Positions 1 to 64,000 of a stretch of DNA of 64,000 nucleotides are shown in pieces. Source of the DNA: Amyloporia xantha. Taxonomy: Eukaryota > Basidiomycota > Agaricomycetes > Polyporales > Adustoporiaceae. The notes under the pieces were generated by a model. The model was not told the DNA's origin and searched no databases. It saw only the letters and a program-made list of their open reading frames with translations. The translations under genes and the position numbers were made by a program. The stretch covers positions 1 to 64,000 of the forward strand of contig JAYKKR010000040.1 in the NCBI GenBank assembly GCA_036971615.1, in the 5' to 3' direction. Each line of letters begins with the position of its first letter. The first letter of the stretch is position 1.

Positions 1-1950
1 TTTCATACGCGGGTAGTTAATCTTGCTAATTATTCTAAATCTTGTAATATAAATGGATGCGCTTCCTGTAGCATCTCTTCCTCGTGAATCAACTCGTTTC
101 TCTACGACCGTCATACTGGGGCCACTCTTCGCCGCCCGACACCCGCAGTGTAGGTGCCCTGCCTCAAGTCTTCCACTTCCCCCATGCCGGCTGGCAAAGG
201 CTGCTAATGCTCTAGGCCGTATCAACCTTAGAGCCCGCTGTTCAGTTTCTTACGATTCCTCCAATGGCCACGTTGCCACCTCTCCCTAGCTCTTCCAGTT
301 TAGAGCCAGCCATTTTCTGGACCACTTCCTTTGATCCCCTGCTCGTCTACGCGGCACCACGCGCAGACTTTCATGTCTTCGCTGTCGTCCAACGGGTTTC
401 TTCTTCACGTAATCCCTCCTGCACACGTCCCTCATGACGCGAGCGGCTTGATAGTCCCAGCTTGCTGCGCAGCTTCCGGCCACATAAAGTCACCACACAC
501 GGTTACCACCGTGGTGTTGCCCTGTTCAAATTATTAGCTTCAGCGTTGTCTAGCCAATTGGCTGCAATAAGCGAAGGAATATGCTCTTCCCAGTACCGTT
601 AGTTTGATCCTCTAGTTCTCTCCACACCAACGAGCAGCGGCCCTTACCGTACTGGTGCTTCCGGGCAAATCTGGAAGAAACTGGCCCACGACTATCAGGC
701 GATGTCTGGCAGTACATATGCAAAGCTGCTTGTGATAAATGCAGTTGGAAGGCCTGCTTTTCACAGACTGGACCTGAGGGTTGAAAGCGGAATTTTGAGG
801 CTGGGGAAGAAGATATATGTCGGACTCATCATGTGCAGTTAAGTGCGCGATGAATCGTAAATCAGACCCACGGAACTATGGATGGAGTCGAACAGCGAGG
901 TTACATTTGGATCGTAAATATGTGCGAGACTGAACATATACACAGAGGGACAGCTACGCTTTAATCATTTACCTACACTTTGATTGAATACACGTCTTTG
1001 AAACAGACATTCCTTAGGATCGAATGTATAGTTTAGGTAGAACACATTCATACAGATCGAGCATATGTGCTGCGCCCGAGATGCATTATATATCTTCGGA
1101 TGGTGATGCCACAGGATCGCCAGAATCGCATTTTAGAATACGAGTCTGTGATGAGATCCGGGATAAAGCTTAGGTTCAGATCGTGCTATGCGTCTTCAAG
1201 CTAAACGCAGGTATGAGGATCAAGTGGATGCCCGCTCTCAGATCAAATATATTCGCCGAAATCGGAACGTGCGTTTCGAATTGGAACATATTACGCTTCC
1301 AGAATACGCATGACTTGTCATTCGAACAATCTGTGGACGGTGGACGGTGTATGTTGCTGACCCCGGCGCCTCGCAGGACGCTCCTTTGCCTTTAACTCTG
1401 CCGTCGCAGTCATTTACAAAGTCTGCAGCCCCATGGTATATGGACCAAAGTTATCATGTCCCTAGCAATGCTTGGTCGTCATATTCGTCAACAGACGGTC
1501 TCTGTTCAAATTCTTGTATTGTAGGACTCTGCTTCTAGATACCAGCGAGGCACTCGCTCCTCTAGACCACAGCCGACTGTCTCTTGACATTCCCGCTATC
1601 CCGTCTTCAGTGCTATCCCCAAACTACAGTCTGATCTGTCTTTCCAGTCTTTTCGCTGAACTGTCAGCAAAGATTTGCCTGCCGTTCCTCCTCGCGTTCC
1701 AACCATCGCCTCGCCTGCCGTCTGGGACAAACGTTGCGCCTTCAGTGATGCCTTGGGACGTATTGCTGGCGTATATTTACTGTATTTGTTGGATGTTTCG
1801 AGAGGAGAAGGAATGTCCACCGTCTATGGTGGAGCACGCTGCGCTGTGCGATTGGGCTGTTGACAATACTTAGCCTTGTTTCTCTTGTTTCTCCTCCCTC
1901 GCTCTCATTCGGTTGAACATTGACTCCCACATATTCTGCTTAAGACTTCT
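1..1950. other. No recognisable gene
   Basis: I translated this stretch by eye in all frames and found only short open frames with no family signature, no convincing splice-site series and no repeat structure. It may hold worn remnants beyond recognition. Composition is ordinary for the left part of the window (about half GC, CpG present). Confidence 0.5.
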
Positions 1951-1954
1951 AGCA

Positions 1955-2692
1955 ATGGCCGATCTTCTTCGCACATACTAGACCTCCAGGGGTGGCGGGA
2001 AAATTGAGGACAGGCGGGGGAAGAAGATTGGCTTGGGCTCGTTAGGTGAGTCATGGATGCGCCACTGCCGTGAGTAGCCACTCACATCGCTCTTAGATGA
2101 TATTTACCTTGGAATCAACATCATCTCCGCAGAGGAAGTGGCCATCAAGCTCGGGGTCAGTCCAAGTGGCTGTCCATCATGAGCTCGAGTACGAATCCAG
2201 GAATACATAAGACTTTGGCCGGTGGCGTTGGTGTTCCTTTTGTCCATTGCTTCGGCACGGAGTGTGACTACCAAGCCATGGTCATCGATTTCTGCTCGGC
2301 CGCCCGCTGGAGGACTTGTTCAACTTCTGCAGCCGTAAATTCAGCCTGAAGACCGTCCTTTTACTCACTGACCAGCTGGTAAGTTGTTTGCGGACTCGTT
2401 GGCCGTGATAATGTGATTTGCTTGTCTTCGTTGCTCCAGATCTCGCGAATTGAGGGCACCCATTCTAGCAGCTCCGTCCATCGAGACATCAAGCGCGGCA
2501 AAGAGATGGCGTCATTGAGCTTGGGTCAGAAGTACGGGGACCCGAAGGCGCCTCCCACATCCCACGTCACGGAGAAGACAAGAATGCCGCGAGAACGGCT
2601 CGTTACACTTCCATTAACATTCGCTTGGGTGGCGAGCAAGCCTGTCAGGACGACTTAGGGTCTCTCACGCTTACGTCCCTATTTACTTCGTC
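1955..2692 (+). pseudogene. Casein kinase I (CK1) relic
   Basis: CK1 is a monomeric Ser/Thr kinase. The remnant keeps the fungal CK1 order: a glycine-loop segment (KKIGLGSLDDIYLGINI) interrupted by an exact intron at about 2046-2096, then EEVAIKLG with the catalytic Lys, then KTLAGGVGVPFVHCFGTEC, then [19 protein letters not shown], then a second intron (about 2380-2440). After it come the VHRDIK catalytic loop and, in another frame, TARYTSINIRLGGEQA (about 2600-2640). Reading needs at least three frame changes, the stretch before KTLAGG does not align, and the segment between VHRDIK and the activation loop (with the DFG site) is not recognisable. The C-terminal half of the kinase is missing after about 2690. 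The start at 1955 is only the nearest ATG. This is a dead copy; the functional gene must lie elsewhere. Confidence 0.85.
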
Positions 2693-2699
2693 TGCTAGA

Positions 2700-4600
2700 T
2701 TCTTCAATTTGCGCTTTTCTGCTTCATGTGCGGGGTCGGGCCCGAGGAGAGTTGAGGAACGTTGACGTTCTAATCGCCGTTGGACAGGGGGCTGCATTAG
2801 TGGAGGAGAGAACTCAGGAGCCATTGGGTTAGTCGATAGATTCTCTTGAGTTATCTCCCTGGCATGCGAACAGAGAGAACGTGGGTACTGGGAATGCTTG
2901 ATCAAAGAATGAGGGTGACGATAAGCCTAGACGAGCGGGACAAGGTCGGTGGTGGCATTGCAGTGTCTGGCGACTTATAACAGGGCTGGGGACACCCTGT
3001 CCAACAAGAGACGGACCGACTTCTCTTGATACAGCTGCTGTAGTTGGAGAGCAAATTGGAGGGACCTCCGTTCCCTAGACATCGTCGTCATCTCGTAGGT
3101 GGTCAGACAAGGATCTACGATTACCGAGAGGTGATGAATCGGCGACGTCGAAGTCTGGCTCCTTGTCACCGTCAATCAATTGCGACCACGCCATCTCAGG
3201 CTATCTCCTGGCTGTACGATACGGGAAAATGGCGGGAGCAGCAGAGGTAGCGATACTTTGCATTCTGTTCGACGACCTATCCATGGGCCTGTCCAGCGGT
3301 GCTCTTATATTAGAGGAGATCTCGAGAGCTCAGCACAATCATGGGGGAGTTTGCGTAGTGATGGGGTTCAGGTGTAGTGGTATTAATAACATTGTCATTA
3401 AGTCCAGCCACTGGTGGCAGAAGTCCTTCGTTTCCCTAGGAAATTTCGATGCGCTTCGGGGGGATGGTCATTCTTTGCTTTGGATCTCCATTTGTATCCA
3501 GCGAGTGATAGCCTATGTAGACAGTAGGTACGGGATTAGCTACGTCATATCTGTAGTATAGTCATAGCGAAAACATTAGGCAGATGTAGAGTTACCCCGT
3601 CAAAGTACCTGGGAGACCTGAGTAAAGGTCCTGTGATCAAAAGAAAGCAGAAATGGCATTGAGAAACAAACCAATAAACATGAATACGAAGATTAGTAGT
3701 GTATAATGTAACGGCGCGTGAGCGGAGAACTCAGTAGCTGCAATTTCCGGTCATTCAGGGCAAGAGAGGCGAGGTTCTGAACCCAACCGCTCAGAGTGCC
3801 TGGCAGCACTATCCTGACCTGCGCTTCTTAGCCAGTGGGAAGCCGGCCAGCAGTCCCCTGTTGTCTGCCAAAACTCCCTCTCCACCTCTGGGACGACGCG
3901 GGGACTACGCACTCGTGCGTCGTGGTACATGGAAGTCTTATTCAAAGGCGAAGTCAAAAGTGGGGTGTCTCCGTCAGGTCGATCGTGTGTGCCAGGTGGG
4001 GTCGCCGCGGAGCGGTGACTATAACGGCCTCCGTAGGTCGTGTGGTGAGGATAAACAGTTGTTCTATTTCAGCAGGGGTTAGCACTGTTCGATAGTGTAT
4101 AGAGTTACTGTCTCTTTCGTTTTGACTTGGAGTTAGCTCGCCTCTGGGATCTCCAGTCCCTCCGAAAGTTTCTGCAAAGCGGTCGGTGACATGAATGAAC
4201 TTGAAAGAGAGACCTGGTAGATGGTGTTCGCTCTGGAAGCGGTCTCACCCGAGACGCAATGGTAGCAGCTGCTTCAAAGGTGCCGGTGATGGTCTGCCCT
4301 TAGGCTTCAAATCACTTCCTCCCAATCTCTGCTAAGTCGTCGAAGGCATCGCCCCCCTTTCTCTCTGCATGACATGCAGTCAGCAACAACAAGTGATTTA
4401 GCTTTTTTGTTTCGCTTGGACGACCTGCTTGTTTCCATCGGGCCGTCGTGATACGCCTTAGCCTGTTTTGGCCTACTAGTCTTCGTGAAGCTTTCGAGAG
4501 TGCTGATGCAGAGGGAAAGGTTCAGAGAGTGGGTTCATTCAGAAAACTTGAAAGCCTTGCATAGATCCCTCTGTAGATACTTCTCATATTCCGAAGAAGA
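2700..4600. other. No recognisable gene
   Basis: Only short unassignable open frames on both strands. No repeat array or element ends were seen. The right edge runs into the 3' end of the MPH1 relic on the minus strand. Confidence 0.45.
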
Positions 4601-4639
4601 AAGCTTGTAATTGAACATCTATTAAATGTCCAACAATAG

Positions 4640-7600
4640 CTTAACTTTCAACGTTCTCTTAAATGACCGCTTCCAATTCCTAGACCGTCTTCTATCATCC
4701 CACTCATGCCGGCCAACATGTCAAATAGTTTCGAGTCCTTGCTCTTCTTCGATTTCTTCGTTGCCACATTTGACTAGCATGTCCTTGAGACGATCTCCCC
4801 AAAGGCATGTTACGAGCTTCGCCAACTCCGCTTCCGCTTCTTGCACCTTTGGGACTGGTGACTCGTCAGCCGCCATCAGTGACCAAGCCCTTCCTGGAGG
4901 CCTGGACATCGCGCACGTACTCCTCGATGTCCACACCTTGATCATTTCCGAACATTCGGGCTTGATGTGATTGAGGAGCAGTCGCTCCAACATCGGCGTA
5001 GAAGCTCCAGCTGTTCAGCGCACCACGATGAAATGCTGTAGATGCTTTGTACTTTGTCTAGTGCCTTGTCCCAATTATGTTCCTCTCGCCTCCCTCTGCT
5101 AATAGGACATGGACAATACCGTCTCCGCTTTCGACCTGTACGACCGATACGTTGAAGCTACCAAAGGTGGAGTGGATTTTGTCAATCTCTGGACTTGTAA
5201 TTCGATTCAACAGTCCCTCACCACCATGCGAATAGGGGTCTTTTGAGCGTCATAACATACGATCATGTCGACACTTGTCCTGATATCCAAGCTTCCCCCT
5301 CTTCGCCAATCGACGTAGACACTAACACATTGAATTCACCGGTCTTGAACCTTTTGATAACCTACATCATATACGGCGTTGTCACTTTTTGATGTGCGAC
5401 TGCTTCAAATAAATAGAGCCAACGAACCTCCAGCTGTTCTTTTTGGGCTATATACCTTTCCTCCCCTGCTTGTCTGTTCCCTGTCCAATGAGAAACGTGT
5501 CGATCCTGATCAAAGGGCCCTCTTTGTTGAGCATGCTCGACCACCTCGTCGACACATTCCCTAAAAGAGACGAAGACCATCACTCGCGAAGCATCCGCTG
5601 CACTAGCTGGGTTTGCCCTCTGTTCACCAGTACCTCATCTTTTGTCGAGCATATGTTCTTGGAACAAAGTGTTTGCTGCACCAGAAGGATGCGTGGCTTC
5701 TCCATCTTCGGATGAAGAGCAAACTCCCAGTGTTTGGGTGTGTCTCAATTTCTCCTTGATTAGAGAGCCTGGAAATTAAGAGTCCTTCTGTAAGTTGCTT
5801 AGTACACTCTTCCCGATTGTCTTGCTGCCTGATGTATCATCTTCACCTGATACAAGGGCAGCTTCAACAGAATTGCAAAACACATTCCGACACTGGCTTC
5901 GAGCTAGGAAAAGGTTTGTTGTTAGGCACCAGTATGACACCACTTCACCACGGTATAAATCTTACAAGGTAGCCCATAGCCCTAGCCAACGGGTTTAGCT
6001 TGCTAGCAGCTGCCAATGCCCAAGGAGGGGCCTTTCGCTGTCGAAGTTCTGGGATAGCAGCATGACATCGGAACGGGTGCAACATCGTTGGATCTGCACT
6101 ACCCCTCATTGCTCCGAATTTTGCACCTGCTTCATCAACGGCTGAAGAGAGGTCGTGAACATTGAAAATGCTTTCAACAAGATGCAATAATGACCTGCAT
6201 TATTTTTGCAAGCAGACCACGGAGTTTCACAATATCCCCGTCCATCCTGATAATGTGCTGCTCAAACGCTTTGTTGTGCATATAGGGACGTAGATCCAGA
6301 CTTTCTTCGTTGCGGATCTCGATGCGACTAATGTGGAGGCAGTTCACGATGGCTTGCACAGTCTCAGGATCACTGCCTGGCGTTGCTGTAAGAGCAAGCA
6401 CGCGGAAGTAGGGGTTCTTTGCCATCATGTAACGCATGACCTGAGCATAAGCGTGGTCTCCGGTGCCTTTATGGGCCTCATCTGTGAGAGAGATACTCGT
6501 GAGACTGACTGACCACAACGCAAAGCCCCAAAGCCCTACACACCAATCACAACGAGAATGATGTCTCTTGGGTCGCAAGTGCATGATAGGAGATCGCTAA
6601 GAAAGGTCTGCGGTGTCAGGTAGAATACTCGCTTCTCCACCCACTGAGACATGCACAACATCATTATCGAGCTCAGCGTGCAAAAATATTCAATACATAC
6701 AAACTTGAGACGTTTTCCCCTTGGCGTCTCACCGGTGAGTTCCGCCGCTAGACTACAGAATCCCGCACGTTCGATGACAGGCGTCTATCTGTTGAGCTAC
6801 GAGGGGCTTTGAAGGTGCAAGGAATATTACTTTTCCATCCGGAAACCATCTGAAGACTGGAGACGTTTCAAGGGAAAGTCATCAGCACGAGAGGTGTCGG
6901 ACAATACAGGCAAGGAATCAAATGGATATAAGGGTAGTGCATCAGGTGATGAAACAACATACAGTTCAGCATGACGACGCCCGCTATGAAAGTCTTTCCC
7001 AACCCCGTGGGAAGTGCTACAAGAGTGTTGTCAAATAAACAGCACTCCGCAATATTGAACTGGTAGTCGCGTTTGGCTGGTTGAGCGGGTAAGTCCAGCG
7101 CTTCGCAGCCAATAGATCCAGCTCTAGCTTCATAGGAGGTGGCTACGGTGCATACGTCAAAAACTTCAGCCTAATGAAAAGGAGAACAGAGAACACACTG
7201 GTCTGTCATACGCATGCAAATTATATGAGAGATGTCCTTCGCTCCCAATCGTTGACCACTCACCCGACAGGCACAAAGGGTGCCGGAAACTGTTCAACTT
7301 CCACGACCTCCTCTTCACTCTCGTCATCTTCATTGCCAGATGAGAACCTGTTCTCTCCCCTCCGTTTGGCACCTTTTGCTGCTGACTGTTTATAACCAGT
7401 CTTAGAAAAGGCAGTATGGTCCCAATGCTTCGTGATCCTCGTATGCTCTCCAAGTAGAATTCGGGAACTCGAAGAAGGCTCCATGGAAGCATTGGAATGC
7501 GGTTTACTGCACTTTACCTTGGATGTGTCCACCGGAATGACATCGCCAAACAACGCCATCTGCAGTGTAGCTTTGGACGTTGTGCGGCGAAACGGAGCTT

Positions 7601-7890
7601 CGCTCGGTCCAGCAAATGGTTGACCAGGAGCAGGACAAGGATCATTATGCTGACTCTCTTGGATGTCCTGTAGATCTGCTACATCAAAATCAAAGGCTTC
7701 GAAAGGATCCGAATCGAGAATGTCTGTAACGGAGCGCGATGGAGAAGGACGCGTCGGCGGTACTGCTCGCTCGGGGTGGTCGTCTTCGGTCAAACATGCG
7801 CTGCGGAGACGTATGGATAGCCTCAATAGCATCAAGTTCATGGAGTATCGCAGGGTCCAACTCGTCGTCGAAATAACCATCTGAGTCCAT
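4640..7890 (-). pseudogene. MPH1/FANCM-family DNA helicase, degenerate
   Basis: MPH1 is a nuclear SF2 helicase of homologous recombination and fork repair. On the minus strand the window keeps the N-terminus (MDSDGYFDDELDPA, from 7890), an acidic linker, YPLNQP / KRDYQFNI, the Walker A motif ([19 protein letters not shown]), KPLVAQQIDACHRTCG, VEKRVFYLTPQTFLSDLLS, the DEAH box with ALTATPGSDPETVQAIV, helicase motifs IV-VI (MVFVSFRECVDE, FNVLVSTSIGEEG, YDAQKTPIRM, RIGRTGRK) and a tail down to about 4640. Order and introns match the family. It is broken: one base is missing between NQP and KRD (near 7073), a frame change plus stop follows CHRTCG (near 6770), two shifts lie in the IGQGTDKQG region (about 5420-5530), and the frame is lost after GEEG (near 5300). 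A TAG near 7143 is either a stop or a displaced splice acceptor. Several helicase motifs remain but no continuous product can be made. Confidence 0.9.
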
Positions 7891-8458
7891 GACCTCGCAT
7901 AAAGAAGATGTGAGTGAGAGACTGAGAGCAGGGGAGCGTGACTCCGTTTACGAAAACGCGTCGCGATACGCGCATCACGTGTTGGACAGAGACTCCGAGC
8001 CAGCGCTTAGCGTGATCTTGTTGGACTCATTCGTCTTTTTTTTCTAAAACAGAGATTTTATTCTCGATATACACCTAAGTACATGTAGAGTGCCGTCTCC
8101 GCTGCACGCTTGTTTTAGCGCTAGATGCGGCGCAGCCGCGTCTCAAGGTACGGTTGTTCCCCGTCGCCTCAGGTCTTTGCTACATTGCCCTGCACTGGGC
8201 CTGCGGGTTTCGAGGTGAGTTCCGGCCCTATCTACCGCCCAGCTTTGATCTGTATGGTTGTGAGCGGAGTGAAGTACATTTCAGCCCATGTACTCACCCG
8301 TCTGAAGGCCGTGTTGACCCGGTGCCGTTCTATGTCAAGAACGATCTTACTGGTCTCAGGAAAACGACCCAAGATGTGCGCAGCGTAGGTGGAGCTCATA
8401 TTAGTGATATCAGACCATGATGACAACTGTCACAAAGCTGGCGAGAGTTCGATTATGA
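7891..8458. other. Spacer between two relics
   Basis: Holds the region upstream of the MPH1 start and of the next gene on the plus strand, so it was probably a divergent promoter. It includes a short T-run (about 8036-8044). A 64-codon minus-strand frame (8232-8426) is open but unrecognised. Confidence 0.35.
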
Positions 8459-9190
8459 ATGGCATATGAACGAGACGGAATAGCAGCAAAAGACAAGACA
8501 GGTGCGCATGGGACTTATTTTGCTGATGGCAAGCCTGGTCTTAACTTGATCGACATAAATATATACAGGTTGAGGTTGCAAAATGTGCGGCACTCTGAAG
8601 CGAAATCTCAACCACTCCGCGCAGTCTACTGCGAACTCTGTGATAACAATTCCAAGGCGATGGGCCCAACGCGACTAGTATACAAATTTTTATGCACGTT
8701 ATCAGAAGGCACGGTTTCGGGGCATGCAGGCTGCCCAGTCTGCCACTCGTATTCCGCAGGAGAAAGTAGATAAGAGGATGGAAAAAGAGAGGAAGGGGGA
8801 AGAAAAAGAACTCAGAAAGATCGCCAAGGCTGCAGGTGTGACTATGGTGAAGCCGCCCATCGCATTGGTCACACCGACACCGGGTGGTGATAGTGTTAGT
8901 GGAGGCGAATATGAGCCGAAGTCAACTGGCTTGAAGAAGTCCGGCTAGCCTCTGCGCCTTCATCGTTCGCCGTTGTCGATTCTATATCGTCTGCCACTCC
9001 CTCCGTGGAGTCCAGAAACTCTAACCTGGCCACCGTAGGGCACATCTCAACCATATGCATCGCCGTCGAGGCGTCCGACCCAAAGTAAGGCAGGCTGGAC
9101 CCTGTTTCCGACAACATCTCAATCCTTATCTTCGGGGACGGCTTCGAGCGCAACGGATTAACTGCCAGTGCCTCACTCATTTGGTCCAGC
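8459..9190 (+). pseudogene. GPATCH8-like C2H2/U1-type zinc-finger protein relic
   Basis: The start (MAYERDGIAAKDKTG, then GTYFADGKP), the half-finger AVYCELCDNN, and the downstream ARFRGMQAAQ followed by a Lys/Glu-rich helix (KRMEKERKGEEKELRKIAKA, from about 8770) and LKKSG resemble a fungal U1-type/C2H2 zinc-finger protein of the GPATCH8-like kind. The second half of the finger, which should supply the two histidines, is not readable between CELCD and ARFRG, and the frame changes there. The open frame stops at TAG after LKKSG (about 8948), although a Ser/Ala-rich coding-like stretch continues in another frame to about 9190. I judge it a decayed gene. The family assignment rests on recalled family features and is moderate. 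Confidence 0.5.
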
Positions 9191-9199
9191 ACCTGCTTT

Positions 9200-12100
9200 C
9201 CAGGACAGGTGAATCGACGTCACTCGACACGGGCAGTACGGTGAAGTCTACTCATGACTTCTGTACCGCCTACTCTCCTCCCGTCCTCGTGCTCCATTGG
9301 AGCCCGGAAGATATTGCTAGCCATCTTATCACCACAAAGTAATGAAACCTGAGTACAAATGTCAAACGCAGCCAGGAAGACTCCATGGAAATATGCAGGG
9401 CCTAGACGAAGTTGTTACACCAGTCTTCATATGTGCGGCCTTGCTGCCGGCGCCGAATCGGTCGCCAAGCAGAGCGGCCATAATTCCTGCAATGCGTGGT
9501 GAGGGCAGTCAATCTGGCAAGAGTGGCTACATGCTAGCGCCTCGACCATGTAATAGAAATGAAACACTCGAGCGTAAACCGCGCTGGTGAACTTCGATGC
9601 AGTGCGCGCCAGAATGAGTACCTCCTCCGCCGCTCAACAATCATACGAATATATGTATAAGAGTATGTACAGGGAGACATCTGAATAGCTAACGCAGATC
9701 TCCTCGTACCTGAAAAAGAGATCTTCAAGTTGTAAACTACGAGTGGCGGCGCTTGACGACTCACCGTGGCACACGCCCTCATCTCGAGGCAGCACTTGAT
9801 GGAAAGGCGTTTATCAGATTACACATACACGTGTCAATGAAACCAACCACCGTCATGTGGGTGGCTGAGGGGCCCTTTATCAAGCTGTGAACATTTCTCT
9901 GTACTACGTATCCGGGTCCGTTGTACTGGAGTAAATCCAAGGAATGACCGTCTCAAATTCTTACGCCAAGAATCCGTAGTGCAGCATGGATCCCTGCTAG
10001 TAGAGAATGAAAGGTGCTGCAACGACACCCGGCCCTCACCGGTGAATATCTAACGGTAACCAACTTTCTGCATATGATTTACATAAACGAGGCGTCATGA
10101 TTAATTGACCCCGTTTCTCCCCACAGGTTCGCACGCCTGGGTTTCAAATGACATTCTGCACTTCTTTGAGCTGTCCTCCTTTTGGAAAGGTCCGTCCTCG
10201 GCCGAGGTCAACCATTGACCGAACGATGCGGGCAGTCAGGGCAGTTGCTTTTGACGATCTGTCTGCATGGTGAGAAAGCAGAGACATCAGCTCACTGATT
10301 CATTTGTCGGTAAATCTGAAGTCGGAAGTTAAAACGACACGCAGTTTTAAAGAATGCCAGAGCACTGGTGTCAGGTTGTGAAAGGTATGAGTGGGGGAAC
10401 AGGGCGTAGCCGAAGAATTTCTTCGCCAATCGCATTCCTTGCGATCATTCTGATCGAATCAAGAGCTGGATATCCTTGGAACGCATGTTCCCGCCGCGTT
10501 GCGGCTAGCACACGATGGACTGCTCTCAGTATGTAAGCCGTATCATATGTGCTCAAAAGCTTTCGCCTTCGTACGTGTTCCAATGTTCGCTTGAGTTTCA
10601 ATCATTTTGACCTCACTCTGCTCCATACCACCAGTACCACAAAGATGTCCAACGTATGGCGCTCTCACTCCTCTGACCGATCTCACCGCTGACCGTACAC
10701 AACATGTGAGTATAGCTGTCTGGCGAACTAGCTGGGTTGCCAGAATTTCCAGAGGCTCGGCCTGCTAATGCAGTTGAACGTGAAGTGTGGGCTGTGAATG
10801 GCAGCCTAAGGCTAGTAGTCTACCGCGTCGGTTTTCAGATCCACCGCGAACTGCGCAACAGCTTTGAACCTTGGCTAAGAAGTGCTTTACCATCTTGTAT
10901 TCTGTGGAATTAGCTCATGCAAATGTGACTTTAGTATTTCAAAGCCAAAATTGAACTCCCCGACCATACGCAAATAGGTTACTTCACCCTATCGACTTAT
11001 CAACGGGAATTATATCGATGATTTTCACGACGAGTTCCAAATGTCTGAGCACGGTGCAGAGGTTTGTTTCCATGTATATCAGTCACACTTGCTCATTGTT
11101 CACACTGGCGTGGACCAAAGCAATTAGAGAAATTAGGTATCATGCTCTTCACCGAGGACGGTACCCTAAAAGAAAACTGGCGTGCTGGCTCCTCGTCAGG
11201 CACCCGTGTCTTCGGTAAAGAACTTAGCGCCACCAAAAGTGAAGTTTGCGCTGCTTGACTGCAGTGCGCAAGATCTCTTCGTCGTCCATGAGCAGTACCG
11301 CCGGCGGCGTTGCCTTGTGGGCTATCAGGACACTCTTTCACTTGCTAAAGGATGATGTAAGTCTGTCCATAATAATAGTCGAAGTGCATTCGTCTGATGC
11401 GCTTCCAGCTCTCTTTCCACGCACAGGGGGATCAAGTTCATCGTGACCCTGGCCTTCCGTGCCTCGCATTGAGCCCGAGCTAAAGGGCACCCCTGTCGAA
11501 GAGTGCCTGTTGCGGCGTAACGTCGCTTTCATGCGTAAGGTGAATAAAAATGCTCGTAGCTCGCGAATACTTATCAATGACGTGAATTTCTGATGTAATC
11601 TTGATAGGCGGGCTTCCGCCGAGTGGGCCTGTCTCCTGCGTTTGCCTTCGTGCTTCCAGGACGAGGCGCATCCATCTCGCGCTCTGGCGATAGAATGCGA
11701 TGTGGTAAGGAAGTCTTCGATCGTGGAAGAGGCCTGCGAAGTTGGACTCAATCATTCTTTAAGGATCCTGCGTAAAATCCTCATTCTTCCGTTGACGGCA
11801 CGTAAGACCGCTACTGCGATTCAAATCTTCAACTTCGGACTCGAATAGAAGCCAAACCAAGCCTGAATTAGTCTATATTGTACTCGAGCATTGGTGTCTT
11901 CTCAGTCCTCTCCTTTCTCCATACGTTCAACCCATATATGTTTGACCATTTCCTCATTCAACCTTCGCATGCGTTTGTGGCGTATAATCAGTCCAATGTG
12001 TTCACAACTGATGTTATGCTAGCCATTACAGAAAGCGGTAGAACCAAGCGACCCGATGTGTGGCTCGTTGATTGACCACTTCGTGCGGTGCGATCTTCTT

Positions 12101-15100
12101 TCTCTCCATTGATTTCCCGGTGTCTCATGTAGATAGTACGTGAAGATTTGAACACGGAGACTAGCCATGTATAGTAATGGTGCGTGTGCGGGGGATTCAT
12201 ACCTGCTGTTCCTGGTCATCGTGAGCAAGAGGAGAGGTTATAGACAGCTCAGAGTGCGTGATACCTCCTGACCTGCAGATTTTGGCAGCTAGAAAGCGGC
12301 CAGTCCTGGGGAGCAAGGGGCGGATTGTCCAAATGTCATGTGCGAGTGCCCCACATTGCCCTTTCGGATTATTCAGCAACTCATTCTCAGTTCTCGCTAT
12401 CTCGCCCTGCTCGGTCGATGAATATCACCGCTGCCGAAGCGAGCTCTCATTATCTGTATTCGTCGAAGTTGCTGAAGGGAGCGATGATCGCTGCCAATGG
12501 ATCCTGATGCCTGGTGATCACAACTTGAAGGGAGCGGGAGCAGTGCAACTATCACCCCGGGACTCTCCCTGGCTCTGATGGTGAATGCATCCTTCTACTC
12601 GCAAACACCTTTGCAGATAATGCCTACTGTCAGAGTGTGTAACAACTTTGCCGCAGCCGCCAAGAAAAGGTGAGCTCCTCGGAAACACGCTGCGCAGAAT
12701 GTATCCTGACCCGTCTATGATCAGTGTAGTGGAATCCGCCCTGCATATTCCCTTTGCCTGTTGCGTAGCTATACTTGCCCGATACAATCATTGCGACTTG
12801 AAGTTCAATACAGAACTGAATCCTTCCGACGGCCACCACGAGGCGAGGTGTTCTTGTCGGGCCGAGGGTTTCGGGTTTTCCGCCACTACTGACACCCTCA
12901 GTACAGCTTCTAATGCCAAGAAGTTACCTTGCTGCAGTCCACCGAGATGGTCTACATCTTACCAGGAGGAGGATGGTATAGCATAGTCGCTCGGTGATCC
13001 AGAGTCGCAATGTGGGGGCATCTTGAATTCCCGAGGCCATTAATCGTAGGAACATGGACTCTAGGCTACGTCACCTCTAATACGATGGAATCTCGCGGGA
13101 GATCCCTTGGATCCTGTATACAGGCAGTCTGCATTATTTCTGCAGCTCCAAATTGCAAGGTTGACGATGCTGTGTCCACACAATTGATTTCGCCGCAGAT
13201 CCATGCACCATATCCCGTTGGGTACTCCCACCTCACCCTATTCCCGCCAGCCATCGACAAAACTGCCACGTCTGTGTGTTCCCTCGAGTGGTTGGCGTTG
13301 GAGGATATGACACCTTACCCGTAGAGGAACCATCTGGTATTAAACAAATGGACAAGTGCCTGTTACATGCAACCGAATACGTCTAATACATTGCCGCCTC
13401 ACCCAATGGGACAATGGGTTAGTGGCTGGACTCTCATTAAGGTTAGCAGTTGACGTTACAGTCCCTGCTTCAGCAGCTATGCATAGCCTCCGGGGCGTAT
13501 CATCGATTCTTCGCAGCCGCCGATGACCACAGCATGCAGTGGTCCTACGGCTCCATCCTGTGCGATGACCTTGCTATAGGACTAACACAGGGTTTCACAG
13601 CTAGAAGGTGCTAGTCCGTTCAGCAGGAAAAGTACAGGGGCGACTGTCTTTGACCTAAAGATCGTAGGTTTCCCCCAACGGAAGCAACACGTACAGATGG
13701 ACGGCTTGCTGTCTGGGCGGAATTTCGAGATCTGAAATTTCCACACAATTGGGGATAAAAACACGACATGCAATGAATACTTAGGCACAATGCAATAAGC
13801 AAATAATTTTGCCGAATTGTTGTTTCCAGTATCAATATAGCTGTCTTCAAAGGCTGCTAAATTTTAGGATTAAACATGCTCTCACACCTTTTCTTGGTTT
13901 GCAACACGAACCGTATAGGCTAAAAGAAAACGTCCGACTGTCTGTTTTCTAATATTTTGGAGAGTATAAAATGTGCCATGGCGATCGTAGCTTCGTTCAG
14001 TCCAAAGAATGGCAGCGATTGGGCATCTTTAGTGTGGCCTTTTGCTAGTCTATCATTGGTACCAGTGAGCTTAAGCATGGACCAGCATGACCCTTACATG
14101 GCGGCCCTTGTAAACAATTTTGTTCATCGATTAGCCGGTGCACACCTGGGCGCTGGACGAAAGTTAGAAAGCGTTGGCACCAAGACATTTGAGATCAGGG
14201 ATCCATAACTTTATGACCGCAAGCTGTGATGCGTACCTTCGTGGAAAGGAAACGAGGGGCCTCCAAACATTAGCAGCGGCTCAGGCTCCCGTGTCTGTTA
14301 TCCACCTATCCACAGCATTAGATTGACCACCGTGGCACTCTCCAAGACGCCAGGACGGTCTCACGTGTGTTGCCGTAGATAGGAATTTGCGTTGACAAAT
14401 AGATCTGTACGTACGTGCAATATCAGCCTGAGGTGGATTGGGATGGCAGATGCTGTGAGATAACAGCAGAGACGAAGAGGCATGAATCGCCCGGCCGAAC
14501 CAGTACCATGACCACAGTAGCATGAAGCTACGTCTGGCGTATGCGCGGGCAATCGCGTGCCTCAGGGTCAAAGCTTCTACACCGGCGATCACTTTCACAG
14601 AACATCACCACCGAGTCCTGCGCCCATACTCCATGTAAGTCTTATCAGAGGTGTCCACAAGCACCACAAGCTGATCTGGAGCCAAAGATGGGCGTGTGCC
14701 CTTATCTTCAGTTATTACAAGAGAGGTTAAGGCGGTATGATCTCCGATTCGGCGCACAGTGACAGTTTTAATGCTAGGAGCGCACCCTAGTGCAGGCTGC
14801 AGCTGAGCCGATCACAGGATGAATATAGTCGCCGCACTTCCTTATGTGACCTTTCAATGCACGGCGATCCGGCGATACTGCGGGTATTACAAAGTTTCGC
14901 TCTCACAAAGCTGAAATCTACAAACGTATGTACAACCGCAATCGTCTTCCGATTTTACACTTAGTGTTGACCATGTGAGGGCATATCAACTACATGATTC
15001 CTTTGTTCGAGCTTGCGTCAGCACTCAAAAGCGCTCTGATCGAGATCCATGTTGAGCCTTGTGTTCAACGGGGTTCTTTGCCAAAGTTCCATCAGACCGG

Positions 15101-15300
15101 GCGCAGCTCGGCACCGCCTATTGATGATTCTATCCTATCAAATGTCAATGGATAGTGGCCGTGGCGCTTCGTAAGAGAATGTTTCACGTACGTGCTTCTG
15201 ACACGATATTTACTCCGAATGGATTCCTCCTCGATGTTCCCAAGAGTTTCATTTCGAAGCCTACGACGAGTCCAGACGAGCGATATACACTGACATAGGT
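9200..15300. other. Long stretch without recognisable genes
   Basis: Many short open frames, none with a motif I can name. A few look coding-like but cannot be assigned, for example 11135-11258 (+) and the overlapping minus-strand frames at 11338-11755. No tandem repeats, inverted termini or transposase signatures were seen. The density of identifiable genes here is far below normal for a basidiomycete. Confidence 0.45.
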
Positions 15301-15322
15301 TTACCAACTTGCCTTTACTGAC

Positions 15323-16967
15323 ATGGAGAATTTTTGGGAGCCTGAAGAAGTTGGTGACGATTCGTCCACGGTGACATCACCTGCAAGCGATGTCATGCGG
15401 GCCTGTAGTCCTGCACCATCTCTTTACTCATTGTCTTCGTCCATCGAGGAGAGGTTCTTGGTAAGTATACGGCAGTAGTTTCTTCCTTTCCTGATACTTT
15501 TGTGTCTCTAGTCCTCCGGTTTGCTGATGCCAATATTCGTTTCCGATATCTAGGTTCGAGCTGCTTATGGGCGTCTCTTCAACAGAGTGAACGAGGTGAT
15601 ATTATGCCACTCATATCGCTGTAAAGTCGACAGCTTACAGGGTAAATGGCAGACATACTTTCTTCCTGCCGTCAGTGTATTCTCCACCGTCTTCATAAGG
15701 CGCACAGAACTAAGCGCCTTCCCGCTGAAATAAAGGATTACGACGAACACAGGCGCCTCGATCTCCAACATAATATGTATAAACTGTGCCTTGGTGGTCT
15801 GTATCCAGCCAGTGATCTGGTAGTGAGAGCACTTCAAACCCATTGTAGATCGGCGATCTTGGATGTTGGGACCGGAAGTGGATGCTGGCGAGTCTAGACA
15901 TGATCTTTTTTGCCTCTGAAGATTCTATATGCTACGTAGGGCTGTCGATATGGCTAAAGCATTCCCCCATTGTGATGTCCTTGGAGTTGACCTCGTGCTG
16001 CCGATAATTGAAGGGTAGGCCTCACTGCTTTCAGTCCTTCGAGCGTATCGTTGACAGCTTGGTACAATAAGGGAATTACCCCTTAACTGTCGGTAAGCGT
16101 TTCATCAGAGGCACAGACGGCTAACGACAATCGCATTCAATTCAGATTCGAGATAGATGATGTCAGTCAGTCTGAAGTGGACCGGCCCCGTTCTAATATA
16201 TTTTACAGGTGAATCTTGGTTTGTCTCATTATAAAGAGACATTCGACGTCGTCCATGTCCGCTCTGTATCAGTTGGGGTGAGTGCTCAAAGTCCTGACTA
16301 GTCCGCGCTTATTTTTGCCTGCTTCATAATCAGATACGTGACTTCCCCAGCTGTTGAAGGAGTTATCGGAAGCACTTCGCCCTGGGGGCGTCTTGATACT
16401 TGGAGATGGAGAGTTTCAATTGTATGATGAGAACATGCGGCCCAAAGCTTTCGGCGATCCAAGCGTTTCCGAATGCTCCTCGATCCAACAGATCTTCTTT
16501 GCCGCTTACAGCGCAATAAAAGAGAGAGGAGGGAACCCCGACGCTGCCGTTATGAATCCAACGTGGCTCAGATCTCTCGATTGTCTAACAGATGTCGGGT
16601 GGCATGAAATCTTTGTCCCCCTAGGTCCATGGCGATACGGTGATGTCTTTCTATTTCTCTTCCAGATATCACATTGAAACTATCACAGAGTGCGAAGACC
16701 AGAAACAACTCGCACATGCATGCCGGGAAAATTGTCTGGGATATTTGTCCAGCCTTGCGCCTCTATTGCTAAGGTGAATTCCTTATACTTTATGCTACGT
16801 ATATCGTCTCATGCAATCTCTTCACCGATAGCGATGGTTATTTTTCAGAAGTTGTAGAAGAATTATGCCTTAAGGGGGCTGCTGAAGTCAACGAACTTCG
16901 TATACACGTCTACACGCGTTGGAGCTTCGCATGGGCTGTGAAGAGTGCTGCTCATGTTTCGACATAA
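15323..16967 (+). pseudogene. TAM-domain SAM-dependent methyltransferase (possibly intact)
   Basis: Class I methyltransferase of the large fungal family that includes LaeA-like proteins; substrate unknown. It starts MENFWEPEEV, with an intron after EERFL, then VRAAYGRLFNRVNE. Next come LPAEIKDYDEHRRLDLQHNM and GGLYPASDLV, then motif I ILDVGTGSGCW (about 15858-15890). AVDMAKAFPHCDVLGVDLV, RFEIDDV, HYKETFDVVHVRSV and RPGGVLILGDGEFQLYDENM follow, and the end is HVYTRWSFAWAVKSAAH, stop 16965-16967. At least six introns are implied. Two junctions break the frame: after SGCW, and at RDFP|QLLKEL (16345-16348), where one C is missing from a C-run. If those are sequence errors the gene could be functional; as written it is not. 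Confidence 0.75.
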
Positions 16968-17690
16968 ATATTTCAGTTTAGAAGGATTTTTGGACCACAT
17001 GCAAGACTTGCCAGTGTTGATGACTGAGGCACGCTATGTACGGTATGCGTTCGTACAGTATCAAGTGACGGAATTCACATGTGCAAAAATCGCTAGATAT
17101 GCATGACGATACCTGATTGCCGTCGACATTTACAGCACCCTGTCTTAGTGTCAGCTTTTCTCCATCTTTAGTTTAGATAGCTGGATTCCTTGACACGTGA
17201 AGCCGGTATGCGTCAACGTGTGTAGTAGTCTGGTAACAGATGGGGTGGTGCAATTTGACACGGGAAGCTGCGGTCTTCGCTGATCGTCAGATGGCCATAG
17301 CTTGCAAGGTAGGGGCATTCAGCTATGCATTGAATTGGAAGAAATACGCAAAGACACCGAGACAAGTACTGCTAATAGTTGTCTTGTCAAGGAAAACTAG
17401 ATTTCGCGACCTACGCATTACAGGAAGTTTCCATACAAAGACGCAACTGAGAGCTCTACTTGGCCCCTGCATTGCAACGTACCTATCACAGCGCCTTTGT
17501 GAGAACATCAAGGCTGACGTTGGAGTATATGAAATTTGATAAGGGGCCAAAAATCAGGCGAAGGAATGGTGAGATCTCACGGCAATATGACTTTGTTCTC
17601 AGAGGTCTCCCCGTCGAGCAAAATAATAGCGACTTTCGTCGTCTGCTTGTTCCATTAATCTACGCATTACTTGTTGCAAGGGGCTCTCAC
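16968..17690. other. No recognisable gene
   Basis: Short unassignable frames only. A plus-strand frame at 17240-17539 overlaps a minus-strand one and neither shows family features. Confidence 0.4.
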
Positions 17691-17691
17691 C

Positions 17692-17890
17692 TCGTGCATC
17701 TGGAATTCCTCAATGGTGCCATACAAAATCTCACCCCCCTCAATCAGCGAAACACGATCGCCAACCTGGAAAGAAATAAGATTACTGACTGCCGGCCGCT
17801 CTGGACCGGTTGAGTCACCTCTAAAGGCTCTCCAGCTGTGAGATCCTCCCTGGTAAACGTAACGGCATGAGCAGTCTGATCTGGGTGCAG
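17692..17890 (-). pseudogene. Two-exon coding fragment, unknown family
   Basis: On the minus strand AHAVTFTREDLTAGEPLE joins VGDRVSLIEGGEILYGTIEE across a 54-nt GT-AG intron that keeps the frame exactly, and the second piece ends at another GT donor (about 17693). The clean splice argues that this was real coding sequence. The VGDRVxLI...G.I.G.I pattern suggests a small beta-barrel, but I cannot name the family. No flanking exons were found, so it is probably a gene fragment. Confidence 0.4.
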
Positions 17891-17900
17891 TGAGGGCCAT

Positions 17901-20090
17901 CGCTCAATCAGTACACGCACAATGTCATAAAATCAATGTTCGGAAACACAGCACTTGCGGTGGGCGTCGAATGGATGATGGCCATATTGTAGGGCCTGAC
18001 TCGAAGGAAGGAGCGGGATTATCTTATGCAGCTCATAAACGCCTTCTGTTTTATTTTTGTCCATCGTCCATCGTGAGGGTCCTTGCCATGCAGGTCAGTG
18101 GACAATCTGAAAATCATTGGAGATTCTCACCTGTCGCCTGTCGGGAGTGAAATTTGACGTTTCCTCGTTTAGAAGAGAAGCATTACGTTCAGCGCTGGAT
18201 CCGAGTCAAGCGTATCGAAGGCCGATTGATGCCCCTATATTCCTCCGTCCATGGACTGACAGGCATGACGCTAGCAACTAAGCTACTCCTGTGCAAACCT
18301 GATGGAATAAGGCGTCAGGTGTCTACCGGTACTTCGTGGATTCAATCGACAGAGTTTCCGTCAAAATCAGCATAGTACTTCAAATAGCTATCTCGTTGAT
18401 CCTAATATAGCTTTCGAAGTGTTTTTCCGAGTCCATGTCCTCCTACATAGATCATGGTATCATGATTTGTAGATTTACGACATCTTCACAATGAGTGGAG
18501 ATGATCTCGTGAATGCCGCAGAACAGGGCCTAACTTACGTGTAATCTGTAATTCTGATGCCGCACTCCAACCCATTACCCAGTATTCGCTGGGGCGAGAC
18601 CTGAGGGCTGACTTACCGTTTTCTGAATGCGGCGATAGGTGGGGTCTTCGAGCGCATTGGTGGAAGGCTGATGGAAGGGAGATGGGGTGATGACATGCGG
18701 CGTTTACGATCTGGGTAGGCGGCATAAACAGTCGGTTGACGAAGAAGTGGCCCCACCTCGTCGCCATCCCGCGGCGTTTCAGCGCGAGTAGTTTCCTGGA
18801 GTAGCGCCTTATATACGAGCTCAGAATCCAGTTACCTACATTGAAGGCTTTAGTGAACAGACTCGAGGTGTATAAAAAGCAGACGGAGTTAGCTGTGCGG
18901 ATTCCTCCCGAAGGTCCAAGCCTGAAGCAACGCGGCGCCCTCCAGCACAGCTGACTGCCACCGAACAGTATAAGGGAGCAGAGTCATCATACCTCTTCCC
19001 TTGCATCGTCCTACGTCTCATGTTCCCAGAACGCCTTTGCAGTGTTATCTAGCGAAGGCTCATGGGCACAAGGAGAGTCGAGACTTCATAAGCTCAACGA
19101 TGTCCTTGACACGTGATCGTATATCGTCCTAGTAGCTGCCGATGTTGAGAACAATAACTTGGTTAAGCGATTATGCTTGCCCTCGTCGATGTTCATCTCA
19201 TCGTCGGACATCTTGAGAATGTCGTATGAGTGGATGGCAAGCGAGAGTTGGGAATCGAGATTGCAGCAATCGTGTCGGTCGGTGTTCGCCGGTCACTGGC
19301 CGAAAATAGCGTGACATTTTTACATTGTAACTGTATATGATACTGTAGTGACATGAGTCACACGATCACTAAATGGGTATGATGTTTCGGAGTTGCACCT
19401 CTTGACATCCATGAAATGATTGTTATACGGGATGACCAATGTGCACAATGATCTATAAACTGTTCGCCGTGTCGGGCACTGGTAGACTGTTCTCTTTGCA
19501 AGCGTCGCCGTCCGGTTGTGAGTCAGGCATTCCCAGCGTCATATAGCCATAGCTTGACTCTCAGAGCTTATTTTGTGGCAGCAGCTCCCAGTGGCCCAGC
19601 ACATACGTGATGAGTATACTTGACGTGTATGTGTATACACACGAGCGATGAGACCGCATGCCACTCCTACGTAGATATTGATCAGCCGTCGGAATTAGAT
19701 GGAAGCTGGCTAGTCGCGCGGACCAGATGGGTGCAGCCGCAAGCGATGGTGTGAGACAGTCGACTCTTCGTTACCGGCGTGATGGGCGTGTCATACTAAT
19801 CCCAACTGGTATCTACTGGATTGTTGTTCCACTGACGGCCTCTTGCACAATTGAAGCGGTGCCTGGACAATTTAGGTATCATCGACTCTGTATCCACTGT
19901 GGTTCCCGATTTGCCATCTTGTGAGTCGCCACTTGATTGCATTCTCATTCATCTACCGCCCATGAAATTTGCATGGTGCGGTCCATGACTTTTTTCTGAC
20001 AAGTCCGGTCCACACGGAATCTCCCGCCCTTGGACACTCATAAAAGAGCACTCAGCGTGAATCCGACCCCACCACCACATCTGTGCGTAC
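17901..20090. other. No recognisable gene
   Basis: Mostly short random frames. A minus-strand piece at about 19155-19235 reads YDILKMSDDEMNIDEG and then loses coherence. It may be the first codons of a lost gene but is too short to name. Nothing else is supported. Confidence 0.4.
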
Positions 20091-20129
20091 ATACCACTTC
20101 ACTCTTGTAACTGCACCTGGATAGTCGTC
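20039..20129 (+). promoter_or_regulatory. Core promoter and leader of the MYND gene
   Basis: A TATA-like CATAAAAG lies about 90 bases upstream of the start codon, followed by a CA-rich leader with repeated CCACCAC and ACTTCACTC. Spacing fits a fungal RNA polymerase II promoter. Inference only. Confidence 0.35.
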
Positions 20130-20864
20130 ATGAGTGCAGCACAACTCATCCAACATCCCTGCACCATATGCCGCCAAACAACGACTATGTGGTGCAGCCG
20201 ATGCGAAAAGCCTGGTACTGCTCACCGGAACATCTACAGAACGTAAGTGCTAGTCCTATACTTTGTACGGGATTATGCCTGACGCCACGCCGTCACGACA
20301 ATGCAGGACTGGCCTCGTCATCGGAAAGAGTGCAAGCCTGCCAATACGGTACAGCAGCCTAATATGGTCGCCACGCCACCTGCGGCTCAGCAGCAGCTGG
20401 TCACGATAACCGCTATCTTGTTTGCACCGGAAGAAGGTACACCTACTTATGTCATGATCTGAGCCTGTCCGCGCCTAATCACTAACTCAAATTTGCCTCC
20501 AGATCGCTGTCGACTGATTTCGGTTCAGTGCCGCCCACGAGGTACAGTTTCCCAGGGCATTTGTCCGTTACCGCTGGTGGAAGATTACTTCAAAGAAGGT
20601 GTCCCAAACACAATCATCCTTACACAAGGTCTGAACGGCGAACCACTCCGATTCCCACTGCATATCTGGTACTGCCCCAAGGCTCTGCAAAGGGGCTCCC
20701 CCATCAATCGTGCGATTCATCGCATCACGTCCGGTGCTGCAGCCAAACCTTGGTGCGGTACCGTGATCGTGTTGAAATTCAATGGTTCGCGGAGACAGGG
20801 ATATTCTGATGCCGGAGCCAATGATTTGCCTGCGCTCTCCGCTTACTTCCTCGCTTACAAGTGA
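20130..20864 (+). CDS. MYND-type zinc-finger protein, one-base frameshift
   Basis: Starts MSAAQLIQHPCTICRQTTTM and carries a complete MYND finger: CTIC, CSRC, WYC, then H and C in DWPRHRKEC across intron 1. MYND fingers mediate protein-protein contacts. Three exons join in frame: 20130-20242, 20307-20436 and 20513-20864, both introns GT-AG and short. The rest (about 160 residues, ending ALSAYFLAYK) matches no enzyme I know and resembles the many small MYND proteins of Agaricomycetes. The one defect is at 20206-20209: GAAAAG should be GAAAAAG to join SRCE to KAWYC. A single missing A in a homopolymer may be a read error, so I keep it as a CDS. Confidence 0.75.
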
Positions 20865-20869
20865 TCAAA

Positions 20870-22425
20870 GTAAGTCTCTTCGTGATATCACACCGGCATT
20901 CCAGCATCATGCAGCACTAGAGTCAAACTCGCGGGATTCGATCCGAGCTTCCATGGAGAAATGCACTGTGTATATATGGGTAAACAAAAATATTTGGTAA
21001 AAGCTACTATACTGCGCTGACTGATTACGTTCCTCGCTCATAGCTTCGAACAAGCGAACCATGACTTTTGAGTATAAGCAGGGCCCAATGGCATATCTCA
21101 ACTGGCCCCAGTGTTGACTGAAGGGTTGAAGCGCGCCATCAGTGGTCTGAGATGTTTGCAGATGGTGTAAGGTTAGCACATTCCCTTCTGTAGTGATGCC
21201 AATCTCAGCCAAACGTAGACGGCAATGAAATATAGTCACATACTTTTACTGATTCTGCGATGTCATGCTACGTGCCGATCACGCGCGTCCATACCTCCTA
21301 TCGGTATGATCTTATTCTCAGGCTTGCGATTCACCATAACTCCAGGTGTTTTAGTAAATGTTCTGTTCAATATCTGCCAGTGAGCGCTCGTACCGAAGAC
21401 CTTGAATCCCGCCATAGACGTTCAATCTGATCTTCAAGTTTCCGTTCAAAGTAGATCCAGCTTATCGTCGAGGATCTTACACCCAATATTCGACGCTAGC
21501 CCATGGCTGTGAATCCAACAAGTTGGGAGCGTGTATGTGGTGATAGAATCTCGCGTTAGAACGTGATCTTCGAAGTCGAGGCGCGACATCTTCCGGCCTC
21601 CCATGACTACGCCAGTGAGGATTTCATCAGCTTCGGTCCTGCCTTCAAAATTCCATCGATCTATATTTATTGAGGCCTGACGCATACCATGTGCTAGCAT
21701 TTATTCTACTAGCACAGTTCCAAGGGCACGGATTCGACCGAAAACCATGTTAGCAATCTCAGGTGACGTTTGATCCCATGGCTGATGTAGGAACGTACAC
21801 TGTGGCTACTTTCTCAATAAATATTATCTATCGGGACGCGTTCTCTGGGATCCCACCTGCGAGGTTCGATAAAATCCAGAGTGTTGAAGTGCCTGTACTG
21901 AACGATTCATAAGAACGATTCGAGATGATCCTGCTGTTGGTTTGTAAGACTGGATCTGACCACTGGGATACTTCGTGTGAGCAGAACGTATACCACCTCC
22001 TAGTGTTGTTTGCTCAGACATTTCAAGGTGACTTTTGTGAGCACGGGCATGCTGAGCGTACGTAAGGGGTACATACACCAGTCAATGGCACCTATGCCGC
22101 TGATATATCACAGTACGAGGAGGTAAACATATCAGTCAAGCGTCGCCCACGTTTTGGGTTCCACATGTGCGCTCACAGGAGGGCGTGGAAACAAGGCAGA
22201 ATGGGTCGAGAGTTTGGCTAGAAGGCTTGACTGAAGAGATGCAAAGAAATCGACTACACTAGGAAATAGTGGGCAGAACGAGAGCGCCATGGATGTAAGC
22301 ATAATGTAAGAAAATGAAAAAACAAAGAACTCTTGCATTAACATGTGCCCCGCACGCAGACACAAACATGCCTAGCTTATTCTTTATTATGGCCAATGGG
22401 TTTCCATAACTCTACCCAAACATTG
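20870..22425. other. No recognisable gene
   Basis: Frames on both strands are short, and none shows motifs or a plausible exon series. No repeats noted. Confidence 0.4.
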
Positions 22426-22428
22426 CTG

Positions 22429-22943
22429 TTAATTCCAATCCTCGAAATCAACAAAGCACGAAAGCACACACACAATTGCATTGGATACGTCGCTATCTCT
22501 CCAGTAGCCTGTCGGTGATCGACTTGTGATTCCTCTGCGGTCTGAGCTTCTGAGATCGTCTGCGTCCTTCAAGCTCTCTATGGCCATTACGCGAACCATA
22601 TCCTCGACGTCGGGCCCGCTCTTCGCCCTATTGTACAGCTGTCCTGATTCCATCCCATTTAGTACGCTCGTAGTGCTTGACCCGCCAGCATCACTCACGC
22701 CTGTATTCCTTGGAGTGGTTCCTTTCGAAGGAGATCATCAGGAACGTCGTCCGCTCTCCCTCCGACGTTGTCTCTTCCTTTGTCTGTAGTAGTTCGCTCA
22801 TGCATTCGCTCCCACCGGCTCGAGCTCGGCCCGGCGGCCCCATTCCGGGGGCCCGTCACACCCCGGAACAGTCCCGGGTCGCGCAAGAGAGTGGCGGCGA
22901 CACGAAATATAATTTCGTTAGCCCATTCACGAAGGAGGATCAT
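22429..22943 (-). other. Coding-like minus-strand stretch, unknown
   Basis: A piece starting MSELLQTKEETTSEGERTTF and running to HSKEYR ends at a good GTGAGT donor (about 22697). Downstream, an acidic/Ser-rich frame (SGPDVEDMVRVMAIESLKDA) continues to about 22430. The two do not join with a confident acceptor. It could be a two-exon hypothetical gene, or chance; I do not recognise a family. Confidence 0.25.
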
Positions 22944-23073
22944 AGACTATGAAAGATCATGAAGGTCGCCGCCGGCACGTGATCACGCGTCTCGACTCTC
23001 GACTATCGCCAATATCGACAGTGATTCGACGCCGCCTTACTGAGTGTTTGATCCTCGGATCCTCAAACTCGTA

Positions 23074-26003
23074 ATGTCTGATAACTCCAGCCCCATATAT
23101 ACAGAAGTATGGATTCCAGGTCCATCTAACCACTCCTTCTATACTCGTACCTATTCACCGGTCGGCTCATCTCCACGTGCGGCTGTCCTATTTGTGCACG
23201 GCTTTGCAAAGCACATCCGACGGCACGAGCCCGCGCACAAGGCCTGGGTTGAGAGCGGCGTTGCGGTCTTTGCATTTGACCAGAGGGGCTTTGGGAAGAC
23301 TGCGCTGGGCGAGAAGAGGGGCAAGGATGCTGCGTACGGAAAGACGACGCACCGGGATCAGCTGGCAGACATTGAGTGGTGGTTGAGGCATATGAGGAAG
23401 GAGCGTGAGGACGTACTGCTATTCGTGGCCGGGCACAGCATGGTGAGTCCCTGTGCTTGTAGTCGGAAGAATACCAGGTGTCCGTGGAACGAAACGCGCT
23501 TGGTGTAAGATGCGCAGAGGGAGTGCTGTGCGTATTCATGCTCCTGCTTTTGTATGATTTACTTTCTTGTCGGTATATAGAGCGCTCAATATGTCAGTGA
23601 CGTACCGCTCGCTGAGAACTTGTCTCAATCTCTGCGAACGATCTTTCGCTGCCAAATGCCAGGCTGTAATGAGTCCAGCACCTCTTTACAGCCTCCAAAC
23701 GACTGCGGTAGGATGAGACGGCCCCTAGGCGTTGAGTCTGCATTGTTCACACTGTGCCTCTAAAAGAGAGACTCTGCGTAGTACAGAAGACGCTAAATAC
23801 GAGTCTTGCGAAAGATAACCACACCTATATGAATGATATAGTTTCATAAATGAATCTAAATTCGCCAAACCTCGCTCACACCTCCCCTCTTGCACATAGG
23901 GCGGCGCCCTCGCACTTGCGTTTCCCACTCGACCATCACCCCCGCCCTCCCTGAGGTAGTGTCCATGCTCTCCGGCGTCATTGCCAGCAGTCCGCTGCTC
24001 ACCCAGACCATCCCCGTCTCGCGGCTTCTGCGGAAGGGCGGCGAGGCCGCCTCGACGATGCTTTCATGGATGGCCTTTCCGGCGAAGGTCCCGGTCGAGG
24101 TAACTCTCCGTGTTGTCAGTGCTCCCTCGCACACGGCGCAAATGGTGCAGCCCTCTCTGCGCACATCACGTCTTCTGCAACCTGAGAGATTCAGCCTGCA
24201 GTGACTTGTATCAACACTGATACAGACTTACAGGATCTCTAGCACGACCCTGCGCTGAACGCGGCGACCGACAAGGACCCGCTCATCAAGAAGCAGGGCA
24301 CGCTGCGTGGGCTGGCGGACATGTTTAACAAGGTAAGCTCGGTTATACTTAGCTACGTGTCAATTATTGGTATTCATTGTCCCGCGCCTGCTAGGCCGAG
24401 GAAATGCTACACCACGGACATAAGCACTGGCCAAAGAAGTTCCCCGTACATATCAAGACGTAGCTCTTTTGACGGTCCGGCGCACGTTCACCTAACCACT
24501 ATGCCCATCGCACAGGTCCTCATCCTGCACGGAACGGCGGACAAGGTATATTTGACTCCTTCTGTTCGTTGGAGATTGTGCGCTGATCCGCCCCGGCTTG
24601 CGTAGGTCACATCTCAGAAATCGTCCGAGGAGTTCTTCAACAAGCTGGACACGGAAGACCTGAAGCTCTCATTGTACCCGGTACGAGTCACCTTTACGTG
24701 CTTCATTTCCTCGTCGTGTGCTCTGGCCTTCCATTCCCCTTCGAGGGTTCGCTGTTCGACGTCAGTGCTGTGAGCAGGACTCTCAACAGGCAGAGAGAAC
24801 GTGGCTTCCCGCTAATGGCAATTTGGGACCAGTCACATTGGACGTGTTTGCATCCAGAGTTCAGGATAACTGGCCACTCGTAGGGCTCCATTCGGTGACG
24901 TTCATCCAATGCGCAGAGCTTTGGACATTGGACGAGACTTCCATCGTCACGACGATGCTTCCCCTATATTCCGGAACAAACCATTGGTGCACAGTGAGGT
25001 CTAGTATCACTTGGGGCATACTTTGTCTGGACTTGGAAGATACGGCGGACATGACCGGTGACGCTATTTCGGGACGAAGATAATGCTCCTAGTCCGAACG
25101 TCGCATCGCTGGCGAATCACAATATTGGGAAATGGGTATATCTCTTCGCTCTGATCTCTGATAGCGACTCCTAACTTCATGCTTCACCATGTAAGGCCTA
25201 ATGGGAGAAGTGGAGAGCCCATTTCCTGAAAGAAGTCTCATATGAACCTGGACAGAATGTCCGTTGTCTAGAGAAATATCTGTCCAATGTTTGAACATCA
25301 AGTATTGTTCACGATGCATATCCCACCTCTGCGATGTAGATTGCGACTGGGGGCTCAGTACGTGTCTGTGGTCGGGGTACATAGCAACTCAGTTCCAAAG
25401 TGTCATGGCATTCGGCTCTCAGGACATATTGAGATCGTTGTCTGTCGATTCTCCTCCACTGGCCGCATATCCGAGTATCTGGAGAAGTATTTCTTCCATC
25501 CCGGTGCACTTTGCTTGCTGCCATATTTGGAGTGTGAGGGTTCAATCACTTCCAGCGCGTATGGATCTCACAGAACCCGGAAAGTGCGGCTCCAGGCCGC
25601 CGGAACTGAATTCGAATGTGCAGGTGTTGCAAATGAAATCTCTCTTGATTCGTCCCAGTTCCGACGGTCTCTTCCGCCACTTCTGTGACGATCGAATGCT
25701 GATACCACGGGCATTGATGTGGAGCGTTTCATACCCCCTGGATTGTTTCTGAATGAATATTATTCTGGCCGGCTGTCTTTCTATCACAATCGCAGCACTG
25801 ACCAACATCCACGAATGTAGGGCGGCTTTCACGAGCTGACGAATGAACCCGATGGGGTCAAGGAGAAGTTCTGGGACGAGTGCATATCCTGGACACTCGA
25901 GCATGCCCAGTCTGGCAGCGCGCCCCTAGAAAGCTGTAGTGTCGTGGTGAGTTATTATAAAGACGATTGTATTCATAATGCTCGAGCAACTGAGACTATA
26001 TGA
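23074..26003 (+). pseudogene. Monoglyceride lipase-like alpha/beta hydrolase, disrupted
   Basis: Serine hydrolase of the YJU3/MGL type, which cleaves monoacylglycerols. Exon 1 has AVLFVHGFAKHIRRHEPAHK, FAFDQRGFGKTALGEKRGKD and the nucleophile elbow GHSM, which joins GGALALAF after an oversized intron of about 455 bases (GHSMGG gives the catalytic Ser). Later exons give MLSGVIASSPLLTQTIPVSR, DPALNAATDKDPLIKKQGTL, KHWPKKFP, VLILHGTADK (catalytic Asp), SEEFFNKLD and LKLSLYP. Then, after more than 1.1 kb, GGFHELTNEPDGVKEKFWDE supplies the catalytic His. Defects: one C missing in the C-run near 23936-23940 shifts the frame, and a TAG near 24240 is a stop unless the acceptor moved two codons. Start ATG 23074; stop 26001-26003. 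All three triad residues remain, so the loss may be recent. Confidence 0.85.
24680..25820. other. About 1.1 kb of foreign DNA in the lipase's last intron
   Basis: The intron after LKLSLYP starts GTACGA at 24680 and its acceptor TAG is at about 25818-25820. Other introns in the window are 45-60 nt, so roughly 1.1 kb has been added. The insert has ordinary base composition, no ORF with a known domain, and no terminal inverted repeats or target duplication that I could see. It may be a worn non-autonomous element. Confidence 0.5.
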
Positions 26004-28385
26004 TGAGTTAGATTACTCCTCGTCGTCAATTATCAGAACTGATTTAAGCCTCCCCCAACGCGATGGGTTGGCGGCCTACCACGTGCAACGGCCGGACGTC
26101 CTTGCGAGAACGTACTGAAGCCCGAGCATATTCGTACCTGCTGCGCATTGTACTCCGACATCACCAGCGTGAAGGTGGCCCTTGTCGTGAAAAATGAGAA
26201 AGCTCACCATTTTTCTTGACAGTATTGAACAGTTCTTGGTCAAAGGCGTTCGTCAGACGTCTGCCTTCCATTTGCATTACTGAGTCTAGTCCTTGTCCGA
26301 TGAGCGCCGCGCAAAAGAATAGCATACAGCAAAAGAATAGCATACACCAGTGTGATAACGCGGTGTTTGTTGCTTCAGAACAGGGGGTGGATGGTACAGC
26401 AGTATAGTATGTCATATTTTTTTTCGTTTGAAACCCATGTTCATGGGTCGTAATCACAGGTTTCACGTTGCAATTCAAGTTGACATGATTCCGGGTGGTG
26501 TATATACTAATTTGATGGTAAGGGAATGTTACAAGACTACAGGACAGTGGGATGGTGGTCCGATAGTGAGATGTGTTTCAAGATTGAATGCGGGGTAGGA
26601 GAACTGTGAATATCTCGACCTAGGACTCGGTCTTCTTTGTTCATTCAACTCTCCATCCCGTCCGCTCCCACACCTTTCCATCCTTTGTACACTGCAGAAA
26701 CCTTCCTCCTGTCTATCACCCTCGCGTTTGAAATCCCGACGTCTCTATCCTTGTCCATCTCACCCCCACACTGCGTCCTCGTCATGCACCAGCCGAACGC
26801 TCTGCGTGCTGGTATGCAACCTCGGGCCTCAAGCTCGAGTTATATCTCGAGCCTCGGCTAGCCGCACCACCTCGGCATTCCTGAGTGCGTCGAGCACCCC
26901 CGCTCCCGAAGACAGCTCCAGCTTCAGCCCTAGCTCCATTCGCCCTAGGTCTGATCCGCCCCGCTTCTCATCTAGATTCCTCCCAGCGCCCGCGGGCCAC
27001 GCCTTGCAGATCCTAGAGCTCGTCCTACCTGAGCCCAGTCGGCGCTCATTGCTCGCTGCATTCACGGTCTGCTATCAGACGTCGGGTGTCGGGCATCAAA
27101 TATCGGACATTGGCTATCCTCCCTTACCACGCCTCTCGCTCACTCGCTCTACCAGCTGCCCACTCTGTGTTCCTTTACGCCGGATTCCCCCATCAGTACG
27201 ACCGTGGCCGCACCATTAGTCACTGCCATCTCCACCCCATGCTTTTATCCCATCATCACATCTCTGCCCAGGGCCCTCCTGCCCTACACATATCATCTAC
27301 AGGACCCAAGTAGTGCACACTACGGATCACGCACGTCCGATGTTCAGCGGTGCAATGTTTCTGTATGCAGTGTGCAATATCTGCACATGTGATGTTAGAA
27401 CTGCGCGACATGACGGCGAGAGCAAGAGATGCAGTTGAGAGGCGATAGGGCGAAGGGGAGGGAGGTAGAGGGAAAGAGACGGGGAGGGATAAACGAATAA
27501 GATGGCAGAGCAAGCGGGTAAGTATGACGACTCGTGTGGGCGCTGCAAAACGGATGCGGGTGCGGCCCTAGGAAGCTGGTGCGAAGGATGTATACCGTAT
27601 ACCTGGTGAGTCTGTCCTCACCTGCGTGTGACTGACGGTCGCTATTCAGTCTGAAGCAAATACGACCGCTGCGTATGATCCGGCCTAGTTTTTGATTTTG
27701 GAAGGTTTTCATCACCAGCGCCAGCCTACACTCCCTCCTACTGGCTCACTCAAAGCTTACTTCAGCAATCGGACATTCCATGGCCAGTCACGATTGCTTC
27801 TGTGCTGCTTGCTCATTGCTGACGCCTATCTACAGGGGCATTGACAGTGCCGGCACAGGCATTACACGCTGTGTTTTGCAATTCCGGACTCGAGACTCAA
27901 GCCTCGAACTGCACTCACATTGCTATCGCCCAGGCGGACCAAGCGGGAGCACGCTGAACCAGTCTAACAGGACAGATTGGCGTGTGTTACCATCAGGAGG
28001 AGATCATTGCAGGAGTGAGAAGACACTGCTAGACGACAACCGTGCACACTTCATATCAGCATTGGTCAGTAAAGCAGCGGGAGGCTGGGATGTCAGACAC
28101 CAGAAACTAAAAGTGAGTGAGCTAATCGCCCACAGAGCCAAGCACCAAGTACGTGTATCTATGATAAAGTATATTTCATTTCTTTACGGTGGCACAGGAA
28201 GTGTCCCTTGGCTGCATATACAAGTGCGAATACCACGAAGCACATTTGCATCGGTTCTAAAACGGTTCTTGCTGTGTATACATACAAATCTAGATAATGA
28301 AAAACACCCATAGAGAAAATAAGATGTAGGGAAAACTTACCGAACGTTGTACGCTGTCCAGGTTTGCTCTCAACTCCTTCAAGTC
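26004..28385. other. No recognisable gene; one short tandem duplication
   Basis: Pyrimidine-rich stretches at about 26630-27300 carry open frames by composition only. An 18-base unit (CAAAAGAATAGCATACAG/C) is present twice in tandem at about 26312-26347. No family motif was found on either strand. Confidence 0.4.
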
Positions 28386-28394
28386 CGAAGTCAG

Positions 28395-29175
28395 TCCACT
28401 AACAATGCTCTGCATATCAAAGTGTAATGTAGCCCATGTGATGTAGCTCTTGATGCGTAAAGTTGGAGCTGACCTTCGTTGTGACGATAGATAGCCCAAG
28501 GAAACGAGGCTGGTGAATATCGCCCATGGACAAGTAGCCAAGCTCGATTAGTTTTGCAGTAACCATATCTACGCAGGTTTCCAATCTCAGGGTGTAAATC
28601 GAGCGACGGTCTCGAGTACCAATCTGCTCCCTGCTGTCTGCATTCAGCACTGTTATTTCTATCAGCAGACAGGGCCTTACATCTCGCTAGGTGTGAAGAG
28701 CATTTGCTCAAACATAAGCTGTTTTGAATGACGCCTCCGAGTACCGCTCTTCTGATGGTTCCAGGGTCGCCCTCTCGTGACACCTACATGGATTGAAGAA
28801 GATATCAGTTCAGTCACGGCGGAAAGGTCAATCTTGTAATACTCGCCTTCAACCGATCCGCCTGGACCCGTGCTATCAAATAAATCTTCACTGGTCCTCA
28901 TTTCTGTGAGGACATTGCTAGGATTGAAGGCGTCGCAATTCACTGTGGAGGAGGCATCCTGGGGCACTGGTATGGTACCTGCGCCATATAGAGGGAAGTC
29001 CATCGGATCCATCGTGGGACTATAAGGCAAAACCTGTCCGTGAAGTCAAAGGAACTAGAATGAGCGAATCTGTGTGAGTCTGTGAGAGGCTTGCGTGATA
29101 GACGCAGACGCGTCGATTTACTGACGCTCATCAACGAAACGCAACTCAATTGAAAGCGCCGGCTCAGCCATCGCA
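28395..29175 (-). other. Hypothetical coding relic
   Basis: The minus strand opens MAEPALSIELRFVDERQ near 29171. A second piece (PMDFPLYGAGTIPVPQDASS ... DLSAVTELISSSIHV) ends at a GTGTCA donor near 28784. After an intron ending at about 28685, a third piece reads DSREQIGTRDRRSIYTLRLE ... ELGYLSMGDIHQPRFLG to about 28490. The pieces look like one multi-exon gene, but I do not recognise a domain and the first junction does not keep the frame. Family unknown. Confidence 0.35.
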
Positions 29176-29179
29176 ATGG

Positions 29180-30490
29180 AGGGTTCGTCTACGCTGGCTC
29201 ACATCCTTACGAACATTGATCGACGTGCCCGTTCCGGTAGGCGGTTTCCTGCATTCTGCATTCCTGGCTGGTCTGTCGGCATGCTAGGAGAGGCAAGCAT
29301 GATCGCTATTAGCGAGAGGGCATGCTTCTAAGCAGCATAGCGTTCCTAGCATAAGGTAGATATTTTCCGAATGCTCTGACATCGCCAATTTCAGAGCTTA
29401 CTGTCCGTCGTCAAGGAGCGTCCGGCTTTGCGCGGGAGATGTAAAGAAACGAAGAGGAGGCCCCTAAGCTCTGTGCCTCTTGCCTACGTGTGCTGGCATC
29501 CACTCTTTATCTCCCGACAGGACACGGTACTGCAAAACGCTCGTTCTCCGGTACCCCGTGAACTGGTATGTCCGTGTTTCGACATAGTTGTGATTATGAA
29601 CCAAGGAGCCATCTCTGCATCCTGTAGTATGAAGTCTCTCGTGTCGAAATTCCGCAGATAGGTCTCTGATAGGCCTCTCGATCGTTGAGGAACAGGCATT
29701 CTTATCAGATGAACACTAGTACTGTTCAATGGTCGCTATTGGTATCAATCGGCTCCATCTCTAAGTCGAGCACAACATCTCCCGTGTCGGCGACAAGTGC
29801 GTGCCCACAGCCCATTTCACGACTACAGCCACCGGAACGCAGTGCTGCTCGTAACATAAGCTTTAGCTCTATCTTGTCTTCCCCCACTACTATCTCGCTG
29901 GAGCCTACCCTTTGTGTCCACCCCTGGCCCTCTACACATGCAGTGTCTCTACATTGACGAGCATGGGCTTCATCTTCATGGCATCTATAGCCACGTCGAG
30001 CTAGCTTTGATCTCTTAATCCCTCTGGTGTCCCCGTCCTTTCCGGGTCCGGTTGCAAACCACACATATTCTGTCATGTCTGAGCTTACCCGACTACATAT
30101 CAGCCCGAGCGCCCACTCTCCATCAACGCCTACTTCCGTGACATCATTCAACCTCAGCAGTTATTTTCCTTCGATACCTACGGCTTGACACCCCTTCCCT
30201 TGAATGCTCGAATAAGCATGCGTCGACGTAGGTTTCCCCAGTTGCGATCATCGCCTGTCGTGTTGTCGGCGACATACTCTCTGTGTGTCCCATCATGTTT
30301 CTTCTCCTTCGGTGCTGCAAGGGACGACACTGCAGGATCGCCGCCGAAGCCACCATCGAGTAGTTTGCAAACGGAAGGTCGGTACTCCATGTCAGGATTG
30401 CTGAAGGGCTCACACATATATATACAGCCTCGGACAGCCGCAGTCTGTACATACTAGCAAAGCTGTCGCAATTCCTCATAATATTTTCCG
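29180..30490. other. No recognisable gene
   Basis: Open frames at 29726-30151 (-) and 30144-30506 (-) are long enough to note, but they lack motifs and have no supporting splice pattern. No repeats seen. Confidence 0.4.
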
Positions 30491-30491
30491 G

Positions 30492-31231
30492 ATGAGCACG
30501 CAGCAAGCTAAGCGCTACAGCTTTGCCGATGAAGAGACTGTAGCAAAGAAGAACATAAATCCGGGTAGTCTGTATGTTCCGTGGTCTCGCAGGATGCTGC
30601 TACTCGAGGAGGATCTTAAAACCAACCTAATACTCAAGGTGGGAACTACTAACCCGCCCAACTCATTTGACCCTATCGGTGAGAGGAGCTTTTGCCCATA
30701 ACTTGAATCTCGACCCTAGCAGCCGTCTCTGCATTCTTGACGTGCACACAAGAAAGCATGAAGTCCGTACACTTTGGAAACCTTGAGCAAGTAGGTAAAT
30801 CCCTTTCTCGCTGCGCTGTGCTGCCCGGCCGACGCTATGTTTTTGATCTGCGGCAGGAGCTGCAAGCGGCTATCATTGGCCGAACCTCAGAGAGCTTTGG
30901 TTCCACCTTCTCTGAAAACTAGTGAAGACTCGGTTTCCTCCCCTGATATCACTGAGGTGCATGAAGTTGAGACGCTGAGGCCAACTCACGAGCACGACCC
31001 AATATGACGTGCTTACAGCAGTTATAACTCGACCTATCTGTGTCTACGTCGGTTTCTGCAATATCTGTGCCTGTATCGCAGTCTCTGTCTGGCGCGGCAG
31101 ACCCGCCACCTCTCCGACCGGCTATTTCAAAACGTGTAGACGCACTGAAAGAACTTCGAATTCTATCCAGTGAGCGTGCGTATGCATCTGATTTAGCTCT
31201 CATACGAGACATTCACATCCCGCTGGTGCTA
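30492..31231 (+). pseudogene. RhoGEF (DH-domain) fragment
   Basis: The segment at about 31090-31231 reads SGAADPPPLRPAISKRVDAL followed by KELRILSSERAYASDLALIR and DIHIPLVLG, then a GTAAGC donor. This is the first helix (CR1) of a fungal Dbl-homology domain, which activates Rho GTPases. Earlier pieces at 30492-30700 (MSTQQAKRYSFADEETVAKK ...) and 30737-30920 may be its upstream exons but lack recognisable content. None of CR2, CR3, the PH domain or the CNH tail that should follow is present, so this is a 5' fragment. The call rests on CR1 alone. Confidence 0.55.
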
Positions 31232-31439
31232 GGTAAGCATACAGCGGCCGTGGTTCAATGGATATAGTATATAGGCATTGTACAACAGGCCAGCCTATTC
31301 CATTTTAGATGGCCTCGTCGACGCCGTCTGTGTCTGGGCCATCGCTGCATGCACAGTTGTCAGACTGGTCAACTGGAGCTGCAGCCATGAGGTCCAGGGT
31401 CTTAGGTGGTCTGACTCGGACCTGTCCGCCTACTCGAAG

Positions 31440-32160
31440 ATACACCTCTTGAACCATTGCATCTCGGTCTTCTCAACCTCAATGTCGCCAAGACACACCC
31501 CTCACCACAGTTGCTAGAAGCTTTGCTATTCGACGTCGCTATTCGTGCACAACTGGCGGCTGAACTCCCGCAATATATTGTCCTACTCGACAAGACGCCG
31601 ACAGTGAAGCAAACGGTCGACTTTGCGACCAAGATCCGCATGCCACATACGGCACACGTGTTTGCGGCTAAAAGAATATTTCCTAGATTTCCGCAAGGTA
31701 TGTAGATTGGTGTAACGGGTGTGAACAACGTTCGCCTCATGCGGCGTGAAGGATGCGACTTGAGCCCCGAAATGCAGAACGTGGAGAAGCTCATGGAAGG
31801 AGAAAAACCGTTTTAGTGCGCATGTTATACTCAAGTCCTGGTCAGCTGTGATCTTACGTTTCCCCACTTACAGAGACCAGGATGAGCCAGAAGTCTCTGT
31901 GCCAGCTACAGGTGTCATCAGTATCGCAGAACGGATGTGCTCTCCGCAGAATGCAGGACTGGCCGTCTCGATGACCGAGTTTTATCCCGCGAGATCACGA
32001 GAAGGGCTCCGGATGTGTTCCCATCTCACCTCAAGCGTATCTTGCTGGCGGAACCTGTCCTCCCTGCTGAGCTTGTCTTTTTCCGGGCTCGCATCACCAA
32101 TCATGACAAACTCTTGATCGTCGGCGGTAGTAGGGCTATGGCTGAAAGTAAATTTGCATA
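31440..32160 (+). other. Coding-like exons, unknown family
   Basis: HLGLLNLNVAKTHPSPQLLE ... AELPQYIVLLDKTPTVKQTV ... AHVFAAKRIFPRFPQ ends at a GTATGT donor (about 31698). After about 160 bases, RDQDEPEVSVPATGVISIAE and, in another frame, DVFPSHLKRILLAEPVLPAE / LVFFRARITNHDKLLIVGG follow. The flow looks like a real gene with a frameshift. I do not recognise it, and it may or may not belong to the RhoGEF fragment upstream. It stops at the edge of the AT-rich block. Confidence 0.35.
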
Positions 32161-35100
32161 ATTCTTAATTGATCCTGGATGTTACATTGGTAGCTAAATT
32201 ATAATATCACTTTCACATAGGAAAAATCTTGCTTACTTGCTAGAACTCATTTATTACTTATTCTCTATCCATCACATTTTTTCTAAGTCTGCTCATCAGT
32301 TTCTTATTGGATGCTAGTAAAACACTCATAAAGTAATATGAGCTCTTCCATTGCTCACTTGCTTCAGCTGTACTGTATTGTACTAGTGATTAGTTTGTAG
32401 ATATATAAAATGACATCAGGAAGACAGCACCTGTTATTATTAATAGACAAACGACTCATGTTGTGTTCCTTGGGTGAGGACACAAAGAGACATATTGGGA
32501 AATTTGAGAATAGCAATTGTTTGATTTTTGGCATTTACTATCTTAATTTTGTGTTGACAGGAGACACTGGATGGGGTTTCCAATATCTTACACTAAGATA
32601 TGCTAAAAATACAGTGAAAATGCTTCCATGGTTTCACTTTGTGCCACTCAGGATTGGAGGAGTACTGAGAAAATATTTGAGAAACTTGGAAAAATAATTA
32701 TCTTACAACACCACTCAAAATTGAACTAGTGATATGCCCAGAGCTGACTGCCATACAAGGCATGACCTGCAGTACTTTACCACTGCACTATATGTCCATG
32801 CCTTTCTTAACTCACTTTAATCTATATGAGGCTTACTGAGTGTGAAGACTTAGGTTTCTGCCCTTCTGCTCCTTTGCTGCTGCTATACTCCTCCACAGAC
32901 CTGTAATGAAATTAAACCTCTACTTCCTCTTTCTGGATGAATAGAAGGCTCTCTACCAAATACTAGTACTTATATGCAGTATTTCCTTCTTTACATAAAG
33001 CAAAAAAGGTACTATAGAGAGTTCAAGCAGGATCATGACATCTTTGTACCATCCAGAGTACTCTTTCATCTTGTAAAATTGCATGCTCATAATTGCATAA
33101 TTTGAAATTATTGTTCAAATTTGTAATCTGTTCCAGATTTAAGTAAATGATACTGATAAAGGAATGATTTCTGGCTAGTATCTATAAATCTAGATGGCAG
33201 ATTGCAAATAAAAAGAATACTAATTCACTGGCTCATCATCTCTTGATCTCTTATTAAGAAAAAATCAAGATGACAAAGGATAATTTTCTAAGTTGTCTCT
33301 TTGTGACCCAGCAATGATCATGTCTAATGTCTATTAAATAAAAGACTGTGTTTCTTTTTGGTGCTCATTTTACAAAGGATCTAGTACATACTAGTTAGTA
33401 GCACAATACTGGTAAAATAAGTAAGCAATTGGAAGAGTTCATAAGAACTTTCTGAGTGGCTTGTTAGCACCCTTTAATAGATTAGCACTCAGTAAAAATT
33501 TGATGAGTAAACATAGAGAAATATGAGATAGATTAGCACTCAATAAGAACTTCTGAAGAGTAGAATTAGAGACACAAATTGGATAGAATCATAAGTATTT
33601 AATAAGTTCTAATAAGTAAGAGAGATTTGCTCTGATGTTAGTGCTGGCACTGGACACTGCCCAGTGAATCTCTGCTACATGGAACATCTTTTTCTTTCTG
33701 AGTCCAGTGGCAGGCATCTGCTTCCAATCCCCCACTGGCAGTGCAGCTCTCCTGCTGATAAGTATAATCAGCATAAGTAAATAAGTACCTTTTTCTACTA
33801 TCTTCATAGTATCTTGCCTTCACAATATCTTATAACAGATTTCCACAAAATGATGGAGCAATTTGAAGTTTCTTTAGTCACCTCAGGCTTTGGTATAGCA
33901 AAATATTGGAGCTCCCATTCAGTAGTTGCAGTGGTTACAAATTATTAGCAATCTCAGGCTCATACATGTACCACAGAGCTAATATTTTTTCAGTTTTTGG
34001 TGCCATACTGCTATTATTATGATATTGATTGTGACTAAAAAAATGATTTACATAATTTTTTGAGCTCAAATCAGAAAAAAGCAACTTTTTCTTGTTTCTC
34101 AGGCTATTTACTCTCTTCAATCTCTTGAGCAAAAATCATCAGAGACAATTTGAGAAATTCAAGAAACAGTTAAGAACATGAATTGTTCTTAGCTGTCTTA
34201 GATTTTTTGATAAGAAAGTAAGACCTACTAAGATCAATAACTAAAATGTAGTGTTTTCCTGATTGGTGGTCTTGGATGCATTGGTGCTGCAATCATTGGT
34301 TATGTGTGGATAGATAATGTCAACTATGAAAGAGATGTGTCATCATGTGCAATCATTGAGGTACAAGATTCTCATGTAAAATTGGCCAAAAATATCATTT
34401 GGAGAATATGAGAGGAAAATTTGCACACTAGGCAGCAAATTCTGAATCAATTGAACCACCTAACCAAAAAACACAACATTTTAGTTACTGACTGATCATG
34501 TCTTACTCTCTTATTAAGAAAGTGAGACAGCTACCAATGATTCTTGCTCTGCACTTTCTCTTGATTTTGTTGGAATTTCTCTTTGTGTCATTGTTCAAGA
34601 ACAATAAGAAATTCAGTCTGTATGACACTGACTAGAGACTAGCTTATTCTGTAGAATTTGTAAGCACCAATTACTGAGTTCTGGAGTTCTATTTCTCTAT
34701 TAGAATTGTAGAATTTGTTTGCCATTATAACACAGAAATGCTTACTAATGCAAAAGATCATTGCTGTGCAATTCTTGCATGATTTAACATCATAAAAATT
34801 CCATTTCAACCAATATCAGCATACATCAAATTTGATGTATTCACACACTAGTAGTTGAACTATTGAACTTATTTCCAGTGTATGTAAATCTGCTTAAGGT
34901 GATTATAACTGTACAGGTCTGACAGATCATATTCATCTGGAAAATCAGAAAATCAGAAAATCTCAACTTTACTTGGAGTGTCTTAGTGAACCTCAATAGC
35001 AAATTAAGAACTGGAACTTTAAGCACTGTTTAAGGCAAGATCAAGCTGACCCATATTCTTAGATTTGTCTTAAGTGTTCTTGAAGGTCTTAAATATGACC

Positions 35101-36040
35101 GGAAGACAGCTTAAGACAGGCTAAGTACTCAGAGTAAAAGTTAGATTTTCCTGATGTTAGGATGTTATTTTAGTCTAAGTGTGAACTAAATTGCTGGATT
35201 AAAGATCTACTGATGCATAAATCTCAAATAAATAGAAGTTTACAACAGTATATGATTCTACTTTTGAATGCAGTAATTTGAGAACATTCATTGGCTGAGA
35301 ATAAAATCAAGCAATGAAAAGGACACCATCACAGTCACTGCAAATAAATTACCATTTCATAGGCAGTGAAAACAGTAAGATAAGTGCGCAAAAGTGGTTA
35401 TTTATATGGAACCATGCCTTTCACACGCCTATCTTATCATTTGTGTTGCCTGCGAAACAGTGATTTTCTTGCGGTGAGTGTCACTTGAGATTCTCATGTT
35501 ATTGTGCCTAAGATTTTCATGTAATTTGCCTCAAATTCTCATGTTAATTTTTCAGAAAATCTTGTTTTGATATTATTTTATTTTGAACTTAACCTTGAAC
35601 AGCATATGAGGAAGACCGGTAATCAATAAACCAACACACTCTGATCACATTTCATCTGACCATAAGCAGAAGCTAAGACATTGAAAGAGTGATTGCCTGT
35701 TAAAAATGGCATGCTAAGAACATTAGTAACCTTAGGACCTTAGACTCTTTTTCTTATGCATGTTGCTGATGCATGCCCTCATAAGTACAAAACATTCAAA
35801 GAGAAAGGAAGAAAGTGTGTGACATTAGTGAAACCTCCTGGAGTTACTTTTGGATAGTGTTGATTTCATTATTTGTTGAAGACTTTTGGGAATATTGGCA
35901 TGAAACTTAAAAATCATATGAACCAAGAATTTGGACAATTTCACACAAGTCTCATTGAAGAATTTACGACAAATTAGCAACATTCTGTTGTCATTTTGTT
36001 GTAAATTTTGTCTTATTCTCTTAAGTATGCCAGTGTTTAA
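32161..36040. repeat. AT-rich, CpG-depleted block (3.9 kb)
   Basis: Base composition changes sharply at about 32,160 to roughly one-third GC, and changes back at about 36,045. I counted only about eight CG dinucleotides in 3.9 kb, most of them between 35,385 and 35,620, where about a hundred would be expected from the base content. TG and CA are correspondingly common. This is the footprint of cytosine methylation plus deamination (RIP-like or CpG decay) acting on repeated DNA. I find no coding frame of note. Short words such as GATTAGCACTCA(A/G)TAA recur (33,480 and 33,530). It is probably an old, heavily mutated transposable element. Confidence 0.7.
32712..32818 (-). repeat. Possible tRNA-derived (SINE-like) sequence
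   Basis: Read on the minus strand, TAGTGCAGTGGTAAAG fits an RNA polymerase III A box, and about 60 bases further AGTTCAATTTTGAGT fits a B box whose CG has become CA. GGACATA before and the spacing resemble a decayed tRNA head. No intact cloverleaf can be drawn, so this is not a functional tRNA. Confidence 0.3.
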
Positions 36041-36049
36041 TGTTGCACC

Positions 36050-38823
36050 ATGTCCGCCTCCAGCATCAACAGCGACATCATCATCGCCGCAGTGCGCCTG
36101 GAAGAGGCGCTGAAGTTTCTGCCCGGGAAGCGCGACGCGAAGTACAAGGTGTTTGAGAGCAACTTCTGGGAGGAAGTGGTAAGTGATTGTAACACAATCA
36201 GGGTGAGCACTGTGGCGCTGAGTCTGTATAATGGCGCCTCTAGCAATCGATCTTCGCGAAGATCAAGGCGCTGGGAAAACACCGCGAGGGATTACAAGTG
36301 CCGCCGCTGTTGGTCAGCGCCATGGCGCAATACACGGTGGCGTCGCACAAGAAGCGCGGAGTGGACTTGACTGCCATCAAGGTTGACGACCCCGCCATTC
36401 AAAGCCATGGCCTCTCCAAATACGTGTGGCATGGCGATTACATTGCCGAAGACCTCGGGGGCAACCTTTGGTGGAAAGGTGAGTGCACTGCGAAACCATA
36501 CGCCACGTCATCACTAACGGCTCAGCAGCGCTGTTGCGCAAGCGTACGAGCGAGGTTGCGCTGGGTGGGGATGGAGTTGCGGGGCCAAGTGGGGTGACGG
36601 AGGAGGCAGAGGCGGGCGGGAGTCGAGGGAAAGTGGCGAAGAAGGGGGCGGATGACGACGCAGGGGCGGCCTCTAGAAGGTCAAAGGGAACGACGCCAGC
36701 GACGGACGGCGATGAGGGTGTCGTCATCGCTGCACCAGTAACGAAGAAGCCACGGCGCGGAGGGGCTGCAACGACGAAGCCGGGAACTAAGGCGGCATCC
36801 AAGGGCGGAGTCAAGACCACCACTGCGAAAGCGGCAGGAGAGGAAACGATGGCCGCCCAGTCTGAGCCGCGGACGAAGACGAAGGCGGGGCCATCGACGT
36901 CGAAGACGAACGAGAAGGCTTCATCGCGCAAGTCTCCTGCGGGAAAGGATGATGACGCCAGGCAGACGCGGTCGAAGGCGAAGGCGGGATCGTCGACGGG
37001 GAAGGGAAAGGGAAAGGCGAAGGCGTCGCCGGCGCCCGAAGATGACGACATGGACGAGGACGCTCAAGGCGAGAGTGAGGAGATGGAGGAGACGGAGACA
37101 TTTGTCTCGGTGAGTACGTTTACCAGATGCGCGGCAAGCGATGCTGACTGACATGCCTTCAGGCGATGCCTTGCGGAAATTGCGCCAAGGCCAAAGCTGA
37201 ATGCAGGCTTGCTGTCGTGGACGGTCGGCGTTGCATGCGCTGCCTGAAGCGCAAGATAGGCTGCTCGATCGTGCCACACAACCTGAGCGGCAATCCGATC
37301 AGGGGCCCCTACGGTGCAGTCCTGGCAAGCAAGTATCAGGACGTCATCAAGAACAGCCTCGCCGATGGCATCAAGCCTCCTCCACCGCGCTGGGATGAGG
37401 AGAGGAAGGAGTTTGTGGAGGATAGAGGCAAGCGGGGCAAAGCGCGCGGCGAAGGGTTCGGAATCGAAGGCGAGCGATGAGATGGATGTGGATGAAGAAG
37501 AAGGGGAAAAGGACGATGGCAAGGCGGGTAGCGCGGATGTCGATGCGAAGGACGACGCGGAGGTGGACAGCCAGCTGCGGGTGGCGTCAGCGACTAGCGA
37601 TGCGGCTGCGTCCCGCCCAATAGCGCCGCTCCCGAAGACGTCGCTCAGCTCGATGAAGGCGTGGGTTGGGAAGCCACCTCCAGCGGTGGCTAAAGGGAAG
37701 GGCAAGGAGCGCGCGGACCGTCCTCTCCAGGAGGCAGAGGCCAGCAGCTCGAGCGATCGCTCGGCGCGGCTTGGGCTCAGGCCTGGCGAGGTAAAATGTA
37801 AGTCGGCTTCACTCTTTCTGGACGGCGCGATCAACTGACCAAGTCAATGTGTGGCTGCCAGACCACCATGGCGAGTACCACCACTACGTAGGATTCTCCA
37901 AGGACCCCACCGCCATGGATGAAGGGCGCTACGCGCAGGACCAGGAGCTGTCTCATTTCCAGCCATTTACGGCGTACCTCACTGAGCAAGGCCACCGACT
38001 CGAGAAGAACATCAACATAATGACCGCGTGGCAAGACCGCTTCGGTAGCATGGTCGACAACTTCCAGCAGTCACTGCTCGCCATCAACAGGCAGCAGGTC
38101 AACATGACCGAGCGCATTGATAACGCCGAGGGCAGATTGGCGGCCTACTGGCAAGAGTGGAAGGCGCGGGAGCAGACTCTGCAAGATGTGCGCTCTGAGG
38201 ACTCCGTCGCTCGCATCGCCGCGCTCGAGGAGATGGTCACGGTTCTGCAGGACGATCTGCGCGCAGCCAAGGAGAACATGGCGATGGATCGCCTTGGTGC
38301 CCAAGTCGCGAACATGGAGGTGCGCGTGGACACCTTGATGGACAACGTGCGCGATGAGAGCGAGAGGACGCGGCAGGCGATGGCGGGCATTGAGGCAGGT
38401 GAGGCGAGATTACAGGGACTCATCGCGCAGTTTGAGTCAGTGCGCCGTGGCGTCGCTCGCCACAACGACGCGGAGGCCGAGACGCTATTGGACAAGGCGC
38501 ATCTGTCGGTGGAGCTCGTGCAGAAGGCGGAACAGGACGCGCAACGACGGCGCAAGGCGAGGGCGATCATGGACAGCGCTCACGAGGGAGCCACTCCCAT
38601 TTCGTGGTCTACCTCAGAGCGTGGCTCTGTAGGAGATCAATCGGACTTCACGAATGAAGCTCTGTCGACGCCCGCCGGTGGCTCCACACCTTCAATCAGG
38701 CGTTTCTCCTTGGAGATCGACGACGACGAGATGGCGAGCATGGCCGCGGAGGAGCGAGAGCCTGATGCCGCAACATCACCCGTCGCTGTCAAGGACGCCG
38801 AGATGCCTCCCGCTTCGCCTTAG
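36050..38823 (+). CDS. Zn2Cys6 cluster protein of the KDZ element (835 aa)
   Basis: Six exons join without a frame break: 36050-36178, 36244-36478, 36526-37109, 37163-37414, 37470-37797 and 37844-38823. Order of parts: an N-terminal domain (about residues 1-120, with KYVWHGDYIAEDLGGNLWWK) that I cannot name; a Lys/Ala/Ser-rich linker (about 120-315); a binuclear zinc cluster starting near residue 320 (CGNC, AEC, RRC, MRC, IGC; spacing C-x2-C-x6-C-x9-C-x2-C-x6-C); and a C-terminal region of about 320 residues that is heptad-rich and probably coiled-coil, ending acidic. Zn2Cys6 domains bind DNA, often CGG half-sites as dimers. I infer a regulator or DNA-targeting partner of the element. It is tail-to-tail with the next gene (gap about 230). 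The 37415-37469 intron is my choice to maintain frame. Confidence 0.8.
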
Positions 38824-39055
38824 ATAATTGTTTTTGTAACTTCGCTGTACTTTTAAACAAATGCATTGTGTTACACTCTCCAGCGACCAGTAACCAGTAA
38901 GATTGAGAGTGCAATGAGGGCAACACCCTCGGCATCACAGTTCGCCACGGGGGCTTGCACAGGGAGCGGCACGCCATCGCCATCCTTCGCAGCGCTGAGT
39001 TCAATCATCGCCATTGAATTTAAATGCGAGGTAGTCTACATGGAGAAATAGTATT
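38824..39055. terminator. Shared 3' region of two convergent genes
   Basis: The stop codons at 38821-38823 (+) and 39056-39058 (-) face each other across 232 bases. TTTTTGTAACTTCGCTGTAC and TTTAAACAAATGC just after the plus-strand stop are plausible 3'-end signals. The spacer itself carries several CGCCAT words. Confidence 0.3.
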
Positions 39056-42000
39056 CTAACGGCGACCACGCGCTTTAGTGGGTCGGGGCTGAGCTCCCCT
39101 ACCTGTCTTGCGCGATGACCTACGAATGGCGGGGGCAGGCTCGCCCTGCTCTTCCTCGCCATCGCTATAAGTCTCCGCCAGAGCCCGCTTTGAGCGACCC
39201 GCCTTTTTTCGCTTTTCACGAGGTTGGGGTGGTTTCTCTGCTTCCTCCTCCTCTTCCTCCTCTTCGCTCACGCGGTGACTTCGCTTTTTCAACTTTTCCT
39301 CCTTAGCTTTTGTCTTCTGACGAGTGTGGGTGGCGACCTTCATGTCGTTGAGAGCACCCGTGATCGAGGACCCGCCTGCCGTTGGCAGTGCCTGAATATT
39401 GATCTCCTTTGCCTGCCGAGCTGTTTGGCGTGTCTTGCGCTTTGGCACAGGAAGTGAGGGAGAAGGACCACGATTGGCCTCGCCGTCGCTCTCGTCTTCA
39501 CTGTCATGATTTTCACGGTCGGAGAAATGAACCTGTAGGCCCCTCATATCTCGAACGGGTGAGAGCTGATTCATCGCAATAGGTGGAGAGGAGGAGAAAT
39601 CCATACTCCCGCGGCGGACAGTTGCGTCATTGAGCGCGATGGGGAGGATGGTGGTGCGCGCCCTGGCGCCATTGGCGAGGAAGGCGGTGCGCCGTCAATT
39701 GATGGCGGTCTCTCTTCTAGTTGTGGACGCGGTCTCATACCCAAGGCGCGCTTAGGTATGGATGGAAAGACCGATCTTCCCGTGGTCATTAGCGGCCTTG
39801 CTGGAGGCGGTTTTCCTGTGACTGGAAACGGAAGCGAATGTTTTTGCGTGCCTCGCAGAGGTTCCGGCAACGGCGAGCTGGATTGCTGAGCTACTTGGCC
39901 ATTATGCGCGTCTCGCGATCGCCTTATCTTAGGGGATGTGAGGATTGGCGCGGCTTCCCTCGCCAATGCCGCTGGCGGGTCCGGCGTACGACGCTCCTGT
40001 TCCGCCCGCAGGGTTTGCAAATGGCGAGGCTTCGGGCGGAGTGGGGGAGGTGGACCCTTGTTGAGATTCCCAGTGGGCATCATGGGAGGGCGAGGTGATG
40101 GCTTCCCCTGTCTGGGAACGTGGGGCGGTGGTGGACCATATTTCAACGCCGGTGGTGGGGCCTCCAAAGGTGTTGGCTGCGCCGCGGCCGCAGTGCTACT
40201 GCGGGTGACAGAGCTACCTTCCATGGATGGCGCGTCGCCTTGCACAGATTGTGCCTGCTTCACCAGCGCGCACAACGATGATACATGCGGGTCGAGCCTC
40301 TGGGCAATCACGGCGAAGGGTATGGCGCTCTCGCTGACATGGCGTGGAATGTCCGAAGGCGGGCGTCGGGATCCTGGAAGGCGAACTGTGCCGCCGTCAG
40401 ATCGCGGCTTATCATGGCGATCACGAGGAGCACTTGTTCAATCATGCCGACGTCCCCTGTCAGCCTGCCGGACTTGTTCAAATAAGGCTTCGAGTCGAGC
40501 CACTTCAGCACTGGATCGAGCCCATGGGCGTGGCGATGAACCATATAGGACAAGTGTCGATGCGGGTTGTGCCAGGTCGCCCAGTCGGCGCCTTCCGGTG
40601 CCCGCTTTGTCGTCTTCAGCCCACTCTATCACTCGCAAGGTAAGCCTTAGTTTACGGAGAAAATGAAGTTACTACCATCATGCGAGGCAGCGCGTCCACG
40701 ATCACGCGAAATTCTGGCGATGGCGATGCCGCCTCCAGCCATTGCTGACGCCGTCTACGTGAAAGCAGCGCCCAATTGGGGGCGGCGCCTTTTGCATCTT
40801 CGCTGTCATCATCTTCGTCGGAAGTTGACCCGACGTCGATGTCCAGATTGAAAGTCTCGTGCTCGGTGTCGTCGTCCACGGCGCTATCGTCATCGGTGCT
40901 GAGACGTTGCACGCCTTGCCCTTGCCGCTTTTCACCGCCTTCTTTTTCTTCTTTTTGGGGCCCGCCTTGCCTTTAGCGCCTTTGGGTGCTCTCGCCGCCT
41001 CATACACAGCAGGGATTAGCTCCGAATCCTCGTCCCCCTGCTCTTCAGGTATGCCTTGAAGCGGAACGCGCACTGCCCCTTGTTTGCCTCTTGCGCCGCT
41101 CTCCAATGATGCAGGACCGCGATGATGTCCTTCCTGACCATATGCGACGGATCGTCGAATTGGAAGCCGTCTGGCACCATTCCTGCTTCTATAAATTCAG
41201 CCCCACGCACTTTGAGCGCGCGCCAAGGGCACTTCTCTTTGGCGCTTCCTGCAGCCCGTTCTATGGCGCCATCAGCGTCTTTGTGAGCGCCGTGTGGATC
41301 AAGACTTACGGTAGTGAGTAGACAGAAAGTCTCTGATCATGGATTTCATCACAGGCAGGGATGGCGCATCCTCGCCATCCATTGGCGGTATCAACGGGAG
41401 ACCGCCATCGTCGACCAGCAGCTCTCGCCGTGTGCCGCGAGACGTTCCCTCTCCGTTGTCAACGCTCGCCTCGCGATTGCTATCAAATGCCTCTGTGCTG
41501 TACTTGGCCCATTTGACCATCGTATCTGCGTGCCAATCGTCCACCTTGGAAAAGGCTTTTCCATTCTCCATCTCATCGTTGAAGTCGTGTCTGTGAAAAG
41601 CGGTCAGAGCGGTGAGAGGCGATACAAATTGCCTGCTCACTCCTGAATGACGACTCTCCCATCAGGAGATTTGTAGCTACTCAACGTAAAGATCCTGACA
41701 CCATGGCGTCGGTATGCCTCTCGAGCGTATTTCCTCAGAAACGGAATGAGCTCCTTGTCCGCTTTCCTGCGTCGCCATCAGCTGCCGTTAACTTAGCACA
41801 AAGGTCGCGCTCCCACTCACGCCGAAGATCCAGCCTTGACCTCTTTGGCGTCATTGTTGAACGCATCCGCCTTCATCTGGTAGTCCGCCTTTGCGTCCTC
41901 ATCCAGTTTGCCCCAATACTCGCTCACTACCTTGGTGTATGCGCCTATCTCCTGGTGGGCCAGACCTCGTCCTCCCGTCCTTTCGTTGGCCACCCTTAGC

Positions 42001-42331
42001 AGCTCTGTTTTGTGCTCCTCTTGATACATATCCCTCGCTGACCGTTTTTCGTTCCAGGGATGGGCACCTGGGGTTCTACGATTCGGTAGTGGTTGCTGAA
42101 ATAGGTCCCCAGGGACTATAGAAATGTGTGAATGACGAAGATGACAATGCCATGAACTGTTGGTTTGACCTTTTTCAGGCCATTTTTATCTGTCAGCTCT
42201 GCAAATTGTTCCATGAGGATATTGACAGCCTCATCGACAATGGGTGCCCTCGCAGTGCCTTTGGTGTTGCGCCATCGCTCTATTTGCTCTGGGATCTTGT
42301 CTAGATATGCCTGCAGGATAGCTATTCCCAT
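39056..42331 (-). CDS. Low-complexity, HMG-like protein of the KDZ element
   Basis: Multi-exon minus-strand gene. The N-terminal part (AILQAYLDKIPEQIERWRNT ... VNILMEQFAELTDKNGLKKV, from 42331) is followed by EEHKTELLRVANERTGGRGL ... VSEYWGKLDEDAKADYQMKA (42029-41830), which has the W..L....K..Y pattern of an HMG-box-like helix. Next comes a linker with WHADTMVKWAKYSTEAF, then MVRKDIIAVLHHWRAAQEAN, a Lys run, an acidic stretch and NPHRHLSYMVHRHAHGLDPV. A Pro-rich region (40311-39630) and a basic/acidic tail ending RPTKARGRR (39056) complete it. One intron at about 40616-40665 joins ALPRMM to SGLKTTK exactly. Frame changes near 41070, 40925, 40350 and 39635 are unresolved: small introns or indels. 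Function unknown; charged, Pro-rich composition suggests a nuclear DNA-binding or scaffold role. The start is uncertain. Confidence 0.55.
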
Positions 42332-42778
42332 GGCGAGGACAACAAGCAGACCGAGATGCTCTCAGGATGACAGACACTTGGGCACTCCCAACTGAACATT
42401 TGCCCAGACGTGTCTGACCTCCGGTGATACTTTCGTCCTGTTCTAACCCCGCTGATCTCTCTTACACTGCAAGCGTCCATGTCGGGGCAGACCCGACCGG
42501 CATCCTCCGGCGGAGCGCGGCATCTCACAGGCCGAGGCCCCGGCGTAATGGCGCCGTGGTCGAGAATCGCGGTCCACATGCCAATGACGCGCCTCGATCA
42601 CCGGATCACGCCTTGCCGATCGGCTGGGCCTGATCTTGCCGGCGCTTGCTCAACGATGTGATCGACCAAACAAGTGTGCAAAGCTAATGGACATGCTGTT
42701 GCAGCATGGTCAGTAGATGGCAGATTGAGCAATAATGCGAGATGGGGCGTGTATCTCCATCCATCTCGTCTGTAAGCC
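42332..42778. promoter_or_regulatory. Divergent promoter region
   Basis: About 450 bases separate the start regions of the minus-strand HMG-like gene and the plus-strand TET/JBP gene. A minus-strand open frame (42579-42322) overlaps it and could hold an extra 5' exon. It contains ATGGCG at about 42549 and several near-matches. The shared spacer suggests co-expression of both genes. Confidence 0.4.
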
Positions 42779-44038
42779 ATGATAGCGGGCAGCGGCTTGG
42801 AGCTCAGCGACACATTGGCAGCTTGCATGCGCGATATGTTTCAGTTTTGGCTACACAAGCTTCGGAATGCAGCCGGACAACCGAGAAACCCACAGCCTCC
42901 CACACATATCCGCGCCGATATCGTCGTCGAATGCAGCCAGATCGCGCACCAGCTCGCAAAGGCATATATCAAACCTGGTGTGTACTCTTGGATGCTGTGG
43001 GCATCTACTCATGCTGCGCTGACCGGAAAGTAGTGCGCTTATCCTGGGACATTGACCGGTATTCTGATGCTATAGGCGTGGGCAACACCGGACAGAACGT
43101 GAATCTGGAGGCGCAGCTCAAGACTAAATGGCCGCCTCTCCTCCCAGACACCACCGTGGTTCTAGATGAACCCTGCGTGCTCCTCGACCAGCACTCGCGC
43201 ATCCTAGCATGGGTGCTTCCGGGCGTCCTTCATGTGAATCGCCAGGTGGGCTCATTCATCTTCCGCCATGCACCGTGCTCACTACGCTGTGTCGGCAGAG
43301 GGAGATACAATTGGCGACGGCCCACCTATCAACACAACTGATGCGTAAAGCCCCGGGGGTCAGTTGGCGAAACCATGAAGCATATTTCCGCGATCGATCA
43401 ACCTGCACCACACCTCCGGGGACTGTCAATCTGTCTCCAGGATGGCACGCGCTGGGTCACACGGTACGCTGACGATCCCTTAACTCTGATGACTGGCGAA
43501 TGACGGCGCATACATCCAGGGCCCATTGGACCCAATGCTGCCTTCGGCGAGCTTACGCGATAAAGATGGCCAGAGTGGATGGCGATGGTTGACCGCCATC
43601 CGTGAATCAGCCGCCATCCTATCCGGCATGATGTCCATCATGCATCCCGACCTGTATGCTGCGGGACATACATGCATGGAGTCGCTTCTTGGCGAAGTGG
43701 AGTATCCCGCAATAGTAAGCGCTTGGTCTTCGATCTTCAATGGCGTTCAGGTCATCAGCAATCGCGAGACGCCGCTACACCGCGACAAAAACTCGCGCAA
43801 GCAGTGGTTCGACCTTCTCACCACGGTAGGGAGCTACGGCGCATTGGAAATGCAGCTGGATGGTCCAAATATCGCTATAGACTACAAGGCGGGTAGCGTA
43901 GTTGCGCTTTGCGGAAAGCTTCTGCGCCATGGCGTTCAGAGATGCGATGGAGAGCGCATATGCTACGCTTATTTTATGAGGGACTCAGTGCATGCCGCGA
44001 TGAATGTCAAGGCACCGCACTGGATGGAGTGGACTTAA
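42779..44038 (+). CDS. TET/JBP-family 2-oxoglutarate/Fe(II) dioxygenase (365 aa)
   Basis: Expected to oxidise 5-methylcytosine in DNA, as TET proteins do (known for the family; substrate here inferred). Five exons join perfectly: 42779-42977, 43031-43245, 43299-43463 and 43520-44038 hold the coding sequence if the first ATG is used, with three introns of 53, 53 and 56 nt. Residues: VVLDEPCVLLDQHSRILAWV (about 105-125), SWRNHEAYFRD, GTVNLSPGWHALGH (about 180-193), and then the catalytic core. The iron triad is His-x-Asp in TPLHRDKNS (codons at 43778-43786) and a distal His in LLRHGVQ (43928-43930); YGALEMQLDG and ERICYAYFMRD complete the double-stranded beta-helix. No stop or frame break. It sits between the HMG-like gene and the transposase, 74 bases tail-to-tail with the latter. 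The N-terminus could start later, at the Met at 42827. Confidence 0.9.
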
Positions 44039-44111
44039 GGTTGCATACACAGATCTGTATTTGTGTCAAGTCTATGTTTGTGTATCTAGTAGGGTCGTGA
44101 ATGGCGAACCA

Positions 44112-47100
44112 TCACACACATGTATTAAAGCGAGAAGCGGCATGCTCCGCCATGCGCGTCCACAGCGAGACCTGACGGCGCGCATAGCATACATGACCTG
44201 GAGGCCCATAGAGGCGGGAGCGCCATAGGTTCGCCTTGTTATGGAAGCTCGCCTGCGTCCACGCCATCTCTGCCGTGACCATGACAAACTCCTCCGCCCA
44301 CCTATCCTTACGTGATTTTGCACGGAACCAGTTGACGCGATGCACTGCCGCGCTGCAGTCAGCATTGCGGGCATTGGACGGACCACAAGCGCACTCACAC
44401 TCCGTCAACCAGTTGGACTGCGTTGAATCGCCCTCGATGTCTACGGTCCATATCCAGGACAACTTGTCCTGCCGTGTTCCTCGGATGGAGTTGTCCAGCA
44501 GCGCGGTGATCGCCTTGAGGTCATCATGTTGAATGGCACGGAAGCGCGCTTTGATGGCGTCAGTCGGATTCAGAGCGAGGATGGCGTGGCGGCTTTGACT
44601 GTAAATGCGCACGTTCTCTAGCACCGCCCTCTGCGTGGAGATGACCTCGTCCCAGGACCGGAGCTTTTGGCGCTGGCTCTTTGCATGACGAACCGCCGTA
44701 CGAAACAGCACTGACTTGTAACCAATGGCGAGGCGAATCTGATGAAGGGCGTCATTGGCCTGCCCAATGCGCAAACTCAACTCCTCCGAAGCGATGTCCT
44801 CTAAACCGCTGGCCACGACAACATCGTAGCCAAGCTGCGATGGAAGCGAAATGATGGCGCTCTCAGGCTGGATTCCAGAATCGATCTCACCGGTGTAAAT
44901 CTCATCAAGAGGATTGACATCTTCCTCCAGTGCATCCCATTCAGACCCGTCATAAGCCTCTGAGGCGCCATCCCCATCGGGCTCGGCCACAAGTGGAATG
45001 TACGAAGCGGCTTTGGACTCGAATGTCACTATACGCTTCTGAAGGCGCTGACGGCGCTCCTCCAGCGCAAGGCGGTCCGCCACCAGCGGATGCCGGCCCA
45101 TCTTCCGTTTCAGTTGGCTAATGACCAACCTAAGACCTGTTGTGAGCTTGGCACCCGATGTTCAATGACGCTACCTACTGCAATTCCTGAATCTTCATGC
45201 CCGTGGCTATCCATGCAGCTACGCCCTGATGGCGATGTTGCGATGTTTCCGTTTGCGTTAGTTGAAGTTGGATCTGCATCCGGGTGGGTGCTGCGCCACA
45301 TCATTAATCATGGCCGTACCCTCTAGTGTGCACTCTCACCCTTTCTCATCTGCACGTCAAAGACATCCATCGCGCTGATTTTAGCGTCACGCATGGCGAG
45401 CGCCTCGCCCTCAGCGGCTCGCCACTCTCCTAGCTGCTCCTCCGTGCTCGATCTCTCAATGAACTCCAACACATCCCCGCTCTCCGTGGCGCCGGCTTTG
45501 GCCTTTCGCCATTTCCTAACAAGGGTGTTCGCTGTTGAAGCCACAGTCAATCAACCTCTCCACCAATGTCAAGGTTGGCCCACCCATCCCGGTCAACTTC
45601 TTCCAATTGGAATCATTCATGTGATCGTCAATGACTTCCTTTCTATGTGCTGTGGTCATGCCGCGTGTGCTACCCGAAATGAGATTCAACGGCGCCCAAA
45701 GGGTTTCAATCACTTCGCCATCAATCTGACCAGCACCGGGAATGAAGTTGGGTGAGTAGCGAGGAAAGCATGTGTCTTGATGGCCGTGGACATGAAACAG
45801 GCCTATTCCGCGCCGTATCTCCACGTTCGGCGGCATGTGCAAATACTCACTCTCCCCAAACCGCTTCATGAGATTGATGCCGTATTGACACATGATGTCG
45901 TACATCACCAGCAGCACCTGGATACCCGCCATGGTGGCGAGCACCTCGCTCAGCGCGTAATCCATGTTCATCTGTCTGATGGCGGGTGTAAGTGAACAAA
46001 GGAAATAGCAAACCACTTACCTCTCGCCTTTCTGAAATCAACCACCGCATGCGGCATGAAAAACCCATGGCGCGCACAGGCCGCGGCGCCAATCCCCGTG
46101 GCTTCAAGGTTATGGCGATCTGCATTCGCCTGGTTGACGGCGCGATGATCGTGACAGAAGGATTTCTACATAGGCTATGAGCGTCCAACGGTTCATCCAC
46201 TAGGGGTCGATCACGGACCTCTTTATGCTCGATGGCGACAGCGAGATGCTTCTTGTAGGTGTCATCGCCCACCATGAAAGCGTCGCCATCGCTGAGAATG
46301 ACGTCGTCCTCTGGGCGACGCATCTTGAGATGCTCCGCGCTAAAGTTGCCGTCCATTACGATGCTCCTCATGTACTTCCATCTGCTATCGCGTTACACAT
46401 GCCGCCCAAAAACGTCTTACATGGCTCACTGTACGGGGTCATCACGCCATCCGGAAGCGAGATTCACGCCAGGCTTGGGACATGCCGGGCACCCCAAAGC
46501 GAGGCCACCAGCTGGTATCGCGTTGGAGGCGCCATGACCATATCCATGCCATTTGCGGTATTTGAGGTTTCGCCATTGGCGGGACACCCGCAGAAGCTCT
46601 CTGTAACGGTTCTAGCCCCTTCTCAACGGCGAAAACAGCTTCATATGCACATAGCGGCTTACCTGCACTGAATGCGGGAACGCGGAGTTTGTGACACGTC
46701 GAAGCTTGCTGTAGTAATTCATCCCCGAGGTTTTGCACTCCTTGTTGGTAAGCAAAAATCATCCAACACCCGAAATGTGAACGCAGTGCGTGGCCGCTTG
46801 GTGCTCCCAGGATAGAGGCCCATGTCCAATAGTTGCAGGTCTCGAGTGAGCCTGTTATCGCACCGACACCACACAACGTCCAGGCTATGCATCCCCGTAA
46901 CATCTACAATGGTCAAAGTGTCAAATGCGTAGTGACTTCGCGGCGCCGTCGAGTCCGCTTTGATTGGCTCTTCATCCTCTTCATTGTCCCCGGCGTCACT
47001 CACGTCGTCGTCTTCGCCATCGCTATCAGCATCCCCATCCAGCGGCGTGATCGGGGACTCCGCATCCACACATGGTTCGCCATCATGCCCGAGATGCATC

Positions 47101-47672
47101 CGCACCCCAACCTCCCGAAGCCACGCCGGTTCGAAGAACCCATCCGACCACTTCTCCACCCGATGCAGCGGCATGCGGCGATGCGTCAACTGCAGGCAGT
47201 CCTCGCAATACACAGGGCGCCCAAAGCATTCCAAGCAGCGCCAATCGCCATGCGCATCAGCGCATTTGCTGCATCGTCTCTCACCTGGTGGAGCTTCTAG
47301 CTCGATGATGTGGCTTAGATACACATCGCGAAGTGGAAGCCATTCGCGCATAAAGTCGTTCTGCGACTGCCCCGCCTTCGGCGTTGACATTGAGCGACCC
47401 AAATAAGGCGACGGTACTCACCTTGTGCAGACTCTTCATCGGCATCACATCGTCAAACACCACATGCTCCTGCACGGGTTCGGAATATGCGTCATGAGAC
47501 GCGGCTTTAGAGGGGATTTCGACGGCGATCTTGATGCGCTTGTCGGCACATGCGCACGCGGTAGCGGTGCTTCCTTGGGAACGTATGTGACGGCGCCTCT
47601 TGCAGTTCGCCGTTCTTCGCGACGCACGAACACCGCATCGCCACTGACATGTTGCTTCTTCGTGCGGGCCAT
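44112..47672 (-). CDS. KDZ-family transposase with CxC2 cysteine cluster
   Basis: Start MARTKKQHVSGDAVF at 47672, stop near 44112; about ten exons with 45-54 nt introns. Order: a basic N-terminus; EHVVFDDVMPMKSLHK; QNDFMREWLPLRDVYL; the CxC2 zinc-binding cluster (CSKC, CLEC, CEDC, THRRMPLHRVEKW); LLTNKECKTSGMNYYSKLRR; RYRELLRVSRQWRNLKYRKW; CPACPKPGVNL; the core IVMDGNFSAEHLKMRRPEDD; CHDHRAVNQANADRHNLEAT; CARHGFFMPHAVVDFRK; QMNMDYALSEVL; MYDIMCQYGINLMKRFGESE; GIGLFHVHGHQDTCFPRYSP; GQIDGEVIETLWAPLN; a long helical C-terminus with HRVNWFRAKSRKDRWAEEFV. Two single-base losses break it: T-run 46754-46758 (before LLTNK) and near 46028 (RK|GERQ); the latter could be rescued by a donor four bases downstream. 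Either this copy is freshly dead or these are read errors. Confidence 0.92.
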
Positions 47673-47947
47673 GGCCGTATCACTGCGGACAGATGACAAT
47701 TGGCTTATTGTGATCCATGACAGCTTCCTTTTCATACTGAATGGCGATCTCTCACGCCCCTGCCTCCTGATCCCTTATCAACAACGGATCATATCCACGC
47801 GATCACCTTCAGATACTTGGCCGATGCTTATCTCCGACGGATCTTCGCCATGACCTTCCCTCGAGGCGATCACCCGATCCACCATCGACTCCTCAAATTC
47901 GCCTTGCATTTCGCCTTGGCCTACCAACCCATTCACCCCACGGCGCA
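47673..47947. promoter_or_regulatory. Divergent promoter of transposase and small gene
   Basis: A 275-base spacer lies between the transposase start (minus) and the next start codon (plus). CCATTCACCCCACGGCGCA directly precedes the plus-strand ATG. An in-frame upstream Met for the transposase at 47735 is possible. Shared control is inferred from position only. Confidence 0.4.
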
Positions 47948-48702
47948 ATGGCTCTCGCCTTGAAGAATCGCGAACAGTCCCTCTCCAGCCTCATCGCTAT
48001 CAACCGCCGACTGATCTCATACTATGCCTGGCGCTGCGAGCAGGCGCTAGCGACCATCATGTCTGTCGCCGCCGGTAGAGACAAGGTGGCTGGCTTCGAC
48101 ATCACCTTGGCGCGGTGGGAGATTGGCCTCCGCATGGAAATGGTAAGCTTCGCCTTCCCCAACGTGTCTGCTCTGACGCTCAGCAGGAAGCCCTTCGCGA
48201 CTGCCTTGGCCGCCTCGCCCTCGTCGGCGTCACCGACGTCGAGCTCCCCGACGTCGTCCGCAAGATCAGCGACGCCACCGTCTTTGGGGCCGTCCCACGG
48301 ATCCACGTCCTCGAGATACAGCCGTTCACGCCGCCGCCTCGCCGCCATCCTTGCAGCTACAGAAGCTGCACACGGAAACCGAGCCCGCGTGGTGGACTTG
48401 GCCAGACGACCCTCCCAGTCACCTTCCAGCATGGTGGAAGTATCCACTGCATGACAGAGTAAGTCGCCACCCCGCTCCCACCTTTTCAACACATTCATTC
48501 ACATAAATTGCATCGATTGCCGCATAGCGTCGCGGGAGACACCTATCAAGTCAACTACCGCGATATGAGAGCGGTCAGCCATCGATTGGATGACGTCGAA
48601 CGCCTGGTCACCCGCTTCGCCGAGAGCCGCCATCGCGATGCCGGCGACCTCACAAGGATGTTGGACGCCTTCAAAGAGGTGCTGTTGGCAGATGAGGAGT
48701 GA
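47948..48702 (+). CDS. Small unknown protein of the KDZ element
   Basis: Exon 1 47948-48142 (MALALKNREQSLSSLIAINR ... ITLARWEIGLRMEM), exon 2 48184-48306 (QEALRDCLGRLALVGVTDVE ... VFGAVPRIH) and exon 3 48357-48458 (LQKLHTETEPAWWTWPDDPP ... WWKYPLHDR) join exactly through 41- and 50-nt introns. The last piece, VAGDTYQVNYRDMRAVSHRL ... DAFKEVLLADEE, is one base out of frame at its junction (about 48528). Composition is helical, with a Trp-rich loop. I do not recognise a domain. Its position beside the transposase, divergent from it, and its ATGGCG words mark it as part of the element. Confidence 0.5.
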
Positions 48703-48779
48703 GACCGGGTCTCTGCGCGCCATGTCGTAGGTGGATCTCGCCGTCGTCTGTATGTATTTCTTGTCGCTGCCTTTATGAG

Positions 48780-49190
48780 CACGAGTGCATGACGTCCCCA
48801 GCGTCTCCCATTTGTTCAATGGACCTTGTATTTAAGCGGCTGAATCACATTACCATCCAATCATGTGGATGGCGATGCGATTCAGACGCTTAACTTCGGG
48901 GTAGCATTGACGAATGGCCGAGCTCGAGGACGCCAGCAAATCATGCTCTTTGGACATCGCGCCATGTCAAAGGTGGGTGTTTTCAGGTGGCGTATGTATC
49001 CGTTTCGTCTGCGCGGTGAGTGCATAAATGCATGACGTCCTTCTGCGCCAGCCAATTCTTCAATGGCCTTGGTATTCAAGCAGCTGAATCGGATGGCCAT
49101 CCAACAATGGTTGGATGGCGATTCGATTCATCCAGGGTAGCATTGAGGAATCATGCAGGTCGAGAACGCCAGCACATCACGCCGGCTGCG
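48780..49190. repeat. Two diverged repeat copies with hairpins
   Basis: A unit beginning GTGCATGACGTCC and running through TATT(T/C)AAGC(G/A)GCTGAATC to GGATGGCGATTCGATTCA occurs at about 48785-48930 and 49020-49175. Copy 2 contains a perfect hairpin, CCATCCAAC-AATG-GTTGGATGG (49097-49118); copy 1 has a weaker version. Copies end near CGCCAGCA(A/C)ATCA, a phrase that recurs further right. Confidence 0.6.
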
Positions 49191-49199
49191 CACCATGTG

Positions 49200-49830
49200 C
49201 CTCGCCTGCGCGCGCCATGCACGGCGCCATCGGATGGCGCATATTGCCGCTGAACGAGGCGGCTTCATCTATGACCTTCGGAGCCACAGGTATGCGGCTC
49301 TGAAGAGCATAGATGAAGGCGCCCTGTCTGGCGAGCCATAGCGCCATCTCCCAACAGTGAGCATGAGCGCGCCATGCACGGCGCCATCGGATGGCGCATA
49401 TAGCCGCTGAACGAGGCCCCTTCTTCTATGACCTTCGGAGCCACAGGTAAGCGGCTCTGAAGAGCATAGATGAAGGCGCCCTGTCTGGCGAGCCATAGCG
49501 CCATCTCCCAACAGTGAGCATAAGCGCGCCATGCACGGCGCCATCAGATGGCGCCCGTCGCCGCCGGACAGCGCAACTTCAGTCTGTGGCCCTCAGAGCC
49601 ACAGGTATGCGGCTCTGAAGACCATAGATGAAGGCGCCCTGTCAGGCGAGCCATAGCGCCATCTCCCAACAGCGAGCATGAGCGCGCATGCACTTCGCCA
49701 TCAGATGGCGCCCGTCGCCGCCGGACAAGGCCCATTTGACTTATGTCCTTCTGAGCCACAGGTATGCGGCTCGGAGGAACATAAGTCAGGTCTTCCTGTC
49801 TGGAGTCTGACTCATTCATGCAAGGCGCTG
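49200..49830. repeat. Array of hairpin units with shared loop ACAGGTATGC
   Basis: Four units of about 150-160 bases, each with GCGCGCCATGCACGGCGCCATC-type arms, then a long imperfect hairpin. In units 1-2 CTTCATCTATG...GGAGCC pairs with GGCTCTGAAG...ATAGATGAAG; unit 3 is a chimera; in unit 4 GACTTATGTCCTTCTGAGCC pairs with GGCTCGGAGGAACATAAGTC. The loop ACAGGTATGC (ACAGGTAAGC in unit 2) is constant while the stems vary together. Open frames across it (minus strand) are a by-product of the repeat. Confidence 0.75.
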
Positions 49831-50374
49831 TTGGATTAACCCATTAACTCCTTGCTCTCTACGTTCACCAGTGGAATCGAGTTGCCCTCAGCGCCATGAG
49901 TACTCCGGATGCAGCTGATTTGTCCATCAGCATCAGGGGTACTCTCAAAACGTGGACGGCGATTCGATTCCTCTGGCTGACCCAGGGCAGCAAGGATGAA
50001 ATGGCCCAGTCCAACAGCGCCAGCACATCATAACACCTGCTGGCGCCCGTCGCCGCCGGACAAGGCCCATTTGACTTATGTCCTTCTGAGCCACAGGTAT
50101 GCGGCTCGGAGGAACATAAGTCAAGTCTTCCTGTCTGGAGTCTGACTCATTCATGCAAGGCGCTGTTGGATAAACCCATTAACTCCTTGCTCTCTACGTT
50201 CACCAGTGGAATCGAGTTGCCTTCCGCGCCATGAGTACTCCGGATGCAGCTGAATTGTCCATCAGCATCAGGGGTACTCTCAAAACGTGGACGGTGATTC
50301 GATTCCTCTGGGTGACCCAGGGTAGCAAGGATGAAATGGCCCCGTCCAACAGCGCCAGCACATCATAACACCTG
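49706..50374. repeat. 335-bp tandem duplication
   Basis: Unit 1 49706-50040 and unit 2 50041 to about 50374 are nearly identical, with a fixed offset of 335 bases and a few substitutions. Each includes one hairpin of the preceding array, a run with ATGAGTACTCCGGATGCAGC, and an end piece with GATTCGATTCCTCTGG and GCGCCAGCACATCATAAC. It is a recent duplication within the subterminal repeats. Confidence 0.85.
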
Positions 50375-50469
50375 CGTGCCATACGCCTCACAATGTGGCA
50401 GGCAAGGTACGTGGCGCATGGTTGCATAGCGCGTCTGGACATGGTGGCGCCATGATTCCATAGCGCATG

Positions 50470-50785
50470 CTGCCGCTGGAGATGGCCATTGGATCTGTGT
50501 CCCGCAGAGGGTCCAGACAGCTGGATCCTTTGAAGGACACATATCAGATGGCCCAGTCTCTGCGCGTGTCTTGGGTTGGGCGAGAATATGTATTAGATGC
50601 TGGTAGGTGGGTAGATCCAGTTCAAATGACCTTAGCGTACATGAAATATGTATAGCGGTAGAATATAGCGATGCTGCCGCTTGAGATGGCCATTGGATCT
50701 GTGTCCCACAAAGGGTCCACACAGCTGGATCCTTTGAAGGACACATGTAAGATGGCCCTGTCTCTGCGCGTGTCTTGGGTGGGGT
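50470..50785. repeat. Pair of GGCCATTGGAT hairpins
   Basis: Two copies (about 50473-50555 and 50671-50755) of a hairpin in which GGCCATTGGATCTGTGTCC pairs with GGACACAT..AGATGGCC; an inner stem GGGTCCA / TGGATCC is present in both. Each is followed by TCTCTGCGCGTGTCTTGGGT. The stretch between copies (50565-50670) is unrelated. Confidence 0.7.
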
Positions 50786-50834
50786 GTATGGAGCCGTCGG
50801 AAATGGCCAATCAGTCCTTGCGCTTTGAATTGTA

Positions 50835-50994
50835 GTCACACCACTGACCTGACCACACACGAAACGTCGTGATGAATGACAGATTGCAAAGCCTAATGGA
50901 TGGCGAGGCATTATTATTATTATACATACAGCATGAGATTTATTGAAATGCATATAATTAAAGCGTAGAAAAGGAAACAATAGGGCGGAATATA
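50835..50994. other. AT-rich linker before the 86-bp array
   Basis: Contains a short TTA run (50911-50921) and a low-GC stretch. No gene seen. Confidence 0.4.
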
Positions 50995-51854
50995 CTACTT
51001 CAAGGCGAGAATATACCACGATAATATGGCGCAGTCGGCCGCGCCGTGTCTACAGGCTATATTATAGCCCTCGGCCGACACTACTTCAAGGCGAGAATAG
51101 ACCACGATAATATGGCGCAGTCGGCCGCGCCGTGTCTACAGGCTATATTATAGCCCTCGGCCGACACTACTTGCAGGCGAGAATATACCACGATAATATG
51201 GCGCAGTCGGCCGCGCCGTGTCTACAGGCTATATTATAGCCCTCGGCCGACACTACTTGCAGGCGAGAATATACCACAGAAATATGGCGCAGTCGGCCGC
51301 GCCGTATCTAAAGGCTATATTATAGCCCTCGGCCGACACTACTTGCAGGCGAGAATATACCACGATAATATGGCGCAGTCGGCCGCGCCGTGTCTACAGG
51401 CTATATTATAGCCCTCGGCCGACACTACTTGCAGGCGAGAATATACCACAGAAATATGGCGCAGTCGGCCGCGCCGTATCTAAAGGCTATATTATAGCCC
51501 TCGGCCGACACTACTTCAAGGCGAGAATATACCACGATAATATGGCGCAGTCGGCCGCGCCGTGTCTACAGGCTATATTATAGCCCTCGGCCGACACTAC
51601 TTGCAGGCGAGAATATACCACAGAAATATGGCGCAGTCGGCCGCGCCGTATCTAAAGGCTATATTATAGCCCTCGGCCGACACTACTTCAAGGCGAGAAT
51701 AGACCACGATAATATGGCGCACTCGGCCGCGCCGTATCTAAAGGCTATATTATAGCCCTGGGCCGACACTACTTGAAGGCGAGAATATACTACGGAAATA
51801 TGGCGCACTCGGCCGCGCCGTATCTACAGGCTATATTATACCCTCTCGGCCGAC
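50995..51854. repeat. Ten 86-bp tandem units with nested palindromes
   Basis: Units start CTACTT at 50995, 51081, 51167, 51253, 51339, 51425, 51511, 51597, 51683 and 51769, an exact 86-base period throughout. Each holds ATATGGCGCA, an inverted pair GTCGGCCG ... CGGCCGAC, and between them a perfect hairpin GGCTATA-T-TATAGCC. Two sequence classes are visible: CACGATAATATGG with CCGTGTCTACAGG, and CAGAAATATGG with CCGTATCTAAAGG. They are interspersed, as expected from unequal exchange. A worn partial unit follows to about 51900. Confidence 0.95.
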
Positions 51855-51961
51855 CCTGCACTGCAGGCTATAGCGATGGCGTCGGCCGACGTCCGCTCTC
51901 CTTACTAAGTAATAAAAATTTCACCCATATCTCTCCCTATAGAGTAGGCTATAATGACTGA
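51855..51961. other. Junction of the repeat array and the copia element
   Basis: A degenerate last unit (CTGCAGGCTATAGCGATGGCGTCGGCCGACG) gives way to AT-rich sequence and then to the copia reading frame. The copia element lacks 5' LTR and gag, so the breakpoint must lie here, but no target duplication can be assigned. Confidence 0.5.
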
Positions 51962-53447
51962 ATGGGCTCTTGGAACGCAGACTCAGGTGCTACAGCTCAC
52001 ATGACTCCTCATCGACACTGGCTTCGCGACTACTCCCCGCATCGTGTCGCTATACGCCTCGCAGACAATCAGGTGGTCTATTCTGCTGGGGTTGGAACTG
52101 TGGTCTTTTCGCCGATTGTGGGAGGTAGGGTGGTCAAGAACGTCGAGTTTACCCGTGTTCTACATGTCCCTGCCCTTCGTAACAATCTTCTGTCTGTCCT
52201 TTTCCTAACACGACGTTGCCAATTCACTGTGCGCATTGGACGTGAAAGGATGGACTTCTCAAAGGGAGGTCGAACGCTCTTCTGCGCCCGCATCGACGAC
52301 TCGAACACTGCGCTTTTAGCCGGTCATACTGTCGCTCTTACAGAGTATGCAAAGCTGAGCTCCACTCTTCCTCTCGATCTTTCGCTCTGGCATCGTCGTC
52401 TCGCACATCGTCACATCGACGGAGTGAAGCGTTTGCTGTCTCAGGATCTTGTCACTGGTCTGACACTGGACTCTAAGGCTCCCTCAGACCCTGTCTGCGA
52501 GCCCTGTCTTGCTGGGAAGATGCATGCTAATCCTTTCCCTCCGTCGTCTCATCGTGCCAGCAAACCGCTCGAACTCGTTCACTCTGACGTTCATGGTCCC
52601 CTGCCTGTCCAAACCCACTCTGGCTATCGCTACTGGGTTACATTCATCGACGACTTCTCCCGCTTCCACACTGTCTACTTAATGAAGACAAAGGATCAGG
52701 TCTTCGAAATGTTCAGACATTACAAGGCGTGGGCGGAGAATCAGACAGACTGCAGGATCAAAGCGTTGCGAGACGACAAGGGAGGTGAATACATGTCCAC
52801 TGCCTTCCTTTCCTTCACCACAGAGCATGGCATCGAGCGACAACACTCCACGCGCAATCGACCGCAGCAGAACGGTGTTGCGGAGCGCACCAATCGAATT
52901 CTAGGCGATGGTATCAGTTCTATGCTTTCTGAGTCCGGTCTTCCTCCCTCTTTCTGGGGAGAGGCTTTGTCTACTCTCGTGCATGTTCTGAACCGCTGTG
53001 CCTCCTCCGTGCTACCAGACGCTACGCCCTTTGAGATGTGGTACAAGCGCAAGCCGGACGTTAGCCATCTCCGCGTTTGGGGATGCACTGCCTATGTCCA
53101 CGTCCAGAAGGACAAGCGGACGAGTCTTGGCGCCCATATGGAGAAGTGCGTCTTCATTGGTTATCCTGATGGTGTTAAAGGTTGGAGATTCTACAATCCT
53201 ACGACGAAGCGGATCATTCTTTCAGAGCGCGCTGATTTCGATGAGCGCTACTTTCCTGGTCTGAAGCAATCGACAGCTCCTCTTGCTTCTCCTCCTACTT
53301 CTAACTCTGCTCCTTCACCTCCACCACCACCTCCTGACGCTGCTCCGCCGCCTCCACCACCCTCTCCTCCTCCTGCACCTGCTCCTCTGCCGGTCGCTGA
53401 TCCTGTGCCTGTGCCCGCTGTTGCGCCTGCGCCACCTCTTGAGGGGA
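51962..53447 (+). CDS. Copia polyprotein part 1: protease, integrase
   Basis: Begins with the protease site WNADSGATAHMT (DSGAT core, about residues 4-14). It continues with the GAG-pre-integrase domain (LWHRRLAHRHIDGVKRLL; CEPCLAGKMHANPF gives the zinc-binding Cys pair) and the integrase core. Its acidic triad is seen in ELVHSDVHGPLPV, in KALRDDKGGEYMSTAF, and in HSTRNRPQQNGVAERTNRIL with its Glu. FWGEALSTLVHVLNR, LRVWGCTAYVHV and CVFIGYPDGVKGWRFYNP follow, then a Pro-rich linker. The frame upstream is closed by TGA at 51957-51959, so the Met at 51962 is just the first in frame. The continuing frame is lost at 53443-53446 (GGGG), where one G is probably missing. Confidence 0.9.
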
Positions 53448-55431
53448 GTTACCAGATCCTCCTGCTCCTCCAGAGCTGGATCCTATCCAAGATGTGCCTG
53501 CAGACGCTCCTCTAGCTCCTCCAGTCCCAGAACTTCCTGTCGACGATTGTCCCATCGCTCTTCGACGTGAGCGTCGAGCGAAGCGTCCAGTGCAAGATTG
53601 GTCTGTTCCATGGCATCCGTATTCCCGTCCTGCTACTCGTTCACGTGCTCCTGCTCCTGTTCCCCCGCCTCCACCTCCGCCGTCGCCTCCGCCTCCACCG
53701 CCTCCTGCTGTTCCACTGTCGCCTCCTCCTCCAGTCGATGCTGAGTGGAGAGAACCTCCTCCCGCTGTTCCAGACAGCGATGATGATGATCTCCCAGCAC
53801 TTGCAGAGGATTTTGAGGACAACGACAGCGATGACGAGGATGCCGAAGAGGCTGCCCACTATGCAGAGTCTGAGCCTGCGACTTATGCGGAAGCCATGAG
53901 ACGCCCAGACGCAGACAAGTGGCGCGCTGCTATTCAGGAGGAATACGATGCACAGATTGAGAATGGCACTTGGGAAGTCGTCGATCTACCTCCTGACCGC
54001 AAGGCTATTGGCTGTAAGTGGGTCTTTAAGATCAAGCGCAATGCGGACGGCTCCATCGAACGCTACAAGGCTAGACTTGTTGCCCAAGGCTTTTCTCAGC
54101 GCCCTGGCTACGATTTCGTCGAAACCTTCGCTCCCACCATTCGCATGGCCAGCATTCGAGCCATTCTTGCCACTGCTGCCATCGAGGACCTCCACATACG
54201 CTCCATCGACATCTCCCATGCTTTCCTGAATGGTGAGATGGATGCGGATGTCTACATGCGTCAACCGGAGGGCTTTCAGAATGGTAACAAGCGAGTTGCT
54301 TTACATCTGCGCAAGCCTATCTACGGGCTAAAGCAAGCTGGTCGACGCTGGAACAAGAAGCTGCATGCTACGCTGGTCAAGATGGGTTTCAAGCGCATTT
54401 CCTCAGACGCTGGAGTGTACGTATACGAGCGTGATAACATTCGCATCATTGTCCCTATCTATGTCGATGATATCACTGCTGTTTCCTCCTCCCAGTCTGC
54501 GCTTGACAACTTCGTCGAAGAGCTAGCTAGCCACTTCAAGCTTCGTGATTTGGGTGCAACGTCATATCTTCTGGGCATCGAGATCACTCGGGATCGTCCA
54601 ACTTGCACTCTTGCTCTGTCTCAGCGACAATACATCATCGACGTCCTTGAGCGCTTCAACCACAGCGAGTGCAGTACGGTTTCCACTCCTATGACTCCCG
54701 GTTTGATCCTATCCTCTTCCATGTCCCCCAAAACGCCCGAAGAAGTCGCTAGCATGCGCAACATCCCTTACCTGCAGGCTGTAGGTGCTCTGCAGTACCT
54801 TTCCTCCGCTACTCGTCCAGACATCTCCTATGCTGTTGGCTGTCTTGCGCGCTTCAACCACAATCCCGGTGAGCAGCATTGGAAAGCGGTCAAGCATCTC
54901 TTCCGTTACTTGCAGGGGACAAAGGATCTCAAACTCACTTACCGCCCTGACCCTTCGACTACAGAGCCCTTTGTGACGTTCACAGATGCATCGCATGGCG
55001 ATAATCTGGAGAATGGACGTTCCACAAGTGGCTACCTGGTTCGCATGGGTACAGGTGCTGTCAACTGGAGTAGCAAGCTGCAATCCATCGTCACTCTTTC
55101 CACCACGGAGTCAGAATATGTCGCTGCGGTCGAGGCTGGAAGGGACATCAAGTGGATGCGCAATCTTCTCTCTGAGATTGGCTATGGGTATGATCCTCCC
55201 TCTACCCTCTGTATCGACAATCAGTCCGCACTCACTGTGTCGAAGAACCCGGAGCATCACGGTCGACTCAAACACCTCGACCTCCGCTTCTACTGGCTAC
55301 GCGATGAGGTTGAGGCTGGGTACATCAAACCTATCTATGTCTCCACTCATGAGATGCCTGCAGATTTGCTCACCAAGGCTCTGGCAAAGCCTCAGGTCGA
55401 GCACTTGCGGCGCATGATGGGTTTGGAGTGA
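53447..55431 (+). CDS. Copia polyprotein part 2: reverse transcriptase, RNase H
   Basis: Frame -1 relative to part 1. Restoring one G at 53443-53446 would give continuous reading into GELPDPPAPPELDPIQDVPA. A Pro-rich linker runs to about 53760, followed by an acidic patch. The RVT_2 reverse transcriptase has WRAAIQEEYDAQIENGTWEV, GCKWVFKIKRNADGSIERYK, DFVETFAPTIRMAS, IDISHAFLNGEMDADVYMRQ, IYGLKQAGRRWNKKL and the catalytic YVDDI (about 54460). RNase H follows: FTDASHGDN, STTESEYVAA and CIDNQSAL, ending HLRRMMGLE with stop 55429-55431. All catalytic residues are present. Only the single-base break and the missing gag stop it from being a complete polyprotein. Confidence 0.92.
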
Positions 55432-55474
55432 GGTTGGATTCAGGGGGAGCTTGGACAATGAGAGGTGTCTCATT

Positions 55475-55483
55475 AAGGGGGAG
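55475..55483 (+). promoter_or_regulatory. Copia polypurine tract
   Basis: AAGGGGGAG directly before the TGTCAAACG LTR start; the site where plus-strand DNA synthesis is primed in LTR retrotransposons. Confidence 0.75.
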
Positions 55484-55735
55484 TGTCAAACGAGTAATTC
55501 TTCACCTCTCTTCTTGAAAACTATTTCTATGGACTCCTTACATCTATAGCTATCTTTCTGTCTATTCACTTTATTCCTATCTCCTTCTGCACCTATGATA
55601 GAATCCGTTCTTTACCTACACCCCTAGAGTAGTTGCCACTTCTGTGTTGATCGTTGTTTGTTCCCAAAGCGCACCACCTCAGAGTCCGTTGCATCCTGGC
55701 TTCCCCAGTTGCTCAACTCGGACTCTAGGTGAGTG
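55484..55735 (+). repeat. Copia 3' LTR (right end uncertain)
   Basis: Starts TG after the polypurine tract. The right end is unclear: AGTTGCTCAACTCGGACTCTAG occurs at about 55709-55730 and again at about 55763-55784, so the end may be duplicated or rearranged. Confidence 0.5.
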
Positions 55736-55789
55736 GTTAGGTATATTAGCTCAATATATAGTTGCTCAACTCGGACTCTAGCTGTCTGT

Positions 55790-56045
55790 ATACTTGAGCA
55801 TCGATTGATCGAGCCCGCCTTTCGTCTGTGGCTCTGACAAGGACGGCTGCAATGAAAGTCAGGATTCTATCGCGAGACATCCTTGTCCTTGCGCTCGGAG
55901 AACACTGCATGTCGTAGTAATGGAACAAGATCCGAGATGAGGGACCAGAAATCATCAATGGCTGGGCTAAAACGTGGTAATTTAGGTCATGGACTCTCGA
56001 GACACGATGTAAGAACCACCACAAAAAGTATATGTCGTCAGTGAT
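55790..56045. other. No recognisable gene
   Basis: A 92-codon minus-strand open frame (55746-56024) has no known motif. Confidence 0.35.
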
Positions 56046-56565
56046 GTCAGTTATAGTGGATAATCTTCTCTATACTTTGTACACTTTTTTGTCTAATCTA
56101 CCCCATACCTGAGTGCTCTACACTCCTTAATCCTAGGATAATCCTGTCTATAGTCACCTAGAGTTCTAATCTCAATCCAGAGATTATCTTCTCATGTTGG
56201 ATTATCCAAGGATTATCCCAATTGTGCTCAGTCTGTCTCCCTCCAATATCCAAGATTATCCATGAGATAATCTAGCTCCATGGCCTCCATAATATGATCA
56301 TCTCACCAAGAACACAGAGTCTGAACTTGAGATAATCTCCCTAGGATAATCCACTTCAGAATTTATTGAGCTAATCCAAATCCCAACCACAATGAACTAG
56401 AGATTATCCACCTCCAAGTTGACTATGCTAATCCTACATCCTAATAGAGATTATCCACATCCAACTTTACTAGGCTAATCCTACATCTAATAGGGCTATA
56501 CCAGAGATAATCCACATCCAAGTTCAATATGGTTAATCCTACCCTTAACAGATTATCTACCTTCC
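56046..56565. repeat. Cluster of GGATTATCC-like words
   Basis: About thirteen GATAATC/GATTATC words occur in roughly 520 bases, on both strands, commonly as (A/T)GGATAATC(C/T) or AGAGATTATCCAC(A/C)TCC. Several CTAATCCTACAT(C) words lie between them. The longer AGAGATTATCCACATCCAA...TAATCCTAC phrase recurs at about 56400, 56450 and 56500. It looks like a subterminal binding-site cluster of a DNA transposon, perhaps of the element to the right. Confidence 0.7.
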
Positions 56566-56599
56566 ACAGCGGGATAACTCCACGAACTGCGATGAACGA

Positions 56600-57525
56600 T
56601 CCGCGAGGGCGCATCAGCGGACCTGCTCGTCGTCGCAAAGGTACAGATCATAGCGAACATACCTGAGGTACACTCCATTCAGCTCGCGCACGGCGCCCGA
56701 TTGCCTCTTACATCTGCAGTGCCCTCCCTGCAGCGTGCGCACGGCGCCCGAACATCTCCGCGCGATTGCGAAACCATACCTAGAGGGCGTATCAGCGCCT
56801 GCGCTCATCGTCGGGAAGGTACAGAAGATATGGAACATACCTGAGGTATGCTCCGTCCAGTGCACGGCCGGCGCCCGATCGTTTCCGTGCGATTGGGAAA
56901 CCTTTCGCTTCCTGCCCTCCAGTGTGCGGACGGCGCCCGAGCGTCTCCGTGTGACTGCGAAACCCTACCTAGAGGGCGCATCAGCGCTCGCGCTCGTCGT
57001 CGGGCAGGTACAGAAGGCAGGAACTTACCTGATGTACGCCTCCTACAGCGCGCGGACGACGTGCGATCGTCTCCCCGCGAGCGCGGGACCTTCCCTAGGG
57101 GCGCATCCGCGCTCGCGCTCGTCATCGGGAAGGTATGGAAGGCAGGAACTTACCTAAGGCACGCCTCCTGCAGCGCGCTGACGACGCGCGATCGTCTCCC
57201 GCGAGCGCGAGACCTTCCCTAGAGGGCGCATCAGCGCTCGCGCTCGTCGTCGGGAAGGTACAGAAGGCAGGAACTTACCTAAGGCACGCCTCCTGCAGCG
57301 CACCGACGACGCCCGATCGTCTCCCCGCGAGCGCGAGACCTTCCCTAGAGGGCGCATCAGCGCTCGCGCTCGTCGTCGGGCAGGTATAGAAGACAGGAAC
57401 TTACCTAATGTACGCCTCCTACAGCGCGCGGACGACGCGCGATCGTCTTCCCGCGAGCGCGAGACCGGGCGCATCCGCGGACGATGCGCGATCGTCTCCC
57501 CGCGAGCGCGAGACCTTCCGGTTCC
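56600..57525. repeat. GC-rich tandem array, about 125-bp units
   Basis: The phrase GGCGCATC(A/C)GCGCTCGCGCTCGTC starts at about 56975, 57100, 57225 and 57351 (period 125-126), and diverged units continue to the left. Each unit carries CGCCCGATCGTCTCC..GCGAGCGCGAGACC and GGTACAGAAGGCAGGAACTTACC. Open frames across it are by-products of the period. The array ends at about 57525 with a truncated unit. Confidence 0.9.
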
Positions 57526-57529
57526 TGTA

Positions 57530-57730
57530 CATATGTAAACTTAATGGTATTAGTCTCGGCCGAGCATTATAACATCACCCTAAGCCACCTTTTAATTGCG
57601 CATTGAGGATATCTCTATGCCCTTCACCAGCATGGACTCGCCGGCCGCTACATCACTGGTGATAGCTAAAGTTTTCGTAATCCTATATAGATCGTTCCAT
57701 TAAACCCTAATTATTCTAGTATCCTAGAAT
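57530..57730. other. Spacer right of the GC-rich array
   Basis: AT-richer sequence including ACTAATTATTCTAG-like words; no coding signal. Confidence 0.35.
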
Positions 57731-57779
57731 AATGCATCAGAATGGCGCCCAAATTCACAATCACAAAGATAACTCACCA

Positions 57780-58031
57780 TCAACGGCGGCAGGTGGGCGC
57801 GAGCAAAGTCCCAGGGATCGCTTGCCCCGCCTTCCTGCATCTGCCGCAGTACTTGTTCGTGCGGACGAACTCCGCCGCCTCCTGAGCCCCACACGCAGTC
57901 CTGTACTGCGTGTTCCCGCGCGACTTCCACGGAGCCTGCGCACAATGTCTGTGCTTGCGCTGCGTCGTCCCCCCACAAAGGTGCTGCGCGTAAACCGCTT
58001 GGCACATGCTACTCTGGTCTGTGAGTTGCAC
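57780..58031 (-). CDS. Small Cys-rich hypothetical protein (partial)
   Basis: The minus-strand frame has regularly spaced cysteines: SSMCQAVYAQHLCGG, HRHCAQAP, RTACGAQEA and NKYCGRCRKAGQAIPG, ending APTCRR. The Cys pattern suggests a metal-binding fold, and a GT-AG acceptor (CTCACAG) lies at its 5' side, so an upstream exon is likely. No family recognised. It may belong to the second KDZ element. Confidence 0.3.
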   Translation of the reverse strand: MQLTDQSSMCQAVYAQHLCGGTTQRKHRHCAQAPWKSRGNTQYRTACGAQEAAEFVRTNKYCGRCRKAGQAIPGTLLAPTCRR

Positions 58032-58217
58032 ACGAAGATCTCGAACATGTTACTTACCTGGAACGTGGATTGACTGGAAAAGAAGAGGATGTAGGATAGA
58101 AATGTTTCGAATAAGATGAACTGAGCGATTAGAATGCGCGATGCTGCAGGTCGCGCGCGATCGACGACGATCGAGGATGATCGGCGATGATCGAACCACG
58201 TGCACCGACGCCTACAA

Positions 58218-58475
58218 CTGCCTATGGTCGATCCGCACGCTCTTGAGAACGAACACACGCAGTCCGTGTCTCCTACATCGGCACAACTGTCCTCACAGCC
58301 TACGGACGAGCTCTTACCTGCAATGTCCGCGCCGGCTATTCAGCACGTCAGCGCGCCCCTGGACCAGATGTATCCCGCCGCGATAATCCTCGACGATGAC
58401 GCCGACGGCGTTCCTCGGCGACCTCACTATCTGTATGCACGTCTTAACGACGGAATGCCTGGAGCCTTACGTTGA
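58218..58475 (+). CDS. Hypothetical small ORF
   Basis: Reads MVDPHALENEHTQSVSPTSA ... ILDDDADGVPRRPHYLYARL ... GMPGALR, stop 58473-58475. The acidic and Ser/Thr-rich composition and good codon flow make it coding-like. It lies just right of a CGATCG-rich stretch (58150-58195). It has no known domain and may be an exon of a larger gene. Confidence 0.3.
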   Translation: MPMVDPHALENEHTQSVSPTSAQLSSQPTDELLPAMSAPAIQHVSAPLDQMYPAAIILDDDADGVPRRPHYLYARLNDGMPGALR

Positions 58476-59109
58476 GCTAGGTCAAAATCATGTGCAATTC
58501 CAGTGTTTCGTTCCGATAATGTATGGTAAAATATAGCATAAATGTATCCCTGCATACTGTGGTCAGCAAAAATACTTAAATGGTAGATCGGATGAACATA
58601 CCTAAGCCACATTGACGTGAATATAGCGCTGTGAGACACAAGACATACAATGAGATCAACAAGGGATCCTTAAATGAGACGACTGGCGTGGACCTACCTG
58701 AACTATCATACGGGCCGCATGGCAGTGACGGAACTCTATCAAGCATCGAGTGCTCCGCTCACTCATTCCTGATCATGACCCGCGTGCGCGTTGATATCCA
58801 TGTGCTAGTGTATTCCCCGCTCGACGTCCAGTTCTGCCCGTCTCCGACTCCGAACGCGAATATCGGGTACCAGCATACGGTACCCATGCTTCGCCCTCTG
58901 GATCTCCGGCAGACCACGGGCCCAAAGTGAAAGGTTGAGTGAGGGAGGGAGGAAATGTGGGGGCGTGCATTTCGGTAAAACTTGAGATCGATGACCAGGC
59001 GCAAGAGAATAAACCTCTCTGCGCGCACAGTCTCAGAGGCGTCTGGACGGCGTCTGCCATCCATTCGCACACCTGCTGGCTTCAATCATCTGTGACAGCT
59101 CACCCTGCG
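58476..59109. other. No recognisable gene
   Basis: Short frames only; the right edge is the 3' end of the minus-strand KDZ transposase. Confidence 0.35.
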
Positions 59110-62100
59110 TCATGTAGACGACGCAGGAGATATATCCTGCATAGCAAATCAGTGTTGCCCAATAGCCAAATCCAGGTGACTTACGATACTGTAATCCAGT
59201 TTCTCTCCATCCGGATCCTTTCTAGCATCAGCATACGCTTTCGCACACTTTTGGCTCATTTCTTCATACATGTGGCCCTTCTTCATCGCGTACGCCCTCG
59301 CTCCTCGAGATAACTCCGTATTTCTCCCCGTCTTCACCCACGCAGCGGCCATATTCGTCCACGCTAGTATTGTCCGGCGAAACTCCGCGTGCAGTTTGTT
59401 GACTTCCTCGTCGACGCGTTGCTTGTCAGCGCGTGCCCTGAACCACTGGACACGCTCAACTACTTTCCTAGTAAGCACGCGGGGCGTTATTGCCGGGTAT
59501 TCGAATGCTCACCTTCAATGTTCCACACGTCGGTATCAGACTGCGAGGAACCTGGAGGTACTACACTCCATATCCATGAGCGCACTTCCTTGCTATCACC
59601 GATCGCACGGGGTTTCCGCAGGTTCTTGCTAACGAGATCCTTGGCGAGGTCGATTGCTTGTAACACCGTCGGCGCATCGTCGAGCCCCAGTCGGACCAGA
59701 CGTTCCCTATTGAAGTTGTAGAATGATGCGAGAGCTGTCGTGTGCTCGGCGGCATTACGCACCATCTTCTGCGCACGAGTGTTGTCTTTCTGGCCGCGGG
59801 CGTGTTTCTGCTTGTCTTCCAGAAAAGCACCTTGATGATTCAGCGATTCCTTGACAGTGTTCAAAAGGTCGTACGCGCGGCCCACTCGTATCTGCTGCTC
59901 AAAGACTGCGAGGGTCTCCAAATCCATCGCGCATCGTTCGTCGCCTGTAAAGTCTGACGGGAGGGCCAACGGCTCATCCTCCGGTTTGCCATGAGTATAG
60001 CCTTCCTCCTCCTCGTCGTCGTCGTCGCCGTCATCGCCTGCGTCCCCACGTCCACATCAGGCAGGTCTACCCTTGGCATGTAAGTTATCTGCTCCTGACG
60101 CCATTTGTCCAGATCATGCCGTAGAGCTTGGCGCGCAGCCTCGATGCTCGCCGCTGTGTCCTCAAGATCTGCATCCCCATTGCAGGCTTTCTCGTATTTC
60201 ACAAGCCGTGCGCGGAGATCATACCTAGTGATATCGGTATTGGTCAGGCTGATGTCAACCCAGCAACAGGGGCAACCTACTGTTGCTTCTCAATCTGCAT
60301 GCCAGTCTTGAGGAAATGCGCAGTCCCGCTCGGGGCTTTCCCTGCGGCTCGATCAGCGTGCCGTTCATTCGGCTGGATCTCGAGCTTCGCGAGCTCCCTG
60401 TAAACCTTCCCCACACTGGGCACTGGGATGCTTGTTAGAGTATACAGCGCAGCAGGAACGGAGCACATACCTTTGGTCTCATCCAACATGTATACACTAT
60501 CAACCTTCTTCCCTCTCTTCCCCTTCTTTCCCTTGACGGCCTCATGGGGGTTGACCGCCTGCTTGTCGTACGACTTACACCACGTCGTGACGCGAGGCGT
60601 GCCGGCGATGCTATTCAGAGCTGCAAACAATGTTGTCTTCTGTTCCTGTAGCTTAAACGCCTCACGAAGTTTTCTGACCAAAAATTGAGCTGCTCCTGAC
60701 ATGAGCGCACGGCAGCTAATCTGTGAGTCGACAACGTACTCCTCGTCTCCACCTTGCGCCAGTTCCAATAATTGTGAATGGCGTTCAGGACATCATGGCG
60801 ATGGCCTGCACTCATCTCCCGTGTACTCAACCCTGCTTGATTATGCTCGGCCCAAGGATGCTCCACACTTTCACCGTGGGTAAGTCCTGCACCCCACGAG
60901 TAGCATAGGGCGTAAACAATCTGACAGACTTCCTTGTGCGCGAGCATGTGCATCTTGGGCAGAAGTAGCTGCATACGGGCCAAGAGGGGGAGTAGATGGG
61001 GGAATCGTTTGCCGAAACGGTTGACGAGGTTGATCTCGTATATGCACGCGACGTCATAGGTAAAAATGAAATGGAGCACCTCCTCCAGTCCCTCAAGGGC
61101 ACCTGCCAAAGCGAAGTCCATATGCCCATAGCTGTCATCGCAGTGAGTCTTCGCCCAATACATATGAATCAGGCTTCCTTACCGTTCGCCTTTCTGCAGG
61201 TCAACCATAGCTCCCGGCCGAAAGCACCCGTGCCTCACACATATCACAGCGACCACGCCACTAACTTCCAAATTGCGAAATTTGCCCGGCCGTTGAGCGC
61301 GGCCCACTTTGAAACCGCTGCACGTTACCGGCTACGCCAAGGTCAGTATGAGCCTCCATCTGACACTGCTGCAACAGACCGGAGGCTCCGCATCTATGTC
61401 TTCCATGTATTCCTTCATTTTCTGCGGGTCCACGAAGTAGCCTCGTCCTGGTGCTAGGCTGACATCGTTCGGATCGTCATGTTTGCGTTTCTTCTGTAAT
61501 CCGTGATTCCCGTCACCGCCCAATTCACACGCATGAATGTACCTGCCATGCGTTTGTCAACGGGCAGTCTGGGTCAATGTTACACCACTTACGCCAAATG
61601 AGCTGGGGTTTCCTTCCAGCCTGTAGGCATATTGAAGTCTGGCCAGGGACAAGTGAAACATGGCACCGTTAACGTGCCAGACGGACGCCCGGGTAATACC
61701 ATGCCGTGGTGATTTCCACTGCGCTTGACCATGGTCAGATGGAGCCATATTCGAGATATAATGTTGAATTCGCGGTATCGATTCTACAAACAACGTTGAG
61801 CTTGATTCATGACGCGCGCGCACGACACGATGGACTTACTGACCTTCACGTTATAGGGTGCGGCGTTGTTTGTAAGCCGGCGGATCGCCTCCATGTAATC
61901 ATAAACTCCCTTCTTCGACGATAGAAAATGCATGTCCCACTCCTTGAGGAGCTGCAGAGTAAACGCGCTCTCGGGATGATCAATCGTAGCTGGAAACAAG
62001 CCTGCCCGCAGAAGCTGGGACAGACGGCTGCGTCGGCCTGCACAATGACACCAATGGATGCGTGTTTGATGGACGCCGTTAACGTGCGTGACCACGAGGT

Positions 62101-62780
62101 TGGAAGGGGCGAGTGTGGGGGATAGATGAGGGCAAGGTCGACCACGATGTCCTAAATGATACACTAAGCCGAGCGCGGACATGTCCCGCTTCTCCAGGTA
62201 GTCTCCGTTCCAAACATCAACCCAGTGGAAGGGCTGATGGCGGTGCGCTTGCACTATGCAGGATGCACACTGCGGGTCACTGGCGAAGCAATCCCGGCAT
62301 CGCGCTGATGCTGCCTTGCCACAGGCGCATAAACCAGGGACACCTTCGATATATTCACCCTCCAGGAGGTCCTCCAGGATTGAAGGGAAAAGGGGCTTCC
62401 ATTTCTCCAAAACTTCGGACACTCCATGCTATACAAATGTGGTCAGCTTGCGGTGGAATAGCCACAAAATGTAGGCGCACCTTTACTCTCCTGTTCGAGG
62501 CCCCTGTGGTTCCGGATGAGGAGCCCGACGCTTCGGCGGATACTTCTGGTGACTCTGGGGGTGTTGTACTACTCGACGGCTCGCCTGTAGCCTCTGCTAT
62601 GGGAGGGGAGGTCTCGCGCCGAGCCTTCTTCTTAGGGGAGGCATCCGCAAGACGAACTTCAGGCGTGGAGACGTGAAGATATCCAGCTGGATCAATGACC
62701 GCCTTGTCAAAGACCATATCTACCTGAGCACGGTGTTCGCGCACTCGGAACTGAGAGCGCTTGGAGCGAGTCCGTTTCAT
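59110..62780 (-). CDS. Second KDZ transposase (different subfamily)
   Basis: Start MKRTRSKRSQFRVREHRAQV at 62780; many short introns; stop near 59110. Order: a Ser/Pro-rich N-terminus; HGVSEVLEKWKPLFPSILED; CxC2-type cluster (CACG, CRDC, CASC, AHRHQPFHWVDVW); the insert TRIHWCHCAG; AFTLQLLKEWDMHFLSSKKG; FNIISRIWLHLTMVKRSGNH; CFTCPWPDFNM; KKRKHDDPNDVSLAPGRGYF; FRNLEVSGVVAVICVRHGCF; AMVDLQKGER; YGHMDFALAGALEGLEEV; the core FTYDVACIYEINLVNRFGKR, PKMHMLAHKEVCQIVYALCY, GAGLTHGESVEHPWAEHNQA, HRHDVLNAIHNYWNW; then a helical C-terminus. The catalytic block reads without a break. Compared with the first KDZ copy, the TYDVACIYEIN and GESVEHPWAEHN signatures differ (there YDIMCQYGIN and DGEVIETLWAPLN). 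Some upstream junctions (about 61500-61850) are not fully resolved. Confidence 0.9.
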
Positions 62781-62789
62781 GACGCGTAC

Positions 62790-64000
62790 CGACAGGCAAT
62801 TCTCGAGTTGGCTCGAGTTGGGAGAGGCTTGAGTGAGGAATGCGACGTCAGGATGTACGCTCGTCGGGGGTTCTGCGCCTACGGCCAGTGCAGGAGGAAT
62901 GAATGTGATCTGGGAGGAGATGGAGAACGTCCGCCTCCCGTTCGACCTCGCAATCCACTGTAGCTGCGCACACATGCATCCGGGAGGCAATGTGCCGAGT
63001 TCCGATACCCCTTAGCGAAGTGTTTAGCCCCTGCCCTAGCCTAGCGGCGATGCGCATGTCCGTCTTCGGCCTGCCTGTCCCGCCGTAGATAGCGTCACAC
63101 TCGGGTAAGCTCACCAGAAGTCGATCTACACTCAAAAGGGGGACGTACCATGACGACGGCCCGACGACCTAACTATTTCGGATACCTTCCGACGAGACGC
63201 ATGGTACTTGCAACACGCGAAATTTGCAATATCTCAGACGGGAATGGGCTTCTAGCGGCATCTTTGTCATTGGTAATTTCCAGGGTTGACCTATTGCATA
63301 CAGCTGCAGGAGGGCAGGACAGGTCCGCCGACCGCTACAATGACGGGAATGTGTATCTGCACGATAGAGCAATATTGAGCTATGACAAACAATCTGTGAT
63401 GAATTGCCTACTAATCTTTCAGGGCGCCGAGCAGCGTGCCGGTCCAACTTGGGCGTGTGCAGAACCAGATGAGGAAGTAGACTGTAGGAGCTCATTGCCA
63501 GATGAAATCGCCCCCGAGACCGCTGTCAGAAGTCTATGAGATATCTTGTCAGACCATGTCGCCAGAGATCCAAGCCGGTCTTGTAAATGTCGAGAGAAAG
63601 TTGCCACAGGATGTTGCCAGATAAGAAAGCCAGTCTTCCACTCGTCGATGGAGCTCTTGAAGCAAACAGCGGCTCGAAAACTGGTAACCCAGTGCGAGAC
63701 CGCTGTGCACTGGGTCTCAACAACGGCCGTATGGCCATCGGAGCGCACCAGGTCTTGAGGATGTCTTGATGTCGGGGTGTTGGTTGAACTGAGAGGATAA
63801 TCCACCGATAACCGGTTACGCCAAATATTTGGACGCCGCCAACGCCAAATATTTGGCCACCCGTCACTGGCCCTCGGTGAAGGATATGAGATGATTTCAA
63901 CCCCAGGAGTTCACTTCTGAGAGCACGCAACTTGGCAATGACATAGCTTAATATCATGTCACAAAAGTAGCACGAAGTGTGTGGGAGGAAGGGCGATGCG
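62790..64000. other. No recognisable gene; short palindromes
   Basis: A plus-strand open frame (63150-63539) and overlapping minus-strand frames show no family features. Short repeats occur: GAGACCGCTGT near 63515 and 63690, a hairpin ACCCAGTGC...GCACTGGGT (about 63687-63717), and two CCAAATATTTGG palindromes. Confidence 0.4.
63821..63856. repeat. Two CCAAATATTTGG palindromes, 24 bp apart
   Basis: Perfect 12-base palindromes at 63821-63832 and 63845-63856, each preceded by CG and in the context CGCCAAATATTTGG. Possibly a dyad protein-binding site or the centre of a small inverted element. Confidence 0.6.

Follow-up and report, generated by a model that had tools for sequence, protein, structure and literature searches.

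A class-specific dispersed hexamer in TET/JBP-encoding KDZ transposons of Amyloporia xantha and its putative element-encoded reader

Kyakuja and Zisupton are KDZ DNA transposons with target-site duplications of 7 bp and 8 bp, respectively. TET+ KDZ (Kyakuja/Zisupton) transposons have been described in Agaricomycotina (Kojima 2025, PMC12730594); the same paper speculates that the TET/JBP of such transposons acts without target specificity, and a term search showed that the word "zinc" is absent from its main text. Sequence-specific anti-silencing by a transposon-encoded protein is known from the VANC/VANDAL system of Arabidopsis (Hosaka et al. 2017, PMC5735166; Sasaki et al. 2023, PMC10398659). 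VANC21 and VANC6 with their own motifs set the precedent (PMC5735166); binding is proven there and the motif is mainly non-coding. Our literature search on such systems in fungi found no papers.

The window analysed here is the whole 64,000-nucleotide stretch of A. xantha DNA. It contains a KDZ transposon copy that is truncated on the left and carries Tet_JBP, CxC2 and a Zn2Cys6-like protein. The element possesses both features of TET+ KDZ DNA transposons, a KDZ domain and a linked TET/JBP gene, and like the elements in PMC12730594 it is present in many copies per genome: the KDZ ORF has 150 scored genomic matches (41 of these at 99% across residues 1-166), and 79 of 114 genome-wide Tet_JBP matches score over the cut-off. 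The left limit, 36046, is the start of homology to a longer copy, L062, and the right limit is the terminus CATWCAGTCAYTATAGCC, common to three other junctions (L008, L035, L062). Comparison with L062 showed that the adjacent AT-rich block does not belong to the element; about 2.8 kb including the left terminus is missing from the window copy, with an AT-rich repeat in its place, and the full-length element would measure about 18.7 kb. CATWCAGTCAYTATAGCC shows the CA..TG type of termini reported for Kyakuja (PMC12730594). However, Kyakuja is reported without TIRs, whereas the element here has inverted terminal regions and 86-bp arrays. The left end of L062 is an inverted match (91.8% over 644 bp) to the right end of the window copy, and therefore the element is not filed as Kyakuja. 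Its features are as follows.

About 36046 to 51964, no strand assigned: class A1 TET+ KDZ transposon copy, left-truncated, with ATGGCG at about 6/kb (word counts), delimited by the start of homology to L062 and by the shared terminus.
37148 to 37477, plus strand: Zn2Cys6-like ORF, candidate reader of the word, with six Cys at 37172-37264 (pattern scan).
37795 to 38823, plus strand: ORF that in a predicted gene model probably supplies the coiled-coil C-terminal part (exon or exons) of the Zn2Cys6-like protein.
41817 to 42185, minus strand: ORF that weakly resembles an HMG box and is the second candidate for DNA binding (Pfam HMG_box_2, 16.8 bits, cut-off 22.4).
43493 to 44038, plus strand: TET/JBP dioxygenase domain ORF (Pfam Tet_JBP, E 3.4e-16, 59.4 bits, cut-off 34.9).
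44112 to 45161, minus strand: ORF, probable C-terminal exon of the transposase, downstream of KDZ on the same strand.
45516 to 46016, minus strand: KDZ transposase domain ORF (Pfam KDZ, E 1.6e-31, 110.2 bits, cut-off 26.6).
46719 to 47417, minus strand: CxC2 cysteine-cluster ORF of the transposase (Pfam CxC2, E 2.9e-21, 76.1 bits, cut-off 27).
49210 to 50375, no strand assigned: subterminal tandem arrays of about 157- and 335-bp units, with 16 ATGGCG in 1166 bp.
50994 to 51854, plus strand: 86-bp tandem array of about 10 units with 10 ATGGCG, found inverted at the left end of L062.
51947 to 51964, minus strand: right terminus, reverse complement CATTCAGTCATTATAGCC, CA..TG type, also at the L008, L035 and L062 junctions.

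ATGGCG/CGCCAT occurs 123 times in the whole window, and 103 of these copies lie in 36050-51900. The non-tandem part of the element (36050-49209, 13.2 kb) contains 74 copies against 12.7 expected under a first-order Markov model (z=17), by which ATGGCG ranks first among all 6-mers; it retains this rank under a second-order model, with 74 against 22.3. The density is 5.6-6.5/kb in the element and 0.81/kb genome-wide (37,765 copies in 46.81 Mb). On the left, positions 1-32000 hold 14 copies (16 expected) and the AT-rich block 32301-36000 holds none; on the right, 51961-64000 holds 6 (7.4 expected). An earlier, sequence-only reading of this DNA had claimed enrichment through the element, absence from the AT-rich block, rarity to the right, 16 copies in 43501-45250 and one copy per 86-bp unit. 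These claims were borne out: the recount gave exactly 16, the 86-bp array carries 10 copies in about 10 units, and the enrichment held against two backgrounds, the mean of the genome and the first 32 kb of the window, each taken as a whole. Copies are even on the two strands (37/37) and their spacing is near random, with no helical period seen. The preferred site is GA[T>A>C]GGCG[A/C], and the flank bias of the 74 copies outside arrays is slight past one base. Coding ORFs hold 29 copies within 4890 nt.

Conservation was compared within one genome, among hand-picked loci of two word classes (four lineages). Between A1 and A2 copies, which are 74% identical in DNA, ATGGCG is the most significantly conserved among 775 words. 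It is kept at 36 of 52 sites against baselines of 25-27%, and locally drawn controls gave 16.9 expected with a maximum of 27 in 5000 draws. Retention is similar in coding ORFs (16/23) and in the rest (20/29). AAGGCG and ACGGCG, two close variants with enrichment in A1, showed no preferential conservation (4/23 and 6/20). Sister class B of the same genome, with KDZ 74-81% identical, is without ATGGCG excess and carries its own dispersed word gTCGCG[G/A], which is top-conserved there: TCGCGG is kept at 20 of 34 sites (5.5 expected, maximum 16), and the class B word was present in all six fetched loci at 66-81% KDZ identity. The recurrence of the word in other copies, a point raised by the sequence-only reading, holds for class A copies but not for the sister elements, which carry a different word. 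Of the three conditions that this reading had named as refuting (ordinary background density, codon or amino-acid usage, absence from other copies), none refuted it. Word positions in class B are unrelated to those in class A, and the word of the opposite class is kept at chance only (TCGCGG in A 0/9, ATGGCG in B 2/5). Conversion of A sites in place to B sites was rejected, since the overlap in three pairs (4 vs 2.4, 1 vs 2.0 and 3 vs 2.5) showed no excess. The class words are arranged in tandem arrays too. In both classes, at 69-74% identity, the word is kept in preference to the hexamers beside it, which requires a constraint on the word itself, and selection on it is well supported.

Neither word reached comparable density in 12 fetched distant KDZ loci (parts of elements, 5 kb around the transposase), and no Tet_JBP was among the matches listed for these stretches. 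TGTGGC (L050, z 7.9) was considered as a third word class and rejected: across 13 kb it is weak (26 vs 10.2), and it is local. Other candidate words in these loci were GTGGCT (L049) and GGGAGG (L044 and L052), with z about 5.6.

The Zn2Cys6-like protein has the Cys pattern C-x2-C-x6-C-x9-C-x2-C-x6-C, which conforms to the fungal Zn2Cys6 pattern C-x2-C-x6-C-xn-C-x2-C-x6-C, and the six Cys are invariant in 5/5 such proteins (A1, A2 and three B-type genes). Pfam Zn_clus (PF00172) matched three of the four scanned proteins at 14.7 (the ORF at 37148-37477), 12.3 and 10.9 bits, all under the 21-bit cut-off, and the scan of the fourth (L058) was without Zn_clus match. A PDB profile search with the five proteins did not find a zinc-cluster chain. 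Because of the sub-cut-off scores and the PDB result, the protein is named Zn2Cys6-like only. It has 103 genomic matches in three identity groups, is encoded in all four TET+ elements read, and is fast-evolving (47% identity A1-A2, 33-34% A-B). The ORF at 37795-38823 has weak, sub-cut-off Pfam matches of coiled-coil type and is 42% identical in A2, without match in B1 or B2. The HMG-like ORF is 45% identical A1-A2 and 26% A-B. KDZ identity is 98.6% A1-A2 and 74-81% A-B, CxC2 identity between classes is 50-60%, and the ORF at 44112-45161 is 77% identical in A2 and 50-55% in B.

It is extremely improbable that the excess stems simply from composition or from the use of codons and amino acids (Met-Ala, Asp-Gly-Glu etc.). 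With protein and codons fixed, class A ORFs contain 26 ATGGCG against 9.8±2.6, above every one of 1000 synonymous shuffles (maximum 19), which rejects usage as the full cause in the tested ORFs; class B ORFs contain 16 TCGCGG against 3.8±1.7 (maximum 10). The protein does add some, as synonymous shuffles give 9.8 and codon permutation 5.0, but five of six frame/strand classes hold the word, in agreement with the earlier claim of different codon frames, and its conservation is equal outside the named ORFs. We also regard as quite improbable a readerless origin, in which mutation, gene conversion or the spreading of short tandem units would have left the word as a by-product. Some words do sit in expanding tandem arrays, and the right ends of A1 and A2 reach 97-99% identity in parts, against 75% in the bodies, so exchange occurs. 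However, this would not readily account for the 74 words outside arrays with their slight flank bias, for the retention of the word over neighbouring hexamers in two classes, or for different words in two sister classes of one nucleus.

The word might instead be the site of the KDZ/CxC2 transposase, multiplied for end pairing of a long transposon or for transposase competition. The terminal arrays are where the word is densest, a class-wide reader is needed and the transposase is one, and CxC2 differs between the classes. We nevertheless consider this unlikely, because the interior and the coding ORFs are word-dense with equal conservation, which speaks against sites needed at ends alone, because the word changes from A to B while the KDZ core barely changes (98.6% A1-A2, 74-81% A-B), and because the 12 distant KDZ loci are without such a word in the 5 kb around the transposase. 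Alternatively, the reader might be a host activator, insulator or architectural protein that the element exploits. This would fit the genome-wide count of ATGGCG, about twice that of the reversed control (37,765 vs 17,074), but is distinctly unlikely: the sister classes share a nucleus yet retain different words whose positions are unrelated, which a single host factor does not explain, and to the left of the element the host DNA shows no excess. Class A elements contribute to the genome-wide surplus, and start-codon contexts may too.

The sequence-only reading had offered two explanations, a dispersed recognition site of a DNA-binding protein that the element itself encodes and a CpG target that TET/JBP keeps clear. 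The latter, with protection of the word's CpG from deamination, found no support: among the CpGs of a decaying copy, those within ATGGCG disappeared no less often (14/39) than the others (80/324). The former is favoured because between diverged copies the word is conserved far more than its close surroundings, the sisters have another conserved word, and a fast-evolving Zn2Cys6-like protein is encoded in each TET+ element read. We propose, with a probability of about 0.5, that ATGGCG is a class-specific site for an element-encoded protein, probably the Zn2Cys6-like one, which addresses TET/JBP to the element's own copies; we infer protein binding of the word, this reader and the anti-silencing outcome. 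About 100 copies of GA[T/A/C]GGCG[A/C] across genes, spacers and terminal arrays would then be retained because an element-encoded protein reads them. The likeliest reader would be the Zn2Cys6-like, probably coiled-coil protein of the element's left part, the class A reader favouring GATGGCGA-type sites and the class B reader gTCGCG[G/A]. Dense binding would mark own-class copies along their whole length, and the bound reader would bring or admit the TET/JBP oxygenase, which would counter host CpG methylation. The sister class would have changed specificity and then built its own gTCGCG[G/A] sites, so that each class would serve itself alone. Counting against the proposal are the sub-cut-off Zn_clus scores and the negative PDB profile search, the loss of the word's own CpG in the decaying copy and the lack of preferential conservation in AAGGCG and ACGGCG; moreover, A1 and A2 share ATGGCG with Zn domains only 47% identical; the HMG-like ORF stays a candidate because it is equally fast-evolving. 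More tentatively, the word may belong to a whole-element self-identity code, with a private word in about a hundred copies per lineage and its own Zn2Cys6-like reader steering TET/JBP; a joint change of reader and word would split a lineage, and TET oxidation in these fungi would accordingly be sequence-addressed, not untargeted.

The class-specific words suggest targeting of TET/JBP, and two private conserved words offer a direct test, through reader, word and enzyme, of how a transposon-encoded TET/JBP reaches its own elements. If true, 5mC oxidation could be directed to chosen sequences by means of short known words. It is also unusual in itself for selection to act on about a hundred dispersed 6-bp sites that overlie coding sequence. 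DNA uptake sequences (Neisseria DUS, Haemophilus USS) are likewise short words across coding and non-coding DNA, preferred by a self-encoded receptor, but they mark whole bacterial genomes for uptake whereas ATGGCG marks a transposon in a host genome, and the likeness is an analogy only. The closer parallel is VANC/VANDAL, in which a dense short motif in a DNA transposon family, with other motifs in related families, piles up in tandem repeats as it does here, and in which the fast-evolving element protein varies from family to family, the transposase being more conserved. The proposed gain, escape from methylation, is also the same. The components differ, VANDAL (MULE) and VANC there, KDZ, a Zn2Cys6-like candidate and a TET/JBP oxygenase here; the word here lies equally conserved in coding DNA too, and binding is proven only there. 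Neither DUF1985 nor DUF287 was among the Pfam matches (10 ORFs in each of three scans), and the parallel is one of how the systems may work, not of membership. If true, the elements described here would constitute a second VANC-like system, of independent origin and in another kingdom.

The window contains 123 occurrences of ATGGCG/CGCCAT, and 103 of these lie within 36050-51900, in a copy of the TET-bearing KDZ transposon class A1 (36046-51964). The sequence-only reading had counted 16 words in 43501-45250, and our recount gave exactly that figure. With tandem arrays excluded, 36050-49209 holds 74 words compared with 12.7 expected under a dinucleotide model (z 17), rank 1 among 6-mers. Under the same model no excess was found in the left 32 kb of the window (14 vs 16 expected) or in the right 12 kb (6 vs 7.4), and the genome as a whole carries 37,765 words in 46.81 Mb (0.81/kb). 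Within the A1 stretch the word is balanced between strands (37/37), approximately randomly spaced and uniform in per-kb counts, no 10-bp period was seen in its positions, and with its preferred flanks the word extends to GA[T>A>C]GGCG[A/C]. The coding landmarks of the element are as follows:

37148-37477, forward strand, Zn2Cys6-like cluster (cysteine spacing exact; score under the Pfam cut-off)
43493-44038, forward strand, Tet_JBP domain (Pfam)
45516-46016, reverse strand, KDZ domain (Pfam)
46719-47417, reverse strand, CxC2 domain (Pfam)

Comparison with a longer A1 copy (L062) showed that the window copy lacks the left 2.8 kb, which adds 24 ATGGCG. The left end of this longer copy matches the right end of the window copy in inverted orientation (91.8% across 644 bp) and includes 86-bp arrays, and the element ends are CATWCAGTCAYTATAGCC, of the CA..TG type. 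Adding L062 585-3383 to 36046-51964 would give a full-length element of about 18.7 kb. The AT-rich block at 32300-36045 (~33% GC, nearly CpG-free) meets the element around the start codon of the Zn2Cys6-like gene. A 601-base probe from this block matched almost in full at two other places in the genome (100% and 93%; contigs C2 and C59) and otherwise gave short diverged matches, and the block is a repeat separate from the element. The window also contains, at 59487-62428, another KDZ transposase that is only distantly related (33% identity) and has no dispersed word, and one locus (L020) is an internally deleted A1 derivative in which window 36535-37922 is fused to 45404-47514.

Searching this genome for KDZ yielded 150 scored matches (172 candidates), with 41 at 99% over residues 1-166. 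ATGGCG density was 4.6-9.4/kb in the 30 loci retrieved with that search (L005-L034), one of which, L034, is the window itself. A further 20 KDZ loci were hand-picked (4 + 16) to cover the identity range, and for L035-L038 counts were taken from the middle 5 kb. Two of these, L039 (97% KDZ identity) and L040 (91%), form class A2, with 40 and 31 ATGGCG per 5 kb. All six loci of this set at 66-81% KDZ identity (L035, L036, L037, L041, L042, L043) belong to a sister class B with its own word, carrying 24-34 TCGCGG, 26-35 GTCGCG and 3-6 ATGGCG per 5 kb. A B word is the rank-1 6-mer in 5/6; the exception is L042, where a telomere-like ACCTAA/TTAGGT repeat at the end of contig C34 adjoins the element and ranks higher. 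The longer A1 copy, at C34:2412585, is flanked on both sides by B-word-bearing sequence (L062 1-584 and L063) and apparently sits inside a class B element.

The remaining 12 loci (31-45%; L038, L044-L054) contain 1-11 ATGGCG (maximum in L054) and 0-5 TCGCGG per 5 kb. L038 has 21 words in its whole 10 kb because a class A1 fragment (98.5%) lies outside the middle 5 kb. Several of these loci showed weak standout words (TGTGGC in L050, GTGGCT in L049, GGGAGG in L044 and L052, AGCTCA/CAGCTC in the AT-rich L046); TGTGGC was considered as a third class word and rejected, its enrichment being only local when traced over 13 kb. None of the Tet_JBP matches listed lies inside these 12 stretches, and the Zn2Cys6 cysteine pattern was not found in their 5 kb, outside which a gene several kb from KDZ could fall. 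Among sub-cut-off Tet_JBP matches, 26/35 align just to the later portion of the profile (starting at position ~69-88) and several form near-identical groups (for example C40:100057, C1:4024881, C41:136784), possibly another TET-like family.

The words exceed what codon usage gives. Six class A ORFs (4140 nt) hold 26 ATGGCG vs 9.8±2.6 (maximum 19) in 1000 synonymous-codon shuffles, and four class B ORFs (2316 nt) hold 16 TCGCGG vs 3.8±1.7 (maximum 10); the opposite class's word is at or under shuffle expectation in both.

The words are also conserved between diverged copies, in a test where identical words mildly favour their own alignment, a bias equally present in control words. Between A1 (40331-49209) and A2 (74% identity, 8824 aligned columns), ATGGCG is kept at 36/52 A1 sites and 36/63 A2 sites, compared with 25-30% for CpG-containing hexamers of 4 G+C. 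Controls drawn within 40 columns gave 16.9 kept (maximum 27 in 5000 draws) on the A1 side and 19.2 (maximum 29) on the A2 side. Identity is 91% inside the word vs 78% in its flanks (A1 view). ATGGCG has the lowest P of 775 words with at least 5 aligned sites and, after the overlapping GATGGC, the next word has P ~2e-3. Retention is alike in coding ORFs (16/23) and the remainder (20/29), and two near-variants that are enriched in A1, AAGGCG and ACGGCG, showed no preferential conservation (4/23, 6/20). Private sites (16/52 in A1, 27/63 in A2) reveal turnover with density maintained. In class B (B2 vs B1, 69% identity, 7651 columns), TCGCGG is retained at 20/34 and 20/43 sites vs a 14-17% baseline (local controls gave 5.5 and 6.5, with maxima of 16 and 15) and GTCGCG at 20/46 and 20/37. 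Whichever side is taken as reference, P is lowest for these two words; among unrelated words AGATGG/CCATCT does best (6/7 kept, P 8e-5).

In the TET-KDZ-CxC2 region, where the classes align at 58-60% identity, overlap of A-word and TCGCG sites was not above chance in any of three pairs, therefore the words were not edited in place and each class assembled its own site set. By eye, aTGGCGa and gTCGCGg have T[G/C]GCG in common, and it is conceivable that the specificity of a single reader protein shifted slightly between them.

The sequence-only reading had also proposed a CpG target kept clear by the TET/JBP enzyme. Taking L039 as the intact state, C>T + G>A make up 108/155 substitutions in L040, and CpG was lost at 14/39 ATGGCG sites, 10/58 other GGCG and 70/266 of the remainder. 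The decayed copy therefore loses CpG, as methylation would predict, and the word is not spared, contrary to that proposal.

A Zn2Cys6-like protein is encoded in 4/4 elements read (A1, A2, B1, B2); a fifth gene, in L057 adjoining B1, is probably part of an adjacent B-type element, and the six Cys are invariant in all five sequences. We sorted the 103 genome matches of this protein by identity into 84-100% (52 matches, plus 3 fragments), 44-47% (11) and 32-36% (37), groups that are not class assignments. A1-A2 identity is 47% for this protein vs 98.6% for KDZ, 77% for the C-terminal ORF, 76% for TET and 73% for CxC2; A-B identities are 33-34% vs 74-81%, 50-55%, 53-54% and 50-60%. By these comparisons it diverges much faster than the transposase. 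An HMG-like ORF is equally fast (45% A1-A2, 26% A-B) and remains a second candidate reader; rapid evolution by itself is no proof of such a role.

From one genome, two classes and hand-picked loci, we consider it highly probable (roughly 0.85) that the private dispersed words of these sister classes are protein-binding sites under selection. Their reader is likely encoded by the element, and TET-linked anti-silencing would be the best-fitting function. Among titles and abstract openings of the open-access literature on KDZ/TET, Kyakuja and anti-silencing, no description of fungal words of this type was found.

The class words are also present in tandem arrays. The window has about one ATGGCG per 86-bp unit and 16 more in the arrays of 49210-50375, L035 carries CATGGCGC every ~20 bp for 1.4 kb (8325-9755) where a class A-type element ends, and L058 and L059 have arrays with TCGCGG. 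The L035 array adjoins an 86-bp array, and its class A-type element lies beside a class B element, with a sharp switch of word density at their boundary (7967). Parts of the right subterminal arrays of A1 and A2 are 97-99% identical (window 49361-50651 vs L055) compared with 75% in the bodies, a sign of recent conversion or exchange of the end. In the VANC/VANDAL anti-silencing system of Arabidopsis, VANC targets expand by tandem repeats as well (PMC5735166).
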